Of a DNA stretch of 64,000 nt, positions 1-64,000 are shown in pieces; positions within the stretch are counted from its first letter, which is position 1; every line of letters begins with the position of its first letter. A program made the translations under genes and the position numbers. This stretch comes from Halichondria panicea (Eukaryota > Porifera > Demospongiae > Suberitida > Halichondriidae): contig NC_087384.1 of assembly GCF_963675165.1 (NCBI RefSeq), forward strand, positions 4,705,182 through 4,769,181, given 5' to 3'. The notes under the pieces are model-generated. The model was given only the letters and a program-made list of their open reading frames with translations, ran no database searches and was not told the DNA's origin.

Positions 1-720
1 CGTTTTTGTGTATATCTTCTAAACTAAATGTGATTGGATCAATTTGAGTGCAGGTACTGAAAGTTCAACTATTGGCGCTTCCAGTGGACCACCACCTGTT
101 ACATCATATGACATCATCATTCCAAAATGGCTGCTAGAATATGTGTACAATGGAAAATATGTTAGGCATGGAACTATCTTATATGTTTGAGTTAAGATCT
201 GAAATTTGTTGTGCAAGTACTTCATTACCTTGCACATCTTTGAGCTCCAGCGGAAGTGCAGGCTGTTAGTAGGTTCTGAGATACACAGAATTTTGTAAAT
301 TTTTAGTAGCAAATGTGTTAGGCATTGATTTTTTGAGTTTATGCTAGTTAAGGTCTGATTTTTGAGGAGCATGTACTACAATAGTATACTTTTCATTTGT
401 ACTAACTTACAGGAGCTAGACCAGTCTCTTCTTTGCTAGAGTGGCCCTTTTTGCCAAAAATGGTGATTTTAGCTGATTTTCACAGTTTCTGTTGCGAAGT
501 AGTGTAAGTTGCCACGCCCCTGTGACACATTATGACTGATCAACTGGGTGTAGTTACCAGGTTAGATCACATGAGCTTGGATGTAGCAAATAAAGACAAG
601 ATGATTTGTGATGTCACAAATCAATGAATATCATTGCTTACGTCAGCAAAACGGGCAAAGAGCAGCAAAATGGAGCAAAATCACCATTTTTGACAAGAAG
701 GGCCGCTCTAGCAAAGAAGA
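1..720. repeat. Partial copy of a foldback (long inverted repeat) element
   Basis: The sequence matches, in the same order, the left arm and spacer of the complete foldback element at 13.76-15.02 kb. It shares the stretch reading 'ctattggcgcttcca', the 'cacgcccctgtgacaca' block, the 'gatttgtgatgtcacaaatc' palindrome and the 'gggccgctctagcaaag' block. The left end lies outside the window. The right arm is missing: homology stops near 720, so this copy is truncated. The short open frames inside it are not genes. Confidence 0.8.
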
Positions 721-2608
721 TAGCTATAATATAGCTATAATTATGATTAGTTTAGCACTCTAATCAGACAGTCTTAGATGGAGAGAAGCTGGTGAGGTAT
801 ACAAGGGTGTATATATAATATTATAGCCGGAACAGCAGATAACATTTACGAGGGCGGTGACGTGTAGGGGTGTAGAGAGGAGGGGTATTCTTTTGTCTTC
901 TTTTCTTCAGCGTACTCAGTAAGTTTCGGCTTGCGAGGTATTGCTATACAAAATATAGATGAAACAGCAGTAGTAGATAAATATCTCGGGCCTACAGGCC
1001 CTTCACCACAATCTACTACCGGGCCAATAACAATTGTGAGGTAAAAATAGGTGACTACACATTCATGCACACAAAAGCTATACATCCACCTGATCCAAAA
1101 CTAATGCTCTTGGGGTGATCACCAATCATAAGGGAATGTATGCCTACAATTTAAATTTCTGTAACGCTTAGCGTATTCCCAAAAAAGGAATCTTTAGTGG
1201 TGCTCTTTAATTCAACTTTTTTTTAGCACTAAATTCTACCAGCTGATGTATGACTAATTTTCTTTGGCTTGGGGTGATACCACATGATTTACCAACAAGC
1301 ATACTGAAGTATACGACCTAAACATTAATCATTTCAGAGAAAAAGTGTACAATACAAGATTAAACTTACCTAAATTCAATGAAGAAGATAGTTGCAACGG
1401 TAAATAGAGCTTGAATAATGGTTATTCACTATCTATATAAAGCACAGTTGCACTGGATACTGGAGAACTTGACAGAATACTAGTGACAACTCATAAAATC
1501 CTAGATTTGCAATAATCTCAGTTACCCGCAAAGTTCCTGGGGAATAGATTAGCCATCATTAAGCGAGGCGCAGATGTTTAATCGAGGTCATACGTGAGGT
1601 ACATTGAAATCTACTTCCGTTTCCAATCCCTCTCTCCTACATCTATGATCTGATGATGTCCTATAAAATGCATAATTTTTTGAGTTGTGACAATTAAATC
1701 ATACAGGTTCTGCTTGTGAATTAGCAGGACAGGGTGGCAAGCCACTTGCAGTTGCAGTGCTGCTCTGTGAACTATAGGCTCAACTCAAAGAGTGACATGA
1801 TGATGATTGATGGCGATAGCTGCTGAACAGTCTGCGGGACCTTGGTATGCTCAGCCCACATAGCTTTGCGCATGTGCACTGATTTGAATATTTGGAGGTG
1901 GAGCTAGCTAGTTGGAGGTGGAGTTTTGAGTTGATCGAGCTCTAGTTCTCTCATATCATCAGCTAGTAGATGGGGGTGGCCCGCCTCCAAAAAAGGAGAC
2001 GGGTTGCAGCCCTATTTTATCTAGCATTCGTTCTGCTGCAGAAAATCATCTGCAGAAAATCATGCAGCACCAATCAGATTGCAGACTGCTTACGTAATGC
2101 ATTTTAGCACCAATCAGATTGTATAGCCCTTACGTAATGCATTTATTGGCTTCCCAGCTCCTCCCTCTATGCAGCAAGCTGAGCTTTGTGGTTAAAGGCC
2201 GGCTAATATTAATGATATTCATAGTCAGTACCCGTCCCCTAATTTTAGGGGCGGGTACGCCCATCTAATCAGCTAGCTAGTTAGTACTTGTGGAGCAGAG
2301 TCTGAGGCCAGAGGGGGGTGCTGGAGCACCCTCTGCACACATCTGGCTACGCCACTGGATGGACTTGCCATAGCCGGTCGGTACGGTACCCACATAAACA
2401 CCAGACACTTCAACGCCTCCAGCTGCTTGTCTTTCAAGACTAGACCTGGTTTTCCAACACAGGATAACGCGTACGCGAGAGCAGAAGAGAAGGTAGCACC
2501 ATTACAACTTGGACTAGATTTCTTTATTCAATGACATCATTATAAATGAAACGGATATCAATGTTTTACAACTAAATGCGGAATAAGAATACTGATAAAT
2601 ATACTACA
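721..2608. other. Intergenic region without a recognisable gene
   Basis: No convincing exon is seen. Positions 846-1030 on the minus strand have an open frame with a lysine-rich end (peptide IPRKPKLTEYAEEKK) that could be a terminal exon of a gene outside the window, but I found no supporting partner exon. Around 2066-2147 a ~40 bp unit containing 'agcaccaatcagattg' and 'ttacgtaatgcattt' occurs twice in tandem. A short hairpin lies at about 2228-2262 (arms 'gtacccgtcccc' and 'ggggcgggtac'). Confidence 0.5.
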
Positions 2609-3266
2609 CAGTGGCGTAGGAAGCACGGGTGCTCAGGGTGCTGGAGCACCCCCTTATCTCAAGCTACCTTACCTACTTGCTCCATGAAGCAGCTAGCTAG
2701 AAGTCCAGCTAGTAGCTAGCTAGCTAGCTATATATTAGTTACTAAGCTAGCTATACTAGCATAGTTACGTACACAGTACAAAGGTCAGCTAGATGAACCA
2801 CATTGCATCGTAGATATCTCGAGCAAGCGCATTGCGAATCTGCAACAAGCAAGTCTCCTCTCATTTTTGACATCAATGGTAGCCATGAACTAGTTGGGCG
2901 GAGCCCGTTGGGAACGGGTGCCGGGCTCCGCCCAGCTAGCCATGAACAGCTACTAAAGAGAGGGTAGCTAGACTATAGATCAAGTGTAATTGGATCCTAA
3001 AATAGACATGCTGTAGTTAAAACATTCACTGCGAAGATTGAAACGTTCCTCCGAAGTACAATGACACATGCAATGCAATCTTTATTCATACCCACTTAAT
3101 AGATTTAAAGTATATAGCATAAAAATTTTGATACTGATAATTTTATACCAAATTTGCTCAGAATTAATCTCCGGGAATGTAGAGTGCTAAAATTTTCCTG
3201 GGGCAAGCCCCCGAACCCCCAGATTTGTAAAGCACCCCCTTACAAAAACATCTTCCTACTCCTCTG
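2609..3266. mobile_element. Non-autonomous TIR transposon, CAGTGGCGTAGG family, copy 1
   Basis: The element starts CAGTGGCGTAGGAAG and ends CTTCCTACTCCTCTG, which are imperfect terminal inverted repeats. It is flanked by the 5-bp direct repeat CTACA (2604-2608 and 3267-3271), a target-site duplication. No transposase frame is present. It carries internal 'gggtgctggagcaccccc' type palindromes and a GC-rich hairpin at about 2896-2934. Another member with perfect ends lies at 46806-47122. Confidence 0.85.
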
Positions 3267-3558
3267 CTACAATTTACGATTACCAAGATTCTTGGTAATT
3301 CTGGCGCATGCATAAACAGTATTTACCAGGCCGCCTTTCCCTGCAGCCTGGAACCGAGGCTAGCATTAGACTCAATAAGTTTCCCGGGAAACTAGTTTCC
3401 GGGTTAGAGACGAAACACGGATTACTACTACGTATACTTTATTGTAGAAGCATCACGTGAACCGCTTTCGTTGCCAATATCCCTTTCTCTTCTATTACTG
3501 TACTAACTTTTCTGTCTATGATCACACTGTACTAACTCACCTCTCTGCATGGCGGCAT

Positions 3559-3597
3559 AGGAGCTTCACCGCAGCCTCCTCCTCGCCATGGCACAGA
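3559..3597 (+). pseudogene. Stray fragment resembling HEATR6 exon 8
   Basis: About 35 bp beginning 'ggagcttcaccgcagcc' is nearly identical (roughly three substitutions by eye) to the start of HEATR6 exon 8 at 20270-20305, which encodes ELHRSLLLAMA. Similarity fades on both sides but seems to continue weakly downstream. The fragment lies about 1 kb upstream of the HEATR6 start codon and cannot be an exon of the present gene in this position. It is best read as a duplicated exon scrap carried into intergenic DNA. Confidence 0.55.
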
Positions 3598-3616
3598 AAC
3601 ACAGTACTACTATACA

Positions 3617-3810
3617 CTTCGTTGCATATCTGATGAAGTAAAGGTGGTTTAATCTTTGAATAATGCAAAGTTTAACTTTACACTCTATTGGCGCTGGGAC
3701 CACTATACCTGTTACGTTATATGCACCATCATTGCAAAATGGCTCTCGGAAGATGTGCACCTACAAAAATCTGCTAGGCAGAACTACGATAGCCTATTTC
3801 TTTGAGTTTA
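3617..3810. repeat. Diverged fragment of the foldback element
   Basis: The order of short matching blocks follows the arm of the 13.76 kb foldback element: 'gcatatct..gaagtaaa', 'ctattggcgct', 'acctgttac', 'aaaatggct', 'gaagatgtgcac' and 'tttgagtttaa'. Identity is clearly lower than between the other copies, so this is an older insertion. It directly follows the stray HEATR6 exon fragment. Confidence 0.55.
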
Positions 3811-4637
3811 AGATAATTATGTGTATATGTGTAAGGGTGGTCAATAATATAATCAATGTTGGTATACAGTAATTATAGCTACCTTGAGAGCCTGTAATTT
3901 GTTCTGATTTTCCAACCTTATTGATGCATGTTTATAGGTACACATTCTGTGATGGTCGAAATCTAGACTATAGAATAACGATTATCACCCCAATTTACTT
4001 GCTATAGGAATTTAATTGCTAGCTAAGAGTGCATGAAGTTTGTATTTGCAGCTGCAATAATCTTATTCCCCTACAGGCAACAACAACACCTGTCATAGTA
4101 ACCTTCTTCTCCTCCTAGAAGATGCATAACACCCGTCGTGCAAGGTACCAACCCCACTGTACTGAGTCACTGTTCCCGCACTGTTTCGTTGCTGATTCAA
4201 GGGAGGGCTATCACATGCTATGCTACTAGTGGTTTATCAGTCTATGTGTCACGCCTGACATCCTGGACTGGACGCTCTAACATTTTAAAGACAGACACTT
4301 TTCTATACATATATACCAAGTTTTATTAGTGTTTGTGTGTAGGCGTCTATGTATACATTAATTTTGTACATAATTATGGGGTGCGTTTTTTGCTTCACTG
4401 CATGTAAAATGATTAACTCCTTGAGGGTCATGCATGTTTGTGTGCATGCGCTGTTTACGAATCCTGGTAAATGTCAGTGAATTCCCTAATTATATAACAT
4501 GATAAAGTGTCTACAGTGACACACATTAATTGTGGGGGCGGTTGAGAGTTCATTAGGAATGGGTAAGGAGCTATATTCAGGAAAGTGACATTGGTGTAGA
4601 GAGGAGTACCACACCTACCTACATGTACGTATCCAGC
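3811..4637. promoter_or_regulatory. Presumed HEATR6 upstream and promoter region
   Basis: This is the interval between the diverged foldback fragment and the HEATR6 start codon. I see no exon and no well-formed TATA box or repeat with clear ends. An upstream in-frame ATG (4623) lies five codons before the preferred ATG at 4638. The promoter assignment rests on position only. Confidence 0.3.
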
Positions 4638-7600
4638 ATGGCTGCAAGAAATGCAGACACATGGAGGAGGAAAGCCAGTGAGCTGGGCAAGCTGCTGAAG
4701 GATGGAGGAGAGGAAGAGAAGAGAATGTCAGAAGCTCTGGGCTACCTCAGCTCCCTCATGTATCCATTGGAAGGCCTCACCACAGAGGTGAATTCGATCA
4801 CTGATTGATTGTCAATTTGCATGTATCATAGATTAACGAAAGAAAGGGATAGGCAACGCCCCACGTAATGCTAGGTAAATGCAGTGTGTGACGTCACACC
4901 CTCTGATTGGAGGCGAGTTGCGCTCAAGAAAGTACACAATGATCCCTATATCTGTTTATTTTTCTCGTAGGGGCCCTAAAAGAGAAATTCAAAGCAATCA
5001 GGCATCATACACACATACACCCAGCACTACTGATAGCTACAGCTGCTATATTAGTGCTGATCTTTCTTTTATTCAGCTTGATTTGTGTGAAAAAACACCA
5101 AATTGTCAGTTTGTGTACCTCTATATCCAATATGAAATAATTTTATAACATGTACGTTTCACAGAATTAAAGTGTGTTTATAACTAGCTGCATGGAACAA
5201 AGCATATTTGCATGCTAGCTCTCAATGCAGTGAAGTAGTGGCAGCACCATGAAACGTTTGTCCGAAGTCCAGAAAGTTTGTGTATCTCTCCTGCTTTGAA
5301 TGTACATGGTAATCTAGTTTGAAGTGCTCTAAGACACAGTTTAGGTATTAGAAAGTAACACAAGTATCTTTATCTGTATTGTGTGATCGAAGAGATGGCA
5401 TTTGAAGGACTTGGGAACAGACCTGTTATGGTTTGTAGAGAGTACTGACACCCCCTTTGGAGCTCACTTCCTCATCACTTTGCATAAGCAGCTCTAAAGC
5501 CTATGTCTAAGTGTATCTGGTGTCTCCTCAAGAGCACAGCTTGCTAAACTATAAAATCTTTACTGACATTTTGAGTGCACACACCCCTTTTTGCTCATTA
5601 CACGCCCCTTTTTAGCAACTCGCCTCATCCAACGGAACTGCTGGGCGTTGCCTATCCCTTTCTTTCGTTTATCTATGTATGTATCAACATCTTGCACTCA
5701 TGTACCGTATTAGTACAGCACCGCTCTATTAATAATTATTAGCAACCTCGAAGTTTTGAGCACCATCTAGAATTAATTTTTGTGTGTGCTTTAATTAATA
5801 GCTACAATATTGTAGCTATGAGATGAACCTTTAATATCATGGCCGGCCACAGGCTGGGAAATGCACTCTCTGGAACATTTCCTGTAGATATATATTGTCT
5901 AATACTATCCTTATAGTGGAGGGCAACCAGTCAAAAGCATGTTTACAGAGCGAGACTCTTTATACTTAGCAAATTCTGGGTCGTTGCTAATTAATACCAC
6001 ACCCATTTTTAGGAAGTGTCCCAAAGCCCAAAGTAATTGAAGCACCAAATTTCAATTCTTTTTCGTTCTAAATGAGCACTAAATTCAAAGGAATGATTAT
6101 TAGCTTGACGTTTTACCTGTGAGTATTCATTCTCACAATAAAATATCTTCCCCTATAGTTATTACTAGGCTATGACCAGTGTTAGGTTTAGCTCAGTAAT
6201 TAAAGGTAAACGGAGTATTCATATATTTATGAATTGCTCTTCACAGGTGATAGAGGTTCTGTTGAGGCAGTTTGCAGAGGGAAGGTGTGCCGAACTGAGC
6301 AGTGAGTGCACTGTCATGCTGGGACGACTCGTATCAAACCTCATCACCTATCAGAAGGTAAAACAGGATGCAAATAATTTTTGTTCAAAGAAAAGTTGAA
6401 GCTGCTTATTTTCCTGCTTTTATTGAATTTTGGTTTTTTTCCTCCCTTAAATTGGTCAAACGCCATAGCCAAAGTTCGTTAGTGGGGAGCTTTTTTGAAG
6501 TCCATGTTTTTGTCTAGATTCCAACCTAGGTTCGATTAATTATCAACAACACCATTACAACTGGATCATGTTACGTGTTACTATAACATTTTGCGGCTTA
6601 TATATAGGCATTGAAAAAGCGAAAGCAGCACTAGAGGAGAGGGTATTCACATAGAGGCTTAAGATCAGTTCATAATTATACGTCACTGTTTGGTTTGTTA
6701 TTCCTACCTTCTCTACATGCCTCAAATCATGCCACAAGAAAATTATTTTTTTGTCCATTCCTTGCTGCCTAGAATCGAAGCTACTGTAGCTCCCTTCCTA
6801 CTGCAATCCACACGTTTAATAAAACCAATATCTCTCTCCCTTCTCAGGCGTCCCTATCGTCTTCGACCCAAGAGGGTCTTCTTTCTGTGTTCCTGTCACG
6901 ACTCACCTCAGTGAGACCCCCCACAGAGCTGCTCTACGCCTGTGCTGCACTCGCTCAGGCCGGTACCACCCACTGTCAATCACAGGTCTGTAATAATTAT
7001 ACTAACTAACTGTGATTTAGAAACTCTAGTGACTTGAACTCTGATGAATTCAATCCTTCCAACATACATTTAATTGGTCCGCCAATATTATTTTATGTTA
7101 TTTTATGTTTTGTGTTGTTGAGTATTCCTACCATGTAGGAGATTTCTTAACACTACTCTCATGATTTCCTACTTTACACTTTTTGTTTTGTTTTGTTTTA
7201 CAGGATATTAAAACGCTCCTTGAATCGTCAGGGACTGTGGTTAACATGGCAACAACGGGTTCCGTCGATGTGCAGAGGGCAGCCCTGAACTACATTAGCA
7301 CCTTGTGTCAGGACAAGGATTTCAAGGGTGTCTCTACTCCCCAACTGTTGGAGCTCCTCCTCTCAGCGTTTCTCTCCCCTACAAAAGAGACTGACACACT
7401 GCTGCAGATAAAGGTATGCATGCTTGTACCTCAGTGTTGATTTTGATTGGCTAGACATTTTTAGTCCGTTCTGAAAGTATAACCAATGCTGGCGAAGGAT
7501 CCCAAAACAGTACCTACATGTAGCTAAGAATATGCACTTTGATTAAATTGTTAATCTTAAATTGGCAAAACATCATGTGTGTTGTGTGTTTGCAATCTGT

Positions 7601-10600
7601 GAGATACGCCATCCTCTTACAAATGTACTTCGTCTGACGTACTGTTACAGTAACAGTAGTCATAACGACACCCCCCCTCTCCTCCAGTTGGTTTTCTCCC
7701 AGCTCAAGTGTCTCCAGGCGCTCCTCTCTCGCTCCCCCGTCCTCCAGTCCTCTCCCCACCTCACTAACCTCCTAGCCGTCCTCAGGGCAGCCATGACACT
7801 CGGTCTCCCCGGACAACCACACACTCTTCAGGCGGCCCTCCCGTTGGCGCTACCTGTCATTCAATCCCCTAAGATTGTCACGCCACCACCACCCTCCCCA
7901 AAACAGAGGCCACAAATAATCGCTGGACCTCAGCCGAGGAGGAGGCAAAAACGAGCCAAAGATCAGAAACATACAAGTAAAATTGGACGTAGTCATGAGT
8001 CTAGTGATAGAGAAGCCTCGTTGGGTGATCACGTGAAACTCCACCCTTCTGTTAGTTTTGGTGGCCGTGGCTGTTCGTGGTCCAGTTCCGAGAGTGACGT
8101 ATCGGACAGTGAGCCAGCTCCTAGTCAGATCAAGGTAGTGCACGGCAAGATTCGACACCTGGCCTTCTCGTGTCTCACTGCTGTCTTCAAGGTGAGTATT
8201 GTATACATTTCTGTTTCGGTCTCGTCAAATCTCTCAATAGCATTGAAATTTCTCAATCCTGGACTTGTATTACGTACACGAACTCAAATGTGGCCTATAC
8301 AAAACTTAAATTTTGTGCCCACTTCTCATTGCATGTGTATAGAGTTTGGACACTCACACTAAGTTCTCGTTTGGGCTGACGTTCCTCCCTGATGGACCAC
8401 GCCCCCCAAACTCACCCCCCTCTCTAATGACTTGCGTCCTCAAAGACCCACTGCCTAAGGTGAGATATCTACTGCCTTGCCAAATGTATGCCTAACAGTA
8501 TCTCACTAGACGGTTATTGAAATGGGAGGCGATTAACTATAACTTGTATGTGAAAATGTTGGCTTGTGTCTATACAGCATTTTTTCAATAGCTCTTAAAA
8601 CCTGTTTCGTAGTTTGTGCAATAAAAATTGTCAATCTGGAATCTCCGTACCTTCAGTATTACACTGTATAGTTTTGTAGCAAAATACGTTGTTTGTGTAT
8701 TTATTTTCATAACGAATGCTCTCCACACCCGTTTAGTGTCGAGGTGGAGCTCTGTCAGTTTTGTTCACATTGCTGGAGGGATCAAAGGTCTACCTCGCTC
8801 CAGCAGATGACAGGTGTGTGCAGCTCTCCCTGTATATGATTAGCCCATGCATGCATGTATGTAGCCACTGTTGTAATGGCGATGCTTTTTCTTCTAGTGT
8901 TAAAGCCAGTAGGCTTTAACTATACATGTACATGTAGGATTGGCACCATTTTTGTACCTTAATATTTACCATTTTGCAGTAGTAATAATAGTTATGAGTG
9001 CTATTACATGTAATCCCTTATTGCACAAATAATCTACTAATCATTATGCCTTGGTGTGCATGTCAGGCCTCCATACAGAATCAAATTCAGGGGGGGGCTA
9101 AAGTCACATTTCAGAAAAATTGGGGGCAAGCAGGGTATCTACAGGATTTTAAAGGCAATAAAGGTACGCGGAGTCTGTCGCCGGCTAGGGGAACCCAGGG
9201 GCAGCATGGCCACTTGGAAAATTTTTGTTAATTAGGTGGTCTTAAGTGAATTCTGGTGGGTTTTGGGGTTGCCTTTGCATATATACACTCAGTCATACAA
9301 CTAGTACCATATAGCGGGTAAGTTTCGTGGGGTAAAAAATTCATTCAACTCGAGAAAAGGTGGTTTTCGTGAGTAAAAATTTCGTTTAGTCTCGTGGCTG
9401 CACGGCATTCCTACGTTCAGATAAGCCACACCTACGATAAAATTTCGTGGAGGTCTTCCTGCCCACGAAAATAATGAATATTTTACCCCACGAAAATTAC
9501 CCGCTATACGGTACCTGAATGCAAAATTTAGGGGGGATTTGAGCCTATCCTCCCGGCCTGTATGACACCCTGGGCCAAGCCAGATATACGTGTGCCTGAC
9601 ATCTAGGGTTTTATGAATCACAGTATTGTAGAATGAAAGTTTTGCACCGATAACACAATTTTGTATAAAAATTAAAAATTCATCGGCAACAGTTTGAGCT
9701 ATGAGTCAGCTTATAATTATAGATGTGTCTATTCCCGTGGGTACTGCAATGTTAGTGCAGTAATCGGTCATGTTCACATAATGACCGGATTTTGTCAGTT
9801 GTCCGACTGTAATTTCGAGCCCTGCACATACACACCAGAATGTGTACAGATAACGAAGCCCTTCTACATCGTATCAGTGACCCAAGCGAATACGCACCGA
9901 TTAAAATTCCATGGAGTTGTTAGCAGCATTAGCACATGGATATATATATATAGAGACTACTGTATAGCGGGTAATTTCGGGGGATAAAATATTCGTGGTT
10001 CAGCAATATTGAGACATTTTATGGGTAATATTTTTGTGGTTGGAGCTTGCACTGCAGGTAAAGGTAAGCAAGGTCGCTTCATTCGTGGGTAAAATATTCG
10101 TGGTCAGACCTTCAACCATAAAAACCACGAATATTTTGCCCCACGAAAATTACCCTCTATATACGGTAATTTACACTGAGGTATCAACAGCGTCTATGGT
10201 GATATTCTAGCGTTATTCAGAAGCAACTGCAGAATTATCAAGGGAGTATAGTTGACTTGACAATGATGTAATTGCTATGAATAGCACCTTTGTCGTAGGT
10301 TATAATTATGGATTTAACAAGTGTTGCAAGCTGCGCTGTGCTAATGCCTCTCGATCGCCATGTTATGCTTTCGCTCAAAAGTATTAGTGTTATGACGGCC
10401 GGCATCTAGCTATGACGTCACAAGGTAATTACCAGCTTAGCACATTCCATCGCTGTGGTATCCTGACTTTACAGTATATTTAATATAATTATAGTTATCC
10501 TTAGTTATGTAATCTCTTACCCCTTGTTATGTAATCCAGAGAATGTTTTGGATTGTTTATTTTGTGATTCACTTTGGGTTTGAACTGGTTTTCTTCAGTC

Positions 10601-13600
10601 TCTGTATGCTCTTTTGTTATGCCTCGGTGCGCATGCGCAAGCGAGGTATACGGTAGTGTGTTTGTGTGTCTGTGTGTCTGTCTGTCTGTCTGTCTGTGTA
10701 GACTGCTACAGCTGCTCAAGGATGAATCAAGTGCAAGTAAGAGTTTCTATAGGCTTCTAGTCATGTTTACTTGGATTTTAATTCGTGGATTTGCAAAATA
10801 ATGCTTCATTGTCGAGTTATGCCTAGTTTTGCTTACTAGGAATGCCATTGCAGCCTTTTCAGAAGAGCACGTAGCCAAACTTGTTTACCGAGTGTTGCTA
10901 CTCTACTTAGTAGTTAGCTCTGCACTAAAACGCTAGCTATTGGTAGCTGCAAGAGTGAGGAAGAGAGCTGCAAGGCTCTGCTGATGGCAGCCATTAATTT
11001 TAGACTTGAACTTTTGGCATAGATCGTTTTTAACAATAATAATGATCGATCATTACCCACTCTGTGAGTTTTTGCATGCAGCAAAATTATCAAAGCTATT
11101 AGTAGCTTTATGTTATGTAGCTTTGGCATCTTCGCCGAGGCATCAGCACCTGCGGTGCTTTCATTTTGATCAGTGTTTTGGAATCGTGTGTTGATCTATA
11201 GTATAATCCTAGCTACAGCTAAAGTGTATCAGTCTATCTGTCTAGCTATAGATCACTACAATCGCTTATATGCAACAGGTCTATTTTGACAGAGAGGAGG
11301 GGTGGCGCTGTACCGTTTGCTTGGAAGGAGGGACTGGCTGCTTATAATTATTCTGTCCAGGCTGGGCAATTGCGCAAGACTTTGAGTGTGGACAGGGTCC
11401 TGGTGTGGACAAGCTATTTTTTCCTGGTTGTCTTCTTGTCAATATAGTGTTGCTATGTGGTAGTCATGCAAGCTTATATAGCTGGATGCATATAGCAGCC
11501 AACCAGATGGGACATATATCAGTTGCATAGTGCCTCGGGGTTTATGACAGTAAACCTGAACATTATTATACTATTGATTTATAAGCGTTTATGATGAGGT
11601 ATTCTGCAGTTTTATTAACGTTTTCAGCTGTGGCCGTTATTCGAAAACAATTAATACGTTGTCATTGACAGTGTGGAATTCTCAACAAGTAATTGCACAT
11701 CGTCAATGACGACGTGCAATTACTGGACCGGATGTGATACGGGATTAATTGCTGTACAAACTCCAGTTACAAATATCACATCATACGATTATCATATAAG
11801 TATAATTATAAATCATTTATATGTCTTTGTGTTCCGCTAACAGCAGTTAATGTAATCATGTGGTTGGTAACAACGGTGCATATTCGCTTGGGTCACTGAT
11901 ACGATGTGGAAGGGTTTCGTTATCTGTAGACGATCCTGTCTGGTGTGTAGCTCGTCTTCGGTGGCAGCAGCTATAATCACATCGACTAGTGAGGGAAGAT
12001 TTCATCCATGAAAGGAACATTACGATGTACAGCACTAGTATAAATGTAACAATAATATAGACAAAAAACCATGGGCTATTCCTAAATGCTTCGTGGTAAA
12101 TGTACCAAGCTGACCCCATTGCAAACAGTACTAGGAGAAAAGCATCAAAATAGTTGTAACGGTCTTTCTTGTATGGTCGTAGGCTAAGGATGATAGCAGG
12201 TGTAATAATGAAGATCATTTGGTACACAATAAAGTGGTACTTCTGTGCACCAAAGGCTATGAATATTATTCTCAGCAGTAGGTAGACGCCAGCAAACCAT
12301 CGACAGTCTCTAGTACCAGGTGTTGTGCCGTTCTTGAAATAGCCCTGTGTGATGTTTGCTAGCTCGTGAATTAGAACACATTTGATTTTGCAGGAAAAGA
12401 GACACCTCTGAAAGAAACGATTCTGGTAGAATAGCAGAAACACTGCTGGTAGGAGTACCATGGTAACAGTGATGATTGATGAGAGTATAGCAAGTGGAAT
12501 GTAGGTGCCCACGTTGAAATCAGCTGCATAGTAGAGAGTGTATGTTACATTTCCGTATTTATCATGTAAAGGTACTGGCTTTAAGAGGCTTAAAGAAATC
12601 GAGCAAAACCTGCTGTAGGATAGTAAAAAAAAGCTTGCAAATGCATTCACTACAGAGCCTTTTAGTTCCCAGCGTCTTCGAAACCTTGCTAAGCACTTGT
12701 GAAATGGCCTCCAGCAAATTACAATTATCTTGCATCCTCTGTCGTGGAGTGAAATGAACAAGTAGACAGCCAAAGTGAAAAGGATTGGATATAGAGCTGC
12801 TAGGTACTCCATTGCTATTACTGTAAGTGTGCTCATGTGCTCACTGATGCAAAACGAAGGAATTAGAAACATAAAGAAGTCCAAATTAAATAGCCCTACA
12901 AAATCAGCGGAAAACTTATAAAAGGAATAAGAGTAGGTATATCCGCTTATTTCAAATGGGTTATTTCTACACAATACAGTGTTTAGCAATTGAGCAATCA
13001 AAACAAAACTGTACAGAACTGGGGAGGCAAAACTTATCCTGAACACAATGACAATAACACAAATCAAAGTCAATGGTACTGTAAGCCTGATAAAGAAGAG
13101 TAGCCATCCTAAAGGTTGTGGCATGCATTCCTTACACTCTTTGTAGTAAGAGAAGACGGCCGGTCCCAGCCCTGGTTGGCAGTGACTACAGAGCAGTCCT
13201 GTGCGATTGAGAGGACCACACAACTCCTCATCTAGCTTTGATACATCAGAGGGTACATCCATGAATTTTGATAGTCGACTTTTTGTGTTGTATGGGCACG
13301 GACCAAAATATTCTGTATCATTGTTGTAGGTTATGCAGAAACCGTCTAATATTTTTGTCTTGTTTGTCACATTCGAGCACTGCAATATAGTATTGATCGG
13401 TTGTCCGCACTCACACTTATTTGCTTGGCGTATAAACCATGTTGGGCATACTTGACTAGACACCAGAACTACCTGTAGTACGATCACAATCACTCCAAGT
13501 ATCGTCATCTTCAAATTCTAAACTATAGAGGTCTATATACTCATCAACTATTGTTCTGAGTAGGAATATTATGAACTGAAACGTGTTTGGTCTCTTTTTA

Positions 13601-16600
13601 GACAACTTCTGATACTAAAAACCAACACTAAAAAATATCGGTATGCATGAACTCGGTCTTCAAGCATAAACATGACACTGCATGTAGCTCTTCTTTACCC
13701 TCATTTCTCCCGCATAGCCCTAGTTATATTGATTCTGAAATTAATGCTTTCACTATAAACACTGCATGTACAGTGCAACAACCAAAGAGAGTAGATTTTT
13801 TTTTTTGGTACACATTTTTTACATTTTGTGGCATATCTTCTAAAGTAAAAGTGATATGATCTATTTGAGTGCAGGTACTGAAAGTTCAACTATTGGCGCT
13901 TCCATTGGACCACCACCTGTTACATCACATGACATCATCAGTATAAAATGGCTGTCTGAAGATGTGTACTTCCGAAAATATGTTAGGAATAGAAGTAGCT
14001 TATTTGTTTGAGTTAATATCTGAAATTTGTTGTGCATGTATCTGAGTATATTGCTCATCTTTTGAGCTTCAACAGAAGTCTGGGCTACTAGTAAGTTCTG
14101 AGAAATACTGCATTTTGTTGTTTTTTGGTGGCAAATATGTTAGGAATACAACTTTCGATTTTATATTAGTTAAGGTCTGATTTTTGAGCAGCATGTACTA
14201 CAATAGTGTACTTTTCATCTGTACTAACTTACAGGAGTTAGGCTAGCCTCTTCTTTGCTAGAGCTGCCCATCTTGTCAAAAACAGTGCTTTTTATGACTT
14301 TTGAGGCGATTTGGCTACGTAGTAAGCTCAATTACCACGCCCCTGTGACACAGAATGACCAACACCAACTGTGTATTTGCAGGTAGACATCACATGACCT
14401 TTGGATGTAGCAAATAACAACAAGATGATTTGTGATGTCACAAATCAATGAATATCATTGCATACGTCAGCAAAAGTAGCAAAACGGAGCAAAATCACCA
14501 TTTTTGACAAGAAGGGCCGCTCTAGCAAAGATAAGACTGGTCTAGCTCCTGTAAGTTAGTACAGATGAATTCTATGCTATTGTAGTACATGCTCCTCAAA
14601 AATCAGACCTTAACTAGCATAAAATCGAAAGTTGTATTCCTAACATATTTGCCACCAAAAAACAAGAAAATTCAGTATTTCTCAGAACTTACTAGCAGCC
14701 CAGACTTCCGTTGAAGCTCAAAAGATGAGCAATATAGTCAGGTACATACACAATAAATTTCAGATCTTAACTCAAACAAATAAGCTACTTCTATTCCTAA
14801 CATATTTTCGGAGGTACACATCTTCAGACAGCCATTTCATAGTGATGATGTCATGTGATGTAACAGGTGGTGGTCCAATGGAAGCGCCAATAATTGAACT
14901 TTCAGTACCTGCACTCAAATAGATCATATCACTTTTACTTCAGAAGATATGCCACAAAATGTGAAAAAAAAAATTAAAAAAAAAATCTACTCTCTTTGGT
15001 TGTTGCACTGTACATGTATGTTCCTGCAGTGCATGCATGTTGTTGATATATTAAGAAACCCTGCGAGTGTGTTTATAATCAAACATAGTAAGCTTATTAT
15101 ACCGTATACCGTATAGTGGGTAATTTTCGTGGGCAGGCTGACCTCCACGAAATTTTATCATAGGCGTGGCTTATCTGAACGTAGGAATGCCGTGCAGCCA
15201 CGAGACTAAACGAAATTTTTACTCACGAAAACTATCGTTTCTCGAGTTGAACGAATTTGTTACCCCATGAAACTTACCCGCTATACGGTAGAGGGTAATT
15301 TTCGTGGGGTAAAATATTCGTGGTTTTCGTGGTTGAAGGTCTGACCACGAATATTTTACCCACAAATGAAGCGACCTTGCTTACCTTTACCTGCAGTGCA
15401 AGCTCCAACCACAAAAATATTACCCATAAAATGTCTCAATATTGCTGAACCACGAATATTTTGTCCCCCGAAATTACCCGCTATACAGTAGTCTCTATAT
15501 ATATATATATATATCCATGTGCTAATGCTGCTAACAACTCCATGGAATTTTAATCGGTGCGTATTCGCTTGGGTCACTGATACGATGTAGAAGGGCTTCG
15601 TTATCTGTACACATTCTGGTGTGTATGTGCAGGGCTCGAAATTACAGTCGGACAACTGACAAAATCCGGGCATTATGTGAACATGACTGATTACTGCACT
15701 TGTTAGTCAGACATTTTGTCAGAGCGTATACGTGTATACATGTAGAGCTAGCCAGAGATAGGGGTTAGCTGTTCTAGCCCTTGTCAGAGTTTTAGTAGTT
15801 TATAAAATTATTCGTTTGAGGCGTAGCCGCATGTGGGATACGGTAAAGCTGACTCTGACTGTCTGTTTATGCATGTGTCTGTCTGTTTGTGTGTCTGTTC
15901 CAGCTGTAACTGCATGCTTAACAGTTGTAATGCAATGAAAACTATAGGCTTCTAGCCACGTTCTCTTGATTCGTGGATTAGCAAACTAAAGCTTTTTTCC
16001 TGAGTTATGGCTAGTTTGACTCACAGTGAAGGCTGTTGCAGTCTCTTCAGAATCTTTCATAGCATCATCTGTTCGCAAAAACATTTAACTTATGAGTTAG
16101 CTTTGCACTAAAGCGCTAGCTGTTTGTTAGCTTGCTATTGTTATACCCGAGGCCGTGCCGTGGCCAGCGGGTATAGTAGTCTGTTGATTTGTTTGTTTAT
16201 TTGTTACCCCGAGGCACACGTGGGTGGCCACAGGTATAGTAGTCCGTTGGTTTGTTTGTCTGTCTGTTTGTAATAATTATGTGAGTCTTCTTACCTGGAT
16301 GCCACAGCACTTCGTTTACAGCATGGATAGTCTTCACACAATACTTTTAATAGTGACAGCTTTCTATGTTAAAGCCTCGTTGTCGAATAAAAACAAGCAA
16401 AAGCTAAGAAACTTGAACTTGCACGTTGGCCTCTAGCTTACAGGCGTCCTTTATTCGAGGTATGTCTACGTATTTACAGCTGAAGTGATCCTGTACCAGG
16501 AACAATGGAAAAGGGTCACTAAAGTAGAAAGCTAGAATTGCTTCTTTGCTCCTAGCCCCAGAAGATACCAGGAGTCATATTTCTAAGACGGCGCTATAGT

Positions 16601-19600
16601 GCATGTTACATTTCCGTATTTGTCATAAAAGTAAATTGGCTTCAACAGGCTAATTTAAATCGAACACAACTGGCTGTAAGATGTAAAGACAAAGTCAAAC
16701 GCATTCACTATACAGAACGTTTTAGTTTTCCATGCAACGCCTCCGAAACCTTGCTAAGCACTTGTGAAATGGCCTCCAGCAATTTACAATTATCCTGTAT
16801 CCTCTGTCGTGGAGTGAAATGAACAAGTAGACAACCAAAGTGAAAGCGATTGGATATAGAGCTTCTATAGGTACTTATAATTGTTAGACTGTATGTGTGC
16901 TCATGTGCTTGTTGATACAGAACGAAAGAACAAAAAAAATTAACTAATAGCCCCACAAAATCAGTGGTAAATCTATAAAAGAACAATTTACAGCAAATGG
17001 GCCATTTCTACACAATACTTAGTACTTGAGTAACCAAAACAAAGCTATTCAAAATTGGAGGAGCAATATTTATTTATTCTGAACACAATATAACAATCAC
17101 ACAGAGGAGTTCAATACATGGTACTGTTAGCCAGAATATAGCCATCCTAAAGACTGTGGCATGCATTCCTTACACTCCTTTCACTCATTGTAGTATGAGA
17201 CGGCCGGTCCCAGTTCTGCATGGTTGCATGGCAGTGATTACAGAGCAGCCCTATGCGATATAAGGGGGACCACATCTCCTCGTCTGCATGTAGATCAATG
17301 AATTTTGATAGTTAACTTTTTGTGTTGTATGTCAGCGTCCAAGACGGTCTGTGTCATTGTGTAAGTTAAGCAGGAACCATCTAATATTTTGATCTTATTT
17401 GTCACATTCGAGCACTGAAGTGTTCATCTGTTATCCACACTTAAACATGTTTGTTTGGCGTATAAACCATGTTAGGCATATACTTAACTAGACACTAGAA
17501 CTATACCTGTAGTGCAAACACAATGCATTGTCTATCGTTCTAAATTGTAAGGATAACAAACTGAAACCAGTTTTCAAATGCTGAAAAAATAATATTGAAA
17601 ACCAACAATAAAGGTACATCGATCCCCTTATGTATAGATTCTGAAATTACATGCATACAACACTGCACATATATAATGTTGTAAGGTAAAATTTCCATGC
17701 AGTGTATGTTATTTTTGTGTTTAAAAACAAACCCTGAGTGTTTGTCGTAATAATTACAGTAAGCATAAGTACAGTAATAGTAATTGTTCTACATGTGCTA
17801 CGTATATTCTGCTAACAGCTGAAAATGTAATCAAGTGGTTGGTGGTAACAACGGTGCGTATTCGCTTGGGTCACTGATACGATGTGGAAGGGCTTCGTTA
17901 TCTGTAGACAGTCCTGTCTGGTGTGTAACTCGTCTTTGACAGCAGCAGCTAAAACCACACCAGCTTGTGAAGGCAGATATCATCCACGAAATGAACAATA
18001 CGATGTATAGCATTAGTATTCCTGTAGCAATAATCACCACAAAAAGCCATCCAGTACTCTTGTATGCTTCGCGATAAGTGTACCAAGATGTCCCTATCGC
18101 CAATACTATTAAAAGAAAAGCATCGAAATAGTTGTAACGGTCTTTCTTATATGGTCGTAAGCCAAGGATGATAGCAGGTGTAATAATTAAGATCATTTGG
18201 TACACAATAATGTGGTACGTCTGTGCACTAGAGGCTATGAATATTATTCTCAGCAGTAGGTATACTCCAGCAAACCATCGACAGTCCCTAGTGCCAGGTG
18301 TTGTGCCATTCTTAAAATAGCCCTGTGTGATGTTTGCTAGCTCGTGAATTAGAACACATTTGATTTTGCAGGAAAAGAGACACCTCTGAAAGAAACGATT
18401 CTGGTAGAATAGCAGAAACACTGCTGGTAGGAGTACCATGGTAACAGTGAGGATTGATGAGAGTATAGCGAGTGGAATATATGTGTTCATTTTGAAATCA
18501 GCTGCGAAGAAGAGAGTGTATGTTACATTTCCGTATTTGTCATATAAAGGTATTGGCTTCAAGAGGTTTAAAGAAATCGAGCAAAACCTGCTGTAGGATA
18601 GTAAAAACAAAGTTGCAAATGCATTCACTACAGGAGCTTTTAGTTCCCAGCGTCTTCGAAACCTTGCTAAGCACTTGTGAAATGGCCTCCAGCAAATTAC
18701 AATTATCTTGCATCCTCTGTCGTGGAGTGAAATGAACAAGTACACAAACAAAGTGAAAAGGATTGGATATAGAGCTGCTAGGTACTCCATTGCTACTACT
18801 GTCAGTGTGCTCATGTGCTCACTGATACAAAACGAAGGAATTAGGAACATGAAGAAGTCCAAATTGAATAGCCCCATAAAATCAGCGACAAATTTATAAA
18901 AGGAATAAGAAGGTGTATATCCGCTTATAGCAAATGGGTCGTTTCTACACAATGCTGTGTTTAGCACCTGAGCCATAAAAACAAAGCTATTCAGAACTGG
19001 AGAGGCGATATTTATCTGGAACACAATAACAATAACACAGATCAAAGTCAATGGTACTGTAAGCCTGACGAAGTAGAGTAACCATCCTAAAGGCTGTAGC
19101 ATGCATTCCTTACACTCTTTGTAGTACGAGAAGACGGCCGGTCCCAGTCCTGGTTGGCAGTGACTACAGAGTAGCCCTGTGCGATTGAGAGGACCACACA
19201 TTTCCTCATCTAGCTTTGATACATCAGAGGGTACATCCATGAGTTGTGATAGTCGATTATTTGTGTTGTATGGGCAGGCTCCAAAATGCTCTGTATCATT
19301 GTTGTAGGTTAAGCAGAAACTCTCTAATATTTCTGTCTTGTTTGTCACATTCGAGCACTGCAATATAGTATTGATCTGTTGTCCACACTCACACTTGTTT
19401 GCTTGGCGTATAAACCATGTTGGGCATTCTTGACTTGACACTAAAACTACCTGTAGTACTATCACAAGTATTCCAAGTGTCGTCATCTTCAAACTAAACA
19501 CTAGCTAACAAAAAGATAATATTATCTATTTGGTGTCTTCAACCTGCCACTGCTGAAGCAAACACTAAAAGTGGCAGACAAAACTGTGATTGTGTATGAA

Positions 19601-22600
19601 ACACAAACACTGAGTCATATTGAAACCTAACAGAGTTATTGCATGTACTATCATACGCCTATTATACAGATAGTTATATAGTTTAGTCTGACAAACTGAA
19701 ATTGAAACTTTACTGAAAACAAATACAATTATGATCATATAAGTATACCGGAGTCCGTTTAAAGCTCAAACAGGGTGGCTGGAATAAGGCCGGGGGGAGG
19801 AGGGGAGCTAATCTTTCTTGCCATTATTTGCCACATAGTTTCTCAATTCTCAATGTTCTCACATAATTATGCAGTGGCACAATAGATGTACGTACTGTTG
19901 TCTCAGGATTTCCCCCAAATTCAATTAGCTAATCAACATGTACATAAAGACTTACATATATACGGTACTCCCAAATTCAATTAGCTAGTAGAACAGGGTG
20001 GGCCCCCCTGTTCTTACTGTGTATTCTACTGCTGTGGGGGGAAGCACTGGTATCCTATAGTGTACAGCCTACATTATGTATATAGCCTCACACCGTGTGT
20101 ATACAGTGCATGAAAGTGTTTATTTTACCATAATTATGAGGCACCTATAATTTACCCACTTAAAGCTTTTCTTTTATACCCATTACCTATCCCACCCCAC
20201 ATCACACACACAGACCACGACCGTCTCAAGCATTCACCCCATACTCAGTTACCCTGGGCAACATAGTGCAGGAGCTTCATCGCAGCCTCCTCCTTGCCAT
20301 GGCAACAGAGAGTCAGCATAATACACTGACACAGGTGGTCCGTACATTGGCTCAGTTGGTGGCCAACTGCCCCTATCATCAGCTGTCTGATGGCTATGTG
20401 AGGAGGGTCACAGTGGCAATCGAACGTTACTCTACACACAGAGGTGCGTATAATATAGAGACGTGTGAATTATACTTGTCCGTACATGTGTAGATCTATA
20501 TCTGGCATGTCGGGAGTGCAATTTATGAGCACTGAACTTGACTATACTGGAGTGGAAATACCTCAATTCAGGCAATGATTCAACTCCATAATATAATTTT
20601 TTGTAATCTCACCACAACGTATATTATTGGGGCGAGCGAAGCGAGTCTCTTACCTAGTGAGATTTTGTCTGTCTGTCTGTCTGTGTGTCTGTCATGTACC
20701 GACACGATATTCGGTTTTTGTATAAACACGACCCTTTACCAACTTTTACGTGAAATACTGTGCATGGGCACAACAGCTAGCTACACTCAGCTCAGACAAG
20801 ACACAGAGACTCTTCAGGCCACTGGCAAGCTGTTAGAGCAGCTCAGATGGAGACCTTCTGATCACACAGGCGCGCCTGCAGGAGATCACAGCAACTTACT
20901 TGCTATTTTTCATCAAGGATAGGTCACTAAATACTTGTGTTCAGCATGGTCTTGTGATAATAACCTGCTGGCTCAACAGGACAACACAGAGATCGGACAC
21001 TACGGCAGGTCCAGAGTACCTCAGATGAAAACTTCTGAGGTCACACATGCATGTACCCTTACAACATTAATATATAGGTCAGAGCAAGGGCGTATGAAGA
21101 GAAGAGGGCATGTAACTACAATCTATCGTATTATAAATGGGCGGGGGCTTATGTCTAAAAATAGTAAAGAATGCATTGCACGTGCACTGTTTTTGTGCGT
21201 GCACGATGAAAATATACGGAAACTTACAGAGAAAGTAGCTATTCTAGCTAAGCTAGCTAAGCTAACATACTGCAAATGACTGTAGCTCTCTATACTTAGT
21301 ATAGTAAATGATGCTAACAATACTCCATGACACTATAGAAAGTGAGTAGCATAGTCGTACTAGAAGCAACGAGCCAGAAACCACAAACTTTAAGTTGTTA
21401 CTGCACTTCCTTCGTTTCTTTGACTCCTGTCTTGATGTAGCAGGTATAGCAGTCATAGTATTAAACTACTATACGACTCATAAACTAACAGGAAATGTTA
21501 TACAAGAGAGCTAATGGAAGAAAGTAGATAAAAAGTGCTGGCTCAGAGGTTTGGAGTTTTTACATAGAAAACATAAGCTCACGTGAATCGTGACCAACCT
21601 CCTCTAGTGGGCGGTTGGCTAAATATAGCATATCCTGCTGACTCATCAATAATATGACGCATACACAGTATACATTGTGAGTTGCATGCCCTCTTCTCTT
21701 CATACGCCCTTGGTCAGTACTTGCCAAGGATTTTTCACAGTACGTGGTAATTATACTTGTTATCCTTGTAACTAAAGCTCAGACAAGACACAGACTCTTG
21801 AGGCCACAGGCACACCTGCAGTAAAAACGTGTGATAATAAACCTTGCTTGTCACAATAAACATTAACAAAGAAGACAAATAACTTTGAAAAACTACTTCT
21901 GCATTAATTTCTTAACGTCATTATAGCCTGCCGGCTATGCAGCTCAGTCTCAGCTATGGTCTCAGAGTCACTAGTCCGCTTGCCCCATGACACCTTGTGT
22001 CACTGATATACTCTACCAACTGGAAGAGGATGCATTTTGCAAATGATGATAATAATAGTTATTATTGCTCGAAATGAGCTAATAATTATTATTACTGCTA
22101 TAGTTGTTTGTACTAACATTTCTCTTGCCCTCTAACCCTCCAGATACCAATGTCCAAGTTGCTTGTTTGACGTGTGCCGGTGCCGTGGTTTCCATCAGCC
22201 CTCCTCTGCCTGAGGTCATTAATTGGATCACTAATGAAGGGGGCTCCCCCTGGATCTTGGAATTCTGTCTCATACTACTGCAAACACAAAGTAAGTTGTG
22301 ATGATTAATTTGAATACGTATTAAACGAGTGTTGCAAGCGTGCGCTTGCCAATGCCTCTCGCCATGTTTTTGCTTTCGCTCAAAAGTATTAAAGTGTTAT
22401 AGAAGAGGTAAATAATTTGCAATGTGCTTTGATTGTTTCACAAGAAAGGGGTGTCCACAGTTAATAGTGTATACTGATCGTCTTAAATTGCCTGTAGCCA
22501 AACAGTGGGAGCAAAACTTTGTCAAAGGCATATAGTCAGTATAGTCTGTGAGATATATAGTACAATTCAATCACAGAATTAAATCAACAATACTGAAGCA

Positions 22601-25600
22601 ACTGCATGTTATTTAAATGGCCTGTAGCCAAACAGTGGGAGCAAACCTTTGTCAAAGGCACAGATAATTTAAGCACAGACAGTATAGACTAAGTATATAA
22701 ACAAGCAAAAAGTGTGTTTCTAATACTGAGAAGAAAAGACTTGTGTACATGTAGCTATTGTTACCAGACTTGTGTACATGAATCTATTGTTATCTAGTCT
22801 ATATTGTATCATTTGTTTTGTGGCTTACCTGTATACCAGAACCTCAAGAAAAAGAAGTACAGTAACTGCCACACTGGATTCTCTAACATGTGGGGATGAG
22901 CCCGCATGCGCATTGCATCCACAGGAATAATTAAAGGATGTGTCCAAAGAGATCACAATGGCTACTATAGCTAGCTGTTTTTAACAGATCTTTTCTGACT
23001 CTTGTAGCTAACAAAAAGCTAGCGCTTTAGTGCAAGGCTAACTCATGTGTTGAATAGAAAGTTTGTGCGAACAGATGATGCTATGAAAGATTCTAAAGAG
23101 ACTGCAACAGCCTTCAATGTGAGTCAAACTAGAGAAAGAAGCTTTAGTTTGCTAATCCACGAATCAAAATTCAAGAGAACGTGGCTAGAAGCCTATAGAA
23201 GCTGTTAGTTTTCGTCGCATTGCAACCGTTGAGCAGTTATAGCTGGAATACACACACACATAGACAGACAGAGAGACACACACACACAGTCAGCTTTATC
23301 GTATCCCTTGTGCGGCTACGCCTCGAGGCATAATAACCTGAGGCCAGGTCACGGCCAGCAGGTTATGTAGTCGATTGGTTTGTTTGTATTCTGAGTCTGC
23401 TCACCTGGATGCCATCATAGATAGAAGAGTAAGAGGGATTTGTAACGGAAGCAGTTCACGTGATTATTTTACATTGAACTGCAGTAAAACCTCGAAAACT
23501 ATCCGCGTTACGCCCTATAAACGAGGCTATTTTGCTGGGTAACTCGCTCAAAATAAGAAAGTTGTGTTTTCTCGAGACAAAATCTTTTTCAGCAATTTAT
23601 AACACGCCCAGTCTGCATGCAGCAAAATTAATTATGCAAAAATGTTCATCATGATATAATGTGTGTATAAAGCTATAGCTAGTAGCTTTACAATCCTATG
23701 TACAACCTACTGGTTGTACTAATGTTATGTAGCTGTGACACCCCCACCGAGGCATCAGCACCAGCGGTGCTTTCATTACCTGAGGCACGCGTGGGCGGCC
23801 ACGGGTATAGTAGTACTTTGATTTGTTTGTGATACTTGATGTCTGTTTGTATGTGATACCGTAGAAACAGCGCTATAAGCGTAACTTTATTTTAAGCGCA
23901 TGCTCAACTTGCAGGCTTTTTATACTCGAATTAAAGCGCTTTTCCAATTATGTGAAGGTTGTTAGTGAAATTTTAGAATTGATTCAGCTAATTTTGTTTG
24001 TCTATGAGCTAGTAGTTAGCTTGTATAGTGCATAATAGCTATATCATATATAGCTATATAGCTGGTGATCAGGGGCGTAGCTTAATGGTTTCCTAGTTGC
24101 CCAGAAACCCCCTTGCTTGCTGAAAAATGGGTGGGGCTGATCATGTGCTGAAGTTAATATTGACCACGAGTAGATTAATATCCAGTCTGTATTTATTGTG
24201 CCTATTAGTCACCTTCTGCAATCCAAGATAAGAGACCAAGATCAGCCCAGTTCCTCTACTACTGCTCAGAGTCAGACTCCAGACTGTATTTTACAGTGTA
24301 CAGTAGACTCTCGTTAATCCGGCCACCCTTGGGACCATGCAGCTTGGCCGGAATAACGAGGTGGCCGTACTTCAGATAATTAGCCGCGGCTTAAAAAAGA
24401 CCTTACCTCGAATCTAATCACTGATTGCAGTTCTTGTCTCGAGGATAATGAATCATTCTGCTCTCTATTTAAGTGTAATCCAATTTTATTTACTAAACCA
24501 CACCCAAAACATCATATCCGGCCGTAATACACATAAAATTACATTGAAAACGTTATTTGGGACAGCCAGCACTGGCCGGTGAACGGAATAGCGAGTGGCC
24601 GTACTTCAGGTCGAGTTTTGTGTAGAAAACATATAGCTAGCATTCCGTGCCAAACCAAATGGCCGGTATATCGAGGTGGCCGCATTTCAGAGAGCCGGAA
24701 TAGCAAGAGTCTACTGTATACTGCTAATGGCTGGAGACTAGCAAGAGTATGGATTGATATCTAGCCTGGATTTATTTCAATGCCTATTATTAATGCTAGT
24801 TTAGCTTCTGCAATCCAAGATAAGAGACCTGATTGTCAGCCCAGTTCCTCTACTGCATGCTCAGACTCCATGCTCAGACTCCAGACTGCATGTATATGCA
24901 GTCTCACCACAATCTGATTCTCAGCCACCAACCTCAGAGCTCATGCCCACTGTCACTGTCAATGCCAATGGTACTGATCCTGGTAGTACATTTGTACTTA
25001 CAACTATAAAGTTTAGGAGATGAGGCCGAGGAGAACTGAAGCTACGACTTTTCAAAAAATGCAGCCATAAGGGGTGTAACCAGCATAATTAAGAGGCGTG
25101 GCACCGGAAATGGGTGTGGTCTCAAAAAATTTTGCAGCACTATTGCGCCGCCTTATTCCTTTAGAAACCCCTTTAGTAAATGTCTAGCTACGCCCCTGGT
25201 GATATCCACCTGGAAGGACTCTCTGGGCATGCTATTACCTTGTCTGATCATGCATGCTGAGAGAATGTGATACATGGATGAGGTCCTGTTATTCCAAGTT
25301 CCTGGTCAATATGAATGGTTTTGAATTTAAATGATGTAAATGAACTGTAAAATGAACTGTAACATAATAATAATGATATACATCCAGTTAGTGTTGCTTG
25401 CTTGCTTTGCTTGCTCACTTTCTAGCCAGCTTGCGAGTCAGCTCTCGTCACAGAGACATCCTGTTGCTGGGTGGGGCTCGAAATGACTGCATTATAGGTG
25501 CATTCTCGAATATAAGCGTATAGAGCTCTGCTATTGATCCCAAAAGCGCATGCGCTAATAATCCAGTTTCTACAGTATGGGAGACTACTTACCTGGATGC

Positions 25601-28600
25601 CACAGCACTGTGTTTACAGCATGGATAGCCTCCACATAAAAAGTTATTACCCGAGGCGCGCGTGGGCGGCCACGGGTATAGTAGTATGTTGGTCTGTTTG
25701 TTACCCGAGGCGCGCGTGGGCAGCCACGGGTATAGTAGTATGTTGGTCTGTTTGTTTGTTACCCGAGGCGCGCGTGGGCGGCCACGGGTATAGTAGTCTG
25801 TTGGTTTGTTTGTTTGTTTGTCTGTTTGTTTGTCACAGGTATATCTACTCACCTGGATGCCACAGCACTGCGTTTACAGCATGGATAGCCTTCACACAAC
25901 AGTATCTTGATTTAAGTAGTGGCAGATTTTGATGTTAAAGCTTCTTTGTCGAGAAAAAGCTAAGAAGCTTAAACAAGCTTGTGACTAGGTCTGCTTACCT
26001 GGATGTTCTAGCACTGCGTTTACAGCATGAGTAGCCTCCACACAACAAGTTAGTACTTTGGATAGTGGCAGCTTTCGGTGTTAAAGCTTCGTTGTCTAAT
26101 AAAAGCGAGCAAAATGTAGCTTGAACAGAACTTGCACATGCGTTACTTATAACTGAAGTGATCCTGTACCAAGAACGATGGAACAGGGTCAATAAAGTAG
26201 AAAGCTGAATGTACCAAGAACAATGGAACAGGGTCACTAAAGCAGAAAGCTTGAATTATAGCTCCTGCTTTTAGCTCTGGGATCTAGGACCTGGAGCCAT
26301 ACTTCTCTGAGACTCCAGGCTTCTTTACTGTGATCCTAATCCACAGTGCATATAGTACCACTACCTGTTCTCAAATGTTTCAGCATGCCTCCAGTCTGGT
26401 TTGTTCCTTAGTTGCTGTGCAAGTCATACGTGATAACAACATCACTATATGCACTGCATTATATTTCTGGTTTCTTTATAATCATGTCACCAGCCGAGGG
26501 TTTGCACTTTAGTGCTCTAGTTTGTTTATTTGTTTGTTTGTCACAGGTATATCTACTCACCTGGATGCGACAGCGCTGCGTTTACAGCATAGATAGCCTT
26601 CACACAACAATATCTTGATTTAAATAGTGGCAGATTTTGATGTTAAAGCTTCATTGTCGAGCAAAAGCTAAGAAGCTTGAACTTGCACGTTGGCAGCTAG
26701 CTAGCTACTCGTGGCCTTGATTACGTAGTTGCAGCTGAAGTGATCCTTACCAAATATAATTATAGTAGAAAGCTAAAATTGTGACTGGTTGTTGGCTGAC
26801 TCTGGATCCTATACTCCAGCCTGGCAGGAGCCATACCTCTTTAAGTCTAAGCTCCAGGCTTCTTTGCTGTCATCCCTGTCCACAGTGCATGTCTAATGTG
26901 ACATGTACCACTCAATGTTTCAGCATGCCTCCAAGTCTGGTTTAGTTTTATTGCTCTTGAGTTGCTGTGCTAGTCATACATGCTACATGCACTGCATTAT
27001 CACTCTTCTGGTTTCTTTATTATCATGTCACCAGCCGAGGGTTTGCACTTTAGTGCTCTAGTTACATGTAGTTTCAGATTTCGATATTAAAGCTTTGTTG
27101 TCGTATTAAAGTGAGCAAAACCTAAGAAGAAATAACAGGATCTTAGAAGATGTTACAGGCCTTCTGTTGCCTCCTGAAACATTCACAGCACCTTGTGACG
27201 GGATCCCCATGCATGCATCCTGTCTGTCCCCTATACACATCCGACTAGAAAAACATTTGAAATGTGAAAAATTGCTAGGATTGGCCGGGGGAACTACCAA
27301 AAAGCGTGGAAATCAGACGAGAGCATAACTCTAATCCGTTACTGCTAGTAGCAACTGCATGTAGTCGTTTGGAAACCCTGTACAGAATGTCCTGGAGATG
27401 GCTGTACTTAGAGTAAATGCTGGGCAAGAAACTTACTCACTTACTCACTTACTTACTTACTTACTTACTTACTTAGTCAGTCAGACAATGAGCGGTGAAA
27501 CGTCGAAATAGTGCAATTTTTAAAATCGTTCATTTAAAACGTTCATGGATTATGAAAATAATGAGAGAGAAAAGGCTAAATAAACTATCTGTCCATTCAG
27601 TTTCTTGATGTGGCCTTTCCCTGCAGAGATAGAACAGTTTGAACATGAGTCAAAATAAGTGAAATATTGCTAAACACGGGCAAACCCACTGCCAATCCTA
27701 TGTAAAACCTACTGATGCATGCAGTACTGTCACAGTGTAATCCTTTACACCTATACATGTTAATAACATGCAGCTAAGCCGCCATGCATGCAGGGATGCT
27801 GAATGAGGTAATAGTCTGTATAGGGTGAACTGCATGATTGTGGCTAGTTCACACACATTGTTAGTGTTGCATGCATGTTCTAAATTATTTCACCAACTGA
27901 GCTGATTTAAAGCATGTAAGGTTATCGATAACTATATATATATAATAGTTAACATACACTGTTTTGGAGGTGTCTATGCATGCATGGGATTTAGAAGCCC
28001 AAGGCACTGCTTTAGTATCCCGAGTGTATATAGCGAGGGTACTACAGACAAGTATCTAAGGGCTTCTAATCACATGGACACTGACAAAACAGTGTCTAGT
28101 GTGCATGCGCAAACCTTGCCTTGAGGCTTGACTACAATACAACAATGGTTGACAACGGGATACTATAGGTTATACCTCCTCGATCTGAGGCACTTTGCCC
28201 ATGCATGTAGTTCCTATATGTAGATCTATTAACTGTGTCTAAATAATGTTATTGCTTTCATTAATTGTTTGAGGAGCCGTTCCTAAATAAGTGCTCGTTG
28301 TTAGTATCTATACTGTAGCTATCAACTTTGGGAGCTCGCTTATCACCATAGAGATCCAAAACCATGTATTTTATGCAAAATCTGCCTTGTAACAGCTTCA
28401 CACCTTTTAATGACATGCAGCTAGGCCATACAGGTATTCAGGGCTAATGAATGAGGTATAATCTGTGCATGGGGTGGTGATCTGCATGATTGGGGAGTGG
28501 AGGGGGATTGGGGATACATTTTGCATGTTCTAAAATTGTCTACCAACTGAGCTAATTTGAAGCATGCGTATAATATTATAAGGTTATCGTAATGTTATTG

Positions 28601-31600
28601 ACTCTATATGCTTTCATTGTTGGAGGAGCTGTTCCCAAATAAGTGCTCGTTGTCTCATGAGTATCTACTGAAACTTTGGGAGCTTGCTTATCACCACAGA
28701 GATCCAAAATCATGCTATAATTGTATATATAGGTCCTACTAGTTTACTAGTTTTACAGTATACATGCAGAACTTCAGTTGACCTACCTCAAATTAGGTCT
28801 ATCTGTATCTAGTTTGGTATTGTAGTTAACTGTTAAAGATGCTAGCTCTGATCTTACTCTGCTCTGTTTGCTTTCCTGAAGTTGTACGTGCTGAGTCGAT
28901 CACGTACTTTGTCACTAACAAGATTAATACATCAGCTGTTGTCTGTAATGGCTACCGTTCTTGTCACACTCTAAACGAACTTGCCATTAACTCCTCTTTG
29001 CTATTTCTTGAGTATGCTAACTACAGTCTGGTGCTTGAAGGTGGTATACACAAACTCACCGTTGGGTTAGTTGTCTCCGATATTGATCAGCTCGAAATAT
29101 CTTCATTTGATTCTGAAATTGACATAACATACGGAAACGTAACGGTCTACAATGTATCCAGTTTTTCTATCAGTAATTTTCAGCTTTTCGCATCCGAACA
29201 TCAAAATAAACCAAGCTTCTTTATTTCTAAAACTAGAAAGGCGGTTAAATTTGACAATGTCAACATTTCCAATGTAGGTATATCTGCTATTCTAAATGGG
29301 GGGCCAAGAAGATTGAATTCAGTGTTTGTTATCAGAAACTCAAGTGTGGAGAATTCAGCACTCAGGTTTGAGTTGAAAAACTGCCTCTTGCTTCTATTGG
29401 ACTCGTATTTTTATGGTAACGTGCTTTTTGTGGAAACTACTTTAAGAGTCAATATTGTCTCAAAAGAAAAGATGATACGAATTGTTGGTTGTAGAATTTC
29501 GGGACAAACTTCTTTAAGAGTGCGAGCTGGTTCAGATATTCTGCTTTCTATTGTCGATATTTCTGACACTGTTATTTCAGACACTAATTACATGCAAGTA
29601 GATGGAGGTATACGTTTAGAACGTCTAGTTGTGTACATTGTCATGTATTCTCGAGTTCAGCTCAATATAATGGAGTCCAATATTAGCAGTCTTTTTGCTG
29701 AGGTTTCTGAAGAGAGTTCCTTGTTTATGAATGTCTCTAAGTGCTTTCATCGTCCTATCATAAAAATGTACGGTATTGAAATTAAACAGATGAAATTCAG
29801 TCGATTATTGCTTGATGTTCGAGATTCTGTTTTTGAACATTCTTCGATTGGTGTAAGTATACAAGCTATCAAGTATACTAGTACATCGTTAAAACTACAT
29901 GATACACGTTTTGTTTATTGTCAAGCACTTTCTATATTTTCCAGTGGACGTTTTCTTTATGTATATCTTTTCAATGTTACAATCAGTGGTTCTTTCGACC
30001 AAAATGCTGTCACTATTCAAGCAGCTGCCTCGGAATCATCCGTAGAATTGGTGAAATGCTCTTTCTTGTATAACTTTGGGAACAGGGGTGCTTGTGTATA
30101 CTTTTTATCTAATCCTCAGTCATCATTAACATTAAACGAAGTTTTTTTTTATGAAAATGTTGATCTTACTTCAGATCCAGCTATTGTATTGGTTATTAAT
30201 TGTGACAATGTGATAATACATAATTCCTTGTTCGAATGGAATACAGGAACACCCGTTGAGATTGTTTCAGGCCAGCTATATTTGTCAGGATTCACGTCTT
30301 TCAGGTCTAATATTGCCACAAATGGTGGTGGATTGTCTTTAATCTGTTCGACAGTCATCTTTGAGAAGGGATTGGTGGCAACTTTTGCATCAAACAAAGC
30401 ACTCAATGTAGGAGGTGCTATATATGTAGCGCCTTGTTTTGACCACGACAGAATTGCCAAAAGAAATAATTATAAATTTATATCTACTGTTACGGTATGT
30501 TTCTTTCAAATTTCAATCGGAAGTGAATGGGAAAAGCTCTCCTTAAGGTTTCTCAATAATTCAGCCTTGAATGGTGGGGAGGATATATTTGGAACCTCCG
30601 TGCACAAACATTGTATTGCTCAAAAACATACTCAACTCATTCTAACTCATTTTAACTTGCAGCAGTTATTCAAGATACGTAATTCCAAAAACACTAGTCT
30701 CTCCTCTGTTGCCTCAGACCCTAAGAGAGTGTGTGTATGTGATGACTTTGGGGAGCCACAATGTTCTAGTCTCGACTTCATCTATAACATTAAAATTCTG
30801 TATCCCGGAGAGATGTTTACTGTGTCTTTGGTAGTCGTGGGTAATGATTTTGGCACTGTTACGGCCACTACAAAAGCTGGTCTCCTTGGTAGTACATCGG
30901 GATCTCTGGGGGAGGGACAACAAACTCGATTGGCATTTTTCAGACATTGCACCAGTATACAGTACTCCGTTCACTCATCACGACCAACAGAAACAATTGT
31001 TTTCACAGCTAGTGGTAGTAAACCATTAGCTGCTACTAGACGTAGCAAACTGGAAGATCGTTTAAAAGTTGAACATCAATTAAATAAAGATTCTGTCTTT
31101 GTGTATTTACATACTGAAGAAATCCAAGTGCAACTGCTCACCACTCCTGTGTACTTCAATGTGACTCTTGCAAACTGTCCTCTTGGATTTGAGCTGATTG
31201 GTGACCCTCCATCTTGTCAGTGCCAAAAGGAGCTAGTACAAAACAATATCAAACATTGCATTATTGTTAATCACACTGGCTTTGTGTATCGCAGAGGATC
31301 GACTTGGGTGAATGCTACCTTCAACGGAAACATCAGTGTGCCTATAGTATACAAGTCCTGCCCCTACGATTACTGTCTGAGTGAGAACACTTCCGTAGAC
31401 TTGAGATACCCAGACGCACAGTGTGCTCTGGGCCACTCAGCCACTCTGTGTGGAGCTTGTAGTGAAAATCTGAGCCTGGCTCTCGGCACCAATCGATGTC
31501 TCGACTGTTCCAACACTGGTCACTTAGTGCTCCTCATATTCTTCATAGCTGCTGGCTTTGTGCTTGTGATTTTCATCAAGGCCTTAGACTTCACTGTTTC

Positions 31601-34600
31601 TAAGGGAACTATCAATGGTCTTATCTTCTATGCCAACATTGTGTGGGCAGAAAAAAGCATTTTGTTTTCAAAACAGACTACAGCTCACTCGGTAATGAGT
31701 GTTTTTATTGCTTGGCTGAATCTGGACTTTGGAATTGAGACTTGTTTTGCAGATGGTTTATCAGGTTATCAGAAAGCCTGGTTACAATTCTTGTTCCCTG
31801 TGTATGTGTGGTGTATTGCGGGTCTGATAATTATCTCCTGTCGTTATTCAACAATGGCAACCAACCTGTTTGGGAACAACTCTGTCCCTGTCCTAGCAAC
31901 TCTGTTTCTCATGTCGTATGCTAAGCTACTACGCGCTATCATAACCGTATTAGGATTTGCTGTCCTTCGGTCTGCAGATACTACTGTGTCACAGGTGTGG
32001 CTCTATGATGGTAACATTCCATACCTTGGCCTCAAGCATGCATTTCTTTTCGTAGTAGCTGTCCTGGCTTTACTGTTCCTGTGGCTGCCTTACATGTGCA
32101 CTCTGTTTCTAGTTCCATTCTTCAAAGGCAAGACTCACTATTGGCTCTTTCGTTGGATTGTTAAATGGAAGCCATTTTATGACGCTTACTTTGGTCCTTT
32201 ACACACTGAACATCAGTACTGGGTTGGATTGCTGTTAGTAGTTCGTGTTGTTTTGCTTCTGTTATTCACAGTTGCACCAACATACTCCAACCTCCTTGCC
32301 TTGATCGTAACAACAACTACCCTTTTAACGTATGTGACCCTCTCTGGCTCTGTGTATAAGAATAAATACTTGTCTTTTCTTGAGAACTCGTTTTTAGTCA
32401 ACTTAAATGTGTTAGCAGCTGGAGTGCTGTATCAAAATGTGGTGGGAGGAGACGTAGATTTGGTTGTGTACGTGTCTGTTGGTATCGTGTTTGTTCAGTT
32501 CGTATGCATTACTATCTACCATTGCATTGTCTGTTTGAAGAGTTGTGCCGGCAAGAAGAACCCGCATGGTCGATCTGTGAGAGCTCGTCTGTCTCCCAGT
32601 AAAAGTCATGTGCAGTTTCCCCTTCGAGAGGAGCTTTTGGACCATGAGAATTCGTTATAACTAATAAGTTTGACTCAGATATAATTGTATAGACAAATTT
32701 ACTGAACCATGATACTCATTAGCATAGATTTGTTATGTTTTGTATACTGTCACAAAAGTTTGAGTGTATTGTTGTGATTTTACTTTGTCATGGGATGAGG
32801 TTTTGTGGGGGAGGCATGCACTATGAAATTGAAACTGGCTCATTTATGAACTGTGCAATCTCACTTCAAAACATTTGTTTGCAGTTGGTATATTCGTACT
32901 ATATGCCTTACCATGGATTCTCTTGTACGCACAGACCCGCTAGTGCTTCAGACAGAGGCACTTCAGGTGTTGACGGCGTTGCCACGATTCTACTTCCCTA
33001 CGTTGGGAAGCTCATGGGTCAAGATGGGGGAGGTGTGTGTTTCACTACTCAGCAGGGCCAGAGAGGGGCTGCAGCAACACCTTCTCAAGGTATTACTTTT
33101 TTTAGGGTGGAGTAAATTAATCGAGGCCGCTAAATCTATATATATAGCTCCATGAGTACTATTGGCGTAGCTCACGAATCAAATGAGACGTTGATTAATA
33201 TCACAGTCTTTCTGTTTTCTATACACATTAGTTCTAACGAGTGATTGTATCTTACACAGTGTATTGTGCCTTGTACAGGTGTTTGAGGAGCTAGGTCGTA
33301 CTCTCTCCACGCTGAACCCGCCCCCTCCAGAAGCCGTAAAAATGTGGGAAAGTTTATTGTCTAATCCGCTGACTCACCTCCTCCATACCCCCACGGACCA
33401 CCCCTCACTCTGCTCTCAGAGCTGCAGTGTCCTCTCCACCATTGGACCTCACATCATGAGAAGCGTGAAGGTGACTTATATGTATAATTACGATATGTCC
33501 ACAAATTTAGATTTGATTTCTAGGTTCGGTATGACCCCTTGTATTATGTATATACGTGTATAACAATTAGCCATAGAGTATGCATGGAGTGAGTCATTGA
33601 CAATACTTATACTTTATGTTTCAGTTATTCTACGACTATAATAATATGATGTGCTATGATGGCTTTGTTTCAGGTTCCTTCCCGAGCCCTTGCTCTCACC
33701 CTCCCCCTGGGTCTGTGCAGAGATGAGGCATCCACCAACAGTATAGTGGTCTGTTGATTTTGATTCTGTGCATGTGTATAATATTATTCTTCATGTGTTA
33801 CTTTTTACTGTTCATAGCTGAAGTATATACATGTACGTATGTCCAGTGTTTTCTAGTTATCTCTGAGGTGCACAAAATGCATGGTTATCCTTGTGTTCTG
33901 TTGCAGCATATAATTATGTTGACCTGCATACCGTATAGCGCGAAATTTTCGAGGCACTTATATTTCGTGGATTGGCCTCTAAAAGCATTTCGTTGCACAA
34001 TGTTCGCGGAATGACTGCTTACCGGAATCCACGCCTTTAAATCTTTGCATGTTATAGCAGATATTTCTAATTAAAGAACAATTTTGTGAACTTAATTTTC
34101 GTGTAGGATTGCTAACCCACGAATTAAATCCGCGAAAATTAAGCCCCTCGAAATTTCACTATACGGTATGTTGTTAAACTAGTCAAGGGTGATCCAGAGC
34201 ACATTATACTCTAAATATAGAAGGTGTTAGTTGCTAACTCATGGTTCGTTTCATTGCAGGCCAACGCAGTTCGTGTTCTTGGCGTGTTTGTGACGTATGA
34301 TTCTTTGAGAGAGGTGGATTTATATATACACTCACGGAATGCTGTTATTACATGATTATGTACAGACAAAATAATGTCTATCTATAGAATACCCTCTGCC
34401 ATACTGTCTGTTAAAATTAAGCCTTGTGAAAATACGTGCAGATTGTTTTATTATTTTTCTGTATCAATATTTGTTTCCACTGTTGTACGTAAGAAAATGG
34501 CATGCAGTGTGCTATACAAGAATCACTCCCTCCCTCCCAGGATGAGAGCTTCCTAATTGATAGTCAGTCAGCCATCCTCCATTGTCTGGGTCTCCCTGCC

Positions 34601-37600
34601 CTCGCTGTGCGTGTTCAGGCCTCCTGGGCTTTGGCTAACTTTACGGACCCCCTTCCTTCCTCCCCTCACCCTGCATTAAAGCACTCTCTCTACTCAGCTA
34701 CTATCAGAGCGTTGAAAGATGCTGACAAAGTGAGGTGTAACGGAGTGAGGGCAGCTGGAAACTTGCTGAAGGAGCTCACTGAAAAAGGTATTATATATGA
34801 GGGTCTAGAATACTATACACTGTACATGTACATACGTTTCAAATAACCAAGGGGCGTGGCCCTCATTTGTTGTACTACCGTATAGCGGGACATTTTTGTG
34901 ACGTCCCGCTTTTTGATGGCACGGCAGTTAATGCGAAAATTAAATCTGGGATAAACTCCTACTTCCACATGCAAAGCTCTTGGTGGGTGTGGTTTCCTGG
35001 CATTGAAACGCAAATATTAGAACCCACTAGCATTTTCTTTTAAGGGCTCTATTTGCGCCCGCGAAAATTTCCCGCTATATGATAGCAAGAGTATATGATA
35101 GAGAGAGTATCGAACGTAGGCATACTGTGTATCAGATGTATGCAGAGAGTAATGTGACTTCCTGTATCTGTCACAAGCTTGGAATTTGCACACTGACCAA
35201 TCCAAGTGTGGGTGATTAATCTATCAAGAAAGTAGATTACATCACCCACACTTAGATTGGTCAGTGTGCAAATTCCAAGCCCATGACAGATACAGGAAGT
35301 CACGTTACTCTCCACAGTATGCCTACGTTCGATACTCTCTTCTCTATCATATACTCTTGACGGTAGTTAGTGTTAATATAGCCACAATTGCCACAGTATA
35401 GTCTTATACACCATCATAAAACTAATATACTGCCTACGTGTGTTGGATTATTAATTAAGTCTTCCTTACCTAGCTCCTTTATCTATCCACAGACATGGCC
35501 GTAGTTGGTCCGCTGGTGGAGAGCCTCTCTTCTCTTGTTGCCAGCTGTATTGAGACTGGCTCTGTCAAGGTAGGGCTATTATATGATTTTTTTAGTAGAA
35601 TTCGTACGCATACATGATCATCATTAAAACTCAATTATCCAGTGTATTTGTTCATGATTGCAGGCTTAAAATGGTGCTACCAGTAACCTTGATAGTGATA
35701 GCGTATTATATACAGTAAACGCGTCGTGGGCATATTTGAAATAGATACCGTATAGAGGGTATATTTCAAGGGTATAAATGTTCGTGGTTTTCGCGGATTA
35801 GGCATGAACCGCGAACATTTATAACTGCGAATTTGATATTCCATGCATGCATGCTGCAAAAAAGGCGCTATTCCACGAAAATTAAATCCGCGAAAACCTT
35901 TCTAAAGGCACATCCGCGAAAATTTATACCCTCGAAATATACCCGCTATACGGTATACAGTTCTATTTGGACAGCTATATAGAGAAGTCACCGGTTTGAG
36001 TGATAATCACTCAGTTTGACTATAAAGCTTGAAGCTTACATATCATAGTACAGTAAAGGTGTTTAAGCAGCAGAATAATAACAACAATGAAAGTACCACG
36101 GGTGCTGATGCCGCCTCGGTAGAGGTGTCAAAGCTAAATAACATAAAGCTACTCAATGCTTTTATGCACACATTATATCATGATGAACATTTTATCACTG
36201 TGCATGCAGGCAGAATCCAGAATCACAGGGAAACTCAAAGAGTGTGTAATGATCGACCATGATTGTTGTTAAAAAGGATTGATGCCAGTCAAAAATTAAT
36301 GGGTACATCAGCAGAGCTACAGCTCTCTTTTCACTCTTGAAACAAGGGGCTATAATTATTGTTCCTATATTGTACAAAACAATATACAGAAAAATACCTA
36401 TACATTTCACTACTGATAAACCCTAACACGAAATCAACTAAACCAAAACAGAAACAGAAAACACACAGAAGTCAACAATTAACCTACATGTATAAGTTAT
36501 TACAATATTAATACAGTCATGCATGCATGTATATTGAATGTCTGTTTTGCGCAGGCCCGATGGAATACCTGCTATGCTTGCTACAGTGCCCTCTCCAACA
36601 TTGTGTTTGGGCAACACTGCCCATCCAGCGTGGTGAGAAGAATAGCTTAAATGTGAAACTAAACTGTTACTGTAACGTAGAAGATGTCAATATTGTGTGA
36701 TATTTGTGATCATGCATGTCATATCATGCAGGCGGAAATGATGACTCAGTTGTGTACTGCAGTTCAAGCGTCAAAAAACTTTAAGGTATACATGTACCGG
36801 TACATGCATGTTTGCACATGCATAATGTATGCTAGTAGCATAGAATAGCATACATGAAGACAATAATATAATCTTTAGCCATGCAATTTCTATTATACTA
36901 TACATTAATTTTCTACCATGCAGCATGTGATTGTATGTACTATAGTGTGTACTTGAGTACTTCAGGATCCTTTATTTGTGTATTTGTTACTGTCAGGTGC
37001 GAATCAATGCTGCCCTGGCCCTCAGTGCTGGAGTGCAGTACTTGTCCTCAGAGGCAGCCATGTTTGTGGGAGTGTGGGACGCTGTGCTCATTGCTATGGA
37101 TACCAGTGACCAACAGGTGGATTTCTCGGAGTACAAGCATGCCAGCACATTCAAAACGCAGGTATGTATATAATTAACCCGAGGCGCATAGGCGGCCTCG
37201 GTTACAGTAGTCTGTCTGTGTGTCTGTCGCTCAGCATATCAAAACATTGCAATGTGAGATGTCAAATTAAAATTGTTACCGCCCACTCAATAATTTTGAC
37301 GTTTTCGTGTCATAACTTGTCATATTTGTCATTTCCTCTTCATAATAAATAATAAAAGTACTGTAGTGTAATTAGCAAACAAGGTAGCATAGATTCAAGT
37401 TAGCATCTGTACCTTTCTTCTGCAGACCAGATTATACTTTAATCTTGGTTCCTAACTCAAAATACAATGAAAAAGATAATAAACTAAGTCTGTAATCAGT
37501 TATCAGTGTCACTGTTCGGACTTTCATCCAGTCCATCAAGTCTACCAGCTATTCTCTCCATTCATAATTACTCTACTCATCATCATATCCAATATGTGTA

Positions 37601-40600
37601 TGTTAACTATCTCTGATGGATCGTCAGTATCGGTAAATCCCACCAGGAGAGAGTTTTTCAGGGGCTTTCTTCAGTTCCTGGGTACTGTCTTTGCTTTGCC
37701 TTGCTTGTCTTGGAAACTTGACATCAGCTCTATGTTACAGTAGTATACCTTGGCTGTTACTTGGGCTGATCTGTCATCCTCAGTAGGTATACAGTAGTCT
37801 AGCTGGCACAATAAACTTTTGCTAGCTCTACTTACATGCACTTATGCAAAATTAACGCTGCTTAACACTAACAGGAAACTAGGCAACCCACATTCATATG
37901 AATCCTTAGGAATTACTTGTGCTGCCTAGCACCGAACTAAAGGTAAATACCCTTCCCACAAAAATTTATGATGTAAAGTATGGGACAGTCCCTTTCCAGT
38001 CACTGCAATTCAATGGTAAAACTGTCATCACTGTTATATTTCAAACCTGAAAAACACTGTATGCAGCTCATGTAGAAACTGCATGTGAGGTATCATTGGA
38101 AAGAGTAATAGCTAGATTATACAATAGAGAGCAAACTAAAATTATTTCTAGGTAAAATTCCTTCTTTTTTAGTGTTTGAAGTACAAATTGTGTGTTTTTG
38201 TCTCACTTTTTACTGCATTTGTATACTTAGATTAAATGTTTGATGACAACTTTTACATATTTTTTACATTCATTTGACAAAATGTTTTGATATGGTTTGG
38301 CTTACTTGGTGATTTAACCATTACAATTTGTACGTGGGGAAACTTGTAGCATTAAAACTAAGGCTTAAAATTTGGCAGATTTTGCAAAGAAATTTTTGTT
38401 TCGCAGAAAAGGCGAGCTAAACCTAAGAAGCTTTTTTCGTACTACTAAACGCGGCTATTATTTGAAACATAACCAATAATTATAATTAGCCCAGCTAGAT
38501 GCGGCTATTATTCGAAACATAAGCCAATAATTACTGATTGTTTGTGGAAATGGGTCGATAGAATAGAAAGCTAGAATTGTGTCTGCATGGTTTATCTCTG
38601 TTAGCTGATTCTGGGATCCTACTCCAGGAGCCATACTTCTCTGCATGAGACTCCTGGCTTCTTTGCTGTGATCCTAGTCCACAGTGCATATAAAACACTG
38701 TTCTCAAATGTTTCAGCATGCCTCCAGTCTGGTTTAGCTCCTGAGTTGCTGTGCTAGACAGTTTAATAAGCCATATATGATATTCATCACTACATTACTG
38801 TCATGCACTGACTCTTCTGGTTTCTATAATCATGTCACGTCACCAGCCGAGGGTTTGCACTTTAGTCCTCTAGTTATAATTATATGTAATAATGATATAA
38901 TTATGTAATAATGTTTAACTGCTATAATGATAAATAAAGGATTACAATCCACAAGTTTTTACAACAAACTACATTTGTTCACCGTGAGGCAGCTCCAGTA
39001 TATACTCACATGTAGCTACTTACGGTGTTCTAAAATAATCGAAGAATTAAAGGATGATCATGAAATCTATGAACATTTATTGGAGGCGTGGTAACCTACG
39101 ATTATTCTTTGGTGAACAATTTTTACTACTCAATCCACTTTTAAGCCACTGATCAAGAAGCTCTAGTTGATAACGATCTTCACTTGGAATCTGTAATCAA
39201 ACGTGCATGACGTGCATGCATGTAATAATTATTTTAATGTTGACTTGTATTGACCTTCCAATACTGTGTACCGTATAGCGGGTAAGTTTCGTGGGGTAAA
39301 AAATTCGTTCAACTCGAGAAACGGTGGTATTCGTGAGTAAAAATTTCGTTTAGTCTCGTGGCTGCACGGCATTCCTACGTTCCGATAAGCCACGCCTACG
39401 TTAAAATTTCGTGGAGGTCTGCCTGCCCACGAAAATACCGAATATTTTACCCCACGAAAATTACCCGCTATACGGTATGTAATTTTCAGGGTAAAGTGCA
39501 GGCATTTTATCTGAAAAATCATTAAGGGCTAGTATATGTATGCTCATATGCTCATATCTAAATGATGCTTAAGTTATTACCTCTGTGTGAGCTTTATCGC
39601 ACAGCCTGCCCTTCTCTGGCGTACACTCTATAAACATATATAGTTGCATGCTTAAAGTAATAGCGTGGCTGTTTATAATAGTGCATGTAAACTCACCTCG
39701 TGATTGTGTAGTAGTATCATCCATGTACTCTAATGCTGAATATGTATATGCCGAAGCATCATAGTGGTTGTATATGTGAGCTTCAGCTTGTGCTGCTGCT
39801 TCATCTCCTGATACTTGGCTACCATTCAGTTTCTGTACGTCAGAAACCAAATCAAGTGCCAGCTTTTCCATTTGCTGTTTCAAAGTTTTGAACTTTTGTT
39901 GTTTATGAGCTAGCTCTCTCGATAAATTCTTCTCAGCCTCTATCAGGTCTACTGTTAAGGATTCAACATGCATCTCTAGCATATTGAGCTGCTCAAGGAG
40001 TTCTAGATTTTTCTTTTCTAGTCGTATAAATGACGCACTTTTGCTTCTTTGCAATATGCTATCACATATTAAATCGAGGGCTTCAATTGTTGTCGAAACC
40101 TCTACACGACTACTTTCATTATATTTTATCGTAGCCATGTCTTGTTTCTTGGCTGTTATTTACCAGCACTATACTCAGTGTAGGTATAATCCGAAAGATT
40201 TCAAGTGAGAGAGCTTGCAGTAATATACAGTATACATGCAGAGCATCAACGTTATGCTAAAATAACTAAAACACCAACCATTAACTTGTCAATAACAACT
40301 GGCTGCACGTGCAATGGTTTGTGTGAATGATTACCTCTAGTGTATAGTGGATTGTATGCAATCAAGAGGCTTCTATCACATGACATACTAGCTTAGTGTG
40401 ATATCGTTTTAACTCAAAGTCTCATCCCTCATGCAGCTTTTGACCACACTAATGCTGATGTTGTGTGTGCTCACTCCTGATCAAGCCATGCTGGTGAAGG
40501 AGAAACCTCTCACACCTTCACTTGAAGACAAACTCATACAGACAATCAAGATGGTAAGCCAGGTGCTAATCGATTGAGCCCGTTTAAGAATTTTGTAAGT

Positions 40601-40928
40601 TTGTAATTATCTTTTCTTCATTCGTCGGTATATATAATTATGCATATACAATTAAGTTTTCTGTCATGGGCATGCAGGCACGATCTACGTACACAATGAT
40701 TAACAGAAGCTTACAAAGTCTATCAGGAGCATATGGAAATAACATAATTCTTTTTTTTTTCAGGCTGACAGTGATGGTGACTCGGATGAGGGTGGGAGCA
40801 AGCCGAGGGAGGTCCTGAGGAGAGCTGTTGCCAACCTATCTCAGCTGAGCCAATCGAATGATTTTGCTAACACATCCTTAGAGACTCTGTTGAAGCTTCT
40901 TAGCAAAGCTGAACTATCAGTTCTATAG
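4638..40928 (+). CDS. HEATR6: HEATR6-like protein (HEAT repeat-containing protein 6), 20 exons
   Basis: My splice model, all GT-AG with consistent phases: 4638-4787, 6247-6357, 6848-6985, 7204-7413, 7688-8191, 8343-8459, 8737-8813, 20214-20443, 22144-22290, 32935-33089, 33279-33470, 33674-33748, 34260-34313, 34541-34787, 35493-35569, 36555-36632, 36732-36785, 36997-37161, 40437-40553 and 40764-40928. It encodes about 1020 residues, somewhat shorter than the human protein (about 1180). Recognition rests on the N-terminal helical repeats, a basic linker (RRRQKRAKD) and Ser-rich stretch in exon 5, and a DUF4042-like block in exons 5-8 (SFGLTFLPDGPRPP, then QAFTPYSVTLGNIVQELHR). C-terminal HEAT-like helices follow (VRVQASWALANFTD, RINAALALSAG). 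HEAT proteins are scaffolds and HEATR6's molecular role is poorly known. Introns 7, 9 and 18 are unusually long and contain other genes. An alternative start at 4623 would add five residues. Confidence 0.9.
4827..5677. mobile_element. TIR element in HEATR6 intron 1
   Basis: The ends form a ~33 bp terminal inverted repeat containing 'cgaaagaaagggatagg' followed by 'caacgcc' on the left, with its reverse complement at 5643-5677. The whole element is about 850 bp and has no transposase-like frame. It fills more than half of intron 1 (4788-6246) of the HEATR6 gene. Because the inverted repeat runs into the flanks (catagat/atctatg), the exact target-site duplication is unclear. Confidence 0.75.
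8814..9304. other. Start of HEATR6 intron 7, mostly unassigned
   Basis: No exon is recognised after the donor at 8813/8814. From about 9060 there is a G-run-rich stretch ('caggggggggcta') that seems to resume after the palindromic element ending at 9513 ('ttaggggggatttgagcc'). This suggests an older repeat interrupted by that insertion. Confidence 0.4.
9305..9513. mobile_element. Palindromic MITE, ACCGTATAGCGGG family
   Basis: Terminal inverted repeats TACC(A/G)TATAGCGGGTAA...TTACCCGCTATACGGTA enclose about 209 bp that is itself strongly palindromic (…TTTCGTGGGG…CCCCACGAAA…). The same ends occur many times in this window. It has no coding capacity: the 106-codon open frame over it is a by-product of the palindrome. 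Confidence 0.85.
9750..10145. repeat. Inverted segmental duplicate of 15.31-15.71 kb
   Basis: The segment is nearly identical, in reverse complement, to about 15310-15710. Both copies carry an ACCGTATAGCGGG palindromic element, a (TA)n run and a fragment of the 550-residue membrane gene. They face each other across the intact membrane gene and the foldback element, so they form a large inverted repeat with about 5.2 kb between the arms. Confidence 0.8.
9846..9904 (+). pseudogene. C-terminal fragment of the 550-residue membrane protein family
   Basis: On the plus strand this reads TDNEALLHRISDPSEYAPI. That matches the extreme C-terminus of the two intact genes (TDNEALPHRISDPSEYAPLL) but in the opposite orientation to them. 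No further coding homology surrounds it, and it is embedded in repeat sequence. It is a relic carried by the inverted segmental duplication, not a functional exon. Confidence 0.8.
9958..10168. mobile_element. Palindromic MITE, ACCGTATAGCGGG family
   Basis: The left end is TACTGTATAGCGGGTAATTT and the right end AATTACCCTCTATATACGGTA. The interior repeats 'aatattcgtgg' in both orientations. The near-identical inverted copy is at 15291-15490. Confidence 0.8.
10615..11165. repeat. Dispersed repeat with (TCTG)n and a terminal hairpin
   Basis: It starts near 'tatgcctcggtgcgcatg' and contains a (GTCT/TCTG)n run at 10672-10697. It then has a conserved block with 'ataggcttctag' and 'gattcgtggatt..gcaaa', and ends with a hairpin 'agcacctgcggtgct' followed by 'ttcatt'. 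Related copies are at about 15820-16140 (same strand) and 22985-23345 (opposite strand). The terminal hairpin part recurs at about 23740-23780, 36095-36115 and 52487-52510. It is a non-coding transposable element whose class I cannot name. Confidence 0.6.
11620..11805. repeat. Repeat with 'aattgcac..tcaatgac' hairpin, copy 1
   Basis: Matches the reverse complement of about 54225-54390. Shared blocks are 'gggattaattgctgtaca', 'caattactggaccggat' and 'cgttgtcattgacag'. A local inverted repeat is formed around 'gcacatcgtcaatgacgacgtgc'. It lies just 3' of the first intact membrane gene. Confidence 0.7.
11856..13508 (-). CDS. Intronless multi-pass membrane protein with Cys-rich ectodomain, copy 1 (550 aa)
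   Basis: The first true ATG in the frame is at 13508 (two codons after a TTG) and gives a classical signal peptide (MTILGVIVIVLQVVLVSSQ). A ~110-residue Cys-rich, N-glycosylatable segment follows (CPTWF; CECGQ; NVTNKT; then CGPLNRTGLLCSHCQPGL and CKEC). From about residue 132 a run of seven to nine hydrophobic helices follows. It includes FNLDFFMFLIPSF, a basic inter-helix stretch (RPFHKCLARFRRRWELK), FLLSYSRF and CRWFAGVYLLLRIIF. The short cytoplasmic-type tail ends DPSEYAPLLPTT. No named family is recognised. The overall plan is that of a cell-surface receptor or transporter, but function is unknown. The gene has no introns and is nested, antisense, in HEATR6 intron 7. Its closest relative is at 17831-19486, and the membrane part also matches the C-terminal third of the gene at 28839-32660. 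Confidence 0.85.
   Translation of the reverse strand: MTILGVIVIVLQVVLVSSQVCPTWFIRQANKCECGQPINTILQCSNVTNKTKILDGFCITYNNDTEYFGPCPYNTKSRLSKFMDVPSDVSKLDEELCGPLNRTGLLCSHCQPGLGPAVFSYYKECKECMPQPLGWLLFFIRLTVPLTLICVIVIVFRISFASPVLYSFVLIAQLLNTVLCRNNPFEISGYTYSYSFYKFSADFVGLFNLDFFMFLIPSFCISEHMSTLTVIAMEYLAALYPILFTLAVYLFISLHDRGCKIIVICWRPFHKCLARFRRRWELKGSVVNAFASFFLLSYSRFCSISLSLLKPVPLHDKYGNVTYTLYYAADFNVGTYIPLAILSSIITVTMVLLPAVFLLFYQNRFFQRCLFSCKIKCVLIHELANITQGYFKNGTTPGTRDCRWFAGVYLLLRIIFIAFGAQKYHFIVYQMIFIITPAIILSLRPYKKDRYNYFDAFLLVLFAMGSAWYIYHEAFRNSPWFFVYIIVTFILVLYIVMFLSWMKSSLTSRCDYSCCHRRRATHQTGSSTDNETLPHRISDPSEYAPLLPTT
13763..15018. mobile_element. Complete foldback element with ~500-bp inverted arms
   Basis: The left arm (about 13763-14290) and right arm (about 14505-15018) are near-perfect reverse complements. 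The outermost blocks are 'gcaacaaccaaagagag' and its complement at 14989-15005. The arms contain a poly-T/poly-A tract and 'ctattggcgcttccattgg'. The ~200 bp spacer is unique to the element ('cacgcccctgtgacaca'). It has no transposase frame: the two ~65-codon open frames in the arms are mirror images of the same repeat. It lies immediately upstream of the first membrane gene. Confidence 0.9.
15107..15290. mobile_element. Palindromic MITE, ACCGTATAGCGGG family
   Basis: The ends are TACCGTATAGTGGGTAATTT and CTTACCCGCTATACGGTA. The interior is reverse-complementary to the element at 9305-9513 ('ctgcacggcattcctac' block in the opposite orientation). It abuts a second, different member at 15291-15490 directly, so the two are in tandem. 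Confidence 0.8.
15291..15490. mobile_element. Palindromic MITE, ACCGTATAGCGGG family
   Basis: It begins GAGGGTAATTTTCGTGGGG and ends CCCCCGAAATTACCCGCTATACAGTA. The internal 'aatattcgtgg' repeats and the 'gaagcgaccttgcttacc' block match 9958-10168 in reverse complement and also 49855-50064. Confidence 0.8.
15552..15608 (-). pseudogene. C-terminal fragment of the 550-residue membrane protein family
   Basis: The minus strand reads TDNEALLHRISDPSEYAPI, the family's C-terminal tail. It is in the right orientation and order to be the missing 3' end of the decayed copy at 16.59-17.55 kb. About 1 kb of repeat DNA (15.64-16.59 kb) has replaced the intervening ~230 codons. It is non-functional. Confidence 0.75.
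15818..16590. repeat. Dispersed repeats replacing part of a membrane-protein pseudogene
   Basis: 15820-16140 matches the repeat at 10615-11165 ('aggcttctagccacg', 'attcgtggattagcaaa'). 16150-16590 begins with 'acccgaggc' and 'ggtatagtagtctgttg' units and a (GTTT)n run. It continues with 'acctggatgccacagca' and 'gaagtgatcctgtacca', the signature of the repeat array at 25.6-27.07 kb. No gene is seen. Confidence 0.65.
16590..17545 (-). pseudogene. Decayed copy of the 550-residue membrane protein gene
   Basis: The nucleotide sequence aligns with the N-terminal ~300 codons of the two intact paralogues on the same strand. It runs from the signal-peptide region near 17.47-17.54 kb through the Cys-rich part, the NLDF-type helix region and the 'atttccgtatttgtcat' (YGNVTYT) block at 16610. 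The frame is broken by many small insertions and deletions (for example extra bases around 17180-17230 and 16880-16960). The C-terminal half is missing and replaced by repeats. It lies exactly between the two intact genes and shows that the array once had at least three members. Confidence 0.85.
17831..19486 (-). CDS. Intronless multi-pass membrane protein with Cys-rich ectodomain, copy 2 (551 aa)
   Basis: The true ATG is at 19486; the codons upstream in the frame begin with GTG and are not a start. It has the same plan as copy 1: signal peptide (MTTLGILVIVLQVVLVSSQ), Cys-rich glycosylated ectodomain with GLLCSHCQPGLGP, hydrophobic helices from about residue 132, the basic loop CWRPFHKCLARFRRRWELK, and the tail DPSEYAPLLPPTT. 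The central ~100 residues (around LLPAVFLLFYQNRFFQRC to GTTPGTRDCRW) are identical or nearly so to copy 1, even at silent sites. Several helices, especially the last two, differ a lot. It has no introns and is antisense inside HEATR6 intron 7. The product is probably a surface membrane protein; ligand and signalling are unknown. Confidence 0.85.
   Translation of the reverse strand: MTTLGILVIVLQVVLVSSQECPTWFIRQANKCECGQQINTILQCSNVTNKTEILESFCLTYNNDTEHFGACPYNTNNRLSQLMDVPSDVSKLDEEMCGPLNRTGLLCSHCQPGLGPAVFSYYKECKECMLQPLGWLLYFVRLTVPLTLICVIVIVFQINIASPVLNSFVFMAQVLNTALCRNDPFAISGYTPSYSFYKFVADFMGLFNLDFFMFLIPSFCISEHMSTLTVVAMEYLAALYPILFTLFVYLFISLHDRGCKIIVICWRPFHKCLARFRRRWELKAPVVNAFATLFLLSYSRFCSISLNLLKPIPLYDKYGNVTYTLFFAADFKMNTYIPLAILSSILTVTMVLLPAVFLLFYQNRFFQRCLFSCKIKCVLIHELANITQGYFKNGTTPGTRDCRWFAGVYLLLRIIFIASSAQTYHIIVYQMILIITPAIILGLRPYKKDRYNYFDAFLLIVLAIGTSWYTYREAYKSTGWLFVVIIATGILMLYIVLFISWMISAFTSWCGFSCCCQRRVTHQTGLSTDNEALPHRISDPSEYAPLLPPTT
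19502..20213. other. Region between membrane gene copy 2 and HEATR6 exon 8
   Basis: No gene is seen. It presumably holds the 5' flank of the minus-strand membrane gene and the 3' end of HEATR6 intron 7. A short hairpin lies at about 19992-20016 (gaacagggtgggcccccctgttc pattern). A ~20 bp 'cccaaattcaattagct' sequence occurs twice at about 19914 and 19970. The exon 8 acceptor at 20213 is preceded by a short CA-rich tract. Confidence 0.45.
20669..20695. repeat. (GTCT)n microsatellite inside a dispersed repeat
   Basis: A tetranucleotide run follows the sequence 'ggggcgagcgaagcgagtct' at about 20630. The surrounding sequence is repeat-like ('gctcagacaagacacagactct' recurs at about 21777). It has no coding value. 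Confidence 0.6.
21085..21712. mobile_element. TIR element, CAAGGGCGTATGAAGAG family
   Basis: Left end CAAGGGCGTATGAAGAGAAG and right end CTTCTCTTCATACGCCCTTG are perfect inverted repeats that extend to about 29 bp. GTCAG occurs just outside both ends (21078-21082 with two extra bases, and 21713-21717), a likely 5-bp target-site duplication. The element is ~630 bp and non-coding. It sits in HEATR6 intron 8 and splits an older repeat. Confidence 0.8.
22486..22667. repeat. Direct repeat pair in HEATR6 intron 9
   Basis: A ~45 bp unit beginning 'cctgtagccaaacagtgg' and ending 'ttgtcaaaggca' occurs at 22490-22530 and again at 22620-22660 with one or two differences. A second short tandem ('cttgtgtacatg' twice) follows at about 22740-22790. 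Confidence 0.7.
22985..23345. repeat. Dispersed repeat, reverse copy of the 10.6-kb repeat
   Basis: The block 'tttgctaatccacgaatc' and 'gaacgtggctagaagcc' is the reverse complement of the blocks in the 10615 and 15820 copies. It ends at 'cgcctcgaggcataa'. An (ACAG/ACAC)n run replaces the TCTG run of the other strand. Confidence 0.65.
24070..25198. mobile_element. TIR transposon, CAGGGGCGTAGC family, carrying a nested insertion
   Basis: The ends are CAGGGGCGTAGCTTA and TAGCTACGCCCCTG. The flanking 5-bp repeat GTGAT (24065-24069 and 25199-25203) is a clean target-site duplication. The total is 1129 bp, but 416 bp of that is a second element inserted at 24301-24716. The end sequence CAG(G/T)GGCGTAG links it to the elements at 2609 and 46806, so the three may form one superfamily with 5-bp duplications. 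No transposase frame is seen. Confidence 0.85.
24301..24716. mobile_element. Pogo/Tigger-like MITE (CAGTAGACTCTCG ends) nested in another element
   Basis: The ends CAGTAGACTC and GAGTCTACTG are inverted repeats flanked by TA on both sides (24299-24300 and 24717-24718), as expected of Tc1/mariner-pogo type elements. The interior repeats 'ggccgg..cgaggtggccg' in both orientations. A related, more decayed copy is at about 41277-41675. It is inserted in the larger CAGGGGCGTAGC element and so is younger than it. Confidence 0.85.
25640..25860. repeat. Tandem ~66-bp repeats plus (GTTT)n
   Basis: The unit 'acccgaggcgcgcgtgggc' to 'gggtatagtagt.tgttggt' occurs three times in tandem at about 25649, 25703 and 25759. 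It is followed by a GTTT-rich microsatellite. Single copies of the unit also occur near 16205, 23780 and 37176. The long open frame over this array is an artefact of a repeat length divisible by three. Confidence 0.8.
25861..27065. repeat. Two tandem copies of a ~0.6-0.9 kb dispersed repeat
   Basis: Copy 1 (about 25840-26520) and copy 2 (about 26540-27065) share 'acctggatgc.acagc.ctgcgtttacagcat', 'gaagtgatcct', 'tccacagtgcatat', 'tgtttcagcatgcctcca' and the end 'cagccgagggtttgcac'. A third copy is at about 38480-38880 and a 5' fragment at 16.2-16.6 kb. It is non-coding, with no clear terminal inverted repeats, so its class is uncertain (possibly a SINE-like or truncated retroelement). Confidence 0.65.
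27428..27482. repeat. (ACTT)n microsatellite
   Basis: A run of ACTT/ACTC units lies in HEATR6 intron 9, upstream of the nested 1273-codon gene. Confidence 0.85.
27738..28716. repeat. Imperfect tandem duplication upstream of the nested 1273-codon gene
   Basis: Unit 1 (about 27738-28367) and unit 2 (about 28388-28716) share blocks in the same order: 'acatgcagcta.gcc', 'caccaactgagct.atttgaagcatg', 'aaataagtgctcgttgt', and 'ttgggagct.gcttatcacca.agagatccaaaa'. Unit 1 is longer because of an apparent insertion of ~215 bp (about 27990-28205). The second unit ends ~120 bp before the start codon at 28839, so the duplicated DNA probably includes promoter sequence. Confidence 0.75.
28839..32660 (+). 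CDS. Intronless receptor-like protein: beta-helix-like ectodomain plus multi-pass membrane module (1273 aa)
   Basis: A single open frame starts with a signal peptide (MLALILLCSVCFPEVVRA). Residues ~20-770 are rich in alternating hydrophobic/Ser/Asn strands typical of right-handed beta-helix proteins. They contain Pmp-like FxxN...GG motifs: FRSNIATNGGG (~490), FASNKALNVGGAIY (~517) and FLNNSALNGGEDIF (~571). Residues ~780-890 are Cys-rich (CPLGFELIGDPPSCQCQ; CPYDYCLS; LCGACSENLSLALGTNRCLDC). Seven to nine hydrophobic helices follow from ~893, with WLNLDFGIE, LFLMSYAKLLRA and YWVGLLLVVRVVLL. These align in order with FNLDFFMF, FLLSYSRF and RWFAGVYLLLRIIF of the 550-residue genes. The cytoplasmic-type tail ends RLSPSKSH...REELLDHENSL. 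It is nested in HEATR6 intron 9 on the same strand. A cell-surface receptor or adhesion role is inferred from architecture only; no named family is recognised. Confidence 0.9.
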   Translation: MLALILLCSVCFPEVVRAESITYFVTNKINTSAVVCNGYRSCHTLNELAINSSLLFLEYANYSLVLEGGIHKLTVGLVVSDIDQLEISSFDSEIDITYGNVTVYNVSSFSISNFQLFASEHQNKPSFFISKTRKAVKFDNVNISNVGISAILNGGPRRLNSVFVIRNSSVENSALRFELKNCLLLLLDSYFYGNVLFVETTLRVNIVSKEKMIRIVGCRISGQTSLRVRAGSDILLSIVDISDTVISDTNYMQVDGGIRLERLVVYIVMYSRVQLNIMESNISSLFAEVSEESSLFMNVSKCFHRPIIKMYGIEIKQMKFSRLLLDVRDSVFEHSSIGVSIQAIKYTSTSLKLHDTRFVYCQALSIFSSGRFLYVYLFNVTISGSFDQNAVTIQAAASESSVELVKCSFLYNFGNRGACVYFLSNPQSSLTLNEVFFYENVDLTSDPAIVLVINCDNVIIHNSLFEWNTGTPVEIVSGQLYLSGFTSFRSNIATNGGGLSLICSTVIFEKGLVATFASNKALNVGGAIYVAPCFDHDRIAKRNNYKFISTVTVCFFQISIGSEWEKLSLRFLNNSALNGGEDIFGTSVHKHCIAQKHTQLILTHFNLQQLFKIRNSKNTSLSSVASDPKRVCVCDDFGEPQCSSLDFIYNIKILYPGEMFTVSLVVVGNDFGTVTATTKAGLLGSTSGSLGEGQQTRLAFFRHCTSIQYSVHSSRPTETIVFTASGSKPLAATRRSKLEDRLKVEHQLNKDSVFVYLHTEEIQVQLLTTPVYFNVTLANCPLGFELIGDPPSCQCQKELVQNNIKHCIIVNHTGFVYRRGSTWVNATFNGNISVPIVYKSCPYDYCLSENTSVDLRYPDAQCALGHSATLCGACSENLSLALGTNRCLDCSNTGHLVLLIFFIAAGFVLVIFIKALDFTVSKGTINGLIFYANIVWAEKSILFSKQTTAHSVMSVFIAWLNLDFGIETCFADGLSGYQKAWLQFLFPVYVWCIAGLIIISCRYSTMATNLFGNNSVPVLATLFLMSYAKLLRAIITVLGFAVLRSADTTVSQVWLYDGNIPYLGLKHAFLFVVAVLALLFLWLPYMCTLFLVPFFKGKTHYWLFRWIVKWKPFYDAYFGPLHTEHQYWVGLLLVVRVVLLLLFTVAPTYSNLLALIVTTTTLLTYVTLSGSVYKNKYLSFLENSFLVNLNVLAAGVLYQNVVGGDVDLVVYVSVGIVFVQFVCITIYHCIVCLKSCAGKKNPHGRSVRARLSPSKSHVQFPLREELLDHENSL
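33929..34168. mobile_element. Palindromic MITE in HEATR6 intron 12
   Basis: The ends TACCGTATAGCGCGAAATTT and AAATTTCACTATACGGTA enclose mirrored 'ttcgtggattggc' and 'aaccacgaattaaatccgcg' type blocks. Same end sequence as the ACCGTATAGCGGG family but a different interior, so it is a subfamily. Confidence 0.75.
34876..35094. mobile_element. Palindromic MITE in HEATR6 intron 14
   Basis: The ends are TACCGTATAGCGGGACATTT and AAATTTCCCGCTATATGATA. The interior reads 'gggataaactcc' to 'ggcattgaaacgcaa', unlike the other subfamilies. It directly abuts the perfect foldback at 35096. Confidence 0.7.
35096..35359. mobile_element. Near-perfect 264-bp foldback palindrome in HEATR6 intron 14
   Basis: The outer ends CAAGAGTATATGATAGAG and CTCTATCATATACTCTTG are complementary. 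The arms (~115 bp each) remain almost perfectly complementary through 'ggaatttgcacactgacca' to a short loop near 35215-35240 ('taatctatcaagaaagtag'). Transcribed, it would fold into one long hairpin. The few arm mismatches suggest recent origin or ongoing correction. Confidence 0.85.
35746..35955. mobile_element. Palindromic MITE in HEATR6 intron 15
   Basis: The ends are TACCGTATAGAGGGTATATTTC and GAAATATACCCGCTATACGGTA. The interior has 'gttcgtggttttcgcgg' and its mirror. The same subfamily appears at about 45825-46004 and, in part, at 54674-54720 and 56925-56960. Confidence 0.8.
37162..38470. other. HEATR6 intron 18, 5' part
   Basis: After a single 'acccgaggc' repeat unit with TCTG run at 37176-37230, no repeat or exon is recognised up to about 38470. 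A dispersed repeat copy (about 38480-38880) then begins. Confidence 0.4.
39077..40138 (-). CDS. Small coiled-coil protein, three exons, nested in HEATR6 intron 18 (~200 aa)
   Basis: My model is 39697-40138, 39581-39627 and 39077-39190 with GT-AG junctions in consistent phase (the 69-bp first intron is a multiple of three and readable through). The ATG at 40138 starts MATIKYNESS. Residues ~35-105 form a leucine-rich heptad coiled coil (RLEKKNLELLEQLNML, EKNLSRELAHKQQKF, MEKLALDLVSDVQ). The C-terminus is short and basic (SKNCSPKNNRRLPRLQ). No named family is recognised. It is antisense to, and wholly inside, HEATR6. A palindromic MITE (39269-39477) lies in its second intron. A read-through isoform stopping after 189 codons is the alternative. 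Confidence 0.7.
39269..39477. mobile_element. Palindromic MITE, ACCGTATAGCGGG family
   Basis: Nearly identical to 9305-9513 in the same orientation, with ends TACCGTATAGCGGGTAAGTTTC and GAAAATTACCCGCTATACGGTA. It sits inside the second intron of the nested coiled-coil gene. Confidence 0.85.
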
Positions 40929-40977
40929 ACCACTCTTACTACCACGCACTTGTTACTTTTCTATAATAGCCTCAGTC

Positions 40978-40983
40978 AATAAA
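40978..40983 (+). terminator. HEATR6 polyadenylation signal
   Basis: AATAAA lies 50 bp after the HEATR6 stop codon, in the context 'tcaataaaagg'. No other canonical hexamer lies nearer. Confidence 0.65.
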
Positions 40984-42242
40984 AGGTATTCTAAGAGCAT
41001 GCGTTGGTAATCATGACATCTATATATAAGCTACAAAAACCAACTATAGACGCAAGCACCGTATATAACTGGAAAATTTGGCGATTTAGCGAATTTTACC
41101 GAAGATCGCCAAGTTCAAATTAAAGTTTTCCTGTGGACACAACATCATTGCTGTTGTAGCCACACCTGAGATGCCGAATTAAAAACGCCCAAGTCAGTTC
41201 AAATGACTCATTCACCAAATAATTATTATATACCCGCCAAATTTTCCAATGATACGGTATCTATATAATTATAGTCATACAGTACGGCCACCGCGATATA
41301 CGGCCATTTGGTTTGGCACGGATTGCTAGCTAATAGATGTTTACTGCACAAAACTCATCCTGAAATGCAGCCACTCAGCTATTCCGTATACTGGCCAGTA
41401 CTGGCTTCCCCAAACGAGTTTTTTAATGTCATTTTATACGATTAGTATATATATGGCCGGATATGACATTTTGGGTGTGGTTTGGCAGATCAAATGGAAA
41501 TAGAGACCATATTGATTCATTATCCTCGAGACAGAACCGAAAAATTAGTCATTATATTTGAGGTAGGGTCGTTTTTAAGCCGTGGCTAAATCTGAAATGC
41601 TGCCAACCCGCTTTTCCGTCCAAGCTGCACCGTCCCAGGGGTGGCTGGATATTAGTGAGAGTCTATACTATGTGTAGTCCCTATTTGAATGCAAGGTTAA
41701 TCGATTGCGAATATCACTACAGGCCCGATTGCGTTTCTAACTATTAATTCAATTCATGCATGTATGCACATGCTCACTCTTTGCGTTTCTTTTAATTAAC
41801 CCGGCATACGATATCCTGCGATTTACATTGTGAGCCTGTGTACATTTACGTACATGATAAATTTGCTGTGACCCTTGGTAAATGTTACTTCTATAAATGA
41901 CCTTCTCATGCCAGAGTGTATATTCATGCACTAGAAAGTTACATAACTGCTCGTAACAGATAATGCTAAACGTATTCACAACAGGCAGCTTTAATTGAAT
42001 TTTGGTGGCTGGAATGGAGGTGTATCTGGGAGGTTGATAGATTCATTGCTTACACATGAGAACGTCAACATTCCAATCACACAATGCTCATTCATAAGGC
42101 AGACGTGTGTAATGAATAGCTGCACAGAAAAAGAATATTAGTTCAACTGTGAGTTTAAAATCAGAATATCAGCAGCTTACTAGAATGAAGCTTAAGATGT
42201 GTATATATTGACCTGTTTGTTTTAGCTATAGCTAGCTCCATT
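40984..42242. other. Intergenic region between HEATR6 and the next gene
   Basis: It contains two transposon remnants: a ~200-bp inverted-repeat element at about 41057-41259 (ends CACCGTATATAACTGGAAAATTTGGC and GCCAAATTTTCCAATGATACGGT) and a decayed pogo-like element at about 41277-41675 (end 'agagtctat'). The remainder, 41680-42242, shows nothing beyond the presumed promoter of the next plus-strand gene. Confidence 0.6.
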
Positions 42243-45200
42243 ATGGATTCCAAACTGGCTTGGTACAGTGTTGGTGCTAGCTCCACACAGTTGGATGCAG
42301 GAGCCAGCTCTTACTCACTTCTCCACTCTATCTATGGATCCCAAGTTTCACAACTACCTTTCTCTGACTTTGACAGTGAAGCAAGCCTCATTGCAACTCG
42401 GAGTGAACAGCATGTAAACTCTCGCATCTCTCCAACTCCACGAAGACGCCTGACGAGACCGAAATCTTCCCCAGCAAGTGTTATAGCTGCTAGAGAGCAG
42501 CTTAAAAGCAAGCCTACTCAACAGGCACGACCTGGTAGTGCACTGAACAGACAACCAAGGCCTGGCAGTGCCGCACGAAGAATTGTGCGTGGTCGTCCGG
42601 CCAGTGCAGCGGTTGGAAGACCTTCAAGTGCGGCCAGTGCTATGAGAGGAGGGTCTAGTCCAAGCAGGAGAAGACCAAAGACGGCTATGGGATTTGTGAG
42701 TTTATATGTATTTTCGATACTTTGACTTCATCACTATAATTATTTGCAGCACCGTCCTTCCAGTATGAGTGGTTCCTCCACCTTGCTTCTGGACCTTGAG
42801 GAAGAAGAGGGGGAAGACGCTGTTGCCCCTATAATTAGAGACAGTCAACCAGTAAGTGAAACTAACTGTATGACAAAGGCATATAATTATGCATGACTCA
42901 ATTATTTGTTTCATCATAATGCAACTTATAGTTGGCAAAACAAATTTCAGCTTTTTTTATGTTAGACAATTCAACTTTATGTTTTCTCGAGCTGTCTATA
43001 TGTTTGTGTGGGCTAGCTAAAATTTATATTGGACAAAATCGCACAAACAAACAACTACATCAATTGCAGGTTCGATTAACGAGCACTCCCGAGTACTTTG
43101 ACTTCTGGCAGGGGAAGCCATTACGAGAAAGGGATTTTGGGGTGAAGATGCACAAGAGAAAATCATGGCAACGTCCGAAGAGTGATTACGGAACTCGCTC
43201 TTTGAACCGGAACAGTAAGAACAAAGAGAATGGGAATGGTGAGGGTGGTGAGGGTGATGGAGTGGGCGGACTGGAGACACTGTTAGAGAGAGATGGTGAC
43301 AGCTCACTGAGCAGTAGAAGAGGATCACGGGACGTTGGTCGAATGGGAGATATGGACAAGAACAAGTCTGGCTTACAAGATGATTCAAGCAAACTAAGCA
43401 TCTCTGGCGAAGGGTTGGATTCCAGACGTGGCTCTAAGGATCTTGGTGGCAAGGACAAAAACAAAACGTGAGCTACATTCATTTTAGCATAATTATACAA
43501 ATCGTTATGCTCTCTATAAGCCCATGTATTTCATACATACACATGCATACATGCGGCTGATGCATGCCAATACGTACATGTATGAGTAAAACCTTCAATA
43601 ATGTCTGAATCTGATTTGCACATTCATGTAGGTCACTGAGGGAGCGTAGTACCAGTAGGACTGGAATTAGGAGCAAGCAAGGCAGTGATAAGGACTCCTC
43701 AGTAAATTACTCTATTACAAATGTACTCCTATGCATTAATTTTACTGTTTGATTCTTTCATGGTACTGGCATTGACTCTGCTTGTGCTTGTGCCAATACT
43801 AAATAACCAAATTACCATGTGTCTGTCATGTAGGGTGGTGGCCATGGATTGGACTCATCTGGCCGGTCAAAGTGGGCTGATCAGAATGGAGCAGCTACGG
43901 CTGATGACGATGACTATTTCAAGAATGTGAGAGAATACATGTGCATTGTACTTAGTATGAAGCATAAAATCGGATGTGTCGTTATATCGACACTTCTTTG
44001 TATCATAAAAAGCAAGCAGAGTACATTAGGTGCTCTTCTTTCCTGCTCAACTGGCCAGCTGTTTCATAGCCCCTCTCTCACTGTCTTTTGCTCAGAGCAC
44101 TGATGGTTCAGAAACACTGCTGCCTGCAATTTCAACTAGATCAAATACTAACCCTGAGAATGTGGAAGCACTTAATCGTATTCATAGCGTCAGGGAGAGG
44201 AGGGTTTTGAAACAGTTGCAGCCTACGGAGAGTGTCCCATCCCTTGGTGGCAAACGCTGTCATGCCGACAATGATTATAAGCCTGGGGTGGGTTCTTTGT
44301 GTGTATATTAATGCAAAACCGTATAATTATGTTATATCTATAATTATGTTGTAGAAGGATGAATTTAGTACATGCATGGGTGTTTATATTCCCCTCCTCT
44401 ACAGAAAGCACTGGCATCTGTGTCGTGGATGGATGGGGCAGCGTCTGGGTCTGGTAATGTTACCAGATTCGAACTACCAATGGACATGAAAACACTAGAA
44501 GGTATATATATGTATGGCCGAGTATCAATTAACGTATGGTTATAGTAGGTGTTATAATTATAGTAACATATAGACATGTACATGCTGAGTATAATTTTTA
44601 TAATCACTGATTCTTTGTCTACTTTCGCAGTAATGTCACCTGTGGATTACCTAAACGTTCACTGCATTGTCAGGTAACTTCAGCATATAATTATAATACT
44701 CGTGCAGAGCTCCATATGTAGTATAACCATCATTGTGTTTGGAATTCTGTTCCTACAGCAAACGGCGGATGACCCGCTGCTCAAAGATATTTTCAAAATT
44801 AGACAAAAAGAAGGAATCAAAACTTAACATAGAGGTATGGCTATTACCTATAGCTTTAACTGTTTTGAGCCTCTAATTGTGATGACTCTCAAACTTTGCA
44901 TGCATGCATGGGGCCAACGTAGCATACAATTGTGACACCATGTCAAACTGTTTCTTATAGGATACAAAGCTTGGTCTGGTTCAAGCACATCACAATTGTG
45001 TGACTGACGAACAAGCCACCAGTGTTCTTGACCTCGTCCAACTAACCAGCGATAAATTGGTCAGCCTGAAACTTTTTGCTGCTCTTTGTTGCTTTGCTGA
45101 GAGGACACTCGACCTCTTCTTTCTGTAAGTCATGCAACAGTGAGCCTCTGAATACTGTATTACTAGAAATTTTGCTTGTGAAAAACCTTTGGGAATGAGT

Positions 45201-47386
45201 CAAATCAGCAGTATTCCCTTTGCAATTTAACTATTGCGTTCTGGCAAGGACCGTCATTACCACATACTCAACCAGCTTACGTTTTCAGTTATACTTGCAA
45301 AACATTCTAGTAATACGGTAGATACATTTGGGGCCAATGCATGATTAGAGGATTGGTTCAGAAACAGTATTTATCACACTATCATGCATGTTGTGTGCAT
45401 TTTGGGGGACATAAGCACTTTCCTTTGTAGAGAAAGGTTTAATGCAGTGTATACTTTATCCACTGTACAACTGACCTTGCACATTAAATGTTACGGAGTC
45501 ATTGGACTGACACTCAGTACATTCATGCATGCATGGTCAGCTATATATAATTATAGTCATAGTCGAATCTTATCCAAAACAACATCTTTTTTGTATGACT
45601 TGTGAGTGCTACGTATGATCCATTAGCTACCGTAAGCGGCAAATTTCCGAGGAGTAAGTGTTTCGCAGATAGCTAAGATTTGCATATTTTATTTTCGAGG
45701 ATAGAATTCAAATGACAACACCCCTACGATAGAGGTTACAAAGAAAAAAGTATAGTTTTGTAGACAGTGTAGTTCCCTATATAGCTTGTTTATAGGAAGG
45801 TGATGGTCCGTTGTTATCACATGCATCTATCGTATAGAGGGTGTATTTCGAGGATATAAATTTCGCGGAAAAACCGTTCACAGATTTAATATTCGTGGAG
45901 GATCAGCCTTTTGGCGCATCTATATAATTATGTTCACGATGCATGGTTAATCAGCGAAAAACGCAACAGTTATACCCTTGAAATATACTCACTTATATAC
46001 GGTACTAGGATAATATTATGGTATGCAGCTCTTGGGGAACAATTATTTGGCCACAGAGATACAATGATACAATTACTTAAGGACCGTAAATACCCTTTAG
46101 CAGTTATAGTTGTGGGATTTGGTGTTACAGTCGGTCATACCGAATAAGAAGTCCTCCAATTTTGTTGTGATTCAGAAGTATTAACATCCTGGCACTTTTC
46201 TAGAGATTTGCCTCAAGGGGGGGGGGAGGGAGGGTTGAAACTTTTTTGTACACTATAGCCCCGTTTACACGAGGCCTTTAATCCGGGTTGGAATTCGGAT
46301 TAAACCTAACTGCGTTAATTCGTGTAAACGGCCCTTATCCGGGTTCTAATCCAGATTAGCCAACCCACCTTTGGAGGTGGTTCAGATTGTGTCAGAAGCG
46401 GTTTAGCTGCGAGTATAAGCACAAAGGGCTAATTTTGAGGTGTTGTACATGTCATGTTCGTGGGTGTTTCTAGAGTAAGCCTGTAGCTTCCTATCAGTCC
46501 AATGTTTGCGCAAATGAAATTAGTGGTCATTTTACTATGCCCACTACTCAGAAAAATCTGACCCGGATTCGACCCGGATTAGGTGTCGTGTAAACGGGGC
46601 TTATAATGCTAATCATAGCAAAGGAAACTGGCACACTTTCCACTAAACCTGAAAAGAAGCACTGATGAATCGTTTATGGGTCCCCTCTCTTTCTATATAA
46701 TTATCTCTTTAAAGTATTCGTATATAGAGAGCCATCATTAGTTAATTTTGATCTACATACAAACACCATGGCTATACAAATATACTGCATGCACTACATG
46801 CATATCAGTGGCGTAGGGAAGTGGGGTGGGTCCAGGGGCTGGAGCCCCCCCCTTGTTGGAGAGCAATGTTTAGCTTGAACTGTTGAGCTAGTTTAGCTAC
46901 AGGATGCTGGCTGCAGCCAGCTAGCTAAAACTGTGATTATTTCAATGATGGGCTAGGTTTCAAAAGTCTAAAGTACAAAGCGATAGATCTACCACAGAGA
47001 TAATGATTGATCTGTGAGCCTATAGTCTCAAATTCCAGCCTCTTTCAGTCTTTGCAGTTGGGGAGGGCGTGGCCAGACTACTATCAGCCCCCCCCTTGCA
47101 AAAAATCTTCCTACGCCACTGCATATATACAGCTGCATATAGAAAGCACATTGCCTCAACTCCTTACAATAATTATTATACCAAATAAACATAAGCATTG
47201 TTTCCATAATTTTGCCCAGTATAATTAATCACCGCACACACACACACACACACACATGCACTCACTGCACATAGACCTCTAGCAAGGAAGGACGTCATTG
47301 AAGCAGTTGACTTCGAGGCTCTGGACTGGAAACTAAGGAACTGTACCATTAGTGATCCTTTGAGAGCACTATTCTCACAACTCTGA
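42243..47386 (+). CDS. Basic/low-complexity protein with RPxSA repeats and a possible degenerate EF-hand, 11 exons (~599 aa)
   Basis: Exons: 42243-42695, 42750-42851, 43070-43467, 43632-43701, 43834-43926, 44096-44287, 44405-44501, 44631-44673, 44759-44834, 44961-45124 and 47275-47386. All are GT-AG with consistent phases. Residues ~85-145 are Arg/Ser/Pro-rich with repeated RPGSA, RPASA and RPSSA motifs. Residues ~185-345 are charged and low complexity (GEGGEGDGVGG, SSRRGSRD, DSRRGSKD). The C-terminal ~170 residues look globular: KIFSKLDKKKESKLNIED could be a degenerate EF-hand loop, followed by LDLVQLTSDKLVSLKLFAALCCFAERTL. No named family is recognised. RPxSA-rich basic tails are common in ciliary and microtubule proteins, so such a role is conceivable but unproven. 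The last exon is separated by a 2.15-kb intron holding transposons, but its frame and phase fit. Confidence 0.75.
45825..46004. mobile_element. Palindromic MITE in intron 10 of the 599-residue gene
   Basis: The left end is ATCGTATAGAGGGTGTATTTCGAGG and the right end CCTTGAAATATACTCACTTATATACGGTA. A second, half copy beginning TACCGTAAGCGGCAAATTTC lies at about 45630. Both are in the final intron of the gene. Confidence 0.7.
46258..46600. mobile_element. TIR element with GCCCCGTTTACACGA ends
   Basis: The left end GCCCCGTTTACACGA and right end TCGTGTAAACGGGGC are perfect 15-bp inverted repeats. The subterminal 'aatccgggtt' and 'aacccggatta' motifs occur several times in both orientations. About 343 bp, non-coding. 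A short TAT/TATA repeat flanks it, so the duplication length is uncertain. No other copy was seen in the window. Confidence 0.85.
46806..47122. mobile_element. TIR transposon, CAGTGGCGTAGG family, copy 2
   Basis: The ends CAGTGGCGTAGG and CCTACGCCACTG are perfect inverted repeats. The 5-bp target-site duplication CATAT lies at 46801-46805 and 47123-47127. It is a short (317 bp) derivative of the family seen at 2609-3266, with the same 'ggggctggagccccccc' internal palindrome. Confidence 0.9.
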
Positions 47387-48269
47387 CCTTAAATTATAGT
47401 GGCCTGCATAGCCAATAATTATAAATCATCATCAATTATCTTGTACACTGAAAATAATTATGAAAACACAACCTATGTAAGGACTTATAATGCATGCTCC
47501 GCAATTGTATACTACAATTCCCAAGTGGCTAAGCAACTGTATCTATGTATATACTATATTATAGCTAAACTATATATAGTGCATGCTGTCAGATAAAAGA
47601 AGCAACTATATTAATTATAATCACAAAACCATGCACTAACCAAATTGTACGTATTACTGCAGGCATGCAAGCATGTATAATTATATATACTATACTGGCT
47701 AACCTCGGTGGCCGATTTTTTTCTAATAGGCAGGAAGAGGAAAATACAAAATACGACCTCTTTTCGACCTATAGCGTTGGCCGGGAACGAGGCTAGCTAC
47801 TGGCCATCAAGGAAAAATATTAAATCATGCAAGATGCATGGATGGCTTCTTTTCATAAGAGTGCATTCTATACAAAGTTCAGAGTTCAAAACAACTCAAT
47901 TTAAGGATTTCCATGTTTCATGCAACACAGGAAATATGGCAACACAGGAAATACGAAGATAGATCCTTCCTTTGACATTTTACTTGAGTTCATTTTAACT
48001 ATTATATAGCATCCTGTGTAAGGATTTCCTTACAAGTGACCACTGCACTGTAAAATGACCTCTGATTTTCGAACATCCTTTCTAATAATCCCTGACCTGT
48101 AAAGTATTAGCAAGTATATATCTATCATGTCATGGACTTACCCACAAGATAATGCATGCAGGCTATATAAAAAGAGGTTTCTGCTTTATAGTGCATCATA
48201 TACGAAGACAGCAATATTCAAAATAATTATATACAACTGAACAAGACAACTTTAAGTTCACTGATTAAA
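47387..48269. other. Intergenic region, nothing recognised
   Basis: AT-rich sequence with several 'ataattat' stretches. No exon, repeat boundary or RNA gene was recognised. The last part presumably contains the promoter of the 149-residue gene. Confidence 0.4.
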
Positions 48270-48949
48270 ATGTCGGGCATCAGCACGGTAAACCTTGTTA
48301 GGAATGTACTGACCAGCCAGTACCTTACTCATAATGGAAGCTCTGTGGCAGTTCATTACTCGATGAAGCATTCAAGTAAGTTATAGCTATAGATCTACAT
48401 TGAATGTACTTAGTCTATAATTATATGTCTCGTCTGTATAAAGATTATCGTTTTTACAAATGTGTGTTTTTCCTTTTGCAGATAACTTTCATCTCTACGA
48501 CGATGGACCTCTTCGTAGACTGCAAGTGTTCAGCGACAGCAACAAGAAGATATCTTACGTTCCAACCGGAGGCTGTTCCCAAGGCCTGACCACAAACCCC
48601 AGTGGATCCATGGTTCATGTAACCCCTAATTCTAGTGTGGGTGTGAAACTGTTTGTGAAGGACAGCAGTGGAAACAGATACTACCTGAGGGTCAACACAG
48701 CTCAGAGCAGCAACATTGAGCTTGTCTGTCAGAGTCACGTGGACAATGTAAGCCCTTTGCAGACAAATACATATAACCTTACCTTAGCCTATAATTATAG
48801 TATTCTTGGTCTTGAAGTAATAATGCACAAATGTCAGATCGAACTTCATTCTGGTTTCTTCTCTATTACAGGTTCAATACAATCCTTATCTCAGGCAAGA
48901 ATTGGAGTTTGACTTGGTCACAGTTGACATCAATGAATTGCAATTGTAG
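48270..48949 (+). CDS. Small uncharacterised protein, three exons (149 aa)
   Basis: The exons are 48270-48375, 48482-48747 and 48872-48949, with phases that agree and GT-AG borders. The product starts MSGISTVNLVRNVLT and has no signal peptide or membrane helix. The middle part is a compact, beta-strand-like stretch (LRRLQVFSDSNKKISYVP, GVKLFVKDSSGNRYYLRV). The end is VQYNPYLRQELEFDLVTVDINELQL. No family is recognised. The small size, short introns and alternation of hydrophobic residues suggest a small soluble beta-sandwich protein. Function is unknown. Confidence 0.75.
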
Positions 48950-49245
48950 ACTCCTGTCAACAGCACACATATATATATACGGAACTGCCGACAATATCAT
49001 TTATACAATCGTGACATCGATATCATATTTATCATTTCAGCACCATCAGCATCACTTTTAGTCAGTAGATCTATAAATTAATTAGGCAATAATAATTATT
49101 GCATGCATGACTTTTTTCTAATAATTATCTCTTTTCAAAATCATTAGCATAACATTTTTTGGGAGCTCACATCTATAATTATATCAATCTGCTACATGTA
49201 TATATCGTAAGTATATATAATTATGCTCAGTGTACTGTGACAATA

Positions 49246-49251
49246 TTTATT
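49246..49251 (-). terminator. Candidate polyadenylation signal of nucleoredoxin-like gene A
   Basis: TTTATT on the plus strand reads AATAAA on the minus strand, about 170 bp past the stop codon at 49421. AT-rich context makes chance occurrence possible. Confidence 0.4.
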
Positions 49252-49420
49252 ATTTGATAACCAACTGCATTAACTTATATCAGCTGGGAAATCATAAACA
49301 CGGACCAATACAAAAATAACACAAAACCACATGATGAGCATCAACAGTGTAAAATAAAAAAGTCTATATAAATTATATATAATGGTAAAATTAGTGAGCA
49401 GCTGTGGGTGTGCTAGTAAT

Positions 49421-52400
49421 TCATGATTTTAGAGGTTTCCCCTCAATTGACTGGTTGAGGAATCCTTCCACAAACACTCCCATAACACCAGCATCCACAT
49501 CAGTAGCATCACACTCGTACACCTGCAGTAAGATAATAATCAAGTAAATTGACATGTATAGGATAGGCAAAACCTATGAGTAGAATATGCATAACAGCAG
49601 CGTTGTAATCTCTATGGTAGTGGTTAGCCCGAGGCAACCTAACCCAACCAAGGAGGTTACAAAGATGCATATTCTACAAGTGGGTGTGCGTGTAGGTATC
49701 TAACTTGACCTTCATTGCATGCGCTATGCGACACTTTCTGTAGAATTACTGCACTTCCTGTAGATTGTGCTTCCATTAATCTGCTGTTTTTAGCCAATCA
49801 GATTAAGGTTACGGTAAACCGTTTGCTCATGAATATTATTTTTGTGAAACTATATACCGTATAGCGGGTAATTTTCGTGGGGCAAAATATTCGTGGTTTT
49901 CGTGGTTGGAGGTCTGACCACGAATATTTTACCCACGAATGAAGCGACCTTGCCTACCTTTACCTACAATCCAAGCAGCAACCACGAAAATATTACCCAC
50001 GAAATGTCTCAATATTGCTGAACCACGAATATTTTGTCCCCCGAAAATTACCCGCTATACGGTAATGTGTTATCACAAACTTTATCCATGCATGCATGTA
50101 CAGCGTGTACACCATTGGGTGACCCATGCCATGGGTATATGCCACATATTCTATGGTGCTATAGGTACTCCGGTAATGATAGAAGTACATGAATTCCTGA
50201 TGACAACTATTTGTATGTCAAGTATCAATCTTCAAGCCATCGCTCTTAGCGATTATCAAGTTACTAGAAACTAGTTACTAGAAACAACATAAACTAGTAG
50301 CCAAATTAAACTTCCAAAAATACTTCTAGCTCTATAATCTTGCTCTTAGAGGATATACTTATACTTCTTACTATACTGGAGGGCTACATGAAGGTTTTTT
50401 TGGTTCCAGGCCAAGGAACTCTTGCAAAACAAGAATATGTACTTAAAATGGGGGACAAAGCCAAGGAAAATAGCCCCTTATGAGCTTTAAGTAGTTTTTT
50501 TTTTATATATCTCTTTGTATGGCCCTGCTAAGGTACAGTGGACTCCACCTAAGCTATCTAGTAAAAGTGTCTATTCGAGCCATGAAATGACTACTACGTT
50601 TCATTCCAGCTCATGCTAGATCTACATGTAGCTCATGAATGATTATTAATGAGCAAACGACCTTAATTACTAAACAAGTATAGAGGTCACCAAATAATAT
50701 TTGTATGCATTTGATGCATGCCTCACATAATCAACAATGCATAAGCACAGCAAGATTGCTAAAATTAAAATCGAGAATTACATGTAGCTTTAATTTGCCT
50801 CATATCGTATAGTATGACATTTTTGAGGGGCTTAATTTTCGCTGTCTTCATGGGTTGTAGCAATCCTCCACGCAAATTCAGTCCACAAAATGCTTAGCTA
50901 ACGGAAGACACAACGTCATTTGACCAAACAGCGCGGAATTTATTCGTTTTTAAAGGCCATTCCAAGAAATTTAAGTGCCTTAAAAACTTCAATTATTGTG
51001 TTTGAGCGAATTGTCAATACATTAGTGAAGCAAACCCCTAGTAACGATCACCTTGAATAAAAGCTGTAATAATTATATACATTTATTTACTGATTCAGTC
51101 CGTATCCTAGGTGATGTCCAGTAATTATATTATATAATTACTTCCCCCAGGCACTATTCTTATAATCTACTTCCTCAGCAGATTTGAATTGATATGATGC
51201 ATCTTGACAAAATTTGGTACATTGGACGCAATAAAATTCAAAAATGTTGTGTAAGCTTGACAGTATTGAACTGAACTAGCTGAAGCCTGTAATCAAATTC
51301 TTGCTTTGTGCTTTCTCAGTAGTCAAGGCTGTGGCTCAGAAGTAGACAATTACAAGTAGACTGTGGTGTTGTTGACAATAACAGACTAGTTCAGAGCTAC
51401 AGTACAGGTAGCTAGCTAGCTAGCTACATGTACAAACCTCACAGCTGCATTTAGTGGTGGGCGGGTCTGGTCAAAGTTTATGTATGGCTTCCAGCTAGCT
51501 GAACCTAGCTAGCTCATGTAGCTCCACAGTAGTACTGCTAGTTCTATGCCTGTAACTGTTCTAACTGCATAATTCTGAGGCTGTGAGAGCAAGTTTGACT
51601 GTCTCCACTGATGTTCAAATGACTGTTTTGCTGTTTTTGCAGTAAATAAATCAGTTGTTGACTGGTTGCCTAGTAATTATGGTTTATAAACAACCTCAGC
51701 CTCGGGCTGCGCCCTCGGCATTGGTTGTTTATAAGCCATAATTACTAGTCAACCAGTCAATAACTATAACGTGCACGTAAAGGCCAGGTAAGGTCCCTAA
51801 CAAACAGTTAGTGTACAAAACAATGCCTCAACAAAAGCCACCTCTGTATATAATGGCTAAAACTTTGTTCCCCAAACGAGTTTGATAAAGTGAATCCACA
51901 AAAATTAATATGTAAATAGTACGTACATGTAGTAACTGTACATGTATATTGGTGCATGTACAGTTACTACGTACTATTTATGGAACGACTCAACTATTCT
52001 TGAATTATAAAGTGGCATACTTGCAGATTATTGGGCTTACCTTCTGGTTGTTTATGTCGACAATAGCCAATTGTGTGTCTTTCTTAAGTGCTGCAAAACT
52101 TGTCAAGGAGATAGCGATGTCATCCTCATCATCTATATCACTCCCTGTCACATAGAACATCATCAACTCTTCTTCTCCCGCATCCTTCCACTTTTGGATC
52201 CATTCCTTAGCAACCGGTCTCATCACATCTGCTAGTTCGCTACCCGTTCGATCGTACTTGAACCACACAAGAGAGACAAAGTCGTTAATGTCTGCTCCGG
52301 TTAACCCTGTAAGCTGTCTCACTGGCTCAGGGTACCATGGATATCTCTGTATATGGATAGCCGAAAAAGAAAAAAAATGGTTTGATAACAAGGCTAGGTG

Positions 52401-53507
52401 CCATTATGGACAATACAAAATTAAAGTAGGTGGGTGGAAGGCATGGCTAGTTACTTGTTACATAGAGAAGAAACAAACAAAATGAAAGCACCGCGGGTGC
52501 TGATTATACTCTGGCCTACATGTTATTATATAGTAGGCATGTTATTGGTGAGACAATTTAAAGCAGCTAGTACTTTCAATTCCAAGGCCCTACCTCCCCT
52601 TGCAGGTCCATCCCCACGGCAGATCGAGCACCCATGTTGATAACCTGTCCATGCTCATCGATCATCACCAGAGTAGGTATACCTGGAACAAGGGAAACGT
52701 TACGTTAAGGTAAAAGCTCGGCACACATACATTGTACGCAGTATACACGTATAGTAGGCCGTGGACAGAGGAAGTAGTGATTTCCCCTCTGCTCCCACAA
52801 TACATGGATAGAGAACCCAAAGTGTGTCATGTGTGTCATGCATGTAAGGGTGCAGGAATTATGTGGAAGCATTTGTACTGATTCAGAGCTGAACATACCG
52901 TATAATCTGGTTAATAAGCGCACATCAACTAATAGGCGCATAATGGTTAGCAGACCAAGAGCCTCGATATAGTTCGCACAGTTCTCTGCCCAACAACTGG
53001 TCTTAACACTTCTTTATAGACGTGACGTCTCCTTCACTAGTTGTGCTACTGCTGATACGACTATAGACCTCTTGATCGAGCCAGCTAACATACGTCATTG
53101 AAACGTCATAGGCGTGGTTATTCTCTATAAGCGCATCCAGATAATGAGGCCTGCTCTTTCCTATAGGCGCGGTATATACATTTTTTGTATGCAGGCCCCT
53201 AAGAAAGAAGTAGATAGATATACAGGCCTGTACAATCACAGATTGAGGTATATGGCCTAACCTCAAGGCAATAGTCACACTACATACCTACACGAATACC
53301 GACCTTGAACATCGAACATTCTAGAAAGGACCTTCTTTCTGGGGTCACCATATGGTACACAAATCCAGGGCATGGTGGAATAGTAATCCTTCCACTGTCG
53401 TTCGTCCTTGTCAGAACTGACATAGATTATTTCAAACTTTATGCCCCTAGATCTAAGTTTCTTGTAGATGCTGGCCAGCTGAGGAGTAAAGGATCTGCAA
53501 GGCCCAC

Positions 53508-53553
<46 letters not shown>

Positions 53554-55692
53554 CAAGCGAGTAAATTTGTGTGTGTGGGTGCGCATGCTACGTGTTGCGT
53601 GTTATGTACATAACAATTCTCAAGTTCAACTCTAGTATGCTTGGCAATGCCTAGACGGTACATAAGTGAAACTAATTAACCAAAAAATAGCTCAGGCCTC
53701 AACAACACTATAACAAAGGGGTACGCATGCATATGTAGTATAATGGAATGGTTAAAATACAATGTAGATACAATGTTCAGTAGACATCAACTGGACAGGT
53801 CCACACTATTCATATGTACGGGTAGGTTTTCTAGATCTCTGAAGTGAAGCTTTTGTCCGTAGGAATTTTCATACGAAAGCATGAACAATCCAATCCAATA
53901 TAGGCATGACTCTTTGTGCACACCAATAGTCTAAGACCTTTTACTCCTTCTTACCCAATATGCTGAGAAGTATACACCGAGGGTCTTCCCTCTGAGGTGT
54001 TCGGTATCCACTTCCTTTCCTTTTATGCCCTTACAAAACTTCCCTTTGACAACCTCAAGGAAAGGACCGGGTATCCATGGAAACTTTTTACCGGAATCAT
54101 CTTCTACGATGACACTGCGGCCATCGGATGTGATGAGCTTCCCATTGGCAGCATTCACCATTGCCAATGTCGGGATACCAGAAACCTTGAATTTTCTTGA
54201 CAGATCATTCTAATAAATAAATAATCATATGATGTGCTATTAGTGACTGGAGAGTGTACAGCAATTAATCCCGTATCAAATCCGGTCCAGTAATTGCTCG
54301 CCGTCATTGACAGCGTGCAATTACCTGTCAAGTAATTGCACGCTGTCAATGACAACGTATTGTTTTTGAATAACGACCACGGCTAAAAATGTGCAAAGAA
54401 CTTCATCATGCACTATTAGACATGTTTACTCGTGCAATAAGGGATTAATAGCACTTATAACAATCACTGGAAAGGTTAATAGCACTCGGCTAATTATGTG
54501 CGTGCATGAGAGGGTGGGGCGTGTTCAGGGTAGAGGGTAAATGTATATGAAATGCTTTATACGAATTTTTTGTTTTAAAAGATAATTGTGACTCAAGTAT
54601 TCACTGTATAATTATATTTATTGTAATAATTAATTTCATATACATACAGGTACATGTACTATAACCAACATTTTATACCCTCAAAATATACACGTACACA
54701 CTATACGGTATATCCAATAGGCAATTACATGTACACGTATTTATAGCAATGAAAGTTGGCTGAAAGTTTGAGATCAATGAGCAGGACTTTTAGAATGCCG
54801 GTATTAGAGACTACATGACGTACATGTAATAACGTGTCAGTAAAAATGTCTGCATGATAATTATACCTTCTTCTTTCTCTCTGCATAGGGAAGGGCAAGC
54901 CAAGGCATGTCTTTGAAATAGTCCATGAAAGATTGATCATCACGATCAGAGCTAGCGAATACAATCTCAAACTTGTCTCCATTTGGTCCATCCTTGAATT
55001 TCCGGTACCACTTGGCAAGCTGTGGAGTGAAGGCCCTATAAGAAGAAAAAAATGACAACTTATCAACTTGCAGCTAGCTAGATCTACAAACGCTTGTTGC
55101 CATAGTTAAACTTATGCACCTATCAATGTCAGTCCTCACTACCCCTCATGCGGGGTATGTCGGGGCTTAGTGGGGATTTGATTTGCATCAATATCAACTG
55201 CCCCACCTCTGGGGGCCAGATTGAAATCAAATCCCCACTTAATAACCCCCCCCCGGGATTTGACTGCACGTGTGCATGTGCTATACTTTTCTGGATATTA
55301 CTGTTGTGAGTTTATACACTGAGGAAGTCAAATTCACCACCCATACCCATACCTCAGGGTTACCGTAATCGTTCTAATTATAGAACCAGTAAAAACAATG
55401 TACGAAATTTATATGGTAGATATGGGCGTTATAAAAGAGGGCGTCCTAACCAGGCTGGTTCTATAATTAGAACGCTTACGGGTACTTGCTGAATCAAAAC
55501 CCCACTATTCCCCGCATGGGGGGGGTAGTGGAGACTGGCATTGATAGGTGCATTGTACCTGCAGGGAGGGCACCAGTGAGCAGAGAAGTAGACAGCCACC
55601 ACCTTCCCCTCGCCCTCCAGAGTACTCACAGCCACCTCCTCCACTTTATCATCTACTAACCGTATAACTACATCTCCCAGCCACTTGTTCAT
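49421..55692 (-). CDS. Nucleoredoxin-like protein A, seven exons (~419 aa)
   Basis: Exons in gene order: 55559-55692, 54867-55035, 53955-54209, 53304-53508, 52594-52682, 52041-52346 and 49421-49522. The product has the nucleoredoxin layout. A first thioredoxin-like fold has FSAHWCPPCR (residues ~35-45). A second has AYWCGPCRSFTPQL, with cis-Pro loop GIPTLVM. A third, partial Trx-like domain without CxxC (YPWYPEPVRQLTG, ...MFYVTGSDIDDEDD) and a tail VFVEGFLNQSI follow. Nucleoredoxins are cytosolic/nuclear disulfide oxidoreductases that regulate signalling proteins; the substrate here is unknown. The gene is a tandem paralogue of the one at 57883-60945. Intron 6 is large (49.5-52.0 kb) and contains repeats. 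The 3' splice site of exon 4 is formed by a (CA)n microsatellite. Confidence 0.88.
49855..50064. mobile_element. Palindromic MITE in intron 6 of nucleoredoxin-like gene A
   Basis: The ends are TACCGTATAGCGGGTAATTTTC and GAAAATTACCCGCTATACGGTA. The interior 'gaagcgaccttgcctacc' block matches the copy at 15291-15490. A degenerate half copy lies at about 50805-50990. Confidence 0.85.
51654..51765. repeat. Inverted repeat around a GC-rich loop
   Basis: The left arm (about 51654-51695, with 'gactggttgcctagtaatta') pairs with the right arm (about 51722-51765) across a 'cctcgggctgcgccctcgg' loop. It could be a small foldback element or the residue of a larger one. A second imperfect inverted repeat ('gtacgtacatgtagtaac') follows at about 51915-51982. 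Confidence 0.65.
53511..53551. repeat. (GT)n microsatellite forming a 3' splice site (gene A)
   Basis: About 20 GT units on the plus strand read as (CA)n on the coding strand and end directly at the CAG acceptor of exon 4 of nucleoredoxin-like gene A (first exon base at 53508). The usual pyrimidine tract is therefore replaced by alternating CA. Confidence 0.9.
54225..54390. repeat. Repeat with 'aattgcac..tcaatgac' hairpin, copy 2
   Basis: Reverse complement of 11620-11805, in intron 2 of nucleoredoxin-like gene A. This copy carries the hairpin blocks 'gtaattgc.cgc.gtcattgac' more than once. Confidence 0.7.
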
Positions 55693-55891
55693 GATGTTAG
55701 GACCTTTTCAGAAGAGTAGATAGTATAGAATTTAAACACCTTTCGGTTGTTTGGAAAAGAGTGCTGACATCCGCATGTGCTTTATTTGGATTTCAAATAA
55801 GTCAAAAATGTACATGTGTAGACTTACTCACTAATAAACTATCCTTCTAGGCTTGTTTGTGCAGAACATGAGGTAGCTGCAGAAATTGAAA
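55693..55891. promoter_or_regulatory. Likely bidirectional promoter
   Basis: Only 199 bp separate the start codon of nucleoredoxin-like gene A (minus, 55692) from that of the SNAPC5-like gene (plus, 55892), so the two probably share a divergent promoter. No TATA box is obvious. The assignment is positional. Confidence 0.5.
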
Positions 55892-57566
55892 ATGAGCAGG
55901 CAAAAAAATAGAGGGTCTGAAGTGGCAGCTGAGGAAGTAAAAGACTTGTTGGATAAAGAGCAGCTCTGTCTTCTGAAAGCAAAGGCAATGATCCAGCAAC
56001 AAATGAAAGTGCTTCAGGTAGATATTTCCCAGCTCTTTGATTACAATGATGTTTATATTTAATAATCTATCACAACAATTATTTTGTGATTTTTGTCGTA
56101 TATAAACATGATAGATCTTGTATGCACCTCCGTGCAGGCAGAAGCAGCTACGATACAGAGGCTGATCAGTGTGCAGGAGCAGCCCAGGTCATCTGACGGA
56201 GAGACTGTTGTCCCTGTAACTCAGGGAATAGACCAAGACCCTCCCTCAAAAGGACTGCCACAACTCAACCTGGCCGTCATCAATGAGCCAAAACATGGGT
56301 AAGGGTTTGTAGATTCTATTGTATATACCGTATAGCTAGCCTCCTTCACCGGCCTTCATAGGAAAGAAGGCCTGCTATCAACTGCTTGCGCATGCGCCAA
56401 ATTATTGGATATTTTTTCCCGTAAAATTTCCTATAATACTGGATACATCAGAGAAAATATCCTAAAAGTCATACACAGAGCTATATAGCTAGCTAGCTAG
56501 AGACAGAGCTGTGTAGGTTTGTTGTACTGCTATTTTCTTCTGGTAGCAGTAGTAGTAGACTTTCACCAAAGTTAGTGTTAAATGGGCGTGGCCTGTCCAT
56601 ATAGGCTCTTGTCAGCCGTCACTCCGTTCAGACGATCGTCATCCACACTTTTGCAAGCTGTGAGTCTTTTGTTAACATAGCAGGCTAAGGGTAGCTATCA
56701 GAGAATGCTATCCGATGGGCTAGAAACCTTCAATCGAACTTTCTATCTACTTCCTTCAATCCACTTCCTTTCGTTGTGATGTCATAGTTTTACTGAGTAT
56801 ATACGATGTTATCCAAAGCCCCCAGATACCGGGGGGATATTAGCGCATGCGCAAGCAGTCGATACCAGGCCCACTTCCCTAAGTGAAGAAGTGGGAAGTG
56901 CGGCCTGGGATCGAGGCTACCGTATAGCAGGTCTATTTCGAGAGTATAAACTTTGCGGAAGTTTGAAGTGTCCTTTATTCAGAGGTTCTAAATACAGTGG
57001 AACCTCTGAATAAAGGACACTTTGGGAGCAGAGATGTTGTACTCTTTTCGGAGGTTGTCCTCTAATGCATGGGAGGCTCATTCAATTTATAGCCATATCA
57101 AAGAATTATAGATAGTATGTTCATGTATGGTCTGTATGGACCCTATTTCTAGTTCAAGAAGCTAAGGAACTTAAAATTTAATTGCTGAAATCAATCATTC
57201 TTTGCAGTGTATGATCAATAACATTACAAACAACCTCACCATAATTATTGGACATACAATGTGGGTGTGGTTTCCTGTTTGTCCGTTATAAGAGGTAGTT
57301 TTGCACAGAATTGGTCAGTTGGGAGCACGAAGCTTGCCCTCTGTCCGCTTGTGGGAGGTTGCTTCTGTGCATGTACTTAGATAGTGATTTCAATTCGTAC
57401 CATAGCTAGTGTCCTTTTATAGAAGTTGTCTTCTAGTGGGAGGTATACCCGCAGCAGCCGCCCGCTGTACAGTAAATTAAATTAAATGTTTGTTTCATCA
57501 CATTGCTTCATTGTGTGTAGCGGTGATGGAGAAATGGAGACTGACTCTGAGAGTGGGGATGACTGA
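55892..57566 (+). CDS. SNAPC5: SNAPC5-like small coiled-coil protein, three exons (~110 aa)
   Basis: The exons 55892-56017, 56138-56298 and 57521-57566 join in phase. The N-terminal half is a coiled coil (DLLDKEQLCLLKAKAMIQQQ, then AEAATIQRLISVQEQ) and the C-terminus is acidic (METDSESGDD). Human SNAPC5, the ~98-residue subunit of the snRNA-activating protein complex, has the same size, an N-terminal leucine-rich helix of similar spacing ending near an IS, and an acidic tail. That is the basis of the call; short coiled coils make it tentative. If correct, it acts in the nucleus in transcription of small nuclear RNA genes. It is head-to-head with nucleoredoxin-like gene A. An ATG six codons upstream is followed at once by a stop and is not used. 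Confidence 0.55.
56299..57520. other. Intron 2 of the SNAPC5-like gene: nested repeats
   Basis: An outer inverted repeat is suggested by 'gcctccttcaccggccttcatagg' near 56338 and 'aagtgcggcctgggatcgaggctacc' near 56893. It is followed by a half copy of the ACCGTATAGAGGG MITE at 56921-56960 and a pogo-like element from about 56996 ('acagtggaacctctgaataaaggacac') to about 57470 ('tgtccttttatagaag'...'ctgtacagta'). No exon is recognised. Confidence 0.5.
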
Positions 57567-57882
57567 ACACAATTTCACTAGAAGACCCAGAGTGCTGAAT
57601 TGTAACACGTAACTTGGACTTCATTCTCAATCCATCAAATTTCATAATTATATATTATTATAATTATATGGCCAGTTGTTTGTCTTCATCCTGTCAGGTC
57701 ATAATTATAGTCATAATAATATTATTATTATTATATATTATACAATAACATGCAATCTAATTTTGAACATGCAACTAGCTAGATGTAACAACAAACAACA
57801 TATAATAATTATAGTCAATAAGGAATGTACTATATAACACTGCAGTACAATAATAATTATGTAGTTCGTCTCTGTTCAATCA

Positions 57883-59810
57883 TCAATGTCTGAGCCCCCT
57901 TCCCTTGAGGGTCTTATTGAGAAATCCCTCCACAAAACTTCTTATTTTTCCAGTGTCCACGTCAGTATCGCTACTCTCATACACCTGCAGTTGAATACAC
58001 AATAACAGCATGCACAGTAAATACCCTGGACCCTCTGAACAACGGACACTCACTGCTACAAATGGCAGTACATTTACTCCCAAAATGTTAAGTAGGTCAC
58101 AAACAACAGCAGTACAGACTGTATAATTACGCAGCTTTTAATTTACATTGCTATACCGTACACGAACTGCTATATAACAATACATGTAGTGTAGACTACT
58201 GTTCATGTGCACACTACTCTCACCTTCTGGGTTGGTATATCCACAATGGCCAGTTCTGTGTTTGAAGTGATACTGGCAAACTGCTTCAGAGAGTTAGCGA
58301 TTCCCTCGTCATCGTCTACATCGTTCCCAGTCACGTAAAACACCATTGCCTGTGTCTCCTCTGCATCCTTCCACTTCTTAATCCACTCATCAGCAACCGG
58401 CTTCATAACCTCCGTCAAGTCTTTGCCACTTTTCTTGTCATTGAACCAAATGAGAGCAGGGCTGTCATTGATGTCCCCAGCTGTCGCTCCAGTGAGCTGA
58501 TTTATTGGTTTAGGGTACCATGGAAACTCCTGTACACATTGAAAAGTATAATTACTGCGGCAAAGATACATGTACAGTACTACAATATGGTGTGTACATG
58601 TATACCGTATTTTACCGAGATTACGCCAACCCTATTTGCATGCTACAAAGCAGCTACAGGTGGGATGGGCTTAATTTCGAAAACTTGAAATTAAACCCAC
58701 CAAGATGTTTGCCTCGAAATTACGCCCACTCATCAAGAAACTACAGTGTACATGTAAGTATTTTCTGTCTGCGTCTGAGGCTTGCCAGCTCTTGAAATAC
58801 AATGAACACATCAATATACAACAATGGTGTAATGCATGGATAAAGTAGCTAGGTACATGTATGAAGAAAAGTATACAAGTCAAGATTCTGTATCAGAAGG
58901 TTGTTCCTTGTCATTGTCAGAGTCTTCAACAGAGATTCAGAGACCTTGTCTTTTATACTTGCAATAGGAGCAATAATTATTATGTCTAGCTATCTTCCAA
59001 GCTAACCAGCTTACACTAAACTACAACTGCTCACTGACAAATGCATCACTTCCTGCATGGTGGGCATATTCTCGAGGCAATTAGCCTATGCAGGAACTTT
59101 TACTCAAAAGTGGGGGTGGGCGTAATCTCGGTAGAGTATGGTATGTTGAATTTGTAAACATGCGCACAGTACAAATACCTATTGATGCATGAACGATACA
59201 GAATGTATTAATTAATTACTGTTTCCATGTACTGACAATGTAAAGTTTCCAATGGCAGGGTCATCCCTATTGCGCTACATGTAAATTAGGATATGCACGT
59301 ACCTTTCCTTCTGGGTCACTCGATATAGCAGCACGTCCACTGGAGGTGATTGTCTGCTTGTTCTCGTCCAATATCACCAGAGTTGGAATGCCTAGATTTC
59401 ACAAAGAAAGGTTCTATGTATGCTATAACTGAGGCATTTTGCACCAGAGGTTCTTGATTCATAGGTCAAGGTATGTGTGTATAATAGATCTTAGTACATG
59501 CATATTTTCGAGGAACAGGGAAGCAAACAGCTGAACAGTCAGTTACAGCACTAGTCTTACCTAAGCAGCTTAGCCTTAAAGATTGAAAATGGACAGTACA
59601 GCTTACCTGAAACATCAAACATTCTAGAAAGGGTCTTCTTTCTGGGGTCACCATGGGGTATACTAATCCAGGGCATTTCGCCATAGTACTCCATGAAAGA
59701 ATCCTCGTCCCTGTCTGAGCTGACGAATATGATCTCAAACTTCTTTCCATCCTCTTTCAGCTTGTTATAGGTCTTAACTAGCTGAGGAGTAAAGCCTCTG
59801 CATGGCCCAC

Positions 59811-59872
<62 letters not shown>

Positions 59873-60945
59873 TGCTATAAAAGGCTCTAGCATTGTCAAG
59901 TCATCCCCAATAACCATAATTATGACTATCGTTAATTACTATCATTACACAGGCAACTCCCTCAAGAGTTGTAAAAGAATTCATTGCTCTATGATCCCCG
60001 CGTATACACCTGTCATGACACCAGTCTGCCCACTGTACAAACACTGTGCAATGAATGAAATTCGAGCCTAAGCCACATTATGTGTACGTGTGTGTACAGA
60101 GTGTAGCAGTCTTAGCAGTACACACTTACCCAATGTGCTGAGAAGTAGAGACCAATTATCTTTTCCTTTATGAATTCACCAAGTCCTTCAACATCCTTCT
60201 CTACTTCCTTCCCGTTCTTTTTATAGAACTTCCCTTCAACAACCTCGAGGAAAGGTTTGGGGGTCCACGGAAAGTCTTTCCCCTCCGCGTCATCAGTGAC
60301 GATAGCGCGGCCATCGGATGTTATCAGCTTCCCATTGGCAGCATTCAACATCACCAGTGTAGGGATACCAGAAACCTTGAACTGCGTAGACAATTGAGCC
60401 TAGGGTGTGCATAAAGAGATACAGGAGATCACTTTATAGGTATTCAAACATTCAGTTGAGTGGATGTAAAGGGCTGTATGTAACACAAAATTAACGTAAA
60501 TATCTACTAAGTAGCTAGAGTAGATTTATCTATTAGCACGGAAAATTGCAAATTGCCTGACCTTCTTTTCTCTTTCCACGAAGGGAAGGGCAAGCCAGGG
60601 CATCTCGTTGAAATACTCCTTAAAAGATGCATCGTCTCTATCAGAGCTGACAAAAACAATCTCAAACTTGTCTCCATTTGGTCCCTTCTTGAAGCCTTTG
60701 TACCACGTGGCAAGCTGAGGAGTGAAACTCCTACAAAAGAAAGTGACAACTTAAATATTACGATTAGCAGCTATAAATTAATGCTTGTTGCAGCTAGCTA
60801 GCTAGCTATGACATACATACCTGCAGGGTGGGCACCAGTGAGCAGAGAAGTAGAGGGCTACCACCTTCCCCTCGCCCTCCAGAGTACTCACAGCCACCTC
60901 ATCCCCATTACCACGGATAATAGTATCTCCTAGAAGCTTGTTCAT
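57883..60945 (-). CDS. Nucleoredoxin-like protein B, seven exons (~421 aa)
   Basis: Exons in gene order: 60821-60945, 60562-60730, 60130-60399, 59607-59811, 59303-59391, 58224-58529 and 57883-57984. Exons 2, 4, 5, 6 and 7 have exactly the same lengths as in gene A (169, 205, 89, 306 and 102 nt). Exons 1 and 3 differ by 9 and 15 nt. The domains are a first Trx fold with FSAHWCPPCR, a second with SAHWCGPCRGFTPQL and GIPTLVI, and a third without CxxC (FPWYPKPINQLTG, ...FYVTGNDVDDDEG), then VEGFLNKTLKGRGLRH. Both CxxC centres are intact, so the protein is predicted to be a working thiol-disulfide oxidoreductase. It is a tandem duplicate of gene A, more compact. The exon 4 acceptor is again made by (CA)n. 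Confidence 0.9.
58603..59143. mobile_element. TIR element with TACCGTATTTTACCGAGATTACGCC ends
   Basis: The left end reads TACCGTATTTTACCGAGATT and the right end AATCTCGGTAGAGTATGGTA, imperfect inverted repeats extending into 'acgcc'/'ggcgt'. About 540 bp in intron 5 of nucleoredoxin-like gene B. A second mirrored block 'aaattaagcccacc' occurs inside. Non-coding. Confidence 0.7.
59813..59868. repeat. (GT)n microsatellite forming a 3' splice site (gene B)
   Basis: About 28 GT units on the plus strand, read as (CA)n on the coding strand, run into the CAG acceptor of exon 4 (first exon base at 59811). This is the same position as in gene A. Confidence 0.9.
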
Positions 60946-61291
60946 GTTTGCAGGGTCTCCTTGTTACGCTTTGAGTTAATTGTTTGAGTTGTGCAGATTC
61001 GATATTCAGCTGACCTTTTGGTTTTTGAGGTCCTGGCAACCGGAAGCAGCTTATCATACCACCGGAGATCAGAGGAGGTACCGGAGATTTGGTCATTCAT
61101 GCCCACTCAGCAATAAATTAACTCTAACTCACTTCGCACATTGTTGTATCCTACAGCACTCCTGGCTACATACATACATCTGCTACAAAACCATTCATCC
61201 TTGTCAATTTTCTCACTCAATTTTCCCACTAAAAATAAACCTGTATCGTTTCACATGGGAGATAACAACAAAAAAGAGAAACAAAATGTAA

Positions 61292-63955
61292 CTATGTGTT
61301 CATGGGAGGCACTGGTGTGATTCCAATCTCACTACACAGCTTGTCCATCGAGTCCTTCATGTGCTTCAAGGAGAGCATCTGCACAGGGTTGCATGGTGAA
61401 GTGTACATAATTATGACACTGGGTTACAGAGTGACACTATACACAACTCTTCAGTGATCAGGTTTTACTTGTCATGCATTACATGTATACGTGAGATGAA
61501 AAAAGCTAGTTGAGCACAAAATGTGGAGAATGGTTATTACGATCAGTATAATTTTTTTATGCGTACTGAACCCCACCCCTCACATACGTAACTAAGGTTA
61601 CAGTATGCATGAGTGCTGACTGCTGAGTGTGTGTGTGTGTGTGTGTTGTGCTCACATCTTGATCAGTCAATACAGCATCGTTTATCCTGCAGACTGTCTT
61701 GATGGGGACATTGTAGAGTGTTGACAGGTAAACTTTGGATGACATTGGATACTGCAAATAGATAAAAGATTCACAGGGTCGAATAAATAAGCTCACGAGG
61801 CACATATCTGGTATTATGTACGTACATCAAAGGACAACCTCCTGTGTGTAATGAACCCAGTTTGTAATGTTTCATACGTACCTATGAAGACCACTTTTTA
61901 CAACGTTTTAGAGGCACATGCAATAACTAATTAAGTGAGTGGTTGCTACACCTTCTTTAGACTCTCATGTATGAGTACAGTACTGACCTTGTGAGCAATG
62001 ACTCTGTCTGTGATGGACACCTGCTGCTGCACTTTGTCTCTCTTCTCCCCCTCCGTCTGACCAGACAACCAACTCACCACCCACGGGTAGAAATTGGCCG
62101 TCACACCACTAAACCCGCTGCAAGGAGGTGATCAATGGGTCATACGTATGTAAAACACACAATCCTTAAAGAAGAGTGCAGAATGAATTAAGACAGGTAG
62201 AAGTTTCACACTACAGTAGCTAATGCCCCCGTAAAAAAAACTAACAGCTAGCAATGAGGTCATTGTGTTGCTATTAAAGCAAACAATATGATTCAGCATG
62301 ACACTATCAATTAATAGTGTGAGGAGACAATACTCCGTACAATACGAGTAGTGACTCACCCTCCTCCATTGTCTACACATGTACTGATAAACTGGGCCTT
62401 GGCAGTGAAAAACCTGAGTGGAGAACAAATGTAATAAACTGCACACACATTGCTGGCCACGTAACAAATCTATATGCTTAAACTACAATGTAGTACTCAG
62501 TACTTGAGAAAGTCGTACGTTCATGCAAAACGTTACTCAATGTGAGTACCTTGCATAAGAGCCATCCCATAAAATGATTAAGTAACTCTGGATTTTACGT
62601 ACAGTACGTACTATTTTATACTCGAGTTTTTTCTTGCATGACAGTAAAAATAATCTGATAACCCACATAAACTAAACCTTTCCATCTTACATTAAAGTAT
62701 CGATCAGTAACAAACCAGTTTTTGTTGGAGGGTTTATAATCACGTTATGTTGTCAAGGTTATAAGCGTGTAATAAAAGTCATACAGTGACAGTCCCTTCC
62801 GTGTTAATTAAATGATCAGGGCATGATTTGGTAAGGGGTTGTCGTGATATAAAACACGTATATAATAGCATAATAATCCTTGTAATATACAGCCACAAGC
62901 ACGAGGGCGAGTTGCTCTCATGCTATATCTATTACGTCTGAATGATTTTGGTAGAATGATGTGTTTTGAAAAGGATACACATGTGCATGTGGGAATAACT
63001 TCCACCAAGAGTCATTAACTTCCATACATTCCTTATTATAATAATAGTGGCTATACAATAATTATCAGAGCAGTATCAATGCAATAATGTGAGAAGTATT
63101 CGACAGAATGCCCGACCACTGATATACATACATGTACGTATAGCATCAGAGGGGTATGTACCGATTGAGTGTCAGAAAGAATTAATGTCCCTGACGGAAT
63201 ACTATCCCATGCCCAGCTAGAGAGTGGGCTATCAGATAAATTATAGACGTACAATGTACAGTATTAGGTTTCAGTGATTATTATGGAGCTAGTGACCCAC
63301 ACTAAATTTAGGATAAGGGGAAAAAACAATACACACAGTTAAAATGTGTGTCATATTGACTGGGAAAGAACCAATAGTACTACTGAATATGCTGATCAGA
63401 GGCTGCGGCTACAAATGTTTCATTTTCCTGAGAAGGCTACAATTCGACAGATTGAGGCCATTGTTCAAGAGAGGCATTTATTAAGCCCCAGCTAATTCAA
63501 CAACCTTTAGTTTGTCATCAAAAGTTATTTTCACCTGCACAAACTCGAACTCTACCATAAGAAAGTCTTTCATGTACATGTACATGTACCAGTATTGATA
63601 TGGTTGCCACGTGCAGAGACATAGCCACAAAGTTCACTGAGGCTACTATTTGAGAGCGGCTTCTATTGCACTAGCTGAAGATGGGCTGTAGGGAGGCTAC
63701 TATTTGAGTGTGACCTTCATACAAGAGCAGCCTCTGATCAAGCATATACGGTAGTTACTTTACATAAATGGTGTGTCACACAGGCTAACAATGTACACCC
63801 TATGTATAAGTGTTACTCACTTGAGTGGTGTGTTAGGCACAGACTGGGCAGCTCTGAGTTTCGAGAGCATAGTATCCACTTGGAGAGAGGTGTCTTTGTG
63901 GAACACAAACCTCCCAGTGCCTGCAACCCAGCGAATCATCTCCAGAGTAAGCCAC
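61292..63955 (-). CDS. Dihydrodipicolinate synthase / N-acetylneuraminate lyase-like protein, C-terminal part
   Basis: Five exons are visible: 63821-63955, 62360-62413, 61988-62117, 61656-61751 and 61292-61378. All are in phase, and the gene runs off the right edge. The last ~166 residues are seen. Residues FVFHKDTSLQ contain a lysine in the position of the Schiff-base lysine of the DapA/NanA family. TAKAQFISTCVDNGGGGFSGVTANFYPWVVSWL resembles the family's GxxGxxxxxxNxxP helix region, followed by a typical helical C-terminal domain. Family members are class I aldolase-type TIM barrels acting on pyruvate-derived substrates. Which substrate is used here cannot be told without the N-terminal half. 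A (TG)n tract lies in its last intron near 61626. Confidence 0.75.
62418..63820. other. Large intron of the DapA-like gene
   Basis: 62418-63380 shows nothing recognisable. At about 63385-63753 an element is bounded by an imperfect ~24-bp inverted repeat ('atatgctgatcagaggctgc' and 'gcagcctctgatcaagcatat'). It contains 'gaggctactatttgag' twice. No exon is recognised. Confidence 0.55.
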
Positions 63956-64000
63956 CTGGAATAAACAATGACACAGTTCCATTGATACAGCATACCTACA

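Follow-up and report, generated by a model that had tools for sequence, protein, structure and literature searches.

The locus analysed here (the window, a stretch of 64,000 nucleotides of the Halichondria panicea genome) carries intronless genes for short and long multi-pass membrane proteins, and it raises the question whether these form one family and what such a family would do for a sponge. How sponges distinguish microbes from neighbours is largely an open question, and surveys based on Pfam receptor domains would miss this family, which occupies at least 263 genomic places and for the core of which no name was found.

The window and the genomic family

A sequence-only reading had proposed two intronless genes of 550 residues and one of 1273, partly decayed, clustered and nested inside HEATR6 introns. 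We detected the three open reading frames, the remains of further copies and one HEATR6 exon:

11856..13508, minus strand: gene A, short type, 550 residues, single open reading frame from ATG to stop
17831..19486, minus strand: gene B, short type, 551 residues, single open reading frame from ATG to stop
28839..32660, plus strand: gene C, long type, 1273 residues, single open reading frame from ATG to stop
16595-17524, minus strand: decayed short-type copy between A and B, found by tblastn and blastn matches to A
15552-15710, minus strand: fragment of the A tail (residues 506-546), E 6.2e-6
9816-9902, plus strand: fragment of the A tail (residues 519-546), E 2.4e-5
20164..20493, plus strand: HEATR6 exon between B and C, DUF4042 match above cut-off, E 3.2e-19

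Over 550 residues the A and B proteins share 85% identity. Both A and C start with a hydrophobic leader, which we interpret as a putative signal peptide of the family proteins, and the start of B is nearly identical to that of A. The partial decay of the cluster was confirmed by the broken copy and the two tail fragments; the tblastn pieces of the broken copy correspond to A residues 42-325 in different frames (45% and 55% identity), and blastn aligned it to A with 74.7% identity over 1000 columns. The Rfam scan of the whole window gave no match.

The nesting in HEATR6 was upheld as far as the DUF4042 exon between B and C goes. The HEATR6 assignment beyond this exon is by reading, because the other four of the five exon-like open reading frames scanned had no match. 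The nesting looks incidental, since A and B form the end of a one-strand tandem array of about 270 kb (C8:4455108-4724667), and a meaningful nesting was rejected on this ground. The array contains 16 near-full-length, stop-free short copies, A and B included, so the clustering claim stood.

At least 263 places in the 131-Mb genome belong to the family, 159 of the long and 104 of the short type, with fragments and broken copies counted. This number merges the results of six genome queries, with start positions entered by hand; for three queries 36 of 38, 75 of 81 and 68 of 70 rows were merged, small fragments being omitted, and all rows were used for the other three. It is a lower bound for the six queries because each search scores only the best candidates. 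The family is shown to be very large and to have grown in tandem with decay, and its single-exon genes are probably lineage-expanded. Separately, a 2847-residue open frame at C6:3203344, a possible fusion, lies in a stretch that is almost all N and is uninformative.

A membrane core common to both types

The short and long types were proposed to have one membrane core of seven to nine helices, preceded by a Cys-rich module. The corresponding parts are:

11985..13112, minus strand: gene A membrane core, residues 133-508, nine helices read from the model
31521..32549, plus strand: gene C membrane core, residues 895-1237, nine helices read from the model
13125..13220, minus strand: gene A Cys module, residues 97-128, common to the long type
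31422..31508, plus strand: gene C Cys module, residues 862-890, DUF7630-like, with conserved columns and with DUF7630 matches in relatives

The BLASTP comparison of A with C was non-significant (E 1.6). The motifs on which the proposal was built occur in the same order in both proteins, and hhalign of the short against the long profile gave E 7.2e-25 over 445 columns at 18% identity. For the membrane part alone E was 6.9e-15, whereas the seven scrambled controls came no lower than 0.045 (five block-shuffled, up to 0.18; two reversed, 0.45 and 0.49). An alignment of 497 columns with 22 short-type and 33 long-type relatives has 23 columns in which one and the same residue reaches at least 75% in each of the two sets; the C..C module contributes five Cys and one Leu to them, and LD of NLDF, LLSY.K and the YK ahead of helix eight are further examples.

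The AlphaFold models of A (pLDDT 69.2, pTM 0.70) and C (83.1 and 0.72) have a matching order of nine membrane helices and the same beta-hairpin, at residues 1040-1054 in the model of C; the helix number and the choice of helices that cross the membrane were read from the DSSP strings of these two predicted models, and simple hydropathy alone gave seven to eight separate peaks. As for unrelated folds of the two membrane parts, the outcome named in advance as speaking against kinship, the profile comparison and the helix order favour a common core. Taken together, a single membrane core in the short and long types, read as nine helices, is supported by profiles and predicted models. The family tree came with the warning that long branches meet.

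In the tails behind the core, PL[LI] is found in 14 of 22 short and 11 of 21 long proteins (0.6 and 0.4 in shuffles), and [DE]xxxL[LI] in 9 of 22 short ones (0.9 in shuffles). Long tails were not enriched in [DE]xxxL[LI] (1 of 21, 1.6 expected) or YxxPhi (7 of 21, 7.4 expected).

That the core lacks a named family was supported as far as Pfam and PDB go. It was assigned to no family by Pfam and NCBIfam searches with A, B and C or by PDB sequence searches with A and C, and PDB profile searches with the family profiles A3 and A2 gave only weak matches, to beta-lactamases (from E 0.37) and thrombomodulin (0.82). Foldseek against PDB at E 0.001 returned none of 104 rows for the A model (best 0.51) and none of 947 for the C model (best complement C4b, 1.8e-3). 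The best VIA-align Z was 4.5 for A and 6.3 for C. No GPCR, transporter or TRP chain was prominent in these PDB fold comparisons, in which the C core is hardly covered because the listed VIA-align rows lie on or start in its Ig-like domain. Relatives of profile A3 were absent from the prokaryote and virus contig scans and those of A2 from the virus contig scan, and the family was not named in the titles or abstract starts of the best-ranked literature matches listed.

Large single-exon surface families with Cys-rich ectodomains are common among GPCRs, and a GPCR family diverged beyond Pfam detection would fit this general picture. No 7tm Pfam profile was detected in 43 members at E 0.1, both models read as nine helices, and GPCR chains occur only among the non-significant Foldseek rows of the A model, which makes this explanation very improbable in our judgement. 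Among 21 long members scanned with Pfam at E 0.1, GAIN/GPS before the helices was likewise absent. According to the available text, the Amphimedon GPCR survey drew on the Pfam GPCR clan and on five to eight helices only, a design that would have missed such proteins (PMC4302439).

The best lead for the identity of the core comes from the BFVD fold search, in which the three top-ranking matches were proteins of giant viruses (Megaviridae). The first, which carries the annotation TRP ion channel, is the sole match below 0.001 (E 4.4e-4, with prob 1.00, TMt 0.50 and rmsd 12.2 A), and it had no sequence support. This match favours the explanation that the core is an FLC/Pkd2 (TRP-like) channel or a lipid or metabolite carrier, multiplied for osmotic or Ca2+ physiology, with ectodomain diversity as a by-product of slippage. 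In fungal Flc proteins an ML domain stands before the multi-helix TRP domain (PMC9600462, PMC10732042), and most, not all, Flc homologues have the ML/TRP_N domain in the text available (PMC9600462); the beta-sandwich before the multi-helix domain of gene C resembles this plan. Against it, PF06011 was absent from 43 members at E 0.1 and from two consensus sequences at E 10 (HMMER filters apply), and PF14558 and PF02221 (ML/TRP_N) from the 43 members at E 0.1 and both consensus sequences; the PF06011 search of the sponge's own genome was empty, and its controls were empty too. We consider this explanation distinctly unlikely, also in view of the rung variation described below.

Ectodomains and their selection

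Gene C had been assigned a beta-helix-like ectodomain of about 770 residues. We located the following parts:

28911..30578, plus strand: gene C candidate beta-helix-like ectodomain, residues ~25-580, weak in C and stronger in relatives
30378..30428, plus strand: POMP/Pmp repeat, residues 514-530, NCBIfam TIGR01376 at 19.5 bits, cut-off 15
30714..31178, plus strand: Ig-like beta-sandwich of the model, residues 626-780, VIA-align best Z 6.3, rmsd 2.8, 90 aligned

The beta-helix was thus retained for residues ~25-580, but an Ig-like sandwich (626-780) and then a Cys-rich part follow it. The sandwich of the C model is a common arrangement and its structural matches are generic. The Pmp signal in gene C is one repeat, and Pfam Chlam_PMP in C itself is under its cut-off (E 0.15). 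The relatives provide better evidence, since at E 0.1 Chlam_PMP was detected in 19 and Beta_helix in 6 of 21 long members (best E 5.2e-18). The Cys module coincides with the 45-position profile of DUF7630 (PF24633), which differs in spanning only about 33 residues of the family proteins; four genomic places reach 27.6-27.9 bits (cut-off 27), and two long members, L073 and L072, stay under the cut-off in hmmscan of whole proteins (22.6 and 23.5 bits). No mention of PF24633 or DUF7630 was found in the searched literature. Of the two ectodomain types proposed, the difference between A/B and C was seen in the window, but the genome has more than two types.

The sequence-only reading had called the family rapidly evolving. 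This does not apply to short genes such as A and B: in the 16 array copies dN/dS is 0.33 for the ectodomain and 0.32 for the core, and the fastest parts are TM6-9 (0.50) and the cytosolic tail (0.43), not the ectodomain. Positive selection on the short ectodomain, examined by region, was rejected in favour of purifying selection, and the short genes of the window show no diversifying selection. Rapid evolution is supported for the long-type ectodomains and for a third branch of the family. Long-type identity, computed from 16 of the 21 rows after removal of five that lack a complete N-terminus, is 0.20-0.24 in the ectodomain; TM5-9 stand at 0.37, about the level of the GG-rung and Cys-rich parts (0.35), and the best conserved parts are the Cys module (0.55) and TM1-4 (0.53).

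In the third branch, beta-helix rungs of 25-27 residues form coding minisatellites with variable rung number (period 75-81 bases, 5.3 to 8.8 copies in three genes scanned), and of the 15 alignment gaps of more than 10 residues in six genes, 13 measure 25-29, about one rung; whole rungs are gained and lost in this branch. Two rung positions, x21 and x23, were chosen by eye in the rungs of six genes; their alternation suggests that both are exposed on the rung surface. Within genes, pN/pS is 2.64 at x21 and x23 and 0.48 at the other 19 codons (128 rungs, 33 of 39 genes). The later 33 genes serve as the check: fetched once the pattern was known and selected for open frames longer than 1400 residues, they gave 1.82 and 0.47 elsewhere (28 genes with rungs, 99 rungs), with x23 first and x21 second of 21 codons by pN. 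The rung patterns keep regular rungs only (168 rungs of 39 genes; 128 of 33 for pN/pS), which favours conserved framework positions. From these codon comparisons, diversifying selection of the kind seen in recognition receptors appears to act on the presumably exposed rung residues of the third branch; the signal comes from these relatives, not from gene C. Slippage, the source of diversity in the channel or carrier explanation, does not account for two alternating codons having pN/pS close to 2 while the surrounding codons have 0.47.

The third bases are mostly fixed (T in 139 of 168 rungs at x21, C in 126 of 168 at x23), as in NNY codons, which could point to adenine-directed hypermutation of the DGR kind as the maker of rung diversity. 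Recent rung homogenisation also yields fixed third bases, and outside x21 and x23 the 15 consensus-A sites diverge least (7.4%, compared with 12.7% for C, 9.2% for T and 8.6% for G), so that hypermutation is disfavoured and in our view hardly credible.

The repetitive beta-helix with Pmp-like rungs, the large tandem families and the lack of a sequence link between the core and a signalling family would also suit adhesion or matrix anchors. Their ectodomains would bind glycans, spicules or cells, the core would be no more than an anchor, and diversity would have its use in self-recognition or the sorting of tissues instead of in defence. A pure anchor has no need of nine conserved helices; in the long type conservation is highest in the Cys module and TM1-4, and windows over the first helices of the third branch have pN/pS 0.11-0.34. 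We regard anchors as unlikely, the strongest of the competing explanations all the same.

Proposed function and comparison with known systems

The best explanation as a whole, to which we give an even chance, is that these are surface recognition receptors with a variable ectodomain and a nine-helix, perhaps TRP-like, core. The proteins are probably located at the cell surface, and the receptor role is what we infer from their predicted features. The predicted order is leader, variable ectodomain, Cys-rich juxtamembrane module, nine-helix core with the N-terminus outside and the C-terminus cytosolic, and a tail that carries short motifs. Binding of microbes, neighbours or surface glycans would fall to the beta-helix or Cys-rich ectodomain, and the core would pass the signal inward; if, as a guess, the core has a distant TRP-like fold of the fungal FLC/Pkd2 type, ion or Ca2+ flux would change on binding. 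The long repeat-bearing forms would carry the diversity, and short forms may act as conserved partners or as sensors of a fixed ligand.

A bolder version, possible but somewhat doubtful, is a germline recognition system of new architecture, in which rungs are gained and lost as coding minisatellites, two alternating residues per rung vary and the core is nine-helix and TRP-like, within a non-bilaterian animal's family of hundreds of single-exon genes and fragments. If true, its logic would be as in lamprey variable lymphocyte receptors, a solenoid with a variable face, with signalling via a channel-like core. Those receptors are repeat solenoids with variable residues at alternating strand positions, a likeness to the rungs described here, whereas the sponge proteins have beta-helix rungs instead of leucine-rich repeats and vary among germline genes.

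The likeness to chlamydial Pmp proteins is in the GG[AI] beta-helix repeats alone; the C-terminal part of the family is modelled as membrane helices, not as an autotransporter barrel, for which no profile matched in 21 long members. Sponge SRCR receptors are similar in their large lineage expansion with Cys-rich ectodomains, the Amphimedon SRCR superfamily having undergone massive lineage-specific expansion that the available text reads as immune diversity (PMC10855680). They differ from the present family, which has a multi-pass core and single-exon genes and gave no SRCR match in 43 members.

With fungal Flc/Pkd2 (PF06011, often with PF14558) the family has in common an extracytosolic domain followed by a multi-helix core. 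It differs in matching neither PF06011 nor PF14558, in adding the beta-helix and the Cys-rich module and in number, hundreds of places in the sponge compared with the two to five TRP members given for each fungus in the text available (PMC10732042). If its core is TRP-like, the family bears on the spread of TRP-like folds beyond fungi.

A membrane core common to the short and long types

The following features were detected in the window (G000:C8:4705182-4769181 of the 131-Mb assembly searched, 39 contigs):

9816-9902: short-type tail fragment
11856-13508, minus strand: gene A, short type, single ORF of 550 residues
15552-15710: short-type tail fragment
16595-17524, minus strand: broken short-type copy between A and B
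17831-19486, minus strand: gene B, short type, single ORF of 551 residues
28839-32660, plus strand: gene C, long type, single ORF of 1273 residues

The sequence-only reading had proposed that the short and long proteins have one membrane core, and this claim is now firm. A and B are 85% identical. BLASTP of A against C gave no significant match (E 1.6); a profile of 22 short proteins did match one of 21 long ones, with probability 99.6 and E 7.2e-25 over 445 columns, from the Cys-rich part to the last helix. Profiles of the membrane parts alone matched at E 6.9e-15, against E 0.45 and 0.49 for controls with one side reversed and 0.045 to 0.18 with one side block-shuffled (five runs). Conservation of at least 75% in both sets was found for 23 of 497 columns, including five Cys residues in the juxtamembrane module, LD and the next C of NLDF..C, LLSY.K, and YK ahead of helix 8. 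The tree of 58 cores placed the short type on one side of a branch (support 100/100) and, on the other, the long types with L072 plus the L073 type (the third branch, relatives elsewhere in the genome); the tool warned that long branches meet in this tree.

AlphaFold modelled gene A (22 rows) with mean pLDDT 69.2 and pTM 0.70, and residues 560-1250 of gene C (33 rows) with mean pLDDT 83.1 and pTM 0.72. Both models suggest nine membrane helices in identical order, a count that rests on the models because simple hydropathy separates 7-8 peaks. They share a short helix between helices 2 and 3, a beta-hairpin between helices 4 and 5 (A 311-325, C 1040-1054) and an amphipathic helix behind helix 5; the sole difference is an extra helix (A 260-276) between helices 3 and 4, C having one long helix 4. 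Given a leader in front of nine helices, the hairpin would lie outside and the tail inside. Of the 22 short tails, 14 contain PL[LI] (shuffles predict 0.6), 9 an acidic dileucine pattern (0.9) and 17 YxxPhi (6.9); of the 21 long tails, 11 contain PL[LI] (0.4), only 1 the dileucine pattern (1.6) and 7 YxxPhi (7.4). All these counts are inflated by kinship of the rows. The motifs may serve a sorting or adaptor role.

Genomic expansion and the short-type array

Six protein queries detected 263 places in the genome, 104 short-type and 159 long-type, none reached by both short and long queries; the total is a lower bound, with starts less than 1.5 kb apart merged and fragments included. For one query, no stop interrupts the match and the open frame reaches at least 950 residues at 33 of 36 long-type places (38 rows minus two fragments). 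The third branch occupies at least 73 places (56 on contig C6), 46 of the 73 in open reading frames between 1400 and 1723 residues long. Additional large short-type clusters (G000:C5:1234k-1572k, G000:C5:2158k-2203k and G000:C10:4864k-4942k) are 31-36% identical to A where listed, several with longer N-terminal parts. At the sensitivity used, scans found no relative of the long core among prokaryote or viral contigs and none of the short core among viral ones. Literature searches aimed at the family gave no name for it among the matches listed.

The putative host gene, HEATR6, is supported at one exon by a match at 20164-20490 (E 3.2e-19) to DUF4042, a HEATR6 domain; four other exon-like ORFs gave no profile match above a cut-off. 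A and B close a run of 16 near-full-length, stop-free copies on one strand at C8:4455108-4724667, so the intron position is probably incidental, the place where the array stops. Array copies L082 and L083 (G000:C8:4656410 and 4586107), 70 kb apart, have dN 0.002 and dS 0, suggesting recent segmental duplication or conversion.

Across these 16 copies, A and B among them, dN/dS is 0.33 in the leader and ectodomain, 0.13 in the Cys module, 0.32 in the core, 0.50 in helices 6-9 and 0.43 in the tail. The short array is under purifying selection, by region fastest at the inner end, and the earlier description as rapidly evolving does not apply to the short genes.

Other repeats and genes were also observed. 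Inverted copies at 13765-14292 and 14491-15016 (92% identical, about 200 bases between them), joined by one more copy where the window begins (4-686, 81%), look like a mobile element or palindrome. A stretch encoding ...RIAGNFRGVKYS.FSWAGRPPRNF... is repeated at 9301-9705 and 39229-39528 (both minus strand), and an ORF at 35049-35366 (minus) ends in the same letters, IAGNFRG; this is probably an interspersed element, open in frame by chance. Several exon-like ORFs at 52005-60399 (minus), two with CGPCR.FTPQL, can be read as tandem nucleoredoxin-like genes. Elsewhere, four of 11 cathepsin-family exon-sized loci (L061-L071) have Ser for the active-site Cys, with CGASYAF or CGSSYAF (L062, L068, L070, L071), presumably a mark of silicatein; seven keep Cys. 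On the strength of these Ser forms the animal is probably a demosponge.

Variable ectodomains and rung codons

Among 16 full-length long-type members out of 21, pairwise identity is 0.20-0.24 in the ectodomain (alignable fraction 0.55-0.69), 0.55 in the Cys module, 0.53 in TM1-4, only 0.37 in TM5-9 and 0.25 in the tail. In six third-branch genes (L087-L092), change peaks midway along the beta-helix (residues ~281-460 of L087), with pN/pS up to 0.98 and gaps up to 26%; pN/pS is 0.11-0.34 over the first helices (windows 1001-1140) and up to 0.84 in the final 50 tail residues. In the three of them that were scanned, the beta-helix stretch where change peaks is a coding minisatellite:

L089:926-1351: 81 bases x 5.3
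L091:828-1513: 78 bases x 8.8
L092:948-1489: 75 bases x 7.2

The unit is one rung of the beta-helix, VSISNSELTNNSADY-GGAI-x-V-x-SGS, and of the 15 gaps exceeding 10 residues in an alignment of the six genes, 13 span 25-29 residues, about one rung. Most of the rung's framework codons are conserved; apart from a loop ahead of GG that is one to six residues long, variation is greatest at two codons, x21 and x23. These flank a mostly kept Val (131 of 168 rungs), as expected for adjacent outward-facing strand residues, and position 6, this Val and position 11 are less variable than they are. Rung minisatellites with two hypervariable codons per rung, located outside the window, are the strongest single observation. 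Gene C has only two GG sites within its Pmp stretch and, judged by GG sites alone, has no rung array.

A first set of 128 regular rungs (33 of 39 genes) has 14 amino acids at x21, 19 at x23 and 68 different pairs. Within genes, pN/pS is 2.64 at x21 and x23 versus 0.48 at the other 19 codons, and pN(x)/pS(other) is 2.86 (5-95% range over genes 2.16-3.96). Since the positions had been picked by eye in six genes, we repeated the test on a later set of 33 genes, of which 28 contained rungs (99 rungs, 166 within-gene pairs). There pN/pS at the two codons is 1.82 (range 1.22-3.39) versus 0.47 elsewhere in the rung, x23 and x21 rank first and second of 21 codons in pN, and none of 1000 resamplings of 24 genes brought pN(x)/pS(other) below 1 (range 1.83-3.01). 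Both codons usually end in one particular base (x21 in T in 139 of 168 rungs, x23 in C in 126 of 168), and adenine-directed mutagenesis was therefore considered; it was rejected because in the rest of the rung the 15 sites with consensus A are conserved no less than those with other bases.

Fold likeness and the receptor reading

Pfam named no membrane domain in either set: the short set gave nothing better than E 0.0036 (IBR_1, one member), and the long set at E 0.1 gave Chlam_PMP in 19 of 21, Beta_helix in 6 (best E 5.2e-18), DUF7630 in 5 (best 0.0029) and NosD in 2. The DUF7630 profile maps onto the LCG.C module; it exceeded the cut-off at four places in the genome profile search (27.6-27.9 bits) and stayed under the cut-off of 27 when whole proteins were scanned (22.6 and 23.5 bits). 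By fold, the region that links the beta-helix to the Cys module is an Ig-like sandwich, a very common arrangement (best match Z 6.3, rmsd 2.8, 90 aligned residues).

Foldseek against PDB gave no match to either model at E 0.001 or better. Among predicted viral proteins, searched with the C model only, the top three are Megaviridae environmental proteins (probability 1.00). The first, A0A5J6VHI1, carries the name transient receptor potential ion channel and matched at E 4.4e-4 over 417 columns (TMt 0.50, TMq 0.32, rmsd 12.2); the others, uncharacterised, at E 3.1e-3 and 5.7e-3 (TMt 0.52 and 0.46). The label of A0A5J6VHI1 commonly stems from PF06011, the fungal-type TRP domain. By its modelled fold the core may work like a TRP-like channel. 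No PF06011 match was reported in 43 members or two consensus sequences, and for this reason the core is not assigned to that family.

The best reading of the family, judged from sequence, is as surface recognition receptors, because third-branch rungs are diversified. The window genes A, B and C themselves are putative receptors, the diversification having been seen in their third-branch relatives. According to PMC9600462 and PMC10732042, PF06011 is combined with an ML-like domain in fungal Flc proteins, a plan similar to the beta-sandwich ahead of a multi-helix core here. On the receptor reading, the architecture would be a new one among the lineage-expanded, diversified families of surface recognition proteins already known.
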